Made by a program: the position numbers and the translations under genes. A stretch of DNA of 64,000 nucleotides from Phlebopus portentosus (taxonomy: Eukaryota > Basidiomycota > Agaricomycetes > Boletales > Boletinellaceae): contig JAYXKI010000011.1 of NCBI GenBank assembly GCA_037892935.1, positions 1,302,001-1,366,000 of the forward strand, read 5' to 3'. Each line of letters starts with the position of its first letter. Within the stretch, counting starts at the first letter, position 1. Positions 1-64,000 of the stretch are shown piece by piece. The notes beneath the pieces were generated by a model. The model was given only the letters and a program-made list of their open reading frames with translations. It searched no databases and was not told the origin of the DNA.

Positions 1-2
1 GA

Positions 3-146
3 TACCAAGAGCGAACATGGGAGCCACTCGATAACCTCAAGAACTCCTATCAAATGATAGAAGAGTTCCACAAGAGGTACCCTCAGGCGATGAGGCCACC
101 AAACCTTAATCAATGGATCGCCGAATGAAGACAAATTAGGAGATAA
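3..146 (+). pseudogene. Pol C-terminus (chromodomain end), element A
   Basis: The frame starting at base 3 encodes the last residues of a gypsy Pol and matches the end of the element B polyprotein at 55501-55642. Visible residues ERTWEPLDNL are the typical end of an integrase-linked chromodomain, which in chromoviruses directs integration to modified chromatin. A TGA at 126-128 replaces the CGA present in element B, removing the last six residues before the natural TAA at 144-146. Only this tail is in the window. Confidence 0.85.
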
Positions 147-244
147 TTGCATCACATGCACTCCACCCGATGGAGCTACATATGGAGCCACAATAGAGAC
201 GATGAGTAAGGTATCCAACGACCTTACCAAGCAATGACATCACA

Positions 245-1399
245 GTGGCACCTCAAAGCGATAGCAGAAGAAGACAAATTAGGCAAGAGAGAGGCGACAT
301 ACCAGCAAGATGGTATAAAAGACGAAGAAACTCAAGCTTAAGGATCATCAACTCGAATCCTAACAGCTACTCATCTCTCAAAGACAACTACGACTCAGAC
401 ATGCCAGTCTTCGATGAACTCCAAGCATTCAGTGCACCTGAAGATGCACCTGATTGGACGTTTGAACTAAAACCACCTACCGAACGCTATCAATGGCCGC
501 AACTATGCAACCGCTTTAACCAAGAGAACTATGAAGGAGAGATCGTACCCTCATGCCCAGGGAAATACTTCGACGACCTATTCGACAAATGGAACGCAGT
601 CCATCAGCCAGCTGAAGAACAACCTGATCTTATGGTACCGAAGCAACCAGAAGGACAACTGCTTAAACTCAGTAACCCTCGAGATGCAGCAGTCCGACGA
701 CTCAATGACGATGCATTCCTTACCTATGCAGTTGAACTCGAGACACGAGCCTTACATCGAGGACAAATTGACTTCAGCCACGAGCCGACATACAAGAATG
801 TCATGGGCATCTACCACTCAGCAATTCAAATTTGCGCCTACAGACGAAGCCTGACAATCGCAACTCTTAACCGAATAATGCGATGGAGCCACTATCATCC
901 CATCAGCGTGAATATGATGAAGTACATGAACTACCTAGCTGATCAGACAGCCTTTTACGCTTCCCATGCCATGCAGTTCATGGTGGTACTCAACATGACG
1001 AAGTACTACGAAGGTACTATGTACCAGGAGCTCATTCGAGCCAGACGATCTACAGGCCAAGCGAATGGTCTGTCAATCAATGACATCACACACCACCTAG
1101 TCGAAGGAAGGATAGTCAACTACGATCCACAATATCTTATGAGACTCAACGAGCGAGAAGAGGAAGCAAGGGAAAGACTACAGGCGACAAGACATCTGAT
1201 GATGGAGGATATGATGATCACAATCTATCAGTATCCAAGCGAGATCTACCAGCCAGACAATATGCTCACTATCACGGAGCAAGACGAAGAATTTCGTTCA
1301 TCAGATGAAACCAATTCAGACAATTCAGACGAGGTTAACGAACCACCGCCTACGCCGATGAACTCACAGGAAACTATGCCTGAGAGTGAAGAACTATGA
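245..1399 (+). CDS. Extra ORF between integrase and 3' LTR (384 aa, unknown)
   Basis: A complete 384-codon ORF about 100 bp after the pol stop, in the position where env-like genes sit in other LTR elements. I do not recognise the family. The N-terminus is arginine-rich (about residues 8-28), the middle looks globular and aromatic-rich, and the last 40 residues are acidic and Ser/Thr/Pro-rich. No signal peptide or membrane segment is visible, so it is not a classical envelope. The sister copy in element B (55741-56895) has exactly the same length with no indels but carries two nonsense changes. The codon at 248 in-frame start is not ATG in strict sense at 245 (GTG), so the initiating codon is uncertain. 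Confidence 0.6.
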   Translation: MAPQSDSRRRQIRQERGDIPARWYKRRRNSSLRIINSNPNSYSSLKDNYDSDMPVFDELQAFSAPEDAPDWTFELKPPTERYQWPQLCNRFNQENYEGEIVPSCPGKYFDDLFDKWNAVHQPAEEQPDLMVPKQPEGQLLKLSNPRDAAVRRLNDDAFLTYAVELETRALHRGQIDFSHEPTYKNVMGIYHSAIQICAYRRSLTIATLNRIMRWSHYHPISVNMMKYMNYLADQTAFYASHAMQFMVVLNMTKYYEGTMYQELIRARRSTGQANGLSINDITHHLVEGRIVNYDPQYLMRLNEREEEARERLQATRHLMMEDMMITIYQYPSEIYQPDNMLTITEQDEEFRSSDETNSDNSDEVNEPPPTPMNSQETMPESEEL

Positions 1400-1983
1400 T
1401 TTATGCAAGCCTTTCATTATTCTTTTATGCAACCCCTTTCCCATATCGCGACCTGACATGGTCAATTATGCATTCTATTTTTCCTATGGTATCTATGGTC
1501 ACATCCGACCAAATTATGCCTTTATGCAACCATCACTCCCAACTCGCTATGGTATTTATTCACCATATTCACTGATATGCCGAGTTGTGAATAAGTTGAT
1601 GGGCGGTTTAAGCCTACTTGGTTTAACCAACTATCAACTGTTGCACTTCTTGTGCATCCCAGTGATACATGGTGCATTATGCACCCTTTTCGTATCTTCT
1701 ATGCAGAGGAAGAGGAGCCAATAGGCACTCCGACTCTATTCTACTTTTTGAAAAACCCCTTTGGAGGTGGGCGAACCATAGGTGAACCTATTGCTGTGCA
1801 CAGGGTTGGTTGAATATCACCCCTTGCCCAGTCAATACACTAGGCAAGCCACTTCCAAAGCGACAGAAAACTCATTCAGTAACGACTTTATGATTTTTTC
1901 TTTCTTATCACTTTCAATTGTGTCATAATCTTTTACATGATGCATAGTTCACATTTCACATTCACATCCCTTCCCACCACCCT
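1400..1983. other. Convergent spacer, no gene seen
   Basis: AT-rich sequence between the stop of the 384-codon sense ORF and the stop of the antisense gene. It contains several recurrences of TTATGCAA/TTTATGC (about 1398-1530). Short open frames here do not look coding. It probably holds 3' untranslated sequence for both converging genes. The matching stretch in element B is 56896-57479. Confidence 0.5.
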
Positions 1984-2346
1984 TTACAAATCAACGACTT
2001 CCCAAACACCCTTCTCACGACTTTCCTGCGCTGAAATACCTGCTTTATCGACAGCTTCAGCTGAATCGGAAGGCGCATCAGGGTCAGGGAATATGCAGTT
2101 GACGCGCTGCTGAATTTCTGCAGTCCCTTCATTAGAAACTGATTGCATCTCATAATCATTCTCCTATGGGACTATCAGCAGCTGCAACCTACAGGCAGAG
2201 GCAAGAGAACTCACCTCATTACGCCTCCTGCGATCTAGAATCCAAAGATTCACGCCAAAAATTGCGACAAGAGCGATGAAAACAATGCAGACAGCGGCGA
2301 CTTTGGACATAACTGAGCAGTGACGATGATGGTTTGATAGCAACAT
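1984..2346 (-). CDS. Antisense two-exon gene for small single-pass membrane protein
   Basis: I model this as complement(1984..2163 joined to 2215..2346), 103 residues from the first ATG (2344-2346), or 91 from the internal ATG at 2308-2310. Exon 1 encodes a hydrophobic segment of about 20 residues (VAAVCIVFIALVAIF and following) then basic DRRRR, the pattern of a signal-anchor or type III membrane protein with a cytosolic tail. The intron (2164-2214, 51 nt) has GTGAGT donor, CTGAT branch and CATAG acceptor. Exon 2 encodes an acidic tail ending VWEVVDL. The element B copy (57480-57840) keeps both exons in frame without indels, while its intron is 2 nt shorter; this is the best evidence that the gene is real. 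Function unknown. It opposes the retrotransposon transcript, so its intron is not removed during retrotransposition. Confidence 0.7.
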
Positions 2347-2393
2347 CAACTATCACTAGGCGACTCCTTTATCTGAGCTTTCTCACGGATTAG

Positions 2394-2434
2394 GATGAAC
2401 ATTTCTCCGAAAGTTCATCTTAGGACGGGGGTAG
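2394..2434 (+). promoter_or_regulatory. Hairpin and polypurine tract before 3' LTR, element A
   Basis: GATGAAC (2394-2400) and GTTCATC (2413-2419) form an inverted repeat around TTTCTCCGAAA, followed by the purine-rich AGGACGGGGGTAG just before the LTR. The purine run is the expected plus-strand primer. Element B has the same arrangement at 57888-57928 with AGGAGGGGGGTAG. Confidence 0.6.
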
Positions 2435-2967
2435 TGAAAGGATCCACTCAAAAACTCGCATCACGATCGACACGATTGGCAGATCAACAGGATCAGCATT
2501 CCAAACGTGACTAGTAACAGTCTAGCAGTCACCAGAGCCAAACTACTGTTAACGCAACCAAGGCAACGGTCACGGGCATCAGCGGCAATATATGAGCGCC
2601 TAAGAAGCACGCCACAAGTACGTAACCCCGCGGACTACTTAGCACCGCCGACCGGTAATTACCACCGCCGATTTACTACTGCCGACCGTCACCTTAACAC
2701 CGCCGACCAAACTCCCAATCCAACCCGATCAAAAGAAGTCAAGAAGCGATCAAAACTACTAGAAGCCCGAGAAGTCTAGAACACGACTACTAAAGCCTAA
2801 CACCTAAAGTCTAAAGGCTAATCCGATCCCAATGGAGACATCACTGGCATTCCAGCACTGTCAGACTTGTGCTCGAGCATACATGGTCCTTTACGAGATA
2901 TACTTCACAGTATGTCATGCTACAAGCAAAACGCGTGACTGCCAAATCGAAGTCCAACGTCACACGC
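2435..2967 (+). repeat. 3' LTR of element A, left part
   Basis: Begins TGAAAGGATCC, as do both LTRs of element B (47142 and 57929). It stops at ACGC, the left target duplication of the gag-only element, and resumes at 10627. Left plus right parts total about 1558 bp against 1566 bp for the element B LTRs. Confidence 0.92.
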
Positions 2968-3925
2968 TGTAGTGCCCTGGCCAGTCCTGTGCCAGGACAC
3001 TCATACTATGGCTCTCCCCTACTTCAGATACCATATCCCTTCGCCGCCTACACCTCAGAGGACCAGGGCATACTCATACCACACTCTAGAGGCCATACGA
3101 GCACATATCTATAGATTCTAGCCTACGCTCCCCCCTGCGGCGCCCTCCAAGAGCCCAGACGAGTCCGCCGCTGGCTCCCTGGCACCCATACACATCCGCC
3201 GAAGGCTCCTACCCAGCACCAGACACCATAGGAGATGTCCCCCAATCATTATAGGCCTTCGTTATTACGATTCCTCATACGTACAGCCTCGAGGCGGATT
3301 TGGACACCCCTGTGGCGGCCCCCAAGCCTCAGATTGGTCCGGCGGCCACTCAGGCGTCCTCAGGTGCCCTCGCCGAGGCCTCCCACAGCTTACCAGGCAG
3401 TCCCCCAAGGCCTATGGATTTATCTAGTATCATCCCTGCTCATATGCCACTAAAGGCTGCAGTTTTACGAATCCGCCGCCGATCGAGCGGCGAGTTGCAG
3501 ATCCGCCGCTCCGGCGCCCTCCTTAGTTACCATGGATCGCCTACACTCTATATTGAGTGTGGCGGCGGCCTTGGGCAGCCCAGAGACCCTGACTGATGCG
3601 CCCTCTATCTCATATATGCGATATGAGCCTCCAAACATCGGCCCCGATGTTTCCCGACTTCCCCCCAAGCGGCGGGCGACTCTAGACCATATATGGCAGT
3701 CAGGCATGTGGTACAGCGGCGTGCCAAGCCACCGACCGCCGCCGCCAAGCCAGACTCCGCCGGCGCCCGTTTTATTGCAGATACACGATATATCATACTA
3801 TTGGATAGCCCCCTCACGTTGGCGCTGCCGTACGCCTCCTAGATGCTCCGGCGGCGGCCCTTGGCGAGCCCAGTGACTCAGGAGATGTTGTCAGACAGTA
3901 GGACTCATCGGCGAGAGCAGTAGAG

Positions 3926-3934
3926 TATATATAG
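3926..3934 (+). promoter_or_regulatory. TATA box of gag-only element
   Basis: TATATATAG in the context GTATATATAGAG, repeated at 9611-9619 in the 3' LTR. The giant elements have the same core, GTATATATAGAG, on their sense strand (for example 29485-29492 and 41992-41999). Transcription would start shortly downstream. Confidence 0.55.
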
Positions 3935-4182
3935 AGTGTATATTCATCAGTAGACCAGATACTAGAGCACATTCATAGCAGAGAGCATATACAGCACCCA
4001 AGAGCCAGGGTTCGAGATTCCCTCACTCTGAGCTCCCCCTCATGTACTGAGCTCCCCCATTGACTATATACTACCCTTGACTCGTCGTTCTATTCTCCTT
4101 CGGCGCCTCTGACATTTAGTGTGTGAGTTAGGACTGGGAACCTACCCCCAAACGTCCGCCACACTCCATTGTACCTGTCGGG

Positions 4183-4690
4183 CGGCCTCTATTCGACCTC
4201 GGCGGCCCTCCGGCGACACAGGCCTTCTGTCCTACACCCCTGCGGCGTCTTTTCCAGTTACTCGCCGCACGTTGTCCCTTATATTCATCATAGACGGCCC
4301 CTACCTTTCATTTATCCGGTTTACGCTACCGCGGCGGATTTGTACACACTCCCTCGTCCCCGGCGGCCCCCTATTCGACCTCGGCGGCCCTCCGGCGACA
4401 CAGGCCTTCCATTGTATTCCCCCTCGGCGTCTTGTTCATCTACTCGCCGCACGTTACGCCTCGTATCCGTCGTATACGGTCCCTACCTTTCATTTATCCA
4501 GTTTACGCTACCGCGGCAGATTTGTACGAGCTCCCTCGTCCCCGGCGGCCCCCTATTCGACCTCGGCGGCCCTCCGGCGACACAGGCCTTCCATTGTATT
4601 CCCCTTCGGTGTCTTGTTCACCTACTCGCCGCACGTTACGCCTCATATTCGTCATATACTGTTCCTAGCTTCCCCCTACTGAGATTGCGC
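4183..4690 (+). repeat. 182-bp tandem array inside the LTR (and at 9868-10375)
   Basis: The string GGCGGCCCTCCGGCGACACA recurs at 4201, 4383 and 4565, a 182-bp period, with about 2.6 units. The period is not a multiple of three, so repeats read in different frames, which argues against coding. The 3' LTR has the same array. Confidence 0.8.
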
Positions 4691-4937
4691 TACTCCGGCG
4701 GACTCCTGTGACCTCCCCTTCGGTCCGGCGGACCTACTAGAGCATTCCTTTCATACCTCGGCGTCACTAGGCCACTTCCCCACGTCTCCGACGGTCTTTG
4801 GCACCTGCCAGGTGGTTAGTGGTTGGAGTCTGATAGCTTGAGGCTTCGTTTCTGGAGGTTTCTTCACACATTCAGCTCCCTCAGTAGGACGGACATCTGT
4901 AGCGCCTTCAGATAGAGAGACCACCCCAAATACCACA

Positions 4938-4961
4938 TCTTGGAGCCCACCAGCGAGGGAG
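4938..4961 (+). promoter_or_regulatory. Primer-binding site of gag-only element
   Basis: Directly after the 5' LTR comes TC then TTGGAGCCCACCAGCGAGGG. The TGG that pairs with a tRNA CCA end is 4 nt in. Nearly the same sequence (TTGGAGCCCACSGCGAGGG) follows the 5' LTRs of E1 and E2, which supports function. The primer tRNA would have U before CCA; I cannot name it. Confidence 0.6.
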
Positions 4962-5054
4962 CTGTTTGTTTTTGAAGACCCTTCCCTCCCACCCTTATTT
5001 TCGCCGTTTTTCAACTTTTCAATACTCCGGCGGACTGCCAAGGCCTTCGGCGCC

Positions 5055-7436
5055 ATGACACTCCCTCAATTCATCGATCCTGATGATCTCCCATTCGCCG
5101 GACCCTCTCCTACCATCTCAGGCTTCACTATGCCACTCCCCGGCGACAAATCTATCCCCAAAATCGATGTTTCTGGCTCCCCAACCTCCATACCTAGGTT
5201 TTTCGACACTGTCTACCTCCTTGGATGAACCGCCGGCCTCTCAGACTTCCATATCATCGCCTGGGCTCGCTTCTATGCACCGGCGAAAGAACAACCTCTC
5301 TGGAGGCACTGCGCCGAAGTGGCAGGCGATAACTATTCTGCCTTCCGAGATGCCGCACTCAAGATGTACCCACATTCCCGACCGGTTTACACCCTCCAAG
5401 ACCTCCGGCGCCTCATTTTATCGACTCAGGCACTCCCCGGCTTCACCCTAGAGTCCTACGGCGGATTTCTGCAAGACTTCCACAGAGTTTCTGGGTACTT
5501 ACTGCGAAATGGCGAAATTTCGACGTTTGAAGAACAACGAATGTTTATGGAAGGAATCCCCGCCGCCTATCACAGGGAACTCAACTTCTCCCTTCGCCTG
5601 ACTGACCCAGAACACGCCGCCGGCGTTCCCTGGCCGGTAGAAGCAGTGACAGATGAAATCCAGCGAATTATCAAGGTACAACAGGTTTTAGCATATACCG
5701 AGTCCCCAGCACCCCTAGTCGAGGCCTACTATGCCAGCACAAGTCCCCCAGCCATCAGTCACATCCAGAACACCCTCGGCGTCGACGCCCATGCCAAAAA
5801 CAAGCCGCCGATGCCTGCAGCACCAGCAGCCAATGGTCTATACGCCTCGCCGGCGAATGTATGGCCTCCTCAGCCAAAACTGAGCCCCTCGCTGATGCCT
5901 ACCAATGCCCTGATCACTTCGCCGGCCCCATGGCATGTCCAGCGGCCTACTCTAGCCTTGCCCTCGACATTTTCGCCGGTTGCACACCAGGCCCAGCCCA
6001 CACACTTTCTGGACATGCAAAAGTGTTCTTTAGCCCCCAATGCATTCGCCGCTGACTTTCCTGCTCCGCCGCTGCCACCCCCTGCCAAATGCAAAGCCTC
6101 GGCGGATGATTCTAGCCTACAGAACATCACTACCATCCCTCTGGCGTACCCCCAAGCCCTAGCGGCCTCATGTAATGTCCTAGACCAATGGCCCATACCT
6201 GGTGTCTCTCTCATTCCAGCGACTCACGAATGGTTCTATCGGCGGCCAGACCCCGGCGCCCCTGCTCCCCATTTAGCCTCGGCGAACCTCAGGCAACCTT
6301 CCAAGCATCCCTCTAAAGGTTCCCAAGCCCCGCCGGCGGCTCAGGCCTGCAATATTTGTGGTTTTACGACACACCGAACAGCGAAATGCCCTACACGAAG
6401 CTTCCTACTCAATTCTGGCATTACTGTAGCTGACATGCGCGGCCGCCTCATGCAACCTGATGGCAGGCCTTTCACTGGCAATCACTCTGGAAGCCGCATC
6501 TTAGATCAGCTGAATCATTACTTTACTCGGAACGTGAACATGATACCTCTCGGACTGCAAATACCTATTCTACCGCTTCCAGATGACCTAGGCCTCGCTT
6601 CGGCGCCTCAGGAACTGCCTCCCAACCGCCGCCGCAAGCCTCCTAGACAATGGGGCGTCCCCCAGGACACTCCAAGCGCCGGCCACACGCCTCAGGCGAA
6701 GTTACAGGGCCAGACGCCGCCAAACAACACCTGCGGCGCCTCTATGGTACTTGAACAGCTCCCAGACATGTCCCCCAGCCCGGCCACTGCTCCCCAAGTC
6801 AGGAAAGTACCCTCACCCTTCGGCACCATCCTCCCCAAGCCCACGGCGGCGATTCCAGATGACCCAGACGAGCCAATTAATCCGCCGATCCAACACAGCA
6901 AAGCATACATGAAGGCCTACTCACGTCAAGCATCCCTCACCAACGCCGCAGACACGCCGCCGCCCTGGAAACCACCGGCTGGCTTCCCTAAGGTCCTAGA
7001 CAAGCCCCTAGCACCAGCAGTTGTCCCCTTGCATGAGATCAACGTCCGCCTGAATGATACATTACAGGTTAATGGTGTCCTCGACTCTGGAAGTTCATTT
7101 ATTGGTATCCCCCGACGTATATGGCGACAAATAAAATCGCCGGCCTGCATTTCCAACCCCACACACATCCAGACAGCCTCGCCGAACCCCAGCCAGAGCT
7201 CCCACATCATCCCCTGTGTCAAAATTTCACTCCCTGGGTTCTCTATGCATGCGCCGGTCTACATACTCGAAAATGCGCCGTTTGACCTCCTCCTTGGCCG
7301 GCCCTTCTTTGCACACACTCATGCTGTCACTGCAGACCTCGACGAACACTTCCAAACCCTCTACATCACAGATCCAGTCACCGGCGAAGTTTTCTGCTTG
7401 CCTACAAGCCCCAGAACGCCTCTGCCGGTGCCCTAA
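5055..7436 (+). pseudogene. Gag-protease of gag-only element, one nonsense codon
   Basis: Reading from ATG 5055 gives 794 codons with one in-frame TGA (5226-5228) at the place where E1/E2 Gag has arginine (LFGRSAGLTD region), hence probably CGA to TGA. Translation could restart downstream; the open part from the ATG at 5319 is 705 residues. Domains: capsid-like region (about residues 30-230) clearly related to E2 Gag (shared FE-RMF-EG and REL-L-LR motifs), proline-rich linker, a C-x2-C-x4-H-x4-C zinc knuckle from residue 432, and an aspartic protease with LDSGSSF (Asp about 677) and LLGRPFF. No RT follows. Confidence 0.85.
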
Positions 7437-7689
7437 CAAAGGCATAATTGATGTAGCACACTGCGGCGAACCCCCCCAGCACCGGTACTCGAATCAGGAC
7501 ACCCTTTAATCACTATCTCATGCCCAACACCATCCCTCACCTTCCCGCCTTAGCTCCCAGGCAACCTCATCGCTGGTACAGCCCTGGCGATCAAAGAAAT
7601 ATACGCCTCGGCGACATTTTCAATGTCTACAAGCTCCCCCGCCCCAGAATTCTCATGGCCGGCCCCTGCGGCGGCCAGAGACGCCTCCC
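7437..7689 (+). other. Gene-free stretch after gag-protease
   Basis: GC-rich sequence from the protease stop to the tandem array. Translation in all frames gives only short proline-rich runs, and no RT, RNase H or integrase motif is visible. Confidence 0.5.
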
Positions 7690-8395
7690 TACACTACAAA
7701 GCCTCCCAGATGCCGCCGATGCCTGCGGCGCCTCCTCCGAGTGATGCCCACTCCTCCTACACATTTTCGGCGAAAGGCCCCCCCCAAGCCCCCCTCAGTG
7801 CAGTACAGCCAACCCCTGGCCACGCCGCCAGCCCGGCCATGCACAAACACATCCCCTGAGGCAAAATGAAGCCTCCCCAGACGCCGCCGATGCCTGCGGC
7901 ACCCCCCCTGAGTGATGCCCACTCCTCCTACACATTTTCGGCGAAACGCCCCCCCAAGCCCCCCTCAGTGCAATACAGCCAACCCCTGGCCACGCCGCCA
8001 GCCCGGCCATGCACAGACACCTTCCCTCAGGCTACATGAAGCCCTCCCAGACGCCGCCGATGCCTGCGGCGCCTCCTCCGAGTGATGCCCACTCCTCCTA
8101 CACATTTTCGGCGAAACGCCCCCCCCAACCCCCCCTCAGTGCTATACAGCCAACCCCTGGCCACGCCGCCAGCCCGGCCATGCACAAACACATCCCCTGA
8201 GGCGAAATGAAGCCTCCCCAGACGCCGCCGATGCCTGCGGCGCCTCCTCCGAGTGATGCCCACTCCTCCTACACATTTTTGGCAAAACGCCCCCCCAACC
8301 CCCCTCAGTGCTATACAGCCAATTCCTGGCCTCGGCGCCACTCCGGCCACACACAGACATATCCCCTTAGGCCAAGAGACGCCTCCCCATGCATC
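7690..8395 (+). repeat. 170-bp tandem array, four units
   Basis: The core GCCGCCGATGCCTGCGGC recurs at about 7712, 7882, 8052 and 8223, a period of 170-171 bp. Each unit also holds TCCTACACATTTTCGGC and GGCCACGCCGCCAGCCCGGC. The period breaks reading frame from unit to unit. A related short string occurs within gag near 5808, suggesting the unit was seeded from gag. The 8396-8652 remainder up to the 3' LTR has no gene I can see. Confidence 0.8.
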
Positions 8396-8652
8396 TACGC
8401 CGCCGCCGAACACTGGCACACACTAGAACAAACACCTGCGGCGACACCAGCCCTCCGAAGCGGCCAATACTTGAGATTTCACAAATCCATCCACCACCAA
8501 CCTGGCCCCTTCGTCCCATACCCTCCAAATTCACTCCTCTATCACCCCCTTCTATCGGCAACCAGCCACAGCACCATACAGCCCTTATTTCAACTTCGGC
8601 CCACTGTATACAGCCTTTTTTTTAATGATTTTTTTATATAGTAACCTGGAGA

Positions 8653-10622
8653 TGTAGTGCCCTGGCCAGTCCTGTGCCAGGACACTCATACTATGGCTCT
8701 CCCCTACTTCAGATACCATATCCCTTCGCCGCCTACACCTCAGAGGACCAGGGCATACTCATACCACACTCTAGAGGCCATACGAGCACATATCTATAGA
8801 TTCTAGCCTACGCTTCCCCCTGCGGCGCCCTCCAAGAGCCCAGACGAGTCCGCCGCTGGCTCCCTGGCACCCATACACATCCGCCGAAGGCTCCTACCCA
8901 GCACCAGACACCATAGGAGATGTCCCCCAATCATTATAGGCCTTCGTTATTACGATTCCTCATACGTACAGCCTCGAGGCGGATTTGGACACCCCTGCGG
9001 CGGCCCCCAAGCCTCAGATTGGTCCGGCGGCCACTCAGGCGTCCTCAGGTGCCCTCGCCGAGGCCTCCCACAGCTTACCAGGCAGTCCCCCAAGGCCTAT
9101 GGATTTATCTAGTATCATCCCTGCTCATATGCCACTAAAGGCCGCAGTTTTACGAATCCGCCGCCGATCGAGCGGCGAGTTGCAGATCCACCGCTCCGGC
9201 GCCCTCCTTAGTTACCATGGATCGCCTACACTCTATATTGAGTGTGGCGGCGGCCTTGGGCGGCCCAGAGACCCTGACTGATGCGCCCTCTATCTCATAT
9301 ATGCGATATGAGCCTCCGAACATCGGCCCCGATGTTTCCCGACTTCCCCCCAAGCGGCGGGCGACTCTAGACCATATATGGCAGTCAGGCATGTGGTACA
9401 GCGGCGTGCCAAGCCACCGACCGCCGCCGCCAAGCCAGACTCCGCCGGCGCCCGTTTTATTGCAGATACACGATATATCATACTATTGGATAGCGCCCTC
9501 ACGTTGGCGCTGCCGTACGCCTCCTAGATGCTCCGGCGGCGGCCCTTGGCGAGCCCAGTGACTCAGGAGATGTTGTCAGACAGTAGGACTCATCGGCGAG
9601 AGCAGTAGAGTATATATAGAGTGTATATTCATCAGTAGACCAGATACTAGAGCACATTCATAGCAGAGAGCATATACAGCACCCAAGAGCCAGGGTTCGA
9701 GATTCCCTCACTCTGAGCTCCCCCTCATGTACTGAGCTCCCCATTTGACTATATACTACTCTTGACTCGTCGTTCTATTCTCCTTCGGCGCCTCTGACAT
9801 TTAGTGTGTGAGTTAGGACTGGGAACCTACCCCCAAACGTCCGCCGCACTCCATTGTACCTGTCGGGCGGCCTCTATTCGACCTCGGCGGCCCTCCGGCG
9901 ACACAGGCCTTCTGTCCTACACCCCTGCGGCGTCTTTTCCAGTTACTCGCCGCACGTTGTCCCTTATATTCATCATAGACGGCCCCTACCTTTCATTTAT
10001 CCGGTTTACGCTACCGCGGCGGATTTGTACACACTCCCTCGTCCCCGGCGGCCCCCTATTCGACCTCGGCGGCCCTCCGGCAACACAGGCCTTCCATTGT
10101 ATTCCCCCTCGGCGTCTTGTTCATCTACTCGCCGCACGTTACGCCTCGTATCCGTCGTATACGGTCCCTACCTTTCATTTATCCAGTTTACGCTACCGCG
10201 GCAGATTTGTACGAGCTCCCTCGTCCCCGGCGGCCCCCTATTCGACCTCGGCGGCCCTCCGGCGACACAGGCCTTCCATTGTATTCCCCCTCGGCGTCTT
10301 GTTCACCTACTCGCCGCACGTTACGCCTCATATTCGTCATATACTGTTCCTAGCTTCCCCCTACTGAGATTGCGCTACTCCGGCGGACTCCTGTGACCTC
10401 CCCTTCGGTCCGGCGGACCTACTAGAGCATTCCTTTCATACCTCGGCGTCACTAGGCCACTTCCCCACGTCTCCGACGGTCTTTGGCACCTGCCAGGTGG
10501 TTAGTGGTTGGAGTCTGATAGCTTGAGGCTTCGTTTCTGGAGGTTTCTTCACACATTCAGCTCCCTCAGTAGGACGGACATCTGTAGCGCCTTCAGATAG
10601 AGAGACCACCCCAAATACCACA
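8653..10622 (+). repeat. 3' LTR of gag-only element (1970 bp)
   Basis: Same ends and length as the 5' LTR. The bases before it (CTGGAGA) are a weak polypurine tract. Followed by the right target duplication ACGC (10623-10626) and then by the resumed LTR of element A. Confidence 0.92.
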
Positions 10623-10626
10623 ACGC

Positions 10627-11651
10627 AAGAAGCGTTACATGCCAATCCACCAAATCCTATAATACCCAAGCGACATGAGGAACTCATTGTTACAACTCGA
10701 ACCCCTCAAGCTGCAGACCCGATAACTTGGAGGATACTAGGATGGTACAAGCCAGAGCTGCACAACTCATGCCCAGCTTCTACAGTACAAGCGAACCTTT
10801 ATTTACCAAAGAACGTGAACCTGGACACCAAGCAACTACAACTGGTACTCCAACGAAGGATATGGCAATACATTCGCGATGTTAGACTCCCAGGCAAAGC
10901 ATGGCTAGTCACTCGAACACAACTGCATCCCCCAGCAGAACTCATACAGTTCATGGTATGCATTGGACCATACTCTACACCAACCCGACATCTCAATACC
11001 GATGTGCGAGTTGTACTTACACCCTTCGGACCACAAGACAAACAGCGAAGAGTCACATATCGAGCTGCCTACATTGCACCAAGAGCTACAATCCCACCTG
11101 GTGATGGAATCGACGTCATAGTGGAGCACTGACAGTGGAGCTTTCCATACTGGAGCAGCACCTCTATTGTCTTAGTCAGCAACCCCACAGAATTCTGTCA
11201 TAGTGGAGATACATTGGAGCAAAGTGGCGCTCAGTGGAGCAGAATGACGAAGGAAGTGATGTAATGGTGGAGTAAAGTGGAGAGAAGATGAGTAGGAAAT
11301 AGGACGGAAAATGGATTATCTAGAAAGCATAAATAGCATTAGAAGTAGGCCCTCTTTCCCCCATCTTTCGATCCTCTTAACACATAGTGACAAGTGTCTT
11401 AACACACTGGTGATAGTGTCCTAACACAACTCACTGTGTGCTTTATACTACTACGCCTCTTGGAAATCCCAATCTGCTCTTACTCTACCTTGTTTCTGAA
11501 AGCATCCCTTACCAGGACTGCAACTAGGAGGGATAGTAAGGGGACTGCGTGGTATAGCTAAACGTGGGTAGATAGATCACCTCTGCACAACATACCGCTG
11601 CTTAGGCAAAAGGATCGAAACCGGTATAACCCCGGACCTACACCTCTAACA
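10627..11651 (+). repeat. 3' LTR of element A, right part
   Basis: Continues the LTR broken at 2967 and ends TCTAACA. Compared with element B it lacks a GGTGGAG-rich block near 11270 and has an extra short AACACA-type repeat near 11380. Its TATA position reads CATAAATAG (11328-11336), one base from the TATAAATAG of element B. Confidence 0.9.
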
Positions 11652-11699
11652 CATTCACACCTCATTCTCACTATCGTATCTGAACCTGTAATCTCTGAG

Positions 11700-12988
11700 A
11701 TGCTATCTACCATCACCAAGCTTAATGATAGCAATTACTCTATTTAGAAGTATGATATGCGTGCTACACTTCAAGTCAAGAAGTTGTAGCACCTGACCTC
11801 TGGTCAGGAAGCTAAGCCTAGTGCTCCAGCAAAGGCTGTCTAGCTCTGAAAAGAGAAGGCTGAGCAAGCTGCAGGTCTGATCTATTAGAGACTTGAGCAT
11901 AGCATGCAGATTATAGTATAGAACTACATGAATAATCCAGTCAAGATGTAAACTGAACTTCAGAAGATCAATGAGCAGGACAACCCAGCTGCATACTTTA
12001 ATGCTTATGATGAGTTCTTCAACATCACCAAGAAGGAAGATGAGTACCTCACCAATCTGGTGAGCAGGGTTGAGCTGACATTGTACAAAATCAGAAGCAC
12101 TCATTCTAGCACCCTTAAACTTAAGGAGTTTGAGAATAAGCTTGCATGTACATATCTAATTTGTGCTCTTCCTAAGGACTATGCCTCCTTTTGCTCTACA
12201 GTGCTCTTTATGAAGAGATTCAAGTAGAATAATCTTAAGGAGACATTTGCTCAAGAGCAGCAGAACTGTCAAGAGCACATTTAGCTTCAGCCTCATGCTA
12301 TATTCACATCTACTAGTAGTGCTGCAAAGCTTATCTCCTCTCAATGTGTCACTTACACCTTCTGTAGCATTCCTAAGCATACAGAGGAGAACTGCTATAT
12401 AAAGCAGACAGCCTCTAAGAATGCACATATCAGAGCTAAGAGAAACAGCCCATGTTGCTCAACAAGATGAATCTGCTAAATCTGCTGAATTTGCTAGCAA
12501 TGCAAGTGCTCTTGACTACACCAATCCCCATTTACCTCTTATTCCAGATGCAGGAACTGACTGGATTACTGACACAGGTGCCACTTGCTACATGACTCTA
12601 CATTGTTATTGGTTTACTAAATACTCAACAAATCACACCCCTATTTATTTGGCCAACAACTAAGTTATTTATTCAGTTAGCATTGGCACAGTGTGCTTTC
12701 AGCCTATAGTTAGTGTCAAATCTGGACAGTTACTTGAATTTGAGTGTGTACTTCATGTTCCTGAACTTAAAAATAATCTCCTCTTAGTCCTATATTTGAC
12801 TTGTTCTAAATTATATGTTATCACCATTCACCATAACAAGATGCTTTTTTATTGTCATAGAACAGTCCTCTTCACTACAAACATTACCCCTAACAATGCA
12901 GCAACTCTTAATGGCCACATTGTCCCTACTATTGCTTATGCTGCATTCTGTTAGAGAGCACAAATCCAGCAAGGGACCACTAAGTCCA
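11700..12988 (+). pseudogene. Ty1/copia gag-protease, plus strand, decayed
   Basis: From ATG 11700 the frame encodes a copia Gag opening (MLSTITKLNDSNY), a helical capsid region, a damaged zinc knuckle near 12350 (C-x4-H-x4-C kept; the first Cys of the usual C-x2-C reads Tyr), and a protease with WITDTGATCYMT near 12563-12598. Many in-frame TAG, TGA and TAA stops fall where Trp or Gln is expected, as if TGG and CAG/CAA had become stops by C-to-T on one or the other strand. No integrase follows; the frame ends at the LTR of an opposite-strand copia. Confidence 0.8.
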
Positions 12989-12989
12989 G

Positions 12990-13256
12990 TGGTGAGTACA
13001 CTTGACGTATATTTAATGAAAAGTGCTCAGTCTAATGAATGCAGTAAAAGACTCTATTTATGTATCTAATGAAAAGTGCTACAATAAATGTAAGAATATA
13101 GATCTGTGGAATAACATGATGATGCCTCACATCAGTCTAATGAACGCAGTAAAAGACTGAGGTGATACAATGAGTGGTGGGTAGGTTTAAATATGATGAT
13201 AAAATAGGAAATAGTCTAAATAAAAATGGGACGATCATGATAATTAATTTTCAACA
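12990..13256 (-). repeat. 3' LTR of minus-strand copia element (left end approximate)
   Basis: On the minus strand the purine tract CGAGAGGAGG (13257-13266) is followed by TGTTGAAAATTAATTATC, a typical copia LTR opening, right after the copia C-terminus. The other end is not certain; TGGTGAGTACAC at 12990 is a candidate. Within it, a 27-bp motif around CTAATGAAYGCAGTAAAAGA occurs twice (about 13033 and 13138). Confidence 0.5.
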
Positions 13257-13399
13257 CCTCCTCTCGTCATGGCGTGGCGTGCATAAAAGAAAAAAAATTT
13301 ATTCTATTCCTAGTAAAGAGACGCAATGCTCATGTATAACTAGTGAGGATGTCTGCTGGATTGCTATCACTATTAATGTGAATGAGCTGAATGTGACGT
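13257..13399 (-). pseudogene. Copia Pol C-terminal end, minus strand
   Basis: The minus strand encodes RHIQLIHINSDSNPADILT, the usual end of copia RNase H. Joining it to the sequence right of E1 at 42767 gives a continuous frame (IHNKVSK then RHIQL) once one copy of the ACGT duplication is removed. This fixes the E1 insertion point. Confidence 0.85.
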
Positions 13400-15238
13400 T
13401 GTAGACTATCAGACTCTCCTAGACAGGGACAAAGGCGGCGGCGGCGGTGTTCGACCACAGGGAGGCGATGTCAAAGGTGTCGAGAGGAAAAAGGGGAGGT
13501 CCTACCAGATCTACAGACTACCTACAGGCTTTCAGAAGCGACACTCAGCTCAGATGCACAAGGATCTGGCCGTTAGGCAGATCCGCCGCGCCTTCGAATA
13601 ACTCGCCGCGGCGATACGGACCTCGACGGGTGTATAGGGATCGCCGAGTCTGACTGAACCGGCGAAGGGGTCGCAGCGGCGGACTGGGTGCGGCGCCGGC
13701 GGAGGTTCGCACCAGTGCAATTCTGCCTGGTAGTCGGGGAGATGACGTCGGAACGACACAGAGAAAGTGTGGGAGAGAGAGCGTCGACACCACTTGAAAA
13801 GGTAGTAGTGTCGGCGGTGGAACGACGCGGAGGCGGCGGAGGCGGCGAGAAGCGGGAGACTGGATTCAGTCGAAAAGGGGTGCCGGCGCCGACGGTAGCG
13901 GCGAACACAAGAAGAGTGACAGCTGCGTCGAGACGTCGAGGAAGTATGACAGATGCCTAAAAGAGTGATGGCTGCGTCGAGGCGTTGAGGAAGAATCACA
14001 AACGATCTGAACCGAGCGGCGGCGGCGAAAGACAAAAGGGGCCTCAGGCGCAGGGAGAAATCGAAGACCGCGGGATTGATTACTAGAGGAGTGACGGCTG
14101 TGTCGGGACGTGGAGGAGGAATCCCAAATGCTCAGGACCGAGCGGCGGCGGAGACTAGAGAGAGAGGGACGGCGATGCAGATATAAGTGGGAAGTCCTCG
14201 GAGCGATTACTAGACGAGTGACAGCTGCGCAGAAGGGAGATGACCAGGGCGGCGAATGAGCCCAGCGGCTTCTATCCTGTGAGATTGGGGCCGACGCCGT
14301 CAGGACGGGATCGGCGGGGGCACGTGACCGGGAGTTCGCCCGATCCGGCTGTCTGGTTCTCTGTATATACTGGTTTCTTGAAGGAGGCTTCTTTACTTGT
14401 GGTTGGTCTCTGGTAACTGCGTTCTAGAGTGTATATCTGCTGCTCTTTAGGATAGATACATGCTCTCTATATATACTATGAGTCCTTGATAAGAAATATC
14501 ACTTAAGGCGGCGGGCAGCGAGGCGTGACAGGCGCGCCGCAACGGCGGGGGCCGCCGCCGAGATGCGCCGCCAAGCCACCAAGACCTAGGGGCGTCCCAA
14601 TCGGAACGGCGGAGTGCTGGTACGTCGTGTCGAACGTCGGGGCCGTTCGGATCGGTCAGGGCGCGCTCTATATGGATCTGAAATGCCAAGGGGTCGAATA
14701 AAACTAAAAGGGGGAATATACGGACAGCCGCCGGGCGCGCTACCGCGCTCGGCGTACAATGTGGGATGATAAGAATATGAAACAATCAACGAAATGGACC
14801 TGAGATTGGCTATCGTTCACCCAGCCGGCGCGGCGGCGGGCATACACCTCCGCGATGGCGCGATATACATCCGCCGCAGCGTGTCCGGCCGCCGTGCGAG
14901 CACTTCCGAAGCCCGGAGTCACCGGATTCGGCGGAACCGCTCTTGAGAGAGGCTGGAGAAGGGGAACTAGGATTTGGTCGACGGGGGGACAAGGTGATCA
15001 TAAGATAGGAGTGGAGGCGTCGCCGCCGGTTCGTATGGTCGGCGGCGGCGGCGGCGTGGGTGCTGTTCCTAGGCCGCCGAAGGTCCGGCGGCCGCTGAGC
15101 AGGCTGTATTATGGGTAACGGCGGCGAAGGCTGGTTTGCTGACAATAGTACGCGGGGTGTCCTGGGTATGGCATAGGGGAGTACAGCCCTTACAGGCCTG
15201 TGCCGCTGGACCGGTACAGGTTAGTGCGGCGCACTACA
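13400..15238 (-). repeat. 3' LTR of E1 (1839 bp)
   Basis: On the plus strand it runs TGTAGACTATCAG to GCGCACTACA. In the sense direction it opens TGTAGTGCGCCGCACT, where AGTGCG and CGCACT are inverted. Relative to the E2 LTRs it has about 120 extra bases around 14035-14160. Differences from 40924-42762 are scattered single-base changes. Confidence 0.92.
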
Positions 15239-15362
15239 TCTCCTTCTGACGAAGTAAAAAAATGATTAAAAAAAATGCTGGGTAGTGTAGGGGAGGTTTT
15301 TAGGCGAAGTTGAGCGGGGGTTGTGATGTAACTGGGTGGTATGTCTGTGACTTGCTCCTGGA

Positions 15363-15621
15363 TTAGTCTTCGGTTGTGAGATCGATCATCGGCGGATCGT
15401 GGATTGGTGCGGCGGTGTGCGGTGGAGGGTTGGCTCTGTCCGCCGCATCTTGTTGAGGTACGTTGTTGAGGTATGGGTGACGTTCAATGGATTCCCGAAG
15501 CTCGGCGAGGTGCTCTTCGATGTCCTGGGCGGCTGCGATTGCTGAGAGCGAATACTGTTGTGCTTGGAGTATAATGGCGATGACGTTGGCGGCGCAGTCG
15601 CGTATATCATCGTCGCCGCGC
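15363..15621 (-). pseudogene. SIM-like ORF of E1, C-terminal fragment
   Basis: Encodes the last 86 or so residues of the protein described at 17467-18414, ending PPMIDLTTED. E2 inserted at the GCGC at 15618-15621; the N-terminal fragment is at 30256-30948. I see no other lesion, so the E1 gene was open when E2 arrived. Confidence 0.8.
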
Positions 15622-17342
15622 TGTAGGCTATCAGACTCTCCTAGACAGGGACAAAGGCGGCGGCGGCGGCGTTCGACCACAGGGAGGCGATGTCAAAGGT
15701 GTCGAGAGGAAAAAGGGGAGGTCCTACCAGATCTACAGACTACCTACAGGCTTTCAAAAGCGACACTCAGCTCAGATGTACAAGGATCTGGCCGTTAGGG
15801 CAGATCCGCCGCGCCTTCGAATAACTCGCCGCGGCGATCCGGGCCTCGGCGACTGTATAGGGATCGCCGAGTCCGACTGAACCGGCGAAGAAGGGGTCGC
15901 AGCGGCGGACTGGGTGCGGGGCCGGCGGAGGTTCGCACCAGTGCAATTCTGCCTGGTAGTCGGGGAGATGACGTCGGAACGACACAGAGAGGGTGCGGGA
16001 GAGAGAGAGTCGACACCACTTAAAAGGGTAGTAGTGTCGGCGGTGGAACGACGCGGAGGCGGCGGAGGCGGCGAGAAGTGGGAGACTGGACTCAGTCGAA
16101 AAGGGGCGCCGGCGCCGACGGAAGGGGTGAACACAAGAAGAGTGACAGCTGCGTCGAGGCGTCGACGAAGTATAACAGATGCCTAGAAGAGTGACGGCTG
16201 CGTCGAGGCGTTGAGGAAGAATCACAAATGTTCAGGGCCCGAGCGGCGGCGGAGGCTGAAGAGAGAGAGAGACGGCGATGCAGATATGAGTGGGACGTCC
16301 CCGGAGCGATTACTAGACGAGTGACAGCTGCGCAGAGGGGAAACGACCAGGGCGGCGAATGAGCTCGGCGGCTTCTATCCTGTGAGATCCGGGGCCACGC
16401 CGTCAGGACGGGATCGGCGAGGGCACGTGACCGGGAGTTCGCCCGATCCGGCTGTCTGATTCTTTGTATATACTGGTTTCTTGAGGAAGGCTTCTTTACT
16501 TGTGGTTGGTCTCTGGTAGCTGCGTTCTAGAGTGTATATCTGCTGTTTTTTAGGATAGATACATGCTCTCTATATATACTATGAGTCCTTGATAAGAAAT
16601 ATCACTTAAAGCGGCGGGCGGCGAGGCGTGACAGGCGCGCCGCGCGGCGGGGGCCGCCGCCGAGATGCGCCGCCAAGCCACCAAGACCTAGGGGCGCCCC
16701 AATCGGAACGGCGGAGTGCTGGTACGTCGTGTCGAATGTCGGGGCCGTTCGGATCGGTCAGGGCGCGCTCTATATAGATCTGAAACGCCAAGGGGTCGAA
16801 TAAAACTAAAAAGGGGAATATACGGACGGCCGCCGGGCGCGCTACCACGCTCGGCGTACAATGTGGGATGATAAGAATATGAAACAATCAACAAAATGGA
16901 CCTGAGATTGGCTATCGTTCACCCAGCCGGCGCGGCGGCGGGCATACACCTCCGCGATGGCGCGATATACATCCGCCGCAGCGTATCCGGCCGCCGTGCG
17001 AGCACTTCCGAAGCCCGGAGTCACCGGATTCGGCGGGGAACCGTTCTTGAGAGAGGCTGGAGAAGGGGAACTAGGATTTGGTCGAAGGGAGGACAAGGTG
17101 ATCATAAGATAGGAGTGGAGGCGTCGCCGCCGGTTCGTATGGTCGGCGGCGGCGGCGGCGTGGATGCTGTTCCTAGGCCGCCGAAGGTCCGGCGGCCGCT
17201 GAGCAGGCTGTATTATGGGTAACGGCGGCGAAGGCTGGTTTGCTGACAATAGTACGCGGGGTGTCCTGGGTATGGCATAGGGGAGTACCGCCCTTACAGG
17301 CCTGTGCCGCTGGACCGGTACAGGTTAGTGCGGCGCACTACA
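15622..17342 (-). repeat. 3' LTR of E2 (1721 bp)
   Basis: Pairs with 28541-30255 (1715 bp); the difference comes from a few 1-3 bp indels (for example near 15889, 16255, 16640 and 17035). On the sense strand it is preceded by the purine-rich AGAAGGAGAT (plus 17343-17352), the likely polypurine tract. Confidence 0.92.
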
Positions 17343-17466
17343 TCTCCTTCTGACGAAGTAAAAAAATGATTAAAAAAAATGCTGGGTAGTGTAGGGGAGG
17401 TATTTAGGCGAAGTTGAGCGGGGGTTGTGATGTAACTGGGTGGTATGTCTGTGACTTGCTCCTGGA

Positions 17467-18414
17467 TTAGTCTTCGGTTGTGAGATCGATCATCGGCGGA
17501 TCGTGGATTGGTGCGGCGGTGTGCGGTGGAGGGTTGGCTCTGTCCGCCGCATCTTGTTGAGGTACGTTGTTGAGGTATGGGTGATGTTCAATGGATTCCC
17601 GAAGCTCGGCGAGGTGCTCTTCGATGTCCTGGGCGGCTGCGATTGCTGAGAGCGAATACTGTTGTGCTTGGAGTATAATGGCGATGACGTTGGCGGCGCA
17701 GTCGCGTATATCATCGTCGCCGCGCTCGTCGAAGAGGCGTAAGACTTGGATTATGGCATTGTGGGATAGGTCTGAGGCGGCGTCGGAGTAAATGACGGCG
17801 TTTTCGAGTGCAATAGGCCCTTCTCTGAGGATGGCGAGGGGGGCATTGGGTAGTAGGCCATCGCCGATAGGCGCGCCGAGAATTATGGGGATCGTAGTGA
17901 GGGCGCCGCCGATGCGGAGCGTTTCTCGGATGCGGCAAACGAGTGTCGCTTTGTTGGCAGGCGTCAGATGGTGTCTGGCGAAGAGTTCGGGGATGATCTG
18001 AAGCATCGCGGGGACGTGTCTGGCGGGGAACGGCATCGCCGCAGGAAACGCGTCGGCGAGGAGGTCACAAAATGATCCCCAGTTTCCTCCGGAGAGGCGT
18101 GGGTCTTGACAGAGGAGTTGCTGGGCGTCCGGCGAGGCCCAAATGTACAGCAGGAAGATTAGAGTCGCCGTGTCGGGGCAGGGGTGATGAAAACTGCGAA
18201 GGGCGGCGATGAGAATATTTGGTAGAGCGGTGTAATCAGGGTGCCATGGGTAGAGGAGCATGGGGTGCCCGGGAAGTGTGATTAATTGGGCGAAGTTGAA
18301 ATCTAAAAGGTGTTGGGCATGGCGGGGGAAGTGGACTGGGTGCGGGACTTGGAGTAGTGGTGTCGCCGGTGCGAATGGAAACGCTTCGGCGAGGCTGGGA
18401 ACCAGCTGGGGCAT
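17467..18414 (-). CDS. Extra ORF of giant element ending in a SUMO-interaction-like motif
   Basis: A 315-codon ORF in sense orientation, ending about 120 bp before the 3' LTR. I recognise no family. The body is rich in Ala, Leu, Pro and His with hydrophobic helices (about residues 30-130 and 140-230). The C-terminus reads PPMIDLTTED, matching the hydrophobic-x-hydrophobic core plus acidic residues of SUMO-interacting motifs. The same frame stays open upstream of the ATG for at least 75 codons, so the protein may be longer. E1 has the same gene (split at 30256-30948 and 15363-15621) with mostly conservative substitutions and the identical C-terminal motif. Confidence 0.65.
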   Translation of the reverse strand: MPQLVPSLAEAFPFAPATPLLQVPHPVHFPRHAQHLLDFNFAQLITLPGHPMLLYPWHPDYTALPNILIAALRSFHHPCPDTATLIFLLYIWASPDAQQLLCQDPRLSGGNWGSFCDLLADAFPAAMPFPARHVPAMLQIIPELFARHHLTPANKATLVCRIRETLRIGGALTTIPIILGAPIGDGLLPNAPLAILREGPIALENAVIYSDAASDLSHNAIIQVLRLFDERGDDDIRDCAANVIAIILQAQQYSLSAIAAAQDIEEHLAELRESIEHHPYLNNVPQQDAADRANPPPHTAAPIHDPPMIDLTTED

Positions 18415-18565
18415 GTTGTAAGGAGCGCCGATGGTATTCGTAATCTGTAGGGTAGATGTTTTGGGGGCGGTGAGTAGTTCGCCGACCGCTTTATATATTT
18501 TCGGCGAGTGTTTTCCGGGTTGGCCGGAGGGTATGACGGCTTTTGGCGAGGTGAAGTTGCCAGTA

Positions 18566-19201
18566 TTATAGTGTAGAGGCCAATATAGGCGAAAGCCGAA
18601 GTAGTGTTCTAATGGAAGGGGGCCTAGGCGAAGGTGTTTCGTGTAGGCGGATCGTCGGCGGGACGAGTAAGTGGGATGGGAGGCTAGCGGCGAGGCTGGT
18701 TCGCCGGTAGTTCGGGTATGGTGGCCTGTAGCGGCGTGGGGCGAAGCGAACTTCGAATGGGAGGGGGCCTGGGCGAAGGAGTTTCGTACAGGCCGGTCGT
18801 CGGCGGGACGAGTGAGTGGGATGGGAGGCTCGCGGCGAGGCTGGTTCGCCGGTAGTTCGGGTATGGTGGCCTGTAGCGGCGTGGGGCGAAGCGAACTTCG
18901 AATGGGAGGGGGCCTGGGCGAAGGAGTTTCGTACAGGCCGGTCGTCGGCGGGACGAGTGAGTGGGATGGGAGGCTCGCGGCGGGGCTGGTTCACCGGTAG
19001 TTCGGGTATGGTGGCCTGTAGCGGCGTGGGGCGAAGCGATCTTCGAATAGAAGGGGGCCTGGGCGAAGGAATTTCGTATAGGCGGGTCGTCGGCGGGACG
19101 GGCTTCGATTTAGAAGGGAGTTCGGAAGTAAAGTTTAAATGGTTAATCATAGAAGGTGTCGTCATATCATGATCTTGATCTGGTACCAGATATGGATACA
19201 A
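18566..19201 (-). CDS. Proline-rich ORF across a tandem array (doubtful)
   Basis: A 211-codon minus-strand frame, rich in Pro, Arg, Ser and Thr, that runs across the 145-bp repeats. The E1 counterpart is 31100-31702. Because the period is 145 bp, the same repeat is read in three frames (residues such as SHSKFASPHAA, then LPFEVRFAPRR). This could be leader sequence rather than protein. I give it low confidence. Confidence 0.25.
   Translation of the reverse strand: MYPYLVPDQDHDMTTPSMINHLNFTSELPSKSKPVPPTTRLYEIPSPRPPSIRRSLRPTPLQATIPELPVNQPRREPPIPLTRPADDRPVRNSFAQAPSHSKFASPHAATGHHTRTTGEPASPRASHPTHSSRRRPACTKLLRPGPLPFEVRFAPRRYRPPYPNYRRTSLAASLPSHLLVPPTIRLHETPSPRPPSIRTLLRLSPILASTL
18676..19111 (-). 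repeat. 145-bp tandem array, three units in E2
   Basis: ATGGGAGGCT recurs at 18676, 18821 and 18966, period 145 bp. Each unit contains GGTAGTTCGGGTATGGTGGC and GCCTGGGCGAAGGA. E1 has two units at 31210 and about 31356. Copy number therefore differs between the two giant elements. Confidence 0.85.
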
Positions 19202-19352
19202 TGGCCTTGTAGTCAGGGGTAGTGGTACATCGGAAATACAATTTGGCGGGATTTTGGCGGTCCGGGAACCAGTCGGGGACGCCAGGTAGTTAACTAGGGC
19301 GGTGTAGGTCGTAGCATATAGGTTGAGGATTTGTTAATGGGTGTAGGTACGG

Positions 19353-19703
19353 CTAGGGTAGGGTGTGCGGCGATATTTGATGATCGGCGGGGGGGGGATC
19401 GGCGTAGAATGTTGTATCGGCCGGCTTGGCAGGGGTCTGGAAGGTTGGGGCTGTGTTGTGGCGGGGTTCGGCGGATTGTTCCGGCGAGTTTTGGAGGGGG
19501 GAGAGTCGCCGAGGGGTTTGTGGAATTTGAGTGGAGATTGCGGCGGAGCAGTGGGGAGGATTTGGTAATTGATTGGTAAAAAGGGGGCGGGGAGGTCGCG
19601 TGTATGGAGGGCTGAAATCGGAGTTTGAATTGGGTGCGGCGAGGATATAGACGACGGGGACTCGTGTCTGAGTTCCCCGTTTCTCTTTTTCTCTTTCCAC
19701 CAT
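19353..19703 (-). CDS. Sense ORF sharing its start palindrome with the antisense gene
   Basis: A 116-codon minus-strand frame starting MVEREKEKRG and ending ISPHTLP. Its ATG is the reverse of the plus-strand ATG inside the same CCATGG at 19700-19705. E1 has the same ORF (31743-32090, 115 codons); the only length difference I found is a 3-nt indel in a G tract, which keeps frame. Composition is proline- and serine-rich with no domain I recognise. It may simply be the antisense of the other gene's promoter. Confidence 0.3.
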   Translation of the reverse strand: MVEREKEKRGTQTRVPVVYILAAPNSNSDFSPPYTRPPRPLFTNQLPNPPHCSAAISTQIPQTPRRLSPLQNSPEQSAEPRHNTAPTFQTPAKPADTTFYADPPPADHQISPHTLP

Positions 19704-21463
19704 GGCGCCGACGATTCTCAGCGCAGCAGCAGCAGCGGCAGCGACAGCGACAGCAGCAGCAACAACAGCAGGGAGGGGTCGGAGGCTCCCTCCGACCAGA
19801 TGGAGGTGGACGCCGGGGCGGCGACGGGGGCTCCTGCCGCGGGCGGGATGTCGCGGGCCCCCAGCGGGCAAGAGGTCCCGCCGGAGTCGCAGGGGGAGAC
19901 GGAGGAGGAGGGTGGGGGGGGGGGGGGGGAGGGGGGGAGAACTGGACGCGGCCGTGTGGGCGGCCATTACGGCGGTGAGGGGGTGGATCGAGCGGGCCCG
20001 AAACGATGAGGGGCCCGCTGCCGATGAGCTCGATGGGCTCTTGGTAAATTTGCGTTCCCTTGATAATAACCGTGTGAGCTGACGATCTGGTTTACTTTTT
20101 CAGAAGGGGCTTGGGGAGCGCTTCCCCGCGCTATCCGACGACGCGAGGGCTGAAAAGCCCGAATATTATTGCGCGGGGAGGTGGTTGGTGAACCGGGCGA
20201 CGGTGGTGCGGATGGCCGCCGGGGAGGCTAAGGACGCCGCCGAGGCGTTGGACAAGGCCGCCCAGTCGGAGGTGAATCGCCTCCGACGCGTCGCGGAGAG
20301 GCTGGCCGAGCGCCGGGAGGAGGAGGCTCGTGAGGAGGCGAAGCGGAGCGCGGCGAAGGTGGCCGAGGAGGCGAAAGCCTCCTTCCTCAAGACGCTCGCC
20401 ACCCTGCGAGTTGGGGGCCCGGAGGTCGTCGAGGCCTTCTGTAGGTCCTCAGGGCGCGATGAGGCGGGGAACCTGGTAAGTCGTTGTCTTGAATCTTGTT
20501 TTTTACTGTCTCTGATAATATCTTCTTAGGTCGCGGCGCCTAAAACGAGCACCAAAGCGAAGGTGCAGGCGCGTCCCGCGGCCAGGCCGGCGACGGGAAA
20601 GACGATTACTCTTCCTGGGTCGTCGATCCCTGGTCTTGAGGTGGCGGGTTCGTCCAGCGAGACGCTCAAGGGGGAGAGTGGTCGAGTGACGCGAGGGGGA
20701 CGCTCGGGGACGGTCACGGGAAAGACCATTACTCTTGAGGTTGAGTCTGATGAGGGGTCAACGCGAGCGAAAAGGTCGAGTGGAAAGGAGGTATATGTCG
20801 ATGTGTGTTTTATGTCCTGGATCTTATTCTTCACTGACATGTTTCGTTTCTAGGTGCCTCCCCTTCCGAAGCGCGTACGTGAGCCGGTGGTCGAGCCGCC
20901 GGCGAAACGAGCAAGAGCGCCGGGAGCGGCGGCCTCGGGTGGGGGCAGGGCGAAAGAGGAGGCGACAGGAAGACGGGACGGGGCGGTGAGTGCTGTCTTG
21001 AATTTTGTTCTCGACACTCTCTGACTATAATATTCAGAGAGAGGAGGGGGGTTGGGAGTTCGAGAGGGTCGGGCGGCTCCCCAGGGGTCAGAGCCGCCGC
21101 CTCCTCGAGTTCGTGTCGCCGGGGTGCGAGCGGTGCATCGGGCGTGGGGAGGTGTGCACGAGGCGCCCGCCGGCGCTCCTGTGCCAGGCGTGCCGGGTAT
21201 CGCACGGTCGGTGCGATATCTTGGAGTCGGACGTGACCTTCCTGGTGCAGCAGGAGGTCCTCGCTCTCCGCCGGCAGCTGGAGGGGATGGAGTCGACGTT
21301 GGCGGGAGAGAGTGCGGGTGGGGGGTGGAGGAAAAGGCCCAGGGTGAACGCCGTGGATAGGCGGCGAGCCAAACGACGCAAACGGCGTCGGCTCGCGGTC
21401 TTCGGCGACCATGAAGCGCCCTTGGGCCGAAAAAAAATATTAAAAAAAATAGGAAAAATATAA
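19702..21463 (+). CDS. Antisense five-exon gene with Zn2Cys6-like cysteine array
   Basis: Model: join(19702..20043, 20104..20475, 20530..20790, 20854..20985, 21038..21463), about 510 residues. All four introns are 52-63 nt, begin GTAAAT/GTAAGT/GTATAT/GTGAGT, contain CTGAY branch points, end AG and are phase 0. Exon 2 encodes a long Ala/Glu/Arg-rich helix; exons 3-4 are basic and Ser/Gly-rich with PPAKRARAPG. Exon 5 encodes C-x2-C-x6-C-x8-C-x2-C-x6-C (CERCIGRGEVC then CQACRVSHGRC), the spacing of Gal4-type zinc clusters, followed by a heptad-like helix (FLVQQEVLALRRQLEGM) and an RRRAKRRKRRR tail resembling a nuclear signal. It lies opposite to gag-pol, convergent with pol. Inferred role: nuclear DNA- or RNA-binding regulator; unproven. 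Residues about 8-80 of exon 1 read in a shifted frame relative to E1. Confidence 0.72.
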
Positions 21464-21800
21464 AAGTACAAAAATATTGTATTTTTCTTTTTCTTGTGTA
21501 CTATAGTGGCTTGTAATAACAAGCCGAATGTTTTTCTTGTGAGGATGGTTCTTTGTGAGATCAGGGAATGTAAGATTGAGATGGGCTGGAGTGAAATAGG
21601 GAGGATAGGCGCCCTAAAAATAGCGCCGGGGCCGAAAGAATGACTTGAGTAAGGTGAAAATGTGGGAGGGGGTGACTCGGCGTCTCGCCGCAGTCGTTTG
21701 GGTGATGATTGGAGAGAGTGAAGATAGCGGCGGGTCCGAATAGGTGACTTAGGGAATGTGTATATAAGGGAGAGGGTGATTATGAGGCTTCGGCGGATCT
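21464..21800. other. Convergent 3' spacer between antisense gene and pol
   Basis: AT-rich just after the antisense gene stop (poly-A runs at 21430-21470, TTGTATTTTTCTTTTTC). It contains the palindrome GGCTTGTAATAACAAGCC (about 21509-21526), a possible hairpin. It probably holds 3' ends of both transcripts. The E1 counterpart is 33800-34187. Confidence 0.5.
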
Positions 21801-24800
21801 TCATAAGTTGGATTCGGCGTCTAGGTCATCCGCCGCGGTCTCTTGTGCTAGGTTGTCGAGTTCCGGCGTGGATTTCTGAGTGAGGTCTTCGACTGAGTCG
21901 ATGATTCGAGTGCGTGCGTGGTAGGGGATAACTCTGAATGCTGCGTAACGAAGTGCTGAAATGGCGCCGTTTGCTTCGGCGAGAACGTAGGATCCTCCTT
22001 TGGTTCGCCGCACGACAATCATGGGCCCTAGGTACTTCAGCTTTGTCTTCCTGTTCAGCTCGTTTTCGATCTGGGAGTTCCGGACCAGCACAAGTGAGCC
22101 GGGGGCGAAATTGTAATCTTTAATTGTTGCGGCGTGGGTTTTCTCGAAGTCCTGTATGGATTTGAAACGCCCCTGGATGACGGATTCCTTGACTCGTTGG
22201 AGGTCCTCGGGACGTTTCTGGAGTGCCCTTGCTCTCGCCGCGATGAGTTGTGCGTCGGACATCTTGGAGGTGACCGCCGGCGAGATGTACGTCTGTTCGG
22301 CGAGGTCGAAGGGGAGTACTGGTTCGACGCCGTGGGCCATAAAGTATGGGCTATAGCCTGTGCGGCGTTGAATCGTGATTCGTTCGGCCCAAATGGCGTG
22401 GTATATATGCTGGGACCACTTGTCTGGGCTTGAGTCGGCGAGCTTCATTAGGGTTTCTCTAAGGTCCCGGTGTCGCCGCTCAATGATTCCGTTGGCTCTT
22501 GAGTTGTACGGCGAGATTCGAATGTGCTGGACATTGTATTTGGCGAGAAGGCGGGGTAGGTCCTTGGAGAATGAGGCGCCGTTGTCGGTTACGATCTCCT
22601 CGACTCGTCCCCATCTTGACAAGATATCTTCAAAAACGAAGCGTGCTATCGAGGCGGCGTTATCTTTGCGCAGCGTTCGGAATTCGGGGTATCCGGTGAG
22701 GGAGTCTCGGGCCTGAATGATATACTTGAATCCGCCGGAGGGCGGCATTAACATGATGTCTATATGCACCCTGGAGAATAGCGGCGCGGGCGTCGGGCTT
22801 TGCGGCGTGGTATATATTTTCGTAAACTGCCTCGTTTGGCATTGGTGGCAGGTTCTGATATACCATTTGATGTCCTGATGCATTCCTGGCCACCAGAATC
22901 GGTCTTGAATCGTTGTTCTGACAGAGAAGAAGCCTTTGTGGCCGAGTTCGTCGTGGGCAGTTCTGATAATGGAAATTCGGCGTTCCGGCGGAATAACGAG
23001 TGCGGCGTGACCTTTGTCGTTCTTTCTGTAGAGTTCGCCGTGCTGTAGGAAGAAACGAGTGGCTCGGCGTACGAACTGTTTGAATTGGGCGTCTGAAAAA
23101 TCGGCGGGGCGGGATGGGGCGGCGAGAAATTTCTTGATACAATCGAGGTCTTTGAATCCTTTTTGTGAGGCTTTGTGATCGGGGAGTTGTACGGGTTCGC
23201 TGTTTGGGGTATAGGCCGTGTCGGAAAGGTCTTGGTTTAGGAAGGAGTATTGATGGTCGATCCATTCTTCGAAGCCTTCGTCTCGCGGCGGATCGGTTTG
23301 TGCGGCGCCGCGGCGTGATAGGCCGTCTGGGCCGAGGTGTTTGGGCGCCGGCGTATGAATGATCGTGAAATTGAAAAGTAAGATGCCGGCGATCCATCTA
23401 TTGATAGTGGCGTTGGGTTGGAGGTCTGGGTTGTTAATCATGCCTTTAATATAGCTGGCGTCGACTTCGACGAAAAAGTGATCGATGCCGACAAGGTATA
23501 TGCGCGCCTCATATAGAGCTCTGAAGAGGCCGAAGAGTTCTAGCTTCGCCTGGGAGTAGTTTCGTTCTCTGTTGTTCCAAGTTCCGGACATGAAACGGGA
23601 TGGGACCCTTTCGCCGTTTTCGCCGAGCTGTAACAAGATGGCGCCGTAGCCATGAACGGAGGAGTCTACACAGAAATGAACAGGTTGTCCTGACTCGTAG
23701 TCAATAGAACGAATGGCGCCGGAGGATGCTACGGCGTGTTTTAGTAGATCCATAGATCGGCGGGCGTCTTCGTCGAATAGGAAGGGCTGGTCTTTGCAGA
23801 GTAGTTTGTTGAGACCGGCGGATAGTCTGGCGTAGTTCTTCACGAAGTGTCTAAGGACGCCGGCCGTACCTAAGAATGCCCGAACATTGTGGACATCCCG
23901 CGGCGGAGGCCAATCCATTATCGCCTTGACCCTGGATGCGTCTGGGACTCGGCCGGCGTAATTACAGGTGTGTCCTACAATGACTGCTTCTGGTGCGGCG
24001 ATGATGAGTTTCTTACCCGAGACAGTGGCGCCGACTACTTTGAGGCGTTGGAGGACGCGGTTGACGTCGTTGAGATGTTCCCAGATGAAGCGGCGGATGT
24101 TCGGGTTCCCCGGAATGGTTTCGTAGTTTCCGGCGGCGAGCTCGTATCGGGATTTAGGCCCTTTTACAGGAATATCGTCGATGTATGGGATACAGACGTG
24201 GGGTATTTCATCTTTGAGTACGAAGGTGACGTCGGCGTGCATAATTTGTTGCGAGTTGGTGTATCCCATAGGAATCGACGTGAGGCGAAACGCGCCGAGA
24301 GGTGTTTGGAATGTTGTGAGGTCGCGGGATCGTACGTCGAGCTTTCTCTGGTCGAAGGCGACGAATAGATCGAGTGTGGTGTAGCAGGCATGGCCGCCGA
24401 AGGTCTCGGCGATGTGTTCTGTGGGGTAAGGGACGGAGGGGTCGCGTATGGAGACTTTGTTGAGTGGCTGGAGGTCGTGTACAAGTCGAAGGGATTTTCC
24501 ATCCTTTTTAACGACGCAGAACCATCGGGAGCGGTAAGAGGAATTGGACGGCTCGTAGACGCCGGAGTTAATTTTGTCTTTGATTATGCGAACCACTTCG
24601 TTGAAGATCCCCGGCGGAATAGGGATGTTTTTCATTACCCACGGCGTATGGTCGACAGTAGGAATTAGAACCGGCGCGAAGTATTGATAGTCGAGGGAGC
24701 CCTTTTCTGTTTCGTCCCAAGCTAGGCCGTCTTCATGTTGTAGAAGGGTCCAGTAGGCGAGGTTCTTTTCTTCCTCACTGAGGAAGCCAGTTGGGTCGAT

Positions 24801-25286
24801 GTCTAGGGCGTCGAAGCGCTCTTGTGTAAAGCGGCGTCCTGGAATGAACTCCGGCGGATCGATAGGGAGCTTCGGTAGATCTGTGAGCGGCTGCGGGTGT
24901 GATTTGCGTATGATGCGGTAGTCCTCTGGAAGGGTCGCCGATATAGGTTTGGTTCGTTGGGCGACCTTTTTGTACTTGTAGGCGTGCCCGGCCGGTTGAG
25001 CGGCCGTGGTATTAAGAGTGCTGTTGGAGCGGGGTATTCGGTTGCGTACGGGGAGTGATTCATCATCGAAAATAGAGTTAATGAAGAAGGCTGGATGTTT
25101 TTGGGCTTTGTTCTGGGCTGTGAAACCCTTTTCGGCGGATCGATCAGAAAATGAGGTGGAGATATCTATGGTGCGGGGACTGAAGGCGATATTTACAGTC
25201 GCCGGGCCGTGATGGAGGACATATGCGTCGGGTATGGTTGGGGGTATACGCCGCATATGTTCCGGCGGACGCCGCTGGGACGTCAT
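21801..25286 (-). CDS. pol: Pol of E2: reverse transcriptase, RNase H, integrase
   Basis: An intact 1161-residue ORF. RT spans about residues 215-420, with the catalytic YIDD at 368-371 in IPYIDDIPVKGP (Ty3/gypsy RTs more often have YLDD/YVDD). RNase H follows, with FCVDSS (Asp 541) and a later DASY motif. Integrase has an H-x-H...C-x2-C zinc domain (HDELGHKG...CHQC), then the D,D,E core at Asp 843, Asp 901 and Glu 936, and a C-terminal GPY/F-like stretch (YLGPMIVVRRTKGGSYVL). I see no chromodomain. There is no protease here: it is in the gag ORF. The start ATG overlaps the gag stop in ATGA (25283-25286), pointing to reinitiation or a frame change for expression. Confidence 0.93.
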   Translation of the reverse strand: MTSQRRPPEHMRRIPPTIPDAYVLHHGPATVNIAFSPRTIDISTSFSDRSAEKGFTAQNKAQKHPAFFINSIFDDESLPVRNRIPRSNSTLNTTAAQPAGHAYKYKKVAQRTKPISATLPEDYRIIRKSHPQPLTDLPKLPIDPPEFIPGRRFTQERFDALDIDPTGFLSEEEKNLAYWTLLQHEDGLAWDETEKGSLDYQYFAPVLIPTVDHTPWVMKNIPIPPGIFNEVVRIIKDKINSGVYEPSNSSYRSRWFCVVKKDGKSLRLVHDLQPLNKVSIRDPSVPYPTEHIAETFGGHACYTTLDLFVAFDQRKLDVRSRDLTTFQTPLGAFRLTSIPMGYTNSQQIMHADVTFVLKDEIPHVCIPYIDDIPVKGPKSRYELAAGNYETIPGNPNIRRFIWEHLNDVNRVLQRLKVVGATVSGKKLIIAAPEAVIVGHTCNYAGRVPDASRVKAIMDWPPPRDVHNVRAFLGTAGVLRHFVKNYARLSAGLNKLLCKDQPFLFDEDARRSMDLLKHAVASSGAIRSIDYESGQPVHFCVDSSVHGYGAILLQLGENGERVPSRFMSGTWNNRERNYSQAKLELFGLFRALYEARIYLVGIDHFFVEVDASYIKGMINNPDLQPNATINRWIAGILLFNFTIIHTPAPKHLGPDGLSRRGAAQTDPPRDEGFEEWIDHQYSFLNQDLSDTAYTPNSEPVQLPDHKASQKGFKDLDCIKKFLAAPSRPADFSDAQFKQFVRRATRFFLQHGELYRKNDKGHAALVIPPERRISIIRTAHDELGHKGFFSVRTTIQDRFWWPGMHQDIKWYIRTCHQCQTRQFTKIYTTPQSPTPAPLFSRVHIDIMLMPPSGGFKYIIQARDSLTGYPEFRTLRKDNAASIARFVFEDILSRWGRVEEIVTDNGASFSKDLPRLLAKYNVQHIRISPYNSRANGIIERRHRDLRETLMKLADSSPDKWSQHIYHAIWAERITIQRRTGYSPYFMAHGVEPVLPFDLAEQTYISPAVTSKMSDAQLIAARARALQKRPEDLQRVKESVIQGRFKSIQDFEKTHAATIKDYNFAPGSLVLVRNSQIENELNRKTKLKYLGPMIVVRRTKGGSYVLAEANGAISALRYAAFRVIPYHARTRIIDSVEDLTQKSTPELDNLAQETAADDLDAESNL

Positions 25287-27742
25287 TGTCTAGGGGGGCG
25301 CTGTTTTTCTGTCCCGGCGCCGCGCTGAATCGTCGGGATCGACATGGTTTCGTTCGTATCGGGATGAGTAAGGTATAGCATCTGTTCGCCGTCGGCCTCG
25401 TCTATGACCTGCGCCCTAGTGTGTACGAAAAACGGCCGGCCTAATAGTAACTGAAAGGGGGCCTTTTCGACGACCTGGACTTGGACAACAATAGAGAAGG
25501 CGCCTATGGTGAGTCTGACGCGAGGGATGAGTCCCGCCGAGCGTGAGGTTTGTCTGTCGGCGGTTTCTACTGTGATTGCTTGGCTCATTATCGTCGGGGA
25601 CCCGAGGTCCTTCCATACCTCTTTTGGCACGGCGATAAATGTCGACCCCGAGTCGAGCAAAGCTTTTACTTCGAATTTATCATCGAGCCAGACCTCGATT
25701 TCGCGGAGGGGAATGTTCGGCGGGGCGACGGAAGGATCTTCGTCGCCGAAGTTAACCGGCGAGGTGGGCCTCGGGATCGAGGCGTACATTGCCATCTCGT
25801 GATCAGGATTTTCCCTAATTAGTTCTCGGCGCCCCGTGACGAATTCTTTACACTTCTTTCTGATTTCGGGAGAGGCGGCGAGCAGGCTTCGGATCGGCAG
25901 GGTGACTTCCGAGTCCAGAATCTTGTCGAAAACGTTCGATACCGCGGCGTCATCGTATGCTGGTACGGTGGTTCGGTATTGTGGCTTCGGATCCGCCGCG
26001 TCGTCCCTGTGCGGCGCCGAGGGCGTCGGCGGCGGGGCCGGGCGTTGTCCGGGTGGTTTCCCCTTCTTGCTGTTATCTCCCCATTTCGGGTTGGGGTCTC
26101 GAGGCGGCTTTCTGGTGGGGATTTCGATTCCGTCGAAAACTTCTCTGGGGCCTGGCCGTCTTCCGGCGGCGGCGAAGGCATTCTGCGGTTGTTCGGTGGA
26201 TTCTTCTTGTTCAAAAAGGAGCGCGACTCCGTCGCAGGCATCGTCGTCTGGGGGGTCTTCTGGGGTGATAGCCTCGAAGTAGTTCGATTCCTGGATTCGC
26301 GGCGGCAGGCCGTTCGGCGGATTTGTATTGTAGGCTAAGGGAGGCGGTGCCCGGTTGAGGCCCTGGTACATAGATTCCTGTGATGGAGGGTGTGACTGAT
26401 ACATGGATTGTTGAGTCGGCGGTTGTCCCTGATATGTGGGATCCTGCCTCGGCGGAGCGATCCTTGGCGGCGTGTTGGATACGGGCTGAATGGGGAGCTG
26501 GACGCCAACTGGTGCGTAGTTTGGATTCTCTATGAAGAGCTTATTAATCCTGTCCAGTACTGACATCCCCGGTTCTCCCTGAGGAAGTCGGCCATTGGAG
26601 GGGTACAAGTACCCTTTGGCGTCGGCGAGCATGATTCCCCTCTGGATCAGGGAGATCTTGGTGGGACAGTCGCGGGTAGAGTGCGTTACACTGGCGCATA
26701 CGGCGCATTTTCCGTTAAATCTGGCTTGTCGGGGCTGCGGCGGGGCTCCTGCGGTTGGCGGCGGAGCGCGGCGGTTTGACTTCTCGGTGGCTTCACGGAG
26801 GGCGCGCATTTCCTGGATTAGGAGGGACACCCACGGTTCTTCTTGCTTGACCTGGGGTTGGTTGATGACTCCGTAGGCCAGAGCACCGGGCTGCGGCGGC
26901 GGCGTGTACGTCGTAACTTGTGTATAGGTGGGCATGGCCGCTGTCGCCGCATACATCAGTGGTTGGTCGGCGGTTGTGAGGCGACCGCCGGTTAGGATGC
27001 GTTCTAGTTCTCTTACAACTGTGTCGATGTCCCAGGGCACGCCGGTAGGGTGGTCGTGCTTGACAAACCGCAAATTAAGATCCAGCTCTCTGTTTAGCGT
27101 CGGGTGGAGGCCTTCTCTGAACATACGCTTCTGTTCGAACTCTGATAGCATGCCGGCGTCGATAAGATACGAGGAGACGGTGATAAAGTTCCTATGGTAT
27201 TCGCCGAGGGCGGCGGTGTTCAGCATAATTTGGTTGCGGCTTATGTTAATAAGGTTGTGGAGGTCGCCGAGTGTGTACTGGGTCGTAGCGTTTGGGTAGT
27301 ACTTTAGGATAGCGTCTTTGAATGCCATAAAGTCGTTTCCTCTCGTTTCGGGCCTTTTGCACCATAGCTGATCGTCTTTAGCGTCGGCGTAGCATCTTGC
27401 CCAAGCGATCATTTGTGCATCTGTTAGGCCGGCGCTTCGTCCAAATAGCCGGACTCTGTTAAAGAAGATGGGGATTTCCACGGGGTCGCCGGAGGCGTTG
27501 AACTTCGGCGCGCGGCGGTCTCCCGGGTAGGGCATTGTAGCTCCTGGCACTGGTGGGTTGGGACCACTTAATGGATGGGTATCTGGGTCACTGAGGTCTG
27601 GGAGAGGGGGAAAGGCGCCCGCGGGGGTTGGTGCTGGTGCGGCATAGGCTGGTGCGGCGGGGGACGGCTGTTGGGGGGGCGGCGGGGTCGATCCTGAGGC
27701 TGCGGGGGGCGCGGCGGGAATGCCGGTATGGGTGCTGGTCAT
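25283..27742 (-). CDS. gag: Gag-protease of E2
   Basis: An 819-residue ORF: a proline/alanine-rich N-terminus, capsid-like region (about 80-260, with FFNRVRLFGRSAG and FEQKRMFREGL), glutamine-rich linker, a C-x2-C-x4-H-x4-C zinc knuckle starting at Cys 346, an acidic/proline-rich segment, and an aspartic protease at the C-terminus (LLDSGSTFIAVP with Asp 697; LLGRPFF about residue 770). Fusing protease to Gag rather than to RT is unusual for Ty3/gypsy. ATG 27742 is used because the frame upstream is broken in E2 (G-tract deletion near 28015), whereas in E1 the frame continues 285 codons upstream. Confidence 0.9.
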   Translation of the reverse strand: MTSTHTGIPAAPPAASGSTPPPPQQPSPAAPAYAAPAPTPAGAFPPLPDLSDPDTHPLSGPNPPVPGATMPYPGDRRAPKFNASGDPVEIPIFFNRVRLFGRSAGLTDAQMIAWARCYADAKDDQLWCKRPETRGNDFMAFKDAILKYYPNATTQYTLGDLHNLINISRNQIMLNTAALGEYHRNFITVSSYLIDAGMLSEFEQKRMFREGLHPTLNRELDLNLRFVKHDHPTGVPWDIDTVVRELERILTGGRLTTADQPLMYAATAAMPTYTQVTTYTPPPQPGALAYGVINQPQVKQEEPWVSLLIQEMRALREATEKSNRRAPPPTAGAPPQPRQARFNGKCAVCASVTHSTRDCPTKISLIQRGIMLADAKGYLYPSNGRLPQGEPGMSVLDRINKLFIENPNYAPVGVQLPIQPVSNTPPRIAPPRQDPTYQGQPPTQQSMYQSHPPSQESMYQGLNRAPPPLAYNTNPPNGLPPRIQESNYFEAITPEDPPDDDACDGVALLFEQEESTEQPQNAFAAAGRRPGPREVFDGIEIPTRKPPRDPNPKWGDNSKKGKPPGQRPAPPPTPSAPHRDDAADPKPQYRTTVPAYDDAAVSNVFDKILDSEVTLPIRSLLAASPEIRKKCKEFVTGRRELIRENPDHEMAMYASIPRPTSPVNFGDEDPSVAPPNIPLREIEVWLDDKFEVKALLDSGSTFIAVPKEVWKDLGSPTIMSQAITVETADRQTSRSAGLIPRVRLTIGAFSIVVQVQVVEKAPFQLLLGRPFFVHTRAQVIDEADGEQMLYLTHPDTNETMSIPTIQRGAGTEKQRPPRQ

Positions 27743-28599
27743 TGTTGGTATCGAGGCCGTCTTAGGAGGTGTACTGGGGGTGGGTGGTTGGGCGTTGTCA
27801 ATTGGGGAGAGCCGCGGCCTCTGAGCTGGTGTCAGCGGCGTAAGAGGGGGGGGTGGGGAGAGCCTCGCCGATCGCTCTTCTTCGACGGGGGATAGTGGAG
27901 AGTCGGGGGTGATTGCGTGGCCGTGTACGAGGGAGTCGGGGACGTAAAGGTCGTCGTCCTCCTGTTCTTCTGTGGCGGAGTATAACTGTAGGCCGGTGCG
28001 GCGGTGGAGATCTGGGGGTTGTCTATGTCGGAGAAGAGGTCGGTTTCGATGGGGCCGGTGGCTGGAGGTTCCTGGAGGGATATTGACAGGTCCTCGATGC
28101 CGCCGGGGACACGAACGTGAGTACTGGGGCGAATTTCGGATTCGCGGAGGTCTTTAGGAACGTGGATGAAACGAGGGGGAATTATAGGCGATATAGGGTG
28201 TGCGGCGGCGGTGCTTGCGCTTTCGCCAGGCGGTGGGTTGCGTGTAAAAGGAGTGATAGATGCTCTTCTGGGACGCCGGGTGGGTGGGTCGTCTGCGGCG
28301 ATGGAGGCGCGTCGACGGTTCGGCGCGGACGGAGATCTGGGTGCGGTGGGACGGGGTTCTTCTGTTCGGCCTCTTGTAAAGAGTGTGGAATAATGGTATG
28401 GTTGGCCGGCGGTTGTGGCTGAGGCTGTTTGACTGTTTTCCGCCCTTCTTTGCAGCCTTAGTGAGTATCGCGTGCCCTTGGAAGGGCCTGAGATCGGTTG
28501 GAACGACACCTTTTTACCTCCCTCGCGGTGGGCTCCAAAATGTAGGCTATCAGACTCTCCTAGACAGGGACAAAGGCGGCGGCGGCGGCGTTCGACCAC
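27743..28599 (-). pseudogene. N-terminal Gag extension of E2, frameshifted
   Basis: A 255-codon frame starting MVERRRRR inside the 5' LTR (28599) and crossing the LTR end and primer-binding site. It matches the first part of the 1104-codon E1 Gag. E2 has five G where E1 has six near 28013-28017, which throws the rest out of frame. If Gag starts at 27742 this lesion is harmless. Confidence 0.65.
28517..28540 (-). promoter_or_regulatory. Primer-binding site of E2
   Basis: On the minus strand the 5' LTR is followed by TTTTGGAGCCCACCGCGAGG. E1 (40900-40923) has TTTTGGAGCCCACGGCGAGG and the gag-only element has the same with one inserted A. Sharing across three elements with different LTRs supports its role as the tRNA-complementary site. 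Confidence 0.6.
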
Positions 28600-30255
28600 A
28601 GGGAGGCGATGTCAAAGGTGTCGAGAGGAAAAAGGGGAGGTCCTACCAGATCTACAGACTACCTACAGGCTTTCAAAAGCGACACTCAGCTCAGATGTAC
28701 AAGGATCTGGCCGTTAGGGCAGATCCGCCGCGCCTTCGAATAACTCGCCGCGGCGATCCGGGCCTCGGCGACTGTATAGGGATCGCCGAGTCCGACTGAA
28801 CCGGCGAAGGGGTCGCAGCGGCGGACTGGGTGCGGGGCCGGCGGAGGTTCGCACCAGTGCAATTCCGCCTGGTAGTCGGGGAGATGACGTCGGAACGACA
28901 CAGAGAGGGTGCGGGAGAGAGAGAGTCGACACCACTTAAAAGGGGAGTAGTGTCGGCGGTGGAACGACGCGGAGGCGGCGGAGGCGGCGAGAAGTGGGAG
29001 ACTGGACTCAGTCGAAAAGGGGCGCCGGCGCCGACGGAAGGGGTGAACACAAGAAGAGTGACAGCTGCGTCGAGGCGTCGACGAAGTATAACAGATGCCT
29101 AGAAGAGTGACGGCTGCGTCGAGGCGTTGAGGAAGAATCACAAATGTTCAGGGCCCGAGCGGCGGCGGAGGCTAGAGAGAGAGAGACGGCGATGCAGATA
29201 TGAGTGGGACGTCCCCGGAGCGATTACTAGACGAGTGACAGCTGCGCAGAGGGGAAACGACCAGGGCGGCGAATGAGCTCGGCGGCTTCTATCCTGTGAG
29301 ATCCGGGGCCACGCCGTCAGGACGGGATCGGCGAGGGCACGTGACCGGGAGTTCGCCCGATCCGGCTGTCTGATTCTTTGTATATACTGGTTTCTTGAGG
29401 AAGGCTTCTTTACTTGTGGTTGGTCTCTGGTAGCTGCGTTCTAGAGTGTATATCTGCTGTTTTTTAGGATAGATACATGCTCTCTATATATACTATGAGT
29501 CCTTGATAAGAAATATCACTTAAAGCGGCGGGCGGCGAGGCGTGACAGGCGCGCCGCGACGGCGGGGGCCGCCGCCGAGATGCGCCGCCAAGCCACCAAG
29601 ACCTAGGGGCGCCCCAATCGGAACGGCGGAGTGCTGGTACGTCGTGTCGAATGTCGGGGCCGTTCGGATCGGTCAGGGCGCGCTCTATATAGATCTGAAA
29701 CGCCAAGGGGTCGAATAAAACTAAAAAGGGGAATATACGGACGGCCGCCGGGCGCGCTACCGCGCTCGGCGTACAATGTGGGATGATAAGAATATGAAAC
29801 AATCAACGAAATGGACCTGAGATTGGCTATCGTTCACCCAGCCGGCGCGGCGGCGGGCATACACCTCCGCGATGGCGCGATATACATCCGCCGCAGCGTA
29901 TCCGGCCGCCGTGCGAGCACTTCCGAAGCCCGGAGTCACCGGATTCGGCGGAACCGTTCTTGAGAGAGGCTGGAGAAGGGGAACTAGGATTTGGTCGAAG
30001 GGAGGACAAGGTGATCATAAGATAGGAGTGGAGGCGTCGCCGCCGGTTCGTATGGACGGCGGCGGCGGCGGCGTGGATGCTGTTCCTAGGCCGCCGAAGG
30101 TCCGGCGGCCGCTGAGCAGGCTGTATTATGGGTAACGGCGGCGAAGGCTGGTTTGCTGACAATAGTACGCGGGGTGTCCTGGGTATGGCATAGGGGAGTA
30201 CCGCCCTTACAGGCCTGTGCCGCTGGACCGGTACAGGTTAGTGCGGCGCACTACA
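28541..30255 (-). repeat. 5' LTR of E2 (1715 bp)
   Basis: Pairs with 15622-17342. On the minus strand it opens TGTAGTGCGCC and ends GATAGCCTACA. The TATA box is at 29485-29492, leaving a transcribed LTR portion of about 0.9 kb, which contains a conserved but unproven 151-codon frame (28686-29141). Confidence 0.92.
29485..29492 (-). promoter_or_regulatory. TATA box in E2 5' LTR
   Basis: TATATATA, read on the minus strand as GTATATATAGAGAGC. The equivalents are 41992-41999 (E1 5' LTR), 16571-16578 and 14468-14475 (3' LTRs). It matches the core promoter of the gag-only element. Confidence 0.5.
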
Positions 30256-30948
30256 GCGCTCGTCGAAGAGGTGTAAGACTTGGATTATGGCATTGTGGGA
30301 TAGTTCTGAGGCGGCGTCGGAGTAAATGACGGCGTTTTCGAGTGCAATAGGCCCTTCTCTGAGGATGGCGAGGGGGGCATTGGGTAGTACGCCATCGCCG
30401 AGAGGCGCGCCGAGAATTATGGGGATCGTAGTGAGGGCGCCGCCGATGCGGAGCGTTTCTCGGATGCGGCAAACGAGTGTCGCTTTGTTGGCAGGCGTCA
30501 GATGGTGTCTGGCGAAGAGTTCGGGGATGATCTGAAGCATCGCGGGGACGTGTCTGGCGGGGAACGGTATCGCCGCAGGAAACGCGTCGGCGAGGAGGTC
30601 GCAAAATGATCCCCAGTTTCCGCCGGAGAGGCGTGGGTCTTGACAGAGGAGCTGCTGGGCGTCCGGCGAGGCCCAAATGTACAGCAGGAAGATTAGAGTC
30701 GCGGTGTCGGGGCAGGGGTGGTGAAAACTGCGAAGGGCGGCGATGAGAATATTTGGTAGAGCGGTGTAATCAGGGTGCCATGGGTAGAGGAGCATGGGGT
30801 GCCCGGGAAGTGTGATTAATTGGGCGAAGTTGAAATCTAAAAGGTGTTGGGCATGGCGGGGGAAGTGGACTGGGTGCGGGACTTGGAGTAGTGGTGTCGC
30901 CGGTGCGAATGGAAACGCTTCGGCGAGGCTGGGAACCAGCTGGGGCAT
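30256..30948 (-). pseudogene. SIM-like ORF of E1, N-terminal fragment
   Basis: Encodes the first 230 residues of the protein described at 17467-18414 and is cut at the GCGC target duplication by E2. Substitutions relative to E2 are mostly conservative (Ile/Leu, Asp/Glu, Met/Ile), and there is no stop before the insertion. Confidence 0.8.
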
Positions 30949-31099
30949 GTTGTAAGGAGCGCCGATGGTATTCGTAATCTGTAGGGTAGATGTTTTGGGG
31001 GCGGTGAGTAGGTCGCCGACCGCTTTATATATTTTCGGCGAGTGTTTTCCGGGTTGGCCGGAAGGTATGACGGCTTTTGGCGAGGTGAAGTTGCCAGTA

Positions 31100-31702
31100 T
31101 TATAGTGTAGGGGCCAATATAGGCGAAAGCCGAAGTAGTGTTCTAATGGAAGGGGGCCTAGGCGAAGGTGTTTCGTGTAGGCGGATCGTCGGCGGGACGA
31201 GTAAGTGGGATGGGAGGCTAGCGGCGAGGCTGGTTCGCCGGTAGTTCGGGTATGGTGGCCTGTAGCGGCGTGGGGCGAAGCGAACTTCGAATGGGATGGG
31301 GGCCTGGGCGAAGGAATTTCGTATAGGCGGGTCGTCGGCGGGACGAGTGAGTGGGATGGGGAGCTCGCGGCGAGGCTGGTTCGCCGGTAGTTCGGGTATG
31401 GTGGCCTGTAGCAGCGTGGGGCGAAGCGATCTTCGAATAGAAGGGGGCCTGGGCGAAGGAATTTTGTATAGGCGGGTCGTCGGCAGGACGAGCTTCGATT
31501 TAGAAGGGAGTTCGGAAGTAAAGTTTAAATGGTTAATCATGGAGGGTGTCGTCATATCATGATCTTGATCTGGTACCAGATATGGATACAATGGCCTTGT
31601 AGTCAGGGGTAGTGGTACATCGGAAATACAATTCGGCGGGATTTTGGCGGTCCGGGAACCAGTCGGGGACGCCAGGTAGTTAATTAGGGCGGTGTAGGTC
31701 AT
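31100..31702 (-). CDS. Proline-rich ORF of E1 across two repeat units (doubtful)
   Basis: A 200-codon counterpart of 18566-19201. It has an ATG (31702) where E2 reads ACG, so E2 shows a shorter ORF. The 145-bp array here has two units (31210 and about 31356), with one unit 146 bp. Coding status is uncertain. Confidence 0.25.
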   Translation of the reverse strand: MTYTALINYLASPTGSRTAKIPPNCISDVPLPLTTRPLYPYLVPDQDHDMTTPSMINHLNFTSELPSKSKLVLPTTRLYKIPSPRPPSIRRSLRPTLLQATIPELPANQPRRELPIPLTRPADDPPIRNSFAQAPIPFEVRFAPRRYRPPYPNYRRTSLAASLPSHLLVPPTIRLHETPSPRPPSIRTLLRLSPILAPTL

Positions 31703-31742
31703 AGCATATAGGTTGAGGGTTTGTTAATGGGTGTAGGTACGG

Positions 31743-32090
31743 CTAGGGTAGGGTGTGCGGCGATATTTGATGATCGGCAGGGGGGTCGGCGTAGAATGTT
31801 GGATCGGCCGGCTTGGCAGGGGTCTGGAAGGTTGGGGCTGTGTTGTGGCGGGGTTCGGCGGATTGTTCCGGCGAGTTTTGGAGGGGGGAGAGTCGCCGAG
31901 GGGTTTGTGGAATTTGAGTGGAGATTGCGGCAGAGCAGTGGGGAGGATTTGGTAATTGATTGGTAAAAAGGGGGCGGGGAGGTCGCGTGTATGGAGGGCT
32001 GAAATCAGAGTTTGAATTGGGTGCGGCGAGGATATAGACGACGGGGACTCGTGTCTGAGTTCCCCGTTTCTCTTTTTCTCTTTCCACCAT
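31743..32090 (-). CDS. E1 counterpart of the divergent MVEREKEK ORF
   Basis: 115 codons from the reverse ATG of the CCATGG at 32087-32092. One codon shorter than E2 through an in-frame 3-nt change in a G tract. See 19353-19703. Confidence 0.3.
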   Translation of the reverse strand: MVEREKEKRGTQTRVPVVYILAAPNSNSDFSPPYTRPPRPLFTNQLPNPPHCSAAISTQIPQTPRRLSPLQNSPEQSAEPRHNTAPTFQTPAKPADPTFYADPPADHQISPHTLP

Positions 32091-33747
32091 GGCGCCGACG
32101 ATTCTCAGCGTCAGCAGCAGCAGCGGCAGCGACAGCGACAGCAGCAGCAACAACAGCAGGGAGGGGTCGGAGGCTCCCTCCGACCAGATGGAGGTGGACG
32201 CCGGGGCGGCGACGGGGGCTCCTGCCGCGGGCGGGATGTCGCGGGCCCCCAGCGGGCAAGAGGTCCTGCCGGAGTCGCAGGGGGAGACGGAGGAGGAGGG
32301 TGGGGAGGGGGGGGAGGGGGGGAAGAACTGGACGCGGCCGTGTGGGCGGCCATTACGGCGGTGAGGGGGTGGATTGAGCGGGCCCGAAACGATGAGGGGC
32401 CCGCTGCCGATGAGCTCGATGGGCTCTTGGTAAATTTGCGTTCCCTTGATAATAACCGTGTGAGCTGACGATCTGGTTTACTTTTTCAGAAGGGGCTTGG
32501 GGAGCGCTTCCCCACGCTATCCGACGACGCGAGGGCTGAAAAGCCCGAATATTATTGCGCGGGGAGGTGGTTGGTGAACCGGGCGACGGTGGTGCGGATG
32601 GCCGCCGGGGAGGCTAAGGACGCCGCCGAGGCGTTGGACAAGGCCGCCCAGTTGGAGGTGAATTGCCTCTGACGCGTCGCGGAGAGGCTGGCCGAGCACC
32701 GGGAGGAGGAGGCTCGTGAGGAGGCGAAGCGGAGCGCGGCGAAGGTGGCCGAGGAGGCGAAAGCCTCCTTCCTCAAGACGCTCGCCACCCTGCGAGTTGG
32801 GGGCCCGGAGGTCGTCGAGGCCTTCTGTAGGTCCTCAGGGCGCGATGAGGCGGGGAACCTGGTAAGTCGTTGTCTTGAATTTTGTTTTTTACTGTCTCTG
32901 ATAATATCTTCTTAGGTCGCGGCGCCTAAAACGAGCACCAAAGCGAAGGTGCAGGCGCGTCCCGCGGCCAGGCCGGCGACGGGAAAGACGATTACTCTTC
33001 CTGGGTCGTCGATCCCTGGTCTTGAGGTGGCGGGTTCGTCCAGCGAGACGCTCAAGGGGGAGAGTGGTCGAGTGATGCGAGGGGGACGCTCGGGGATGGT
33101 CACGGGAAAGACCATTACTCTTGAGGTTGAGTCTGATGAGGGGTCAACGCGAGCGAAAAGGTCGAGTGGAAAGGAGGTATATGTCGATGTGTGTTTTATG
33201 TCCTGGATCTTATTCTTCACTGACATGTTTCGTTTCTAGGTGCCTCCCCTTCCGAAGCGCGTACGTGAGCCGGTGGTCGAGCCGCCGGCGAAACGAGCAA
33301 GAGCGCCGGGAGCGGCGGCCTCGGGTGGGGGAAGGGCGAAAGAGGAGGCGACAGGAAGAAGGGACGGGGCGGTGAGTGCTGTCTTGAATTTTGTTCTCGA
33401 CACTCTCTGACTATAATATTCAGAGGGAGGAGGGGGGTTGGGAGTTTGAGAGGGTGGGTCGGCTCCCCAGGGGTCAGAGCCGCCGCCTCCTCGAGTTCGT
33501 GTCGCCGGGGTGCGAGCGGTGCATCGGGCGTGGGGAGATGTGCACAAGGCGCCCACCGGCGCTCCTGTGCCAGGCGTGCCGGGTATCGCACCACCGGTGC
33601 GATATCTTAGAGTCGGACGTGACCTTCCTGGTGCAGCAGGAGGTCCTCGCTCTCCGCCGGCAGCTGGAGGGGATGGAGTCGACGTTGGCGGGAGAGAGTG
33701 CGGGTGGGGGGGTGGAGGAAAAGGCCCAGGGTGAACGCCGTGGATAG
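32089..33747 (+). pseudogene. E1 copy of the antisense Zn2Cys6-like gene, broken
   Basis: Exons align one-to-one with E2: 32089-32429, 32490-32861, 32916-33176, 33240-33371 and 33424 onward, with identical intron lengths (60, 54, 63, 52). Lesions: a G-tract frameshift in exon 1, TGA at 32670-32672 in exon 2 where E2 has CGA, and one extra G near 33710 that shifts the tail after AGESAGGG. Its exon 1 frame reads MAPTILSVSSSSGSDSD, an acidic Ser-rich start that looks more natural than the Ala/Arg-rich E2 version. All six cluster cysteines are kept. Confidence 0.8.
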
Positions 33748-34187
33748 GCGGCGAGCCAAACGACGCAAACGGCGTCGGCTCGCGGTCTTCGGCGACCATG
33801 AAGCGCCCTTGGGCCGAAAAAAAAATATAAAAAAAATAGGAAAAATATAAAAGTACAAAAATATTGTATTTTTCTTTTTCTTGTGTACTATAGTGGCTTG
33901 TAATAACAAGCCGAATGTTTTTCTTGTGAGGATGGTTCTTTGTGAGTTCAGGGAATGTAAGATTGAGATGGGCTGGAGTGAAATAGGGAGGATAGGCGCC
34001 CTAAAAATAGCGCCGGGGCCGAAAGAATGACTTGAGTAAGGTGAAAATGTGGGAGGGGGTGACTCGGCGTCTCGCCGCAGTCGTTTGGGTGATGATTGGA
34101 GAGTGTGAAGATAGTGGCGGGTCCGAGTAGGTGACTTAGGGAATGTGTATATAAGGGAGAGGGTGATTATGAGGCTTCGGCGGATCT

Positions 34188-37100
34188 TCATAAGTTGGAT
34201 TCGGCGTCTAGGTCATCCGCCGCGGTCTCTTGTGCTAGGTTGTCGAGTTCCGGTGTGGATTTCTGAGTGAGGTCTTCGACTGAGTCGATGATTCGAGTGC
34301 GTGCGTGGTAGGGGATAACTCTGAATGCTGCGTAACGAAGTGCTGAAATGGCACCGTTTGCTTCGGCGAGAACGTAGGATCCTCCTTTGGTTCGCCGCAC
34401 GACAATCATGGGCCCTAGGTACTTCGGCTTTGTCTTCCTGTTCAGCTCGTTTTCGATCTGGGAGTTCCGGACCAGCACAAGTGAGCCGGGGGCGAAATTG
34501 TAATCTTTAATTGTTGCGGCGTGGGTTTTCTCGAAGTCCTGTATGGATTTGAAACGCCCCTGGATGACGGATTCCTTGACTCGTTGGAGGTCCTCGGGAC
34601 GTTTCTGGAGTGCCCTTGCTCTCGCCGCGATGAGTTGTGCGTCGGACATCTTGGAGGTGACCGCCGGCGAGATGTATGTCTGTTCGGCGAGGTCGAAGGG
34701 GAGTACTGGTTCGACGCCGTGGGCCATAAAGTATGGGCTATAGCCTGTGCGGCGTTGGATCGTGATTCGTTCGGCCCAAATGGCGTGGTATATATGCTGG
34801 GACCACTTGTCTGGGCTTGCGTCGGCGAGCTTCATTAGGGTTTCTCTAAGGTCCCGGTGTCGCCGCTCAATGATTCCGTTGGCTCTTGAGTTGTACGGCG
34901 AGATTCGAATGTGCTGGACATTGTATTTGGCGAGAAGGCGGGGTAGGTCCTTGGAGAATGAGGCGCCGTTGTCGGTTACGATCTCCTCGACTCGTCCCCA
35001 TCTTGACAAGATATCTTCAAAAACGAAGCGTGCTATCGGCGGCGTTATCTTTGCGCAGCGTTCGGAATTCGGGGTATCCGGTGAGCGAGTCTCGGGCCTG
35101 AACGATATACTTGAATCCGCCGGAGGGCGGCATTAACATGACGTCTATATGCACCCTGGAGAATAGCGGCGCGGGCGTCGGGCTTTGCGGCGTGGTATAT
35201 ATTTTCGTAAACTGCCTCGTTTGGCATTGGTGGCAGGTTCTGATATACCATTTGATGTCCTGATGCATTCCTGGCCACCAGAATCGGTCTTGAATCGTTG
35301 TTCTGACAGAGAAGAAGCCTTTGTGGCCGAGTTCGTCGTGGGCAGTTCTGATAATGGAAATTCGGCGTTCCGGCGGAATAACGAGTGCGGCGTGACCTTT
35401 GTCGTTCTTTCTGTAGAGTTCGCCGTGCTGTAGGAAGAAACGAGTGGCTCGGCGTACGAACTGTTTGAATTGGGCGTCTGAAAAATCGGCGGGGCGGGAT
35501 GGGGCGGCGAGAAATTTCTTGATACAATCGAGGTCTTTGAATCCTTTTTGTGAGGCTTTGTGATCGGGGAGTTGTACGGGTTCGCTGTTTGGGGTATAGG
35601 CCGTGTCGGAAAGGTCTTGGTTTAGGAAGGAGTATTGATGGTCGATCCATTCTTCGAAGCCTTCATCTCGCGGCGGATCGGTTTGTGCGGCGCCGCGGCG
35701 TGATAGGCCATCTGGGCCGAGGTGTTTGGGCGCCGGCGTATGAATGATCGTGAAATTGAAAAGTAAGATGCCGGCGATCCATCTATTGATAGTGGCATTG
35801 GGTTGGAGGTCTGGGTTGTTAATCATGCCTTTAATATAGCTGGCGTCGACTTCGACGAAAAAGTGATCTATGCCGACGAGGTATATGCGCGCCTCATATA
35901 GAGCTCTGAAGAGGCCGAAGAGTTCTAGCTTCACCTGGGAGTAGTTTCGTTCTCTGTTGTTCCAGGTTCCGGACATGAAACGGGATGGGACCCTTTCGCC
36001 GTTTTCGCCGAGCTGTAACAAGATGGCGCCGTAGCCATGAACGGAGGAGTCTACACAGAAATGAACAGGTTTTCCTGACTCGTAGTCAATAGAACGAATG
36101 GCGCCGGAGGATGCTACGGCGTGTTTTAGTAGATCCATAGATCAGCGGGCGTCTTCATCGAATAGGAAGGGCTGGTCTTTGCAGAGTAGTTTGTTGAGAC
36201 CGGCGGATAGTCTGGCGTAGTTCTTCACGAAGTGTCTAAGGACGCCGGCCGTACCTAAGAATGCCCGAACATCGTGGACATCCCGCGGCGGCGGCCAATC
36301 CATTATCGCCTTGACCCTGGATGCGTCTGGGACTCGGCCGGCGTAATTACAGGTGTGTCCTACAATGACTGCTTCTGGTGCGGCGATGATGAGTTTCTTA
36401 CCCGAGACAGTGGCGCCGACTACTTTGAGGCGTTGGAGGACGCGGTTGACGTCGTTGAGATGTTCCCAGATGAAGCGGCGGATGTTCGGGTTCCCCGGAA
36501 TGGTTTCGTAGTTTCCGGCGGCGAGCTCGTATCGGGATTTAGGCCCTTTTACAGGAATATCGTCGATGTATGAGATACAGATGTGGGGTATCTCATCTTT
36601 GAGTACGAAGGTGACGTCGGCGTGCATAATTTGTTGCGAGTTGGTGTATCCCATAGGAATCGACGTGAGGCGAAATGCGCCGAGAGGTGTTTGGAATGTT
36701 GTGAGGTCGCGGGATCGTACGTCGAGCTTTCTCTGGTCGAAGGCGACGAATAGATCGAGTGTGGTGTAGCAGGCATGGCCGCCGAAGGTCTCGGCGATGT
36801 GTTCTGTGGGGTAAGGGACGGAGGGGTCGCGTATGGAGACTTTGTTGAGTGGCTGGAGGTCGTGTACAAGCCGAAGGGATTTTCCATCCTTTTTAACGAC
36901 GCAGAACCATCGGGAGCGGTAAGAGGAATTGGACGGCTCGTAGACGCCGGAGTTAATTTTGTCTTTGATTATGCGAACCACTTCGTTGAAGATGCCCGGC
37001 GGAATAGGGATGTTTTTCATTACCCACGGCGTATGGTCGACAGTAGGAATTAGAACCGGCGCGAAGTATTGATAGTCGAGGGAGCCCTTTTCTGTCTCGT

Positions 37101-37671
37101 CCCAAGCTAGGCCGTCTTCATGTTGTAGAAGGGTCCAGTAGGCGAGGTTCTTTTCTTCCTCACTGAGGAAGCCTGTTGGGTCGATGTCTAGGGCGTCGAA
37201 GCGCTCTTGTGTAAAGCGGCGTCCTGGAATGAACTCCGGCGGATCGATAGGGAGCTTCGGTAGATCTGTGAGCGGCTGCGGGTGTGATTTGCGTATGATG
37301 CGGTAGTCCTCTGGAAGGGTCGCCGATATAGGTTTGGTTCGTTGGGCGACCTTTTTGTACTTGTAGGCGTGCCCGGCCGGTTGAGCGGCCATGGTATTAA
37401 GAGTGCTGTTGGAGCGGGGTATTCGGTTGCATACGGGGAGTGATTCATCGTCGAAAATAGAGTTAATGAAGAAGGCTGGGTGTTTTTGGGCTTTGTTCTG
37501 GGCTGTGAAACCCTTTTCGGCGGATCGATCAGAAAATGAGGTGGAGATATCTATGGTGCGGGGATTGAAGGCGATATTTACAGTCGCCGGGCCGTGATGG
37601 AGCACATATGCGTCGGGTATGGTTGGGGGTATACGCCGCATATGTTCCGGCGGACGCCGCTGGGACGTCAT
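34188..37671 (-). pseudogene. pol: Pol of E1, two lesions
   Basis: Nearly identical to E2 Pol. A TGA at 36139-36141 replaces CGA (DEDAR then stop), and two bases are missing near 35036 just before the middle of integrase, splitting the frame into 36142-37671, 35017-36138 and 34188-35009. RT has SYIDDIPVKGP. The gag-pol ATGA overlap is kept (37668-37671). Confidence 0.9.
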
Positions 37672-40600
37672 TGTCTAGGGGGGCGCTGTTTTTCTGTCCC
37701 GGTGCCGCGCTGAATCGTCGGGATCGACATGGTTTCGTTCGTATCGGGATGAGTAAGGTATAGCGTCTGTTCGCCGTCGGCCTCGTCTATGACTTGCGCC
37801 CTAGTGTGTACGAAAAACGGCCGGCCTAATAGTAACTGAAAGGGGGCCTTTTCGACGACCTGGACTTGGACAACAATAGAGAAGGCGCCTATGGTGAGTC
37901 TGACGCGAGGGATGAGTCCCGCCGAGCGTGAGGTTTGTCTGTCGGCGGTTTCTACTGTGATTGCTTGGCTCATTATCGTCGGGGAGCCGAGGTCCTTCCA
38001 TACTTCTTTTGGCACGGCGATAAATGTCGACCCCGAGTCGAGCAAAGCCTTTACCTCGAATTTATCATCGAGCCAGACCTCGATTTCGCGGAGGGGAATG
38101 TTCGGCGGGGCGACGGATGGATCTTCGTCGCCGAAGTTAACCGGCGAGGTGGGCCTCGGGATTGAGGCATACATTGCCATCTCGTGATCAGGATTTTCCC
38201 TAATTAGTTCTCGGCGCCCCGTGACGAATTCTTTACACTTCTTTCTGATTTCAGGAGAGGCGGCGAGCAGGCTTCGGATCGGCAGGGTGACTTCCGAGTC
38301 CAGAATCTTGTCGAAAACGTTTGATACCGCGGCGTCATCGTATGCTGGTACGGTGGTTCGGTATTGTGGCTTCGGATCCGCCGCGTCGTCCCTGTGCGGC
38401 GCCGAGGGCGTCAGCGGCGGGGCCGGGCGTTGTCCGGGTGGTCTCCCTTTCTTGCTGTTATCTCCCCATTTCGGGTTGGGGTCTCGAGGCGGATTTCTGG
38501 TGGGGATTTCGATTCCGTCGAAAACTTCTCTGGGGCCTGGCCGTCTTCCGGCAGCGGCGAAGGCATTCTGCGGTTGTTCGGTGGATTCTTCTTGTTCAAA
38601 AAGGAGCACGACTCCGTCGCAGGCATCGTCGTCTGGGGGTTCTTCTGGGGTGATAGCCTCAAAGTAGTTTGATTCCTGGATTCGCGGCGGCAGGCCGTTC
38701 GGCGGATTTGTATTGTAGGCTAAGGGAGGCGGTGCCCGGTTGAGGCCCTGGTACATAGATTCCTGTGATGGAGGGTGTGACTGATACATGGATTGTTGAG
38801 TCGGTGGTTGTCCCTGATATGTGGGATCCTGTCTCGGCGGAGCGATCCTCGGCGGCGTGTCGGATACGGGCTGAATGGGGAGCTGGACGCCAACTGGTGC
38901 GTAGTTTGGATTCTCTATGAAGAGCTTATTAATCCTGTCCAGTACTGACATCCCCGGTTCTCCCTGAGGAAGTCGGCCATTGGAGGGGTACAAGTACCCT
39001 TTGGCGTCGGCGAGCATGATTCCCCTCTGGATCAGGGAGATCTTGGTGGGACAGTCGCGGGTAGAGTGCGTTACACTGGCGCATACGGCGCATTTTCCGT
39101 TAAATCTGGCTTGTCGGGGCTGCGGTGGGGCTCCTGCGGTTGGCGGCGGAGCGCGGCGGTTTGACTTCTCGGTGGCTTCACGGAGGGCGCGCATTTCCTG
39201 GATTAGGAGGGACACCCACGGTTCTTCTTGCTTGACCTGGGGTTGGTTGATGACTCCGTAGGCCGGAGCACCGGGTTGCAGCGGCGGCATGTACGTCGTA
39301 ACTTGTGTATAGGTGGGCATGGCCGCTGTCGCCGCATACATCAGTGGTTGGTCGGCGGTTGTGAGGCGGCCGCCGGTTAGGATGCGTTCTAGTTCTCTTA
39401 CAACTGTGTCGATGTCCCAGGGCACGCCGGTAGGGTGGTCGTGCTTGACAAACCGCAAATTAAGATCCAGCTCTCTGTTTAGCGTCGGGTGGAGGCCTTC
39501 TCTGAACATACGCTTCTGTTCGAACTCTGATAGCATGCCGGCGTCGATAAGATACGAGGAGACGGTGATAAAGTTCCTATGGTATTCGCCGAGGGCGGCG
39601 GTGTTCAGCATAATTTGGTTGCGGCTTATGTTAATAAGGTTGTGGAGGTCGCCGAGTGTGTACTGGGTCGTAGCATTTGGGTAGTACTTTAGGATAGCGT
39701 CTTTGAATGCCATAAAGTCGTTTCCTCTCGTTTCGGGCCTTTTGCACCATAGCTGATCGTCTTTAGCGTCGGCGTAGCATCTTGCCCAAGCGATCATTTG
39801 TGCATCTGTTAGGCCGGCGCTTCGTCCAAATAGCCGGACTCTGTTAAAGAAGATGGGGATTTCCGCGGGGTCGCCGGAGGCGTTGAACTTCGGCGCGCGG
39901 CGGTCTCCCAGGTAGGGCATTGTAGCTCCTGGCACTGGTGGGTTGGGGCCACTTAATGGATGGGTATCTGGGTCACTGAGGTCTGGGAGAGGGGGAAAGG
40001 CGCCTGCGGGGGGTGGTGCTGGTGCGGCATAGGCTAGTGCGGCGGGGGACGGCTGTTGGGGGGGGGGCGGGGTCGATCCTGAGGCTGCGGGGGGCGCGGC
40101 GGGAATGCCGGTATGGGTGCTGGTCATTGTTGGTATCGAGGCCATCTTAGGAGGTGTACTGGGGGTGGGTGGTTGGGCGTTGTCAATTGGGGAGAGCCGC
40201 GGCCTCTGAGCTGGGGTCGGCGGCGTAAGAGGGGGTGGGGAGAGCCTCGCTGATCGCTCTTCTTCGACGGGGGATAGTGGAGAGTCGGGGGTGATTGCGT
40301 GGCCGTGTACGAGGGAGTCGGGGACGTAAAGGTCGTCGTCCTCCTGTTCTTCTGCGGCGGGGTATAACTGTAGGCCGGTGCGGCGGTGGATATCTGGGGG
40401 GTTGTCTATGTCGGAGAAGAGGTCTGTTTCGATGGGACCGGTGGCTGGAGGTTCCTGGAGGGATATTGACAGGTCCTCGATGCCGCCGGGGACACAAACG
40501 TGAGTACTGGGGCGAATTTCGGATTCGCGGAGGTCTTTAGGAACGTGGATGAAGCGAGGGGGAATTATAGGCGATATAGGGCGTGTGGCGGCGGTGCTTG

Positions 40601-40982
40601 CGCTTTCGCCAGGCGGTGGGTTGTGTGTAAAAGGAGTGATAGATGCTCTTCTGGGACGCCGGGTGGGTGGGTCGTCTGCGGCGATGGACGCGCGTCGACG
40701 GTTCGGCGCGGACGGAGATCTGGGTGCGGTGGGACGGGGTTCTTCTGTTCGGCCTCTTGTAAAGAGTGTGGAATAATGGTATGGTTGGCCGGCGGTTGTG
40801 GCTGAGGCTGTTTGACTGTTTTCCGCCCTTCTTTGCAGCCTTAGTGAGTATCGCGTGCCCTTGGAAGGGCCTGAGATCGGTTGGAACGACACCTTTTTAC
40901 CTCCCTCGCCGTGGGCTCCAAAATGTAGACTATCAGACTCTCCTAGACAGGGACAAAGGCGGCGGCGGCGGTGTTCGACCAC
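37668..40982 (-). CDS. gag: Gag-protease of E1, open to inside the 5' LTR
   Basis: A continuous 1104-codon frame. It opens MVEHRRRRLCPCLGESDSL within the LTR (40982), crosses the LTR border at 40924 and the primer-binding site, then runs through a Ser/Pro/Arg-rich region of about 280 residues before MTSTHTGIP, where the shorter Gag would start (40126). After that it matches E2: capsid region, CAVCASVTHSTRDC zinc knuckle, protease LLDSGSTF and LLGRPFF. Which start is used is unknown; the TATA at 41992-41999 would include all of this frame in the transcript. Confidence 0.85.
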   Translation of the reverse strand: MVEHRRRRLCPCLGESDSLHFGAHGEGGKKVSFQPISGPSKGTRYSLRLQRRAENSQTASATTAGQPYHYSTLFTRGRTEEPRPTAPRSPSAPNRRRASIAADDPPTRRPRRASITPFTHNPPPGESASTAATRPISPIIPPRFIHVPKDLRESEIRPSTHVCVPGGIEDLSISLQEPPATGPIETDLFSDIDNPPDIHRRTGLQLYPAAEEQEDDDLYVPDSLVHGHAITPDSPLSPVEEERSARLSPPPLTPPTPAQRPRLSPIDNAQPPTPSTPPKMASIPTMTSTHTGIPAAPPAASGSTPPPPQQPSPAALAYAAPAPPPAGAFPPLPDLSDPDTHPLSGPNPPVPGATMPYLGDRRAPKFNASGDPAEIPIFFNRVRLFGRSAGLTDAQMIAWARCYADAKDDQLWCKRPETRGNDFMAFKDAILKYYPNATTQYTLGDLHNLINISRNQIMLNTAALGEYHRNFITVSSYLIDAGMLSEFEQKRMFREGLHPTLNRELDLNLRFVKHDHPTGVPWDIDTVVRELERILTGGRLTTADQPLMYAATAAMPTYTQVTTYMPPLQPGAPAYGVINQPQVKQEEPWVSLLIQEMRALREATEKSNRRAPPPTAGAPPQPRQARFNGKCAVCASVTHSTRDCPTKISLIQRGIMLADAKGYLYPSNGRLPQGEPGMSVLDRINKLFIENPNYAPVGVQLPIQPVSDTPPRIAPPRQDPTYQGQPPTQQSMYQSHPPSQESMYQGLNRAPPPLAYNTNPPNGLPPRIQESNYFEAITPEEPPDDDACDGVVLLFEQEESTEQPQNAFAAAGRRPGPREVFDGIEIPTRNPPRDPNPKWGDNSKKGRPPGQRPAPPLTPSAPHRDDAADPKPQYRTTVPAYDDAAVSNVFDKILDSEVTLPIRSLLAASPEIRKKCKEFVTGRRELIRENPDHEMAMYASIPRPTSPVNFGDEDPSVAPPNIPLREIEVWLDDKFEVKALLDSGSTFIAVPKEVWKDLGSPTIMSQAITVETADRQTSRSAGLIPRVRLTIGAFSIVVQVQVVEKAPFQLLLGRPFFVHTRAQVIDEADGEQTLYLTHPDTNETMSIPTIQRGTGTEKQRPPRQ
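40900..40923 (-). promoter_or_regulatory. Primer-binding site of E1
   Basis: TTTTGGAGCCCACGGCGAGG immediately after the 5' LTR on the minus strand. It differs by one base from E2 (see 28517-28540). Confidence 0.6.
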
Positions 40983-42762
40983 AGGGAGGCGATGTCAAAG
41001 GTGTCGAGAGGAAAAAGGGGAGGTCCTACCAGATCTACAGACTACCTACAGGCTTTCAGAAGCGACACTCAGCTTAGATGCACAAGGATCTGGCCGTTAG
41101 GCAGATCCGCCGCGCCTTCGAATAACTCGCCGCGGCGATACGGACCTCGACGGGTGTATAGGGATCGCCGAGTCTGACTGAACCGGCGAAGGGGTCGCAG
41201 CGGCGGACTGGGTGCGGCGCCGGCGGAGGTTCGCACCAGTGCAATTCCGCCTGGTAGTCGGGGAGATGACGTCGGAACGACACAGAGAAAGTGCGGGAGA
41301 GAGAGCGTCGACACCACTTGAAAAGGTAGTAGTGTCGGCGGTGGAACGACGCGGAGGCGGCGGAGGCGGCGAGAAGCGGGAGACTGGATTCAGTCGAAAA
41401 GGGGTGCCGGCGCCGACGGTAGCGGCGAACACAAGAAGAGTGACAGCTGCGTCGAGACGTCGAGGAAGTATGACAGATGCCTAAAAGAGTGATGGCTGCG
41501 TCGAGGCGTTGAGGAAGAATCACAAACGATCTGAACCGAGCGGCGGCGGCGAAAGACAAAAGGGGCCTCAGGCGCAGGGAGAAATCGAAGACCGCGGGAT
41601 TGATTACTAGAGGAGTGACGGCTGCGTCGGGATGTGGAGGAGGAATCCCAAATGCTCAGGACCGAGCGGCGGTGGAGACTAGAGAGAGAGGGACGGCGAT
41701 GCAGATATAAGTGGGAAGTCCTCGGAGCGATTACTAGACGAGTGACAGCTGCGCAGAAGGGAGATGACCAGGGCGGCGAATGAGCCCAGCGGCTTCTATC
41801 CTGTGAGATTGGGGCCGACGCCGTCAGGACGGGATCGGCGGGGGCACGTGACCGGGAGTTCGCCCGATCCGGCTGTCTGGTTCTCTGTATATACTGGTTT
41901 CTTGAAGGAGGCTTCTTTACTTGTGGTTGGTCTCTGGTAACTGCGTTCTAGAGTGTATATCTGCTGCTCTTTAGGATAGATACATGCTCTCTATATATAC
42001 TATGAGTCCTTGATAAGAAATATCACTTAAGGCGGCGGGCAGCGAGGCGTGACAGGCGCGCCGCGACGGCGGGGGCCGCCGCCGAGATGCGCCGCCAAGC
42101 CACCAAGACCTAGGGGCGTCCCAATCGGAACGGCGGAGTGCTGGTACATCGTGTCGAATGTCGGGGCCGTTCGGATCGGTCAGGGCGCGCTCTATATGGA
42201 TCTGAAACGCCAAGGGGTCGAATAAAACTAAAAGGGGGAATATACGGACAGCCGCCGGGCGCGCTACCGCGCTCGGCGTACAATGTGGGATGATAAGAAT
42301 ATGAAACAATCAATGAAATGGACCTGAGATTGGCTATCGTTCACCCAGCCGGCGCGGCGGCGGGCATACACCTCCGCGATGGCGCGATATACATCCGCCG
42401 CAGCGTGTCCGGCCGCCGTGCGAGCACTTCCGAAGCCCGGAGTCACCGGATTCGGCGGAACCGCTCTTGAGAGAGGCTGGAGAAGGGGAACTAGGATTTG
42501 GTCGACGGGGGGACAAGGTGATCATAAGATAGGAGTGGAGGCGTTGCCGCCGGTTCGTATGGTCGGCGGCGGCAGCGGCGTGGGTGCTGTTCCTAGGCCG
42601 CCGAAGGTCCGGCGGCCGCTGAGCAGGCTGTATTATGGGTAACGGCGGCGAAGGCTGGTTTGCTGACAATAGTACGCGGGGTGTCCTGGGTATGGCATAG
42701 GGGAGTACAGCCCTTACAGGCCTGTGCCGCTGGACCGGTACAGGTTAGTGCGGCGCACTACA
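40924..42762 (-). repeat. 5' LTR of E1 (1839 bp)
   Basis: Same length as 13400-15238. TATA at 41992-41999. It contains a conserved 161-codon minus-strand frame (41074-41559, also 13550-14035) with a cysteine/arginine-rich composition in the transcribed part; coding is unproven. Confidence 0.92.
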
Positions 42763-42766
42763 ACGT

Positions 42767-43143
42767 TTTGATACCTTGTTGTGAATGTGGTGGGCTAGTA
42801 TATCTATATGTTTTGTTTTTGAGAGATAGACAAGATTCTTCATCATTTATATAGCAGCTTGATTGTTTATATAGATGTCTAGAGATGCATCGCCAAGGCC
42901 TAAACTAAGCTTTTTGAGAAGATGACAAAATCAAATCACTTCTTGAGTGCAAGCAGAGACAGATAAATACTCAGCTTCTGCAGTCGATTTTGTGACAACA
43001 CTCTGCTTCCTCAATTTCCAGGCAATAGGACCACCTGCATACATGAAGACATATCTAGAGATTGACTTTCTGTCAGTAGAGTCTCTAGCCCAGTCAGAGT
43101 CCAAGTATGCAGTAAGTTCTAAGTTGTCATCTCTTTGATATAC
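42767..43143 (-). pseudogene. Copia RNase H, minus strand
   Basis: The minus strand encodes YLDSDWARDSTDRKSISRY, GGPIAWKLRKQ and STAEAEYLSVS, diagnostic of copia RNase H. Stops occur after ACTQEVI and in the following helix. Left of it sits E1; right of it element O. Rejoining at O gives TRTKDLSIVYQRDDNLELTA in frame, so both insertions hit one continuous copia frame. Confidence 0.9.
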
Positions 43144-43565
43144 TGTAAGGACTCGAACATTTTCCTTTTCTTTTCTTATATCATCATTCATTTTTAATAT
43201 TCTTTTCCTTTTCTTTTATTTTTCTTATACGCTTATTCATCTATTCGCCGGAACATTCTATGACATTCCATCACGCTCACTAATCACCCCATTCCTTTGT
43301 CATGTGACTTTCTATTAGAGTAGACCTTTCCCACGCTCAAAGTCTATATAAGTAGATAGTTTGACTCTTTCATTTTCTTGTCTTTCTATTCTACTTACCT
43401 TCACTTTGACATAGGTATTTACTCTTGTATTATTAGTTTACTGAATTCTACTTACCTTCACTTTAACATAGTGTGTGTACAGCCTGGCAACTCGCATTTA
43501 GCCAGTTGTTTGTTGTTTGTATTGGCCACCTCGAGATCGACACCTATTAGTCTCACCGCCTAACA
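43144..43565 (+). repeat. 5' LTR of element O (422 bp)
   Basis: AT-rich, with AGTCTATATAAGTAGATAG at about 43342 giving a TATATAAG promoter. A CTACTTACCTTCACTTTRACATAG unit occurs twice (about 43391 and 43448). Confidence 0.9.
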
Positions 43566-43983
43566 TAATAGAAAGACCCACTCTTGGACCTGTGGTTTAA
43601 CTACTTGTTCATCGCTACTCCACGTAGGAGACACATTGATGATCAATGATCATGCTCATCCTGGATTTATCTGAGCAACCCCTATCTTGCCCGTCAAAGT
43701 CCGATCGACTTTGACGTGTCCTGATAGTTTTTCAAATTATCCAACTATATAACTATAGCACTCCAAATCACCCTCCTTTGAAACTCGCACCAAACGTTCT
43801 CGTAGGTGATGTATAGAGTTCAGTCATCGACTAGCATCTCATTCATCATCTACCTCAGAGCTTTTCATCTAGTCATCAATTTCAAAGACAAGCCGATTAT
43901 CCAAGGCCGGTCCCATCTGAATAGTATTCTGATTCCCATTCCACCCCCAGCCTATTAAGGTAGAGCTGACTGATGACCAACGA
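43566..43983 (+). other. Leader of element O, no gene seen
   Basis: Untranslated leader between LTR and gag. I do not see a convincing primer-binding site directly after the LTR (TAATAGAAAGACCC). Confidence 0.4.
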
Positions 43984-45411
43984 GTGGCTCTCCTAGCAAA
44001 CTCTAGGTGGAGCGCTTCACAAGGAAACTACATTGTCAAAGCAGGCGATCAAATCTTCGACGCTTGGTGGGACAAATCAGCGAAGAGGTGGTACTCTCAG
44101 AGGGGAGAAAAGTCCCTCTACTGGAGAGTGAAACAAGAAGACAACATAGATGAACCCGCACCCCCTACCCTGACATAATTGACAGTTCTATTACCAGGAC
44201 CATCAACACTAATTGCCCCAGCATCAGCTCCTCCTATTGCTACTTCATCGTCATTCAGCAAGCTCCGAGAACTAGCTCTGATTATACCAAGTAAAGAGGA
44301 AGAAGAAGAAGAGGAAGAAGAAGAACATGAGATGTTGTTGTCAAAGGAAGCAATGACTGACCTTGCAACAGCAGTCGTGCTAGCACTCCAAGCTGCAGGC
44401 GAAGGTGCAAACCAAGGCTCGAAGGCGTCGAAGAAGGTCCATGTCGCCAAACCGAGAGATTTTGATGATAAACACAATTACGTGAACTTCAAGTGAGAGC
44501 TGCATCTTTACATCTATGTGTCCGAATCAGAGTTCAGGATGAGCAAGAGTAAGATTATGTTTGCCCTGTCATACATGAAGAGTGGTGCTGCAGCTCGCTG
44601 GGTGGAAAGTTACACCAGTGGAGCGGTCAACGAGGATGGCAACTTGACATTCACGGACAGCTGGGACGCCTTCCTGAAGAAGCTTGACACATCGTTCAAT
44701 GACCTCACCAGATCTTAGAAAGCCTTCAAATGACTTGACGCAATGTACCAAGGAGACCTCAATGCCAATGAGTTCTTCAACAAGTTCGATATCTGCCAAG
44801 TAGATGCTGGTCTGGCAACAGAGGCACACAATGAGTGGTTGATGAGTCGTCTGAAGAGGGCACTAAACCCAAAGGTTGTTAAAGGCGTCATGAGATTGCC
44901 CAATGAACCGACATCATACAAAGAGTTCAAGAAGGCTGCTGTCAAGGTCGACAGGGTCGAACGTCAAATCAGGGACCTGATAGCCAAACATCGGAGAAAG
45001 ATAATTAGTTTAACAGCGACAAAGCCAGCTCTGGCACCACTGATGAGACGTTCTATGCCACCTCAACAAGCAGCTCGTCCTTTCATACCCCCCACCCAAG
45101 ATTGTCGTGATGCAATGAGAGTAACATATAGAGGCTTAGGACAGCCCATGGACATGATGATGAACCAGGTGCATCATACACATGCTTGTTACAAGTGTGG
45201 TCAGGTAGGCCACTACATCAGGGAATGCCCACAAGATTGTGATGTGATATGCACGATCATTGCAGCCTTCATTCCAGAAGACAGAGAGGCACTTCTCGAG
45301 GAGCTCGGTCAAGCAAAAGAATCCTCCTTTAAAGAGGTCGACATTCGAGCAGTGCCCACTGAGCTGGAGGAACTAGTGGAAGGCGAGAGTTTTCCAGAAG
45401 ACCAGGCGTAG
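43984..45411 (+). pseudogene. gag: Gag of element O
   Basis: A conceptual frame with several stops: TAA 44176, TGA 44494, TAG 44716 and TGA 44731. Features: an acidic run of glutamates (about 44299-44330), a Ty3-type capsid region (RWVESYTSGAV, FNKFDICQVDAG), and a C-x2-C-x4-H-x4-C knuckle (CYKCGQVGHYIREC) near 45187. The stops fit CGA to TGA, plus one TGG/CAG to TAG and one CAA to TAA. Confidence 0.85.
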
Positions 45412-45419
45412 ACGTCGGA

Positions 45420-47141
45420 ATGACTGGTCAGTTTTCTAAAGGACTCTTTTTGTTGGACTCGTTAAAATATAATTGTCCTGTTGTACAATATCAAGATGTG
45501 AATATCAGTGACGGTTTCACCCTTCGAAAGATCCTTACCAACGTGCTGCTAGATAAATCTGAAGATGACGACGACAATTTCAAAGTCTATGAGGATTTGT
45601 TTGTCAGAAGAGCAGATGCGCAAGCAGGCAAGTTGAGAGAGGAGGAGTGGACTCAAACCACTATAAAAGATGAGGTTGTGACAGAAGAACCTTACCATGA
45701 GAACGTTGTTGCTCGGGCAAATGTTACCGAAGCAGTGTGGGATGTGGTTGGCAGGTGCGTGGCTGAGGTATGGCGTGAAGGTATAGAGAAGGCAGAGCAG
45801 TTCGTCAGGAGGGTGGGTGGTAAAGAACTGGATGCTTTCGTCAGTATCGTACATCCTAAGGTCGTGGGCAATGATGAAGTTGATCTGTCAAATCCAGGAC
45901 TTGAGGACAAACACTTCATTGATGCTCATGCTTTAATTGACTCAGGATGCACTGGCTCCTGCATCGATGAAGGGTTTGTTAAGCAATACGGGTTCTCGAC
46001 TCAGAGATACATCTGACCTAGACCAGTCTTCAATGCTGACGGTACTAGCAACGAAGGCGGACTAATCAAAGAGTACATTGTGGTACAAATGTTCTTTGGC
46101 AAGCACGAGGAGGAGATCCGACTGGCGGTCACATCACTGGCGTCAAGTAATATTTTTCTCGGTCATGACTGGTTACAGAAACATAACCTAGAGATCGACT
46201 GGAAGATTGGATCTGTCAAGTTCACACATTGTCCAGATGAATGCGATTCGATATTGTCAAAGGAAGAGATAGACAATGAGTATGTGAGGAATGTGAGGAT
46301 GAAGGAAGCGGCAAAGTGGCCACCTTACCTCAAGGAGTACACCGACGTCTTTAGTGAGGAATCATTCAAATGTTTGCCAAACCACCGGATGTGGGACCAC
46401 GCTATTGACTTGAAGCCGGATTTCAAACTCAGTGACTGTAAGGTCTACCCATTGTCCCCAAAAGAACAAGAGGCAATGAAGGAGTTCATTGAGGAAAACC
46501 TAGCGTCAGGATGTATCCGACAGTCGAAATCTCCAATGGCATCACCATTCTTTTTTATCAAGAAAGAAGATGGGAGCTTGCGAGTGATCCAAGACTACCG
46601 AAAACTCAATGAAGGAACGGTCAAGAACAAGTACCCATTACCACTGATAAATGAGCTCATTGACAAGGTCAAGGATGCGAAGTACACTATGAAGCTCGAC
46701 GTTTGTTGGGGTTACTACAACATTCAGATTTGCGAGGGAGACGAGTGGAAAGCAGCGTTTAGGACAAACTTAGGCTTGTTCGAACCTACAGTCATGTTCT
46801 TTGGATTGTGTAATGCACCAGCAATGTTCCAAGACTTCATGAACGACATCTTTCGGGAACTAATTTATGAGGGTATTGTCATCATTTACCTCGATGATAT
46901 CCTAATCTTCTCGAATGATCTAGAGGAACATCGCAGGCACATCAAACGAGTCTTTGAGATCCTTCATCAAAATGGACATTTCCTGAAGCCGAAGAAGTGT
47001 GAATTTGAGGTTGATACAGTTAAATATCTCAGACACGTCATCGGCAATGGCGAAGTACGAATGGATCCCAAGAAAACAGCGACGGTACAGGACTGGCCGG
47101 TTCCAAAGAACGTCCACAAACTGCAACAATTTCTGGGACTA
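45420..47141 (+). pseudogene. pol: Protease and RT of element O, left part
   Basis: Protease has ALIDSGCTGSCID near 45930. A TGA follows at 46014-46016, then the frame continues to RT (46080 on) with [17 protein letters not shown] and catalytic YLDDILIF near 46890. The frame is cut after FLGL at 47141 by element B. Its continuation is at 59500 (GNWLRHFIKDYSSVVKPLT). Confidence 0.9.
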
Positions 47142-47538
47142 TGAAAGGATCCGCTCAAAAACTCGCATCAAGATCGACACGATCGGCAGATCAACAGGAT
47201 CAGCATTCCAAACGCGACTAGTAACAGTCCAGCAGTCACTAGAGCCAAACTACTGTTAATGCAACCAAGGCAACGGTCACGGGCATCAACGGCAATATAC
47301 GGGCGTCTAAGAAGCACGCCACAAGTACGTAACCCCGCGGACTACTTAACACCGCCGACCGGTAATTACCACCGCCGATTTACTACCGCCGACCGTCACC
47401 TTAACACCGCCGACCAAACTCTCGATCCGACCCGATCAAAAGAAGTCAAGAAACGATCAAAACTACTAGAAGCCCGAGAAGTCTAGAACACGACTACTAA
47501 AGCCTAACACCTAAAGTCTAAAGGCTAATCCGATCCCA

Positions 47539-48180
47539 ATGGAGACATCACTGGCATTCCAGCACTGTCAGACTTGTGCCCGAGCGTACATGGTCCTTTA
47601 TGAGATATACTTCACAGTATGTCATGCTACAAGCGAAACACGTGACTGCCAGATCGAAGTCCAACATCACAAGCAAGAAGCGTTATATGCCAATCCACCA
47701 AATCCTATAATACCCAAGCGACATGAGGAACTCATTGTTACAACTCGAACCCCTCGAGCTGTAGACCCAATAACTTGGAGGATACTAGGATGGTACAAGC
47801 CAGAGCTGCACAACTCATGTCCAGCCTCTACAGTACAAGCGAACCTTTATTTACCAAGGAATGCAAACCTGGACACCAAGCAACTACAACTAGCACTCCA
47901 ACGAAGGATATGGCAATACATTCGTGATGTTAGACTCCCAGGCAAAGCATGGCTAGTCACTCAAACACAACTGCATCCCCCAGCAGAACTCATACAGTTC
48001 ATGGTATGCATTGGACCATACTCTACACCAACCCGACATCTTAATACCAATGTGCGAGTTGTACTTATACCCTTCGGACCACAAGACGAACAGCGAAGAG
48101 TCACATATCGAGCTGCCTACATTGCACCAAGAGCTACAATCCCACCTGGTGATGGAATCGACGTCATAGTGGAGCACTGA
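47539..48180 (+). CDS. 213-codon ORF inside the 5' LTR (U3), unknown function
   Basis: METSLAFQHC to DVIVEH, lying upstream of the LTR TATA box and therefore within U3. I recognise no family. It has a C-x2-C at residues 10-13, a proline-rich middle, basic stretches (QRRIWQYIRDVRLPG) and no membrane segment. The 3' LTR copy (58326-58967) is equally open with a few substitutions, and the element A copy was open before being split. From the genomic RNA it could be made only from the 3' LTR, or from transcription starting upstream of the LTR. An accessory gene in U3 has a known parallel in mouse mammary tumour virus sag; no homology is implied. Confidence 0.6.
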   Translation: METSLAFQHCQTCARAYMVLYEIYFTVCHATSETRDCQIEVQHHKQEALYANPPNPIIPKRHEELIVTTRTPRAVDPITWRILGWYKPELHNSCPASTVQANLYLPRNANLDTKQLQLALQRRIWQYIRDVRLPGKAWLVTQTQLHPPAELIQFMVCIGPYSTPTRHLNTNVRVVLIPFGPQDEQRRVTYRAAYIAPRATIPPGDGIDVIVEH

Positions 48181-48405
48181 CAGTGGAGCTTTCCATACTG
48201 GAGCAGCACCTCTATTGTATTAGTCAGCAACCCCACAGAATTCCGTCATAGTGGAGATACATTGGAGCAAAGTGGCGCTCAGTGGAGCAGAATGACAAAG
48301 GAAGTGATGTAATGGTGGAGAGAAGTGGAGCAAGGTGGAGCATGGTGGAGTAAAGTGGAGAGAAGATGAGTAAGAAATAGGACGGAAAATGGATTATCTA
48401 GAAAG

Positions 48406-48414
48406 TATAAATAG
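48406..48414 (+). promoter_or_regulatory. TATA box of element B LTR
   Basis: TATAAATAG within GAAAGTATAAATAGCG; same in the 3' LTR at 59193-59201. It defines U3 as the part that includes the 213-codon ORF. Confidence 0.55.
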
Positions 48415-48707
48415 CGTTAGAAGTAGGCCCTCTTTCCCCCATCTTTCAATCCTCTTAACACACTGGTGATAGTGTCCTAACACGACTCACTGTGTGCTTT
48501 GTACTACTATGCCTCTTGGAAATCCCAATCTGCTCTTACTCTACCTTGTCTCTGAAAGCATCCCTTACCAGGACTGCAACTAGGAAGGATAGTAAGGGGA
48601 CCGCGTGGTACAGCTAAACGTGGGTAGATAGATCACCTCTGCACAACATACCGCTGCTTAGGCAAAAGGATCAAAACCGGTGTAACCCCGGACCTATACC
48701 TCTAACA

Positions 48708-48730
48708 TTGGATCGAAAGATCACTCGCTA
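48708..48730 (+). promoter_or_regulatory. Candidate primer-binding site of element B
   Basis: TTGGATCGAAAGATCACTCG directly follows the LTR; TGG is in the right place for a tRNA CCA end. The tRNA is not identified. GATCGAAAGATC is also a small hairpin. Confidence 0.4.
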
Positions 48731-48854
48731 GTTTTAACACCACCTCTCACGGGCAAGGTTCTTGGCTAGTGTTTTATCGAGGCGAGGACCATCGACCTCA
48801 AGTCCCTATCGATGCTGCTAGTTTCGAGATTAGCAAACCTATTCCCTAGGACAA

Positions 48855-49100
48855 GTGCACATCCTGGAGAACAAACCCGATTCACTCAAATCAAACATCT
48901 ATTATCATAACCCCTTTACCGACGAAGTGTACCTAATAGCAAAGGCCTCTGGTAGCCCTGCAGTTGGGAGCACACAAACAACAACAACCAAGGTAGCAAC
49001 AGTACCAGCTACTATTGCTAAATTCGACGAGAAAGGAACGGCTTGGTCTACCGTACCTTATAACGATTCACCTGAAGCTATAGGCGAGAAACGTGGTTAA
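48855..49100 (+). CDS. 81-codon open frame upstream of the coiled-coil ORF (weak)
   Basis: Opens at GTG 48855 without an ATG and encodes a plausible neutral polypeptide ending EAIGEKRG. Its TAA (49098-49100) overlaps the ATG of the next ORF as TAATG. No family recognised. It could be part of a longer damaged leader ORF. Confidence 0.3.
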   Translation: MHILENKPDSLKSNIYYHNPFTDEVYLIAKASGSPAVGSTQTTTTKVATVPATIAKFDEKGTAWSTVPYNDSPEAIGEKRG

Positions 49101-50104
49101 TGAACCATCCAGAGAACTCAAGTGAAAGAAGTAACAACCAAAGGACGAGTAACTGAACAAATAACCGAACAAGATCAGCATCGCACCGAGATAGCGAACT
49201 GAATCATATCCAAGGAAGAATATCGAGATTGGAACTGGATAGAGACATTCTTTGGGGAACTGCCACCCGCACAGACAACGAATATCCACCCATAATACTA
49301 TCTCTACGAGAGAGAATAGTACGACTCGAAGGACTACAAACCAGTCAAGCGAGAGCTCAAGCAAATAACAACCTGCCGAGTGGAGCATACGCAACTACAG
49401 TTGGACAATGACTCGAAGCACTCGAGATTAACACCAACGGACTAGGAGCACAAGTAGCAACACTACATCGAAACGACGATTCACTAGATCGATCAGTTAT
49501 ACTCCTAAGCCAACAAGTTACCATGGAGATATCAGTAGTTCAAGATGAGATAGGATGTTTACGCGATACACTTAACGCTCACGAGCAACGCATCCAAGCA
49601 GTTGAAACAGCAACTACAGAACTCACAAGGATCGCTCAATCGACACCAAACGTTGCAGAAGACATTAGTAACTTATGTGAAGCACTCCTCACACTAGGAC
49701 GTACAGTCGAATCAAGTCAACAAGCCTACTTGACATTGATTGCATCAGTGCAGACAACAGAAAGTACTGCAAGGAACATACTCGAGCACGCAGAGTATCT
49801 CAGACAGGAAGCTCAACGAATTTGAGAGCTACATCATCGAACAGAGCATACTTCCGATGGAACAGTATCATCTGACGAGGAGTTATCACGAGCAATAAAC
49901 CCATACTTGTTGCAAGGGTTTAATAGTCAAAGTGCTACACTCCAAGTACCAACCAGTGGTTCAATAGCAACCCAAACACCAGAACATCCAGCCACATATT
50001 CGCCACCAGCAGTGCCGATAATCACATACGATCATGTCGACCACCGACCAGAAAGTTCAGATCCTGGAGACGCAGCTACAAACTCTTCAGATACAACTCT
50101 CTAA
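49100..50104 (+). pseudogene. Coiled-coil ORF before gag, element B
   Basis: From ATG 49100 the frame runs to TAA/TAG-free end at 50104 apart from TGA at 49154, 49409 and 49823, all fitting CGA to TGA. The middle (about 49420-49820) is rich in Leu, Ile, Glu, Gln and Asn at heptad-like spacing (LGAQVATLHR, ISVVQDEIGCLRDTL), suggesting a coiled coil. The C-terminal part is Pro/Ser/Thr-rich. It overlaps the gag start by 71 bp in another frame. Possibly a separate Gag-region protein that oligomerises. Confidence 0.55.
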
Positions 50105-51128
50105 ACACAGCATCAAACTGCCAAAGTACTATGGCAAGCGAAGCGAAGATATTGATCTGTGGGTCAGCCGATGTATCTCGAAGTTGGCACAGCATGGAGT
50201 TAAGAGCGAGGACGAGATCGCAAAAAGTCTATTTGCAGCACTCGAAGGCGACAGCTACGATTGGTTTGCAGAGAAGCAGACCTTGACATCATTTGATGAT
50301 AAAGGAAAGCTGAAACCAGTACCAGCCATTATTGATCCAAATGGAGGAGGAATGTTCACATCTTTGAAGCAGATGTTGGATTGGATGAGAGTCCGAGCAG
50401 GACATCCAATAGTTGGAGAACAGGAAGCGCTATTCCATCTTCTATGCATCCAGCAAAAAGGATCAAGCATCAGAGCATACAATGACGAATTTCGATGACT
50501 CAGAGCTAGAGCACCACCCTCAATTGATGCTACTATGCTCAAGTACATCTATGTCAAAGGACTAGATAATTGGGTCAAACGACGAGTCGAATCTGTACAA
50601 CCCGACGCTTTCGAAAAGTACAAACTGGAAGAATGGATGACATGGACAAGCAACTTAGCAGATGTCGATGCAAGACAGAAGCTGATTGGAAGTCAGACAT
50701 ATACTCCGAGATTCAAGACAAATGGGCAATCATCATTTCGACCACCAATACAACAAACAAAACATGATCCAGACGCCATGGACGTAGATGCACTCCGAGG
50801 CTTGCCAAAGAAGGGAGCGAAATGCTACAACTGTGGAAAGATTGGACACTACTCGAAGAATTGCAAAGCACCAAGGAAGCAAAAGGGTTCTTCCTTAGGA
50901 CAGCCGAAGAAGAGAACAAATGGTCAGAAACGAAAGCCGATGACAGCACGAGCTGTGAATTTCAAGGAAACATGTCCCGACCCTCATTGTCGAAGGCCAG
51001 TCCACTATGATCACATAGCATGGGCTAGAGGAGACGAATCAGCAGGCTACACCTGCAAGCATGATGAAGAATACAGAAACAACTTCCGGAATTCCCTAGC
51101 AAGTAAAGAGCAACAGGGAAAAGACTAG
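50034..51128 (+). pseudogene. gag: Gag of element B, one nonsense codon
   Basis: 364 codons from ATG 50034 with TGA at 50496-50498 (YNDEFR then stop, then LRARAPPS). Ty3-type capsid: LPKYYGKRSEDIDLWV, and RAYNDEFR near the stop. Zinc knuckle CYNCGKIGHYSKNC near 50823. A second Cys/His group (CPDPHCRRPVHYDH) follows near 50974. The single stop fits CGA to TGA. Confidence 0.88.
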
Positions 51129-51129
51129 A

Positions 51130-54100
51130 ACCTCCATCGAACGAGACTGCGCGATGCGAGAGTATGAAGGGTAGCAAGAATGGTTTCAACAACCAGAGTT
51201 TCATACCTCCTGGGTTCAACCCCAGTGAAGCGATGTATAATAAGTGATTGCCAATACATGCATTGCATCCTTGATTACCTATTCGAGTGAAGGTTGGAAC
51301 AAAGACCCTAGCAGTCCAAGCGTTAATCGATTCCGGAGCAACATGTAGTACGATACACCCCAACTTGGTACGACACCATAACCTATTCAAGAAGAGACTT
51401 GATCACCCTCGACCCCTGAATAATGCTGATGGAAGCCCAAACCAAGGAGGAGCAATCACACACGAGGTCTACTCATTAATCTTTGATGGACCTAAGCCGC
51501 AGCCACAAACGCTGGCAGTAGCGACTACAGGACAGGATCAAGTGATCCTAGGCATTGACTATTTGGCCAAAGTCAATCCAGAAATTGATTGGAAGAATCA
51601 AATATGGAATCGGAATGGTAATGTGATACCATTCGAGCTCAACATCATACGAGCTATCAAGAAGTGAAAGCGCAGAAAGCGCAAGCAAAAGCGGCAAAGG
51701 AAAGACAAATCTGACAAGACAAGACCTAGGCATAATACGAAACAACAGGCTCAGAACAGAGACAACTATCGACACTCTGGAGCACCAGGAATACTATTTG
51801 CACCATGGAGGGAAAGTAACAATGGAAACCCTCAAGAGACGAAGCCACAAGCGAAACTGGAAAGTCGACCAGTAACACCGAAACCAGAACAGCCAAAGAA
51901 GGCAGATGAAGCAAAGAGTCCAAGCATGGAAAATATACCAGACTCTACATCGAGACAATCATCAGAAGGAATGATTACAGTGCAACGACGAACAAGGCAC
52001 ATACCGAGAAGGATGATCCCAGCACGGCAATTATACCAGACATCCGAAGGCGAAGTTACTGAAGTAACAGGCAAGCATAGCCGAGATGAACAGGAGGAAA
52101 TAAACGACTCTCCTAAGCGATGGAAGAAACAGCCACTACGAAGAAGGCGACCACTACCACTGGTACAGAAGAAACCAGATGGCAAAGAAATCCAGCCAGT
52201 ACCGAAGGATAATCCTGGGATGACAACTAGTACACATCTACCGGAAGAACAATATCATGACAGACGAATGGCAGGAATAAAACGAAGTTGGACACCACGA
52301 CCGATACCACTCAGAGAAGCAACTCCCACACCGAAGCGTACAAGATGGGCAGATGAGAATAGCAATATTGATATGCAAGATGAACAGGAGACAACAGAAG
52401 ACACTCGTATGCATGATATAGAGCCACTAGACATCGAAAGGCTCAGAATGACCAATCAACCAATTACCCTCACCAGAAAGGAAGAGCTCGCTGAAAAGCT
52501 AGAGCTAGACCTTAAACAAAATTGGTCACCAAGGAACCAAGTCTCACAACCACTGAACAAAGCGAGTTCAGTATCACAGCAGTATTCACAGCAGAAGGCA
52601 GCTGCAGAAGGATTACTCAGCACAGAGAAACGAGATTGGCAAAAACTCCTACCAAAGCAAATTGCAGACTATGCAGACGTATTTGATCCTGACAGATCAA
52701 GGAGGTTACCCAAGCATACAAAATGGGATATGGCGATAAACCTCAAGGAAGGAGTACCATTACCAAAACCAAGGCCTATTATCAAGCTCACACGAGAAGA
52801 GCAGGCAGCACTCAATGCCTATGTCCAAGAATTACTGGACAAAGGATGGATCGAGAAGGTTCACCCCCATGAACCATGTCCGGTAGCAGCACCAGTCTTC
52901 TTTGTTGGAAAGAAAGACGGAGGAGCACGAGCAGTAACCGATTACCGAGACATTAACGATGCGACAGTATCAGATCCATACCCAATACCGATTATGAGCG
53001 TTCTACCAGAGAAACTGGAGAAAGGAAAATTCTTCTTCACCCTCGATATGCGATCAGGATACAACAACCTGAGAATTCGAGAAGGAGATGAATGGAAGGC
53101 AGCATTCCGAGTTGGCAATGCAGTCTACAAGCCGAAGGTCATGATGTTTGGAATGAAGAACTCACCTGCAGTATTCCAACGATTCATGAATGACAACTTC
53201 AAATATTGGCTCAGAACAGAAGAGGCACTAAACTACCTAGATGACCTCATAGGCCAAGCGCAAACTGAAAAGGAGCACTGGACACTCCTCAGGGCAATTC
53301 TACAGAAATGCCGAGAACTTAACATCTATCTCAAAATCGAGAAATGTCATTTCCTCCAAACCCAACTCGACTATCTGGGATTTGTAGTAGGAATGAAAGG
53401 CATCCAGATGGATCCTTACAAACTCAAAGCAATACGAGAATGGCCAACACCAAAGACGAAATGACAGATCCAAAAGTTCCAAGGCTTTTGCAACTTCTAC
53501 CGAAGATTCATCAGGAACTATGCCGATTTATATACACCTATTGGCGAACTTATCAAGAAGGATCACAAGTTCATTTGGACAGAAGCACAGGACAAAGCTT
53601 TTGAAAGTATCAAGAAGGCATTCGAAACCGAAGTGGCATTGGCAATGCCAAAGCCAGATAAACCATATACATTGGAAACCGATGCATCCGATGTAGCAAT
53701 TGGTGCAGTCTTACAACAAGAAGACGACCAAGGAGAACTGAGACCTTTAGGTTTCATGTCAAACACACTATCAAGTGCTCAACGAAATTATCCGACGCAT
53801 GACAAAGAGATGCTAGCAATCATGGAAGCACTCGGACACTGGAGACACTTATTAGAAGGAACAAAAGAACCAATAACCATTCGAAGTGATCATGCAAACC
53901 TCCGATACTTCATGACAGCACAGAATCTGACAAGACGTCAAGCAAGATGGGCACTAGAATTATCACGATATAACTTCAAGATTCTCCATTGGCCAGGCAA
54001 GAAGAATCAGGCAGATGCACTATCACGACGAGCCGATTATATGCCAGAGGACAAGGATAACTTAGGAGTTACCTTGCTACCACCTGATATGGTCAAGCAA

Positions 54101-55642
54101 CAGACATTGCGACGAACCGAGATCAATGGTCTATACAGGCTAGAAACAGAAATGGTCACTATCTCTGATCCGATCATTCGAACGATCAAGAGACACTACA
54201 ATACTGAGGAGGCCAAGAAGGAAATATTGGCGATCAAGAAGAGCAACGGCTACAGTTACAGGAATGGCTTGCACTATGTAACCAATGCATTATATGTCCC
54301 GCCATCCACCAACCTAAAAGCGTTGCTAATCCGAAGGCGCCATGACCACAAGCTCGCAGGCCACCCAGGAGCAGAAAAGACCATAGAACTTGTAAAGCGA
54401 TTATACTATTGGCCGAAGATGGAAGAGATGATCCAAGAATATATCTCATCCTGTGACATATGTCAACGTGCAAAACCGATTCGGCAGTTTCAAAATCCGC
54501 CGCTCCAACCATTGCAGGCACCGCATCAACCATGGGAAACCATAACCTGTGACCTGATTACCGATTTACCAGTCAGCAATGAAGGCTACAGTTCGATACT
54601 TGTTATAGTGGACAAGCTCACTAAAATGGGGAAGTTCATTCCTTGCCAGGGAATACCCAATGCTAAGCAGTTGGCACGCTTGTTTCGCCAACACATCTTC
54701 AAATACTACGGGGCCCCTAAACAAGTAATCTCCGACCGAGGTAGCAACTTCACTGCGCAATTCCTCAAGGAGTTCTGCAGACTCATCGATGTCGAGTGGA
54801 AAACTAGTACAGCGTATCATCCACAAACTGATGGTCAAACCGAGTGACTCAATCAAGAACTCAAACAGTACTTACGCTGCTACGTGTCCTACCGCCAAAC
54901 AGATTGGGCAGAGTACATTGATATGGCAGAATTCGCCTACAACAATTGAAAACACAGTACCACTCATCAGTCACCATTCTATACACTGTATGGATGGCAC
55001 CCTCACCTGGATGTTGCGGAGACCGGTGATTCAAACGTGCCAGAAGCAATAAATCACCTAGAGGAGCTTCGACAAGTACAGCAAGAAGCTTATAATTCGA
55101 TTAGGCAAGCAAATGAGGCAATGAAGCTTTATGCAGACCTGCATCGAGGCAAACTGCCAGAGTACAAGCCAGGAGATGAAGTGTTACTAGACATGAGGAA
55201 TCTCAGTCGACTAGAACCGACAAAGAAACTTGCAATGAAATGGGCAGGCCCTTATAAAGTCGAGAAGGCAGTCGGACAAGTGTCATTCAGATTACGCTTA
55301 CCCGAAACCCTTCCGATCCACCCTGTATTCCATGCAAGTCTTCTCAGGCCTTACAAGCGAAAGGACTACCCTAGAAGACCCACACTAGATGAGCCACCAC
55401 CTATTGAAGTGGAGGGCCAAGCGGAATATGAAGTGGAGACAATTCATGACACACGACGTCATCGAAACAAGATACAGTATCTTATTCAATGGAAAGGATA
55501 CCAAGAGCGAACATGGGAGCCACTTGATAACCTCAAGAACTCCTATCAAATGATAGAAGAGTTCCACAAGAGGTACCCTCAGGCGATGAGGCCACCAAAC
55601 CTTAATCAATGGATCGCCGAACGAAGACAAATTAGGAGATAA
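51130..55642 (+). pseudogene. pol: Pol of element B: protease, RT, RNase H, integrase, chromodomain
   Basis: Lies in the -1 frame relative to gag with no indel that I can see. TGA stops are at 51245, 51272, 51665, 53462, 54845 and 54947, each readable as CGA (for example GQTE-stop-LNQ, where GQTERLNQ is standard). Protease ALIDSGATCSTIH near 51320. RT with DYRDINDATV and YLDD near 53237. RNase H ETDASDVAIGAVLQQ near 53670. Integrase zinc domain HPGAEKT...CDICQ near 54363-54460, core from 54547 with SDRGSNF near 54733. Chromodomain about 55420-55570 (YEVETIHDTRRHRNKIQYLIQWKGY). Confidence 0.92.
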
Positions 55643-55740
55643 TTGCATCACATGCACTCCACCCGATGGAGCTGCATATGGAGCCACAATAGAGACGATG
55701 AGTAAGGTATCCAACAACCTTACCAAGCAATGACATCACA

Positions 55741-56895
55741 GTGGCACCTCAAAGCGATAGCAGAAGAAGACAAATTAGGCAAGAGAGAGGCGACATACCA
55801 GCAAGATGGTATAAAAGACGAAGAAACTCGAGCTTAAGGATCATCAACTCGAATCCTAACAGCTACTCATCTCTCAAAGACAACTACTACTCAGACATGC
55901 CAGTCTTTGACGAACTCCAAGCATTCAGTGCACCTGAAGATGCACCTGATTGGACGTTTGTACTAAAGCCACCTAATGAACGTTATCAATGGCCACAGCT
56001 ATGCAACCACTTTAACCAAGAGAACTATGAAGAAGAGATCATACCCTCATGCCCAGGGAAATACTTCGATGACCTATTTGACAAATGGAACGCAGTCCAT
56101 CAGCCAGCCGAAGAACAACCTGATCTTATGGTACCGAAGCAACCAGAAGGACAACTGCTTAAACTCAGTAACCCTCGAGATGCAGCAGTCCGACGACTCA
56201 ATGATGATGCATTCCTTGCCTATGCAGTCGAACTCGAAACATGAGCCTTACATCGAGGACAAATTGACTTCAGCCACGAGCTGACATACAAGAATGTCAT
56301 GGGCATCTACCACTCAGCAATTCAAATTTGCGCCTACAGACGAGGCCTGACAATCGCAACTCTTAACCGAATAATGCGATGGAGCTACTATCATCCCATC
56401 AGCGTGGATATGATGAAGTACATGAACTACCTAGCCGATCAGACAGCCTTTTATGCTTCCCATGCTATGCAGTTCATGGTGGTACTCAACATGACGAAGT
56501 ACTACGAAGGTACTATGTACCAGGAGCTCATTCGAGCCAGACGATCTACAGGCCAAGCAAATGGTCTGTCAATCGACGACATCACACACCACCTAGTCGA
56601 AGGAAGGATAGTCAACTATGATCCACAATACCTTATGAAACTCAATGAGCGAGAAGAGGAAGCAAGGGAAAGACTACAGGCGACAAGACATCTGATGATG
56701 GAGGATATGATGATCACAATCTATCAGTATCCAAGCGAGATCTACTAGCCAGACAACATGCTCACTATCACAGAGCAAGACGAAGAATTTGGTTCATCAG
56801 ATGAAACTGATTCAGACGAAGAAGACGAGGTTAGCGAACCACCGCCTACGCCAATGAACTCACAGGAAACCATGCCTGAGAGCGAAGAACTATGA
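55741..56895 (+). pseudogene. Extra 384-codon ORF of element B, two stops
   Basis: Same length as 245-1399 with no indels. TGA at 56242-56244 where element A has CGA, and TAG at 56746-56748 where element A has CAG, so both nonsense changes are C to T on this strand. The spacer 56896-57479 that follows has no gene I can see. Confidence 0.85.
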
Positions 56896-57479
56896 TTTAT
56901 GCAAGCTTTTCATTATTCTTTTATGCAACCCCTTTCCCATATCGCGACCTGACATGGTCAATTATGCATTCTATTCTTTCTATGGTATCTATGGTCACAT
57001 CCGACCAAATTATGCCTTTATGCAACCATTATTCCCAACTCGCTATGGTATTTATTCACCATATTCACTGAAATGCCAAGTTGTGAATAAGTTGATGGGC
57101 GGTTTAAGCCTACTTGGTTTAACCAACTATCAACTGTTGCACTTCTTGTGCATCCCAGTGATACATGGTGCATTATGCACCCTTTTCTTATCTTCTATGC
57201 AGAGGAAGAGGAGCCAATAGGCATTCCGACTCTATTTTACTTTTCGAAAAACCCCTTTGGAGGTGGGTGAACCGTAGGTGAACCTATTACTGTGCACAGG
57301 GTTGGTTGAATATCACCCCTTGACCAGTCAATACACCAGGCAAGCCACTTCCAAAGCGACAGAAAACTCATTCAGTAACGACTTTATGACTTTTTCTTTC
57401 TTATCACTTTCAATTGCGTCATAACTCTTTACATGATGCATAGTTCACATTTCACATTCACATCCCGTCCCACCACCCT

Positions 57480-57840
57480 TTACAAATCAACGACTTCCCA
57501 AACACCCTTCTCACGACTTTCCTGTGCCGAAATACCTGCTTTATCGACAGCTTCAGCTGAATCGGAAGGCGCATCAGGGTCAGGGAATATGCAGTTGACA
57601 CGCTGCTGAATTTCTGCAGTCCCTTCATTAGGAACCGATTGCATCTCATAATCGTTCTCCTATGGGACTATCAGCCTACAACCTACAGGCAGAGGCAAGA
57701 GAACTCACCTCATTATGCCTCCTGCGATCTAGAATCCAAAGATTCACGCTGAAAATTGCGACAAGAGCGATGAAAACAACGCAGACAGCGGCGACTTTGG
57801 ACATAACTGGGCAGTGATGATGATGGTTTGATAGCAACAT
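57480..57840 (-). CDS. Antisense two-exon membrane-protein gene, element B copy
   Basis: complement(57480..57659 joined to 57709..57840), 103 residues from ATG 57838-57840. The 49-nt intron (57660-57708) has GTGAGT, GCTGATA and CATAG. Differences from the element A copy are substitutions only (Ile to Val, Gly to Ser in the membrane segment; Arg to His after it; Ser to Pro in the tail), with the stop and splice sites kept. It stays open although neighbouring sense genes carry stops. Confidence 0.7.
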
Positions 57841-57887
57841 CGACTATCACTAGGCAACTCCTTTATCCGAACTTTCTCATGGATTAG

Positions 57888-57928
57888 GATGAACATTTCT
57901 CCGAAAGTTCATCTTAGGAGGGGGGTAG
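57888..57928 (+). promoter_or_regulatory. Hairpin and polypurine tract, element B
   Basis: GATGAAC (57888-57894) and GTTCATC (57907-57913) inverted repeat, then AGGAGGGGGGTAG up to the LTR. Confidence 0.65.
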
Positions 57929-59494
57929 TGAAAGGATCCGCTCAAAAACTCGCATCAAGATTGACATGATTGGCAGATCAACAGGATCAGCATTCCAAAT
58001 GCGACTAGTAACAGTCCAGCAGTCACTAGAGCCAAACTACTGTTAACGCAACCAAGGCAACGGTCACGGGCATCAACGGCAATATACGGGCGTCTAAGAA
58101 GCACGCCACAAGTACGTAACCCCGCGGACTACTTAACACCGCCGACCGGTAATTACCACCGCCGATTTACTACCGCCGACCGTCACCTTAACACCGCCGA
58201 CCAAACTCTCGATCCGACCCGATCAAAAGAAGTCAAGAAACGATCAAAACTACTAGAAGCCCGAGAAGTCTAGAACACGACTACTAAAGCCTAACACCTA
58301 AAGTCTAAAGGCTAATCCGATCCCAATGGAGACATCACTGGCATTCCAGCACTGTCAGACTTGTGCCCGAGCGTACATGGTCCTTTACGAGATATACTTC
58401 ACAGTATGTCATGCTACAAGCGAAACACGTGACTGCCAGATCGAAGTCCAACGTCACACGCAAGAAGCGTTACATGCCAATCCACCAAATCCTATAATAC
58501 CCAAGCGACATGAGGAACTCATTGTTACAACTCGAACCCCTCGAGCTGTAGACCCGATAACTTGGAGGATACTAGGATGGTACAAGCCAGAGCTGCACAA
58601 CTCATGTCCAGCCTCTACAGTACAAGCGAACCTTTATTTACCAAGGAATGCAAACCTGGACACCAAGCAACTACAACTGGCACTCCAACGAAGGATATGG
58701 CAATACATTCGTGATGTTAGACTCCCAGGCAAAGCATGGCTAGTCACTCAAACACAACTGCATCCCCCAGCAGAACTCATACAGTTCATGGTATGCATTG
58801 GACCATACTCTACACCAACCCGACATCTTAATACCAATGTGCGAGTTGTACTTACACCCTTCGGACCACAAGACGAACAGCGAAGAGTCACATATCGAGC
58901 TGCCTACATTGCACCAAGAGCTACAATCCCACCTGGTGATGGAATCGACGTCATAGTGGAGCACTGACAGTGGAGCTTTCCATACTGGAGCAGCACCTCT
59001 ATTGTATTAGTCAGCAACCCCACAGAATTCCGTCATAGTGGAGATACATTGGAGCAAAGTGGCGCTCAGTAGAGCAGAATGACAAAGGAAGTGATGTAAT
59101 GGTGGAGAGAAGTGGAGCAAGGTGGAGCATGGTGGAGTAAAGTGGAGAGAAGATGAGTAAGAAATAGGACGGAAAATGGATTATCTAGAAAGTATAAATA
59201 GCGTTAGAAGTAGGCCCTCTTTCCCCCATCTTTCAATCCTCTTAACACACTGGTGATAGTGTCCTAACACGACTCACTGTGTGCTTTGTACTACTACGCC
59301 TCTTGGAAATCCCAATCTGCTCTTACTCTACCTTGTCTCTGAAAGTATCCCTTACCAGGACTGCAACTAGGAAGGATAGTAAGGGGACCGCGTGGTACAG
59401 CTAAACGTGGGTAGATAGATCACCTCTGCACAACATACCGCTGCTTAGGCAAAAGGATCGAAACCGGTGTAACCCCGGACCTATACCTCTAACA
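57929..59494 (+). repeat. 3' LTR of element B (1566 bp)
   Basis: Same length as 47142-48707. TATA at 59193-59201. Followed by the GACTA duplication and then by the rest of the element O RT frame. Confidence 0.95.
58326..58967 (+). CDS. 213-codon ORF inside the 3' LTR of element B
   Basis: Second intact copy of the LTR ORF (see 47539-48180). Differences include His/Arg at HH/RH near residue 43, Tyr/His near residue 50 and Ile/Thr near residue 185. As the 3' LTR is transcribed through U3, this copy could be translated from genomic or subgenomic RNA. Confidence 0.6.
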   Translation: METSLAFQHCQTCARAYMVLYEIYFTVCHATSETRDCQIEVQRHTQEALHANPPNPIIPKRHEELIVTTRTPRAVDPITWRILGWYKPELHNSCPASTVQANLYLPRNANLDTKQLQLALQRRIWQYIRDVRLPGKAWLVTQTQLHPPAELIQFMVCIGPYSTPTRHLNTNVRVVLTPFGPQDEQRRVTYRAAYIAPRATIPPGDGIDVIVEH

Positions 59495-59499
59495 GACTA

Positions 59500-61673
59500 G
59501 GAAATTGGTTGCGACATTTCATTAAGGATTACAGTTCAGTCGTCAAACCCTTGACCACGCTGATGGGTAAGGTGGAATGGAAGTGGGGCGAAGAGGAGAA
59601 GACAGCATTCAAAGAGTTGAAGCGCCATTTGAGCAGCCCTCTCGTATTGGCAATACCCAACAACAAAGACCCTTTTTGAGTGGAAGCTGATGGTCAGATT
59701 TTGCAACTGGTGGAGTACTTCTCCAGAAGCAAGATGGCAAGTGGAAGGTGATCACTTATCGGTCGTCGACATTCCTGGAGGCAGAACATAACTATGAGAT
59801 CTACAACAAAGAAATGCTCGCCATTGTTCAAGCTCTCAAGGAATGGCAACAATACCTCCAGGGAGCCAAAGAACCCTTCAAAGTATAGACCGATCATGCA
59901 AACCTGACATATTTCTGATGGCCACAAAAGTTAAATTGTCGACAAGCTTGTTGGTGGCTCAATCTAGCTGAGTTTGACTTCACGCTGGTGCATAAGCCGG
60001 GGAAGACGTTGGGCAAAGCAGATATATTGTCGCAATGAACTGATTACAACAAGGGCAAATAGGATAATGAGGACATCACGTTCATCAGGGATGAGTGGTT
60101 GGTCAGAGGAATGGTGGAGATGTCAAGGGATGTACTGATCGAGAAGATTTGGAAAGCGCAGACGGAACTGGATGAGAAAGGGAGACCGGTGAACTTAGTG
60201 TTTGTGGATGGACTGTGGAAGAAAGAAGTGACGGTTAAGCTCTCGACGATGAAGACAAAGAAATTCCAAAACGTCTTTGTACCGACAAGCATGAGGGAGG
60301 AAGTGATGGGGGAGTGCCATGACTCGACATTGGCAGGCCACCCAGGAGCAAACAAGACAGTTGCACTGGCAAACAGAAGTTTCTGGTGGCCTAACATGTA
60401 CGTTGATGTTAGGAATTATATGCAAGGGTGTGATCATTGTCAGCAAATGAAGGCCCTCAGGACAACAAGGGCAAAGGTTTTGCACCCCAACGAGGTGCCA
60501 GAGGCGCCATGGCAAATCGTCACAGTCAACCTGATTGGAGAGTTACCAGAGTCAAATAGGTTCAATGTGATTTGCATTGTAGTTGATCGCTTTAGCAAAC
60601 AAATCCATGTGATTCCGATGACGACAAAGTTAACAGCTGAGGGCATAGCTAGGATCTACAGAGACCACGTCTTCTGACTACATGGACTACCTCAAAAGAT
60701 CATTCACGACTGAGGAGTACAATTTGATGCAAAGATGATGAAGGAGTTATATAAACTCCTTCACATTGAGGGCAACTCGTCGATGGCGTATCACCCACAA
60801 ACTAATAGACAGACAGAGAGGGTTAACTAAGAACTCAAACAGTACCTTTGCTTATACGTCAATCACCATCAATCGAACTGGTCGGACTGGCTAGCGCTTG
60901 CAGAATTTGCATACAACAACTGCAAACACTCGGCGATGAAACTATCTCCTTTCTTTGTCAACACCAGAATGCATCCCTTGGACTTTACAGGAGTCAGGAT
61001 GGCTTCATCGAACCTGTTGGTGGAAGAATTCACCAAACATGTTAAGGAGGTCCATGAGCTTGCTCAGAGTAACTTGGTCAAAGCGAACAAAGACATGAAG
61101 CGCTTTTACAATCATTATGCTGGGAAATCTATTAATTTCAAGGTAGGACAGAAAGTCTTCCTGGACGGACAGAATATCAAGACAATCTGACCAACGAAGA
61201 AGATGGATGACAAGTGGTTCAGTCCCTTCGAGGTAATAGAAAAGGTTGGGGCAAGCGCATACTAACTCAAATTGTTGAAGACATAGAAGAAGGTTCACCC
61301 AGTCTTTAATGAGATATTGCTCAAACCAGCTATCCAACTGTCTTTCGAGTCACAAAAGAAGCCGCCTCTACCCCCGCCAGTGATCATTAATGAACAGGAA
61401 GAGTATGAGGTTGAAGAAATACTCAACTCACGTTTACATTGAGGCAGGCTCTAATTCTTGGTCAAGTGGGTTAGATATGAGGAAGCGACATGGTAGCCGG
61501 AATCCGACGTTAGGGATAATGCGCAGGAATCAATTCAAGAATTCTATTGCAAACATCCTGGAGCTCTGAGGAAGTTAACGATATCTCAACAAAGCCTGCG
61601 AGCACTGTACAAATTCACGTCCTCAGAAGGCTTATGTGGTTGGTCGGGACGCCCAACCTTGAAGGGGGGGTGA
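59500..61673 (+). pseudogene. pol: RT end, RNase H, integrase and chromodomain of element O
   Basis: Continues the frame cut at 47141. One frameshift near 59690 (VEADG then SDFATGGVLLQ) and many stops (59678, 59887, 59917, 60036, 60058, 60675, 60710, 60828 and others). RNase H has VEADG; integrase has HPGANKT...CDHCQQ near 60340-60440 and AYHPQTN near 60790. The chromodomain (YEVEEILNSRLH, LQFLVKWVRYEEATW) is near 61410-61500. The frame ends TGA at 61671-61673, directly at the 3' LTR; AAGGGGGGG at 61662-61670 is the polypurine tract. Confidence 0.88.
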
Positions 61674-62095
61674 TGTCAGGACTCGAACATTTTCCTTTTC
61701 TTTTCTTATATCATCATTCATTTTTAATATTCTTTTCCTTTTCTTTTATTTTTCTTATACGCTTATTCATCCATTCGCTGAAACATTCTATGACATTCCA
61801 TCACACTTACTAATCACCTCATTCCTTCATCATGTGACTTTCCATTAGAGTAGACCTTTCCCACACTCGAAGTCTATATAAGTAGATAGTTTAACTCTTT
61901 TGTTTCCTTGTCTTTCTATTCTACTTACCTTCACTTTAACATAGGTCTTTACTCTTGTATTATTAGTTTACTAAATTCTACTTATCTTCACTTTGACATA
62001 GCGTGTGTACAGCCTGGCAACTCACATTTAGCCAGTTGTTTATTATTTGTGTTGGCTGCCTCGAGATTGATGCTTAGTAGTCTTCCCGCCTAACA
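61674..62095 (+). repeat. 3' LTR of element O (422 bp)
   Basis: Pairs with 43144-43565, same length, many C/T and G/A differences (for example GCCACC/GCTGCC, ACGCTC/ACACTT), so O is older than A, B, E1 and E2. Confidence 0.92.
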
Positions 62096-64000
62096 TATAT
62101 GATACTCAGGTCTTTTGTCCTAGTCAAGTACCTCAAGACCTGAAGAGCTGCTTCCCAGTAAGTCCTTATCAGCTTTTGAAGATATTGTGCTAATACATTC
62201 ACTGAGAAAGCTATGTCCACTCAGAGTATCATGGCAAACCATAGTAGTTTACCTACAAGTTGTGAGTAGGGCCAAGGAGGATTGGCTTCTGCAGGTAATT
62301 GGTTATTTGTGAATGAATTGAGGGCATCCTGAGCCATAGGAGTCCATGCGGTGTGTGCATTCTTCAACCTGTATCTCTATACTGCATGTTCTATCTTCTG
62401 ATTCAGTGATAGCTTGACTGTCCCAGCATTTTTATCATACTTTAGGGTGATACTCAACATATTGGCACTAACCTTTGGGTCTTTGTCTTTGAATTCAAAG
62501 TATTTTTTGATGTCGTTTTGAAGTTATTGAGCAGAGTTTTCAGACAGCAACCTTGTGGCTGCAGTGCAGTTATCAACATGAGTCAAAATAATTGTCCTCC
62601 CCCCTTCGATGTCTGAACGAATGAAAATAGTAGGAGCTGATATGCATTTTTAGAAACTAAGGGTATCTAGTTTGGATGAGAAGTGCTCAGACCAAGCTCT
62701 TACTCCCTGGTGTAAGCTATAAAGAGCTCATTTGAGATGGCAGCACAGATGAGAGAACCCAGGAAGAGAGAAGTCCATAGGATATTCAACAATAAGATTT
62801 TCCTCTGAGAGGAGACTATTAAGATAAGTAGAACTGATGTTGAGGGTTACCAGTTGACCACTTTCCTCACAGCTGAGAGTGCAGATGAATCGAGCAGAAA
62901 TAAAGTCACCTGAAGTAGCGAATATCTCACCAAACTCAAGACTAGGTACCTGAGAATCTCCATGAGCTACCCAGTGAGCACAAAAATCAAGGGTGACACC
63001 CACCTGCTCTTTGATAGCAAAGATCTATAAGCCCTTGATAACATGCATATTATAAGGTTTCTCTATGATATCCTAGACATTCATTTCATTGAGCTTTGAA
63101 ATCTCATAAGACATTGTCACATGCTACTCAGCTGCTTAAGAAGATGCCATAGCCTCCGATGCAGTCCTAGGTATGAGCACCTTTTCAAAAGAAGTTGCAG
63201 TAAATACTCGCTCATCTTTAGATAGTTGTTTATCGAGATGAGCAAGGGACTTCTCTTGTTCTGTGCTGGCTTTTGCACAATCTGTTATGACATGAGGACA
63301 AAGTGACTTTCTAGGAGGTATAAAAGTTAGAGAGACAGGGTGTGACATAGATTCAGGTGAGTGCTGATTGTGAATCCTGAATGATTTGAACTCATCAACT
63401 ATGATATCACAAGAGTAGGATATTCCTTTTGTATTTAGGTCAATCAGTTGGTAGGCCACGTTATCTCAATACCTTACCAAAATCTGCTTTGTTGCCTTTA
63501 GGTCGAGTTTCTTCCATTTTCAGGCACAACCCAGACATAGCTCGGTGATCCAAAGATTCTAATGTGATCTATGTTGGGCTTTCTTCTATTTAAGACTTCA
63601 AATAGGGTTGTGTTCCTCAGATGTGATCTCCCACTTCTGTTGTGCACGTATATGAAGGTTTTGTATACCTCAGCCCAATAAATAGGAGGGAGATCAGCAA
63701 AAGTTAACATAGCATGCATGGTATTCGAGCCAGTCCTGTTTATCCTTTCTGCTCTTCTGTTCATCTCATGATGATACAGAACTATACGATGGTGCATGAT
63801 GCTATTTTATCTGTTAAATTCATCTATACCCCCATTGACAAATTCAGACCCATTATCCAAATAAAGTGCCCTAATGATAATGGTGTATTGGGTTTTTAGA
63901 GATGCAAAGAGATCTTTCCAGAGGGATAGAATAGTCTCGCCTGTCTTATCCGTGATTGCATAGTACTACATATAATTAGAGTATTTATCAATGAACTTGA
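62096..64000 (-). pseudogene. Ty1/copia integrase and RT, minus strand, decayed
   Basis: The minus strand encodes, from right to left, integrase (LYLDNGSEFVNGGIDEF near 63840; NRRAERINRTGSNTMHAM near 63720-63760; IRIFGSPSYVWVVPENGR near 63500-63550), a linker, then RT (LEFGEIFATSGDFIS, CHLK-ALYSLHQG, HVDN near 62577, QLVGKLLWFAMILSG) up to element O. Frequent TAG/TGA stops occur at expected Trp/Gln/Arg codons. It continues past the window edge. It is the same copia copy as 12990-13399 and 42763-43143. Confidence 0.88.

What the first reader, a model, noticed from the sequence alone, without database searches (positions are those of the whole stretch)
19702..21463. Spliced antisense gene with a Zn2Cys6-like cluster inside a giant gypsy element
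Five exons and four phase-0 introns can be placed on the strand opposite gag-pol, between integrase and 3' LTR. The E1 copy has the same exon-intron layout with identical intron lengths. Exon 5 has C-x2-C-x6-C-x8-C-x2-C-x6-C, the Gal4-type spacing, but at the C-terminal end and followed by a helix and a basic tail. Spliceosomal introns survive retrotransposition only if antisense to the genomic RNA. HTLV-1 HBZ is a known precedent for a spliced antisense regulator in a retroelement; this may be a fungal analogue by convergence. A regulator of the element's own LTRs or of host chromatin is my inference.
Basis: partly seen in the sequence, partly recalled or inferred. Interest (0 to 1): 0.88.

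Follow-up and report, generated by a model that had tools for sequence, protein, structure and literature searches.

The report
Spliced antisense gene in fungal retrotransposons
A family of mushroom retrotransposons carries, backwards relative to its own genes, an intron-containing gene for a probable zinc-binding nuclear protein, and two related element families in the same genome carry similar genes, so this mobile DNA seems to have kept a private, possibly regulatory gene on its opposite strand.

Summary
The spliced antisense gene is real in anatomy and conservation; transcription is untested. In this genome (Sanghuangporus, closest S. sanghuang) a 14.6-kb gypsy element carries, 0.4 kb beyond pol on the opposite strand, a five-exon gene with four phase-0 introns. 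A strict intron scan of the 11.2-kb interior finds only those four on that strand, plus two alternative donors inside intron 3. GT-AG is intact in 104 of 104 introns of 26 copies. The gene, sometimes partial, lies at fixed distance from pol in 30 of 34 pol matches. S. weigelae has a 475-aa homologue (46% identity, all six cysteines) whose locus tag adjoins the pol gene's. New here: two related gypsy families also carry an antisense, apparently spliced ORF with a similar cysteine cluster beside pol (17 of 17 pol places examined). Within-family selection on the protein is weak to undetectable (omega 0.55 over 26 copies; 0.80, n.s., over 18 where pol gives 0.09). Pfam does not call Zn2Cys6. Best reading: a fast-evolving nuclear accessory protein, probably regulatory; function inferred.

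The parts
19702..20043 (+). exon 1 (342 nt); Ser/acidic N-terminus in the family frame. In this copy about residues 8-78 are read out of the family frame (variable CAG-type and poly-G tracts)
   Evidence: homologue P0003 agrees with the family frame
20044..20103 (+). intron 1, 60 nt, phase 0, GTAAAT...CTGAC...CAG
20104..20475 (+). exon 2 (124 codons), long helix / coiled-coil-like segment
   Evidence: AF2 of the S. weigelae homologue gives helix 130-224, block-mean pLDDT up to 91
20476..20529 (+). intron 2, 54 nt, phase 0, GTAAGT...CTGAT...TAG
20530..20790 (+). exon 3 (87 codons), linker with two TGKTITL repeats
20791..20853 (+). intron 3, 63 nt, phase 0; two further possible donors at 20803 and 20805
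20854..20985 (+). exon 4 (44 codons) with a KR-rich nuclear-localisation-like motif (PAKRARAPG)
   Evidence: motif label is recalled, S. weigelae has ASKRVKASG
20986..21037 (+). intron 4, 52 nt, phase 0, GTGAGT...CTGAC...CAG
21038..21361 (+). exon 5 as shared by the family (stop near 21361): six-cysteine cluster, coiled-coil-like helix, EKAQGERRG end.
21125..21214 (+). C-x2-C-x6-C-x8-C-x2-C-x6-C cluster
   Evidence: all six Cys kept in P0003 and P0002
32089..33850 (+). second copy of the gene in element E1, same four introns (32430-32489, 32862-32915, 33177-33239, 33372-33423), cluster at 33511; frame broken in exon 1
   Evidence: (L023)
21801..25289 (-). pol of E2 (RT, RNase H, integrase), convergent with the antisense gene
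25283..28153 (-). gag/protease ORF of E2 (DUF4100, aspartyl protease)
18607..19100 (.). 145-bp tandem repeats (3.4 copies) upstream of the antisense ATG; number varies between copies
15622..17342 (-). 3' LTR of E2
28541..30255 (-). LTR shared by E2 (5') and E1 (3')
40924..42762 (-). 5' LTR of E1, 1839 bp

Best explanation
The region is an antisense accessory gene of a Ty3/gypsy lineage in the mushroom Sanghuangporus. It sits tail-to-tail with pol, probably has its own promoter in the ~2.4 kb between the 3' LTR and its ATG, and is spliced by the host from a transcript opposite to the genomic RNA, which is why its introns are not lost on retrotransposition. It encodes a fast-evolving ~476-aa protein: acidic/Ser-rich N-terminus, long helix, linker, NLS-like motif, C-terminal six-cysteine cluster and coiled-coil-like helix. 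Most likely this is a dimeric nuclear zinc-cluster protein that regulates the element itself (LTR transcription, or its escape from host silencing). Shown: gene anatomy, intron integrity, presence beside pol in most copies, a homologue beside pol in a second species, and similar cysteine-cluster ORFs in two sister families. Inferred: transcription, zinc and DNA binding, nuclear entry, dimerisation, regulatory role.
For: The strict intron scan of the 11.2-kb interior returns the four introns (plus two alternative donors in intron 3) on the antisense strand, and one candidate on the sense strand. GT-AG is intact in 104 of 104 introns of 26 copies; 106 of 108 with a decayed 27th copy. The gene, in some copies only in part, lies 535-549 bp from the pol probe in 30 of 34 pol matches. 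S. weigelae ACEPAI_7296 (P0003, 46% over 94%, six Cys, same C-terminus) has the locus tag next to pol ACEPAI_7297 (P0031, 86%), with the same listed contig length. In two sister gypsy families one copy each was read and holds an antisense ORF with C-x2-C-x6-C-x7-C-x2-C-x6/7-C; 17 of 17 pol places examined have a match to that ORF 468-651 bp away on the other strand. The two sister proteins are homologous (E 2e-11), and the cluster aligns with that of this family (E 0.002 for a single comparison). The five best PDB profile matches are HAP1/CYP1 and PUT3 chains, none significant (E 0.11-0.47).
Against: No RNA evidence was available. Within the family the protein is at most weakly constrained: over 26 copies omega is 0.79 for singletons, 1.02 for variants in two copies and 0.55 (P 0.037) for those in three or more; over the 18 copies with well-aligned pol it is 0.92, 0.50 (P 0.09) and 0.80 (P 0.46), where pol gives 0.52, 0.29 and 0.09. 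Only 4 of 20 translated copies stay open at family length in the family frame. The S. vaninii model (P0004) lacks the cluster as annotated, and P0001 reads exon 5 in another frame. Pfam calls no Zn2Cys6 domain, the first loop lacks the usual basic residues, and AF2 gave the cluster low confidence. CGG half-site pairs in the LTR were uninformative. For the sister families only one intron was found by the strict scan; the others were placed by eye.
Confidence: 0.5

Rival explanations
1. The protein is real but serves another step of the element's life cycle: tethering or targeting of integration, nuclear import, or RNA/particle handling, with the cysteine cluster acting in protein or RNA contact rather than sequence-specific DNA binding.
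For: First loop of the cluster is poor in basic residues (sequence); Pfam gives no Zn2Cys6 call above cut-off; NLS-like motif and long helix; fast-evolving protein (46% against 86% for pol) suits contact with host factors.
Against: Plant antisense ORFs are discussed as possible nuclear or DNA-binding regulators (PMC7264820, PMC11963269, passages read); no direct evidence either way.
Confidence: 0.25
2. The antisense transcript, not the protein, is what matters: it regulates the element by pairing with genomic RNA, and the ORF is incidental or decaying.
For: 15 of 20 translated copies stop early and one more reads in mixed frames; within-family selection on the protein is marginal over 26 copies and not detectable over 18.
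Against: Full-length homologue at 46% identity with all six cysteines in S. weigelae, and cysteine-cluster ORFs in two sister families, one with 7 copies identical over 401 aa, are not expected for an incidental ORF.
Confidence: 0.13
3. A host gene was captured recently in antisense orientation and is a passenger.
For: Gene has ordinary host-like introns; capture is a discussed route for extra ORFs (PMC7264820, passages).
Against: The tblastn matches of P0003 listed at E<=10 fall in copies of this family already found (best candidates only, checked by eye). The same position beside pol in a second species and similar genes in two sister families mean it is old, not a recent passenger.
Confidence: 0.06
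4. The spliced gene is a chance reading of GC-rich sequence.
For: The first-reader model reads through segments outside the family frame, showing how permissive GC-rich DNA is.
Against: Intron scan, shuffles, intact splice sites, homologue and sister families.
Confidence: 0.02

Closest known systems
Plant Retand and Grande gypsy elements with antisense ORFs between pol and 3' LTR (aORF-3R; TRP28, GENE23)
   Same: Ty3/gypsy; long pol-3' LTR region; antisense gene; tandem repeats in that region in about half of Retand elements; present in most copies; nuclear or DNA-binding function proposed (PMC11963269, PMC7264820, passages read).
   Different: Different protein (TRP28 or unrelated, against a six-cysteine cluster); the word 'intron' has no occurrence in either paper's main text; plants, not fungi. 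No homology tested.
brtn, antisense gene of Boty-like gypsy elements in Botrytis cinerea (Zhao et al. 2011, Virology)
   Same: Fungal gypsy element with an additional antisense gene (title seen as a citation in PMC7264820 and PMC8365987; the paper itself was not read).
   Different: Ascomycete; sequence, position and splicing of brtn could not be checked here.
HTLV-1 HBZ
   Same: Spliced gene on the antisense strand of an LTR retroelement encoding a regulator (PMC6237760, passages; PMC5797633, start of abstract in the listing) with nuclear localisation (passage in PMC11963269).
   Different: bZIP protein; antisense promoter inside the 3' LTR (passage in PMC7264820); an animal retrovirus. No sequence comparison was made.
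Fungal Zn2Cys6 transcription factors (Gal4, HAP1, PUT3, LEU3)
   Same: Six cysteines with Gal4-type spacing, then a coiled-coil-like helix; HAP1 and PUT3 are the best, though non-significant, PDB profile matches, LEU3 a weak one (E 4.6).
   Different: C-terminal position, first loop lacking the usual basic residues (recalled feature), below Pfam cut-off.
Antisense homing-endonuclease gene with a spliceosomal intron in a mobile group I intron of rDNA (PMC9548176, abstract and outline read)
   Same: Mobile element carrying an intron-containing gene on the strand opposite to the element RNA.
   Different: Group I intron in a myxomycete, unrelated protein.

Membership tests
[quoted passage not shown]
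   pol 21801-25289 (-), gene 19702-21361 (+), 3' LTR 15622-17342
Antisense additional ORF of Ty3/gypsy elements (aORF-3R type) | antisense to gag-pol | tested here: met
   also 17 of 17 pol places examined in two sister families
Antisense additional ORF of Ty3/gypsy elements (aORF-3R type) | present in most copies of the family | tested here: met
   30 of 34 pol matches have it, some in part, at 535-549 bp; 6 further short 75-76% matches were left out
Antisense additional ORF of Ty3/gypsy elements (aORF-3R type) | conserved in other species | tested here: met
   S. weigelae P0003/P0031 adjacent locus tags; orientation there not visible; S. vaninii model lacks the cluster as annotated
Antisense additional ORF of Ty3/gypsy elements (aORF-3R type) | transcribed from its own antisense promoter | not testable with these tools
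   no RNA data held
Zn2Cys6 binuclear cluster (PF00172) | six cysteines with C-x2-C-x6-C-x5-12-C-x2-C-x6-8-C spacing (recalled definition) | tested here: met
Zn2Cys6 binuclear cluster (PF00172) | score above the Pfam gathering cut-off | tested here: not met
   11.7 bits against 21, E 0.28, for exon 5; not listed for P0003 or the sister proteins
Zn2Cys6 binuclear cluster (PF00172) | basic residues in the first loop that contact DNA (recalled) | tested here: not met
   loop reads IGRGEM / LPRGEL; the sister families are somewhat more basic, QKRGRD / ARTGRV
Zn2Cys6 binuclear cluster (PF00172) | fold similarity to solved Zn2Cys6 domains | tested here: inconclusive
   profile matches HAP1 0.11, PUT3 0.46; AF2 block-mean pLDDT about 42-56 over the cluster, so no fold search was run
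HBZ-like retroviral antisense regulator | spliced antisense mRNA | tested here: inconclusive
   splice signals and their conservation only; no RNA
HBZ-like retroviral antisense regulator | bZIP domain | tested here: not met
   no bZIP match in Pfam
Boty brtn | sequence homology to BRTN | not tested
   BRTN sequence not held

The most novel reading that the evidence does not exclude
An antisense, intron-bearing cysteine-cluster gene is an ancestral, maintained component of a whole lineage of agaricomycete gypsy elements (three families in this one genome have it, with some 90 near-complete copies). It encodes a trans-acting nuclear factor by which the element controls its own LTRs or evades host CpG methylation, a convergent counterpart of HBZ, and its introns can be kept only because the gene is antisense to the genomic RNA.
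Probability: 0.33. Interest if true: 0.82.

Novelty: new variant of a known kind. Interest (0 to 1): 0.67.

Why it matters
Antisense extra genes in LTR retrotransposons are known in plants and from one Botrytis family, but their function is open. A mushroom element family whose antisense gene has four introns and a recognisable cysteine cluster, with sister families sharing such a cluster, makes the question testable: the introns give an unambiguous RNA signature of antisense transcription, and the cluster gives a domain to purify. It also illustrates a simple rule: a retroelement can keep spliceosomal introns if the gene lies antisense to its genomic RNA. If the protein counters silencing or controls the LTRs, it would be a self-encoded regulator in a fungal retrotransposon.

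Tried and rejected
Chance reading of GC-rich DNA: rejected. Host paralogue or capture source in the genome: none found with P0003 (best candidates only). Pfam, PDB sequences and two AF2 jobs for the cluster: no significant call, low confidence, so no fold search was made. CGG half-site enrichment in LTR and upstream DNA as a test of autoregulation: in the LTR the highest excesses were direct repeats at spacings 0, 3, 6 and 12, which looks like GC-rich trinucleotide sequence rather than a site; uninformative. Relatives of the pol in viral contigs: none confirmed. First pol selection run included about 58 codons upstream of the ORF and two poorly aligned copies; repeated without them, which replaces it. 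Relaxed automatic searches for the family-2 intron and for the upstream family-3 intron returned nothing: the first was given a range starting inside the intron, the second demanded a branch motif that the intron lacks; both introns were placed by eye. Papers: ten full-text searches were made; those aimed at antisense or zinc-cluster genes in fungal LTR elements listed no such gene other than the citation of brtn; only listings and the named passages were seen, and subscription journals are mostly outside that library.

Full report
WHAT THE WINDOW IS. The window lies in a 38.4-Mb, 23-contig genome. The antisense protein matches a S. sanghuang protein at 97% over 52% of the query, so the genome is Sanghuangporus sanghuang or very close (Agaricomycetes, Hymenochaetales). 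The window holds a tandem array of one gypsy family: LTR, remnant, LTR, element E2, LTR, element E1, LTR, with the coding strand minus. E2 spans about 15622-30255 (14.6 kb); the longest LTR is 1839 bp. Its gag/protease ORF carries DUF4100 and an aspartyl protease, and pol carries RT, RNase H and integrase.

THE GENE. Each intron has a donor of the type GT[AG][AT][AGT]T, a CTGAC/CTGAT motif whose A lies 14-22 nt from the intron end, and a YAG acceptor. Scanning the 11.2-kb interior of E2 for this combination returns on the plus strand these four introns plus two alternative donors inside intron 3, and on the minus strand one site. Dinucleotide shuffles of the gene reached four such acceptors in 0 of 500 cases. 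The cysteine pattern occurs in the window only in the two copies of the gene.

CORRECTION OF THE MODEL. Twenty copies with flanks and six more plus one decayed copy were fetched. Repeat tracts in exon 1 (CAG-type and poly-G) vary between copies. The family protein begins MAPTILSVSSSS..., is 472-478 aa in the 4 of 20 translated copies that stay open in that frame, and ends ...GGGVEEKAQGERRG; 15 copies stop earlier and E2 reads through in mixed frames. There is no basic tail in the family frame. The six copies were aligned and counted but not translated one by one.

CONSERVATION. GT-AG is intact in 104 of 104 introns of 26 copies, and in 106 of 108 when the decayed copy L055 is counted. Of 34 pol-probe matches, 30 have the antisense gene (in some only part of it) at 535-549 bp; one has none and three pair at larger distance. 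Six short 75-76% matches were left out. Six antisense matches, one of them 1.6 kb long, had no pol match, and three very short antisense-probe matches were not entered. In S. weigelae the homologue ACEPAI_7296 (P0003, 475 aa, 46% identity over 94%) has all six cysteines and the same C-terminus. The best pol match, ACEPAI_7297 (P0031, 86% over 89%), has the next locus tag and the same listed contig length; strand and introns there are not visible. The S. vaninii model (P0004) aligns upstream but lacks the cluster as annotated, and P0001 of S. sanghuang reads exon 5 in another frame. These two count against uniform conservation.

SELECTION. With CpG-aware expectations over 26 copies, variants in three or more copies give omega 0.55 (21 N, 20 S, P 0.037), those in two copies 1.02, and singletons 0.79. 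Over the 18 copies whose pol is well aligned (2 of 20 dropped, L025 and L028), the antisense gene gives 0.80 (8 N, 4 S, P 0.46), 0.50 (P 0.09) and 0.92, while pol gives 0.09, 0.29 and 0.52 (which replaces). In one search one antisense frame shows a similar ratio because it shares third positions. The case for a coding function rests on the interspecies homologue and the sister families. Introns vary less than exons (13 segregating sites against 19.5 expected at exon rates by base class).

SISTER FAMILIES. A pol search of the genome showed related families: one with 1180-aa and one with 1213-aa pol frames. I read the pol-3' region of one copy of each (L056, L057). Both hold, antisense to pol, an ORF with a similar cluster: PCDQCQKRGRDCVGLPQRTCAPCLKQAKGC and GCERCARTGRVCEGFPGQACDYCRTKARRRC. 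In family 3 the strict scan finds one antisense intron, 3794-3847 (54 nt, phase 0), and one site on the other strand; an upstream GTGCGC...TAG intron, also phase 0, was placed by eye and lacks a CTNAY motif. In family 2 the strict scan finds no intron; a 47-nt GTAGGT...CTAAT...CAG phase-0 intron was placed by eye. Of 17 pol places of these families entered (16 family 2, 1 family 3), 17 have a match to the antisense ORF 468-651 bp beyond pol on the other strand. The family-2 ORF has 50 matches running from query residue 18 or earlier to 389 or later, and the family-3 ORF has 21 matches over most of its length, 7 of them identical in protein including the query itself (counts from listings whose candidates are limited). 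The two sister proteins are homologous (31% over 129 aa, E 2e-11). The link to the window family rests on the cluster alone: BLASTP E 0.002 in a single comparison, hhalign E 0.0021 with probability 13%, the same position and strand, and related pol. Common descent of all three antisense genes is therefore likely but not proven.

HOW IT MIGHT WORK. The protein has an acidic/Ser-rich N-terminus, a long helix, a linker, an NLS-like KR motif, the cysteine cluster and a coiled-coil-like helix. AF2 supports only the helices. Zn2Cys6 proteins were the best PDB profile matches but not significant, and Pfam does not call the domain. I take a dimeric nuclear accessory protein as most likely, acting on the element's own transcription or silencing. 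An indirect hint that silencing matters is the mutation pattern: 208 of 364 exon CpG positions vary between copies, against 58 of 676 other G/C positions, as expected of methylated DNA. These last steps are inference.

WHAT IS KNOWN. [quoted passage not shown] One fungal case, brtn in Boty, is cited there. The searches aimed at this question listed no intron-bearing or cysteine-cluster antisense gene in a fungal LTR element; this is not proof of absence. I therefore class it as a new variant of a known kind.

Noticed in passing
window 19702-21463 and copies L009-L028, L049-L054: CpG sites are hypermutable among copies (208 of 364 exon CpG positions vary, against 58 of 676 other G/C and 17 of 451 A/T), pointing to cytosine methylation of the element.
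   Followed up: partly
window 20530-20790 (exon 3): The linker holds TGKTITLEVES, identical to part of the ubiquitin N-terminus (ubiquitin sequence recalled; polyubiquitins were weak hits), and a second TGKTITL. S. weigelae has TLTGKTITLVES and S. vaninii TLTGKAVILSEDESDEGE, which also resembles a SUMO-interacting motif (recalled).
   Followed up: no
G000:C3:2959521-2959769: A single weak match (33%, E 1e-4) to the family-2 antisense protein on a contig where one search listed no related pol; possibly a domesticated or host relative. The sequence could not be fetched.
   Followed up: no
window 18607-19100 and 31141-31492: 145-bp tandem repeats upstream of the antisense gene vary in number between copies (1 to 4 BLAST matches per copy in 20 copies); possible promoter or enhancer repeats.
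   Followed up: partly
window 13400-17342 and 30256: An LTR-remnant-LTR unit stands next to E2, and E1 lacks about 380 bp next to its 3' LTR, signs of recombination in the tandem array.
   Followed up: partly
G000, family-3 elements such as C6:229525-234653: Seven copies of the 401-aa antisense ORF (query included) are identical at protein level, suggesting recent activity of that family.
   Followed up: no
window 44734-47144 and 51668-54847: Other retroelements on the plus strand (zinc knuckle, RT; RT, RNase H, integrase). The cysteine cluster occurs in no frame of the window outside E1 and E2.
   Followed up: partly
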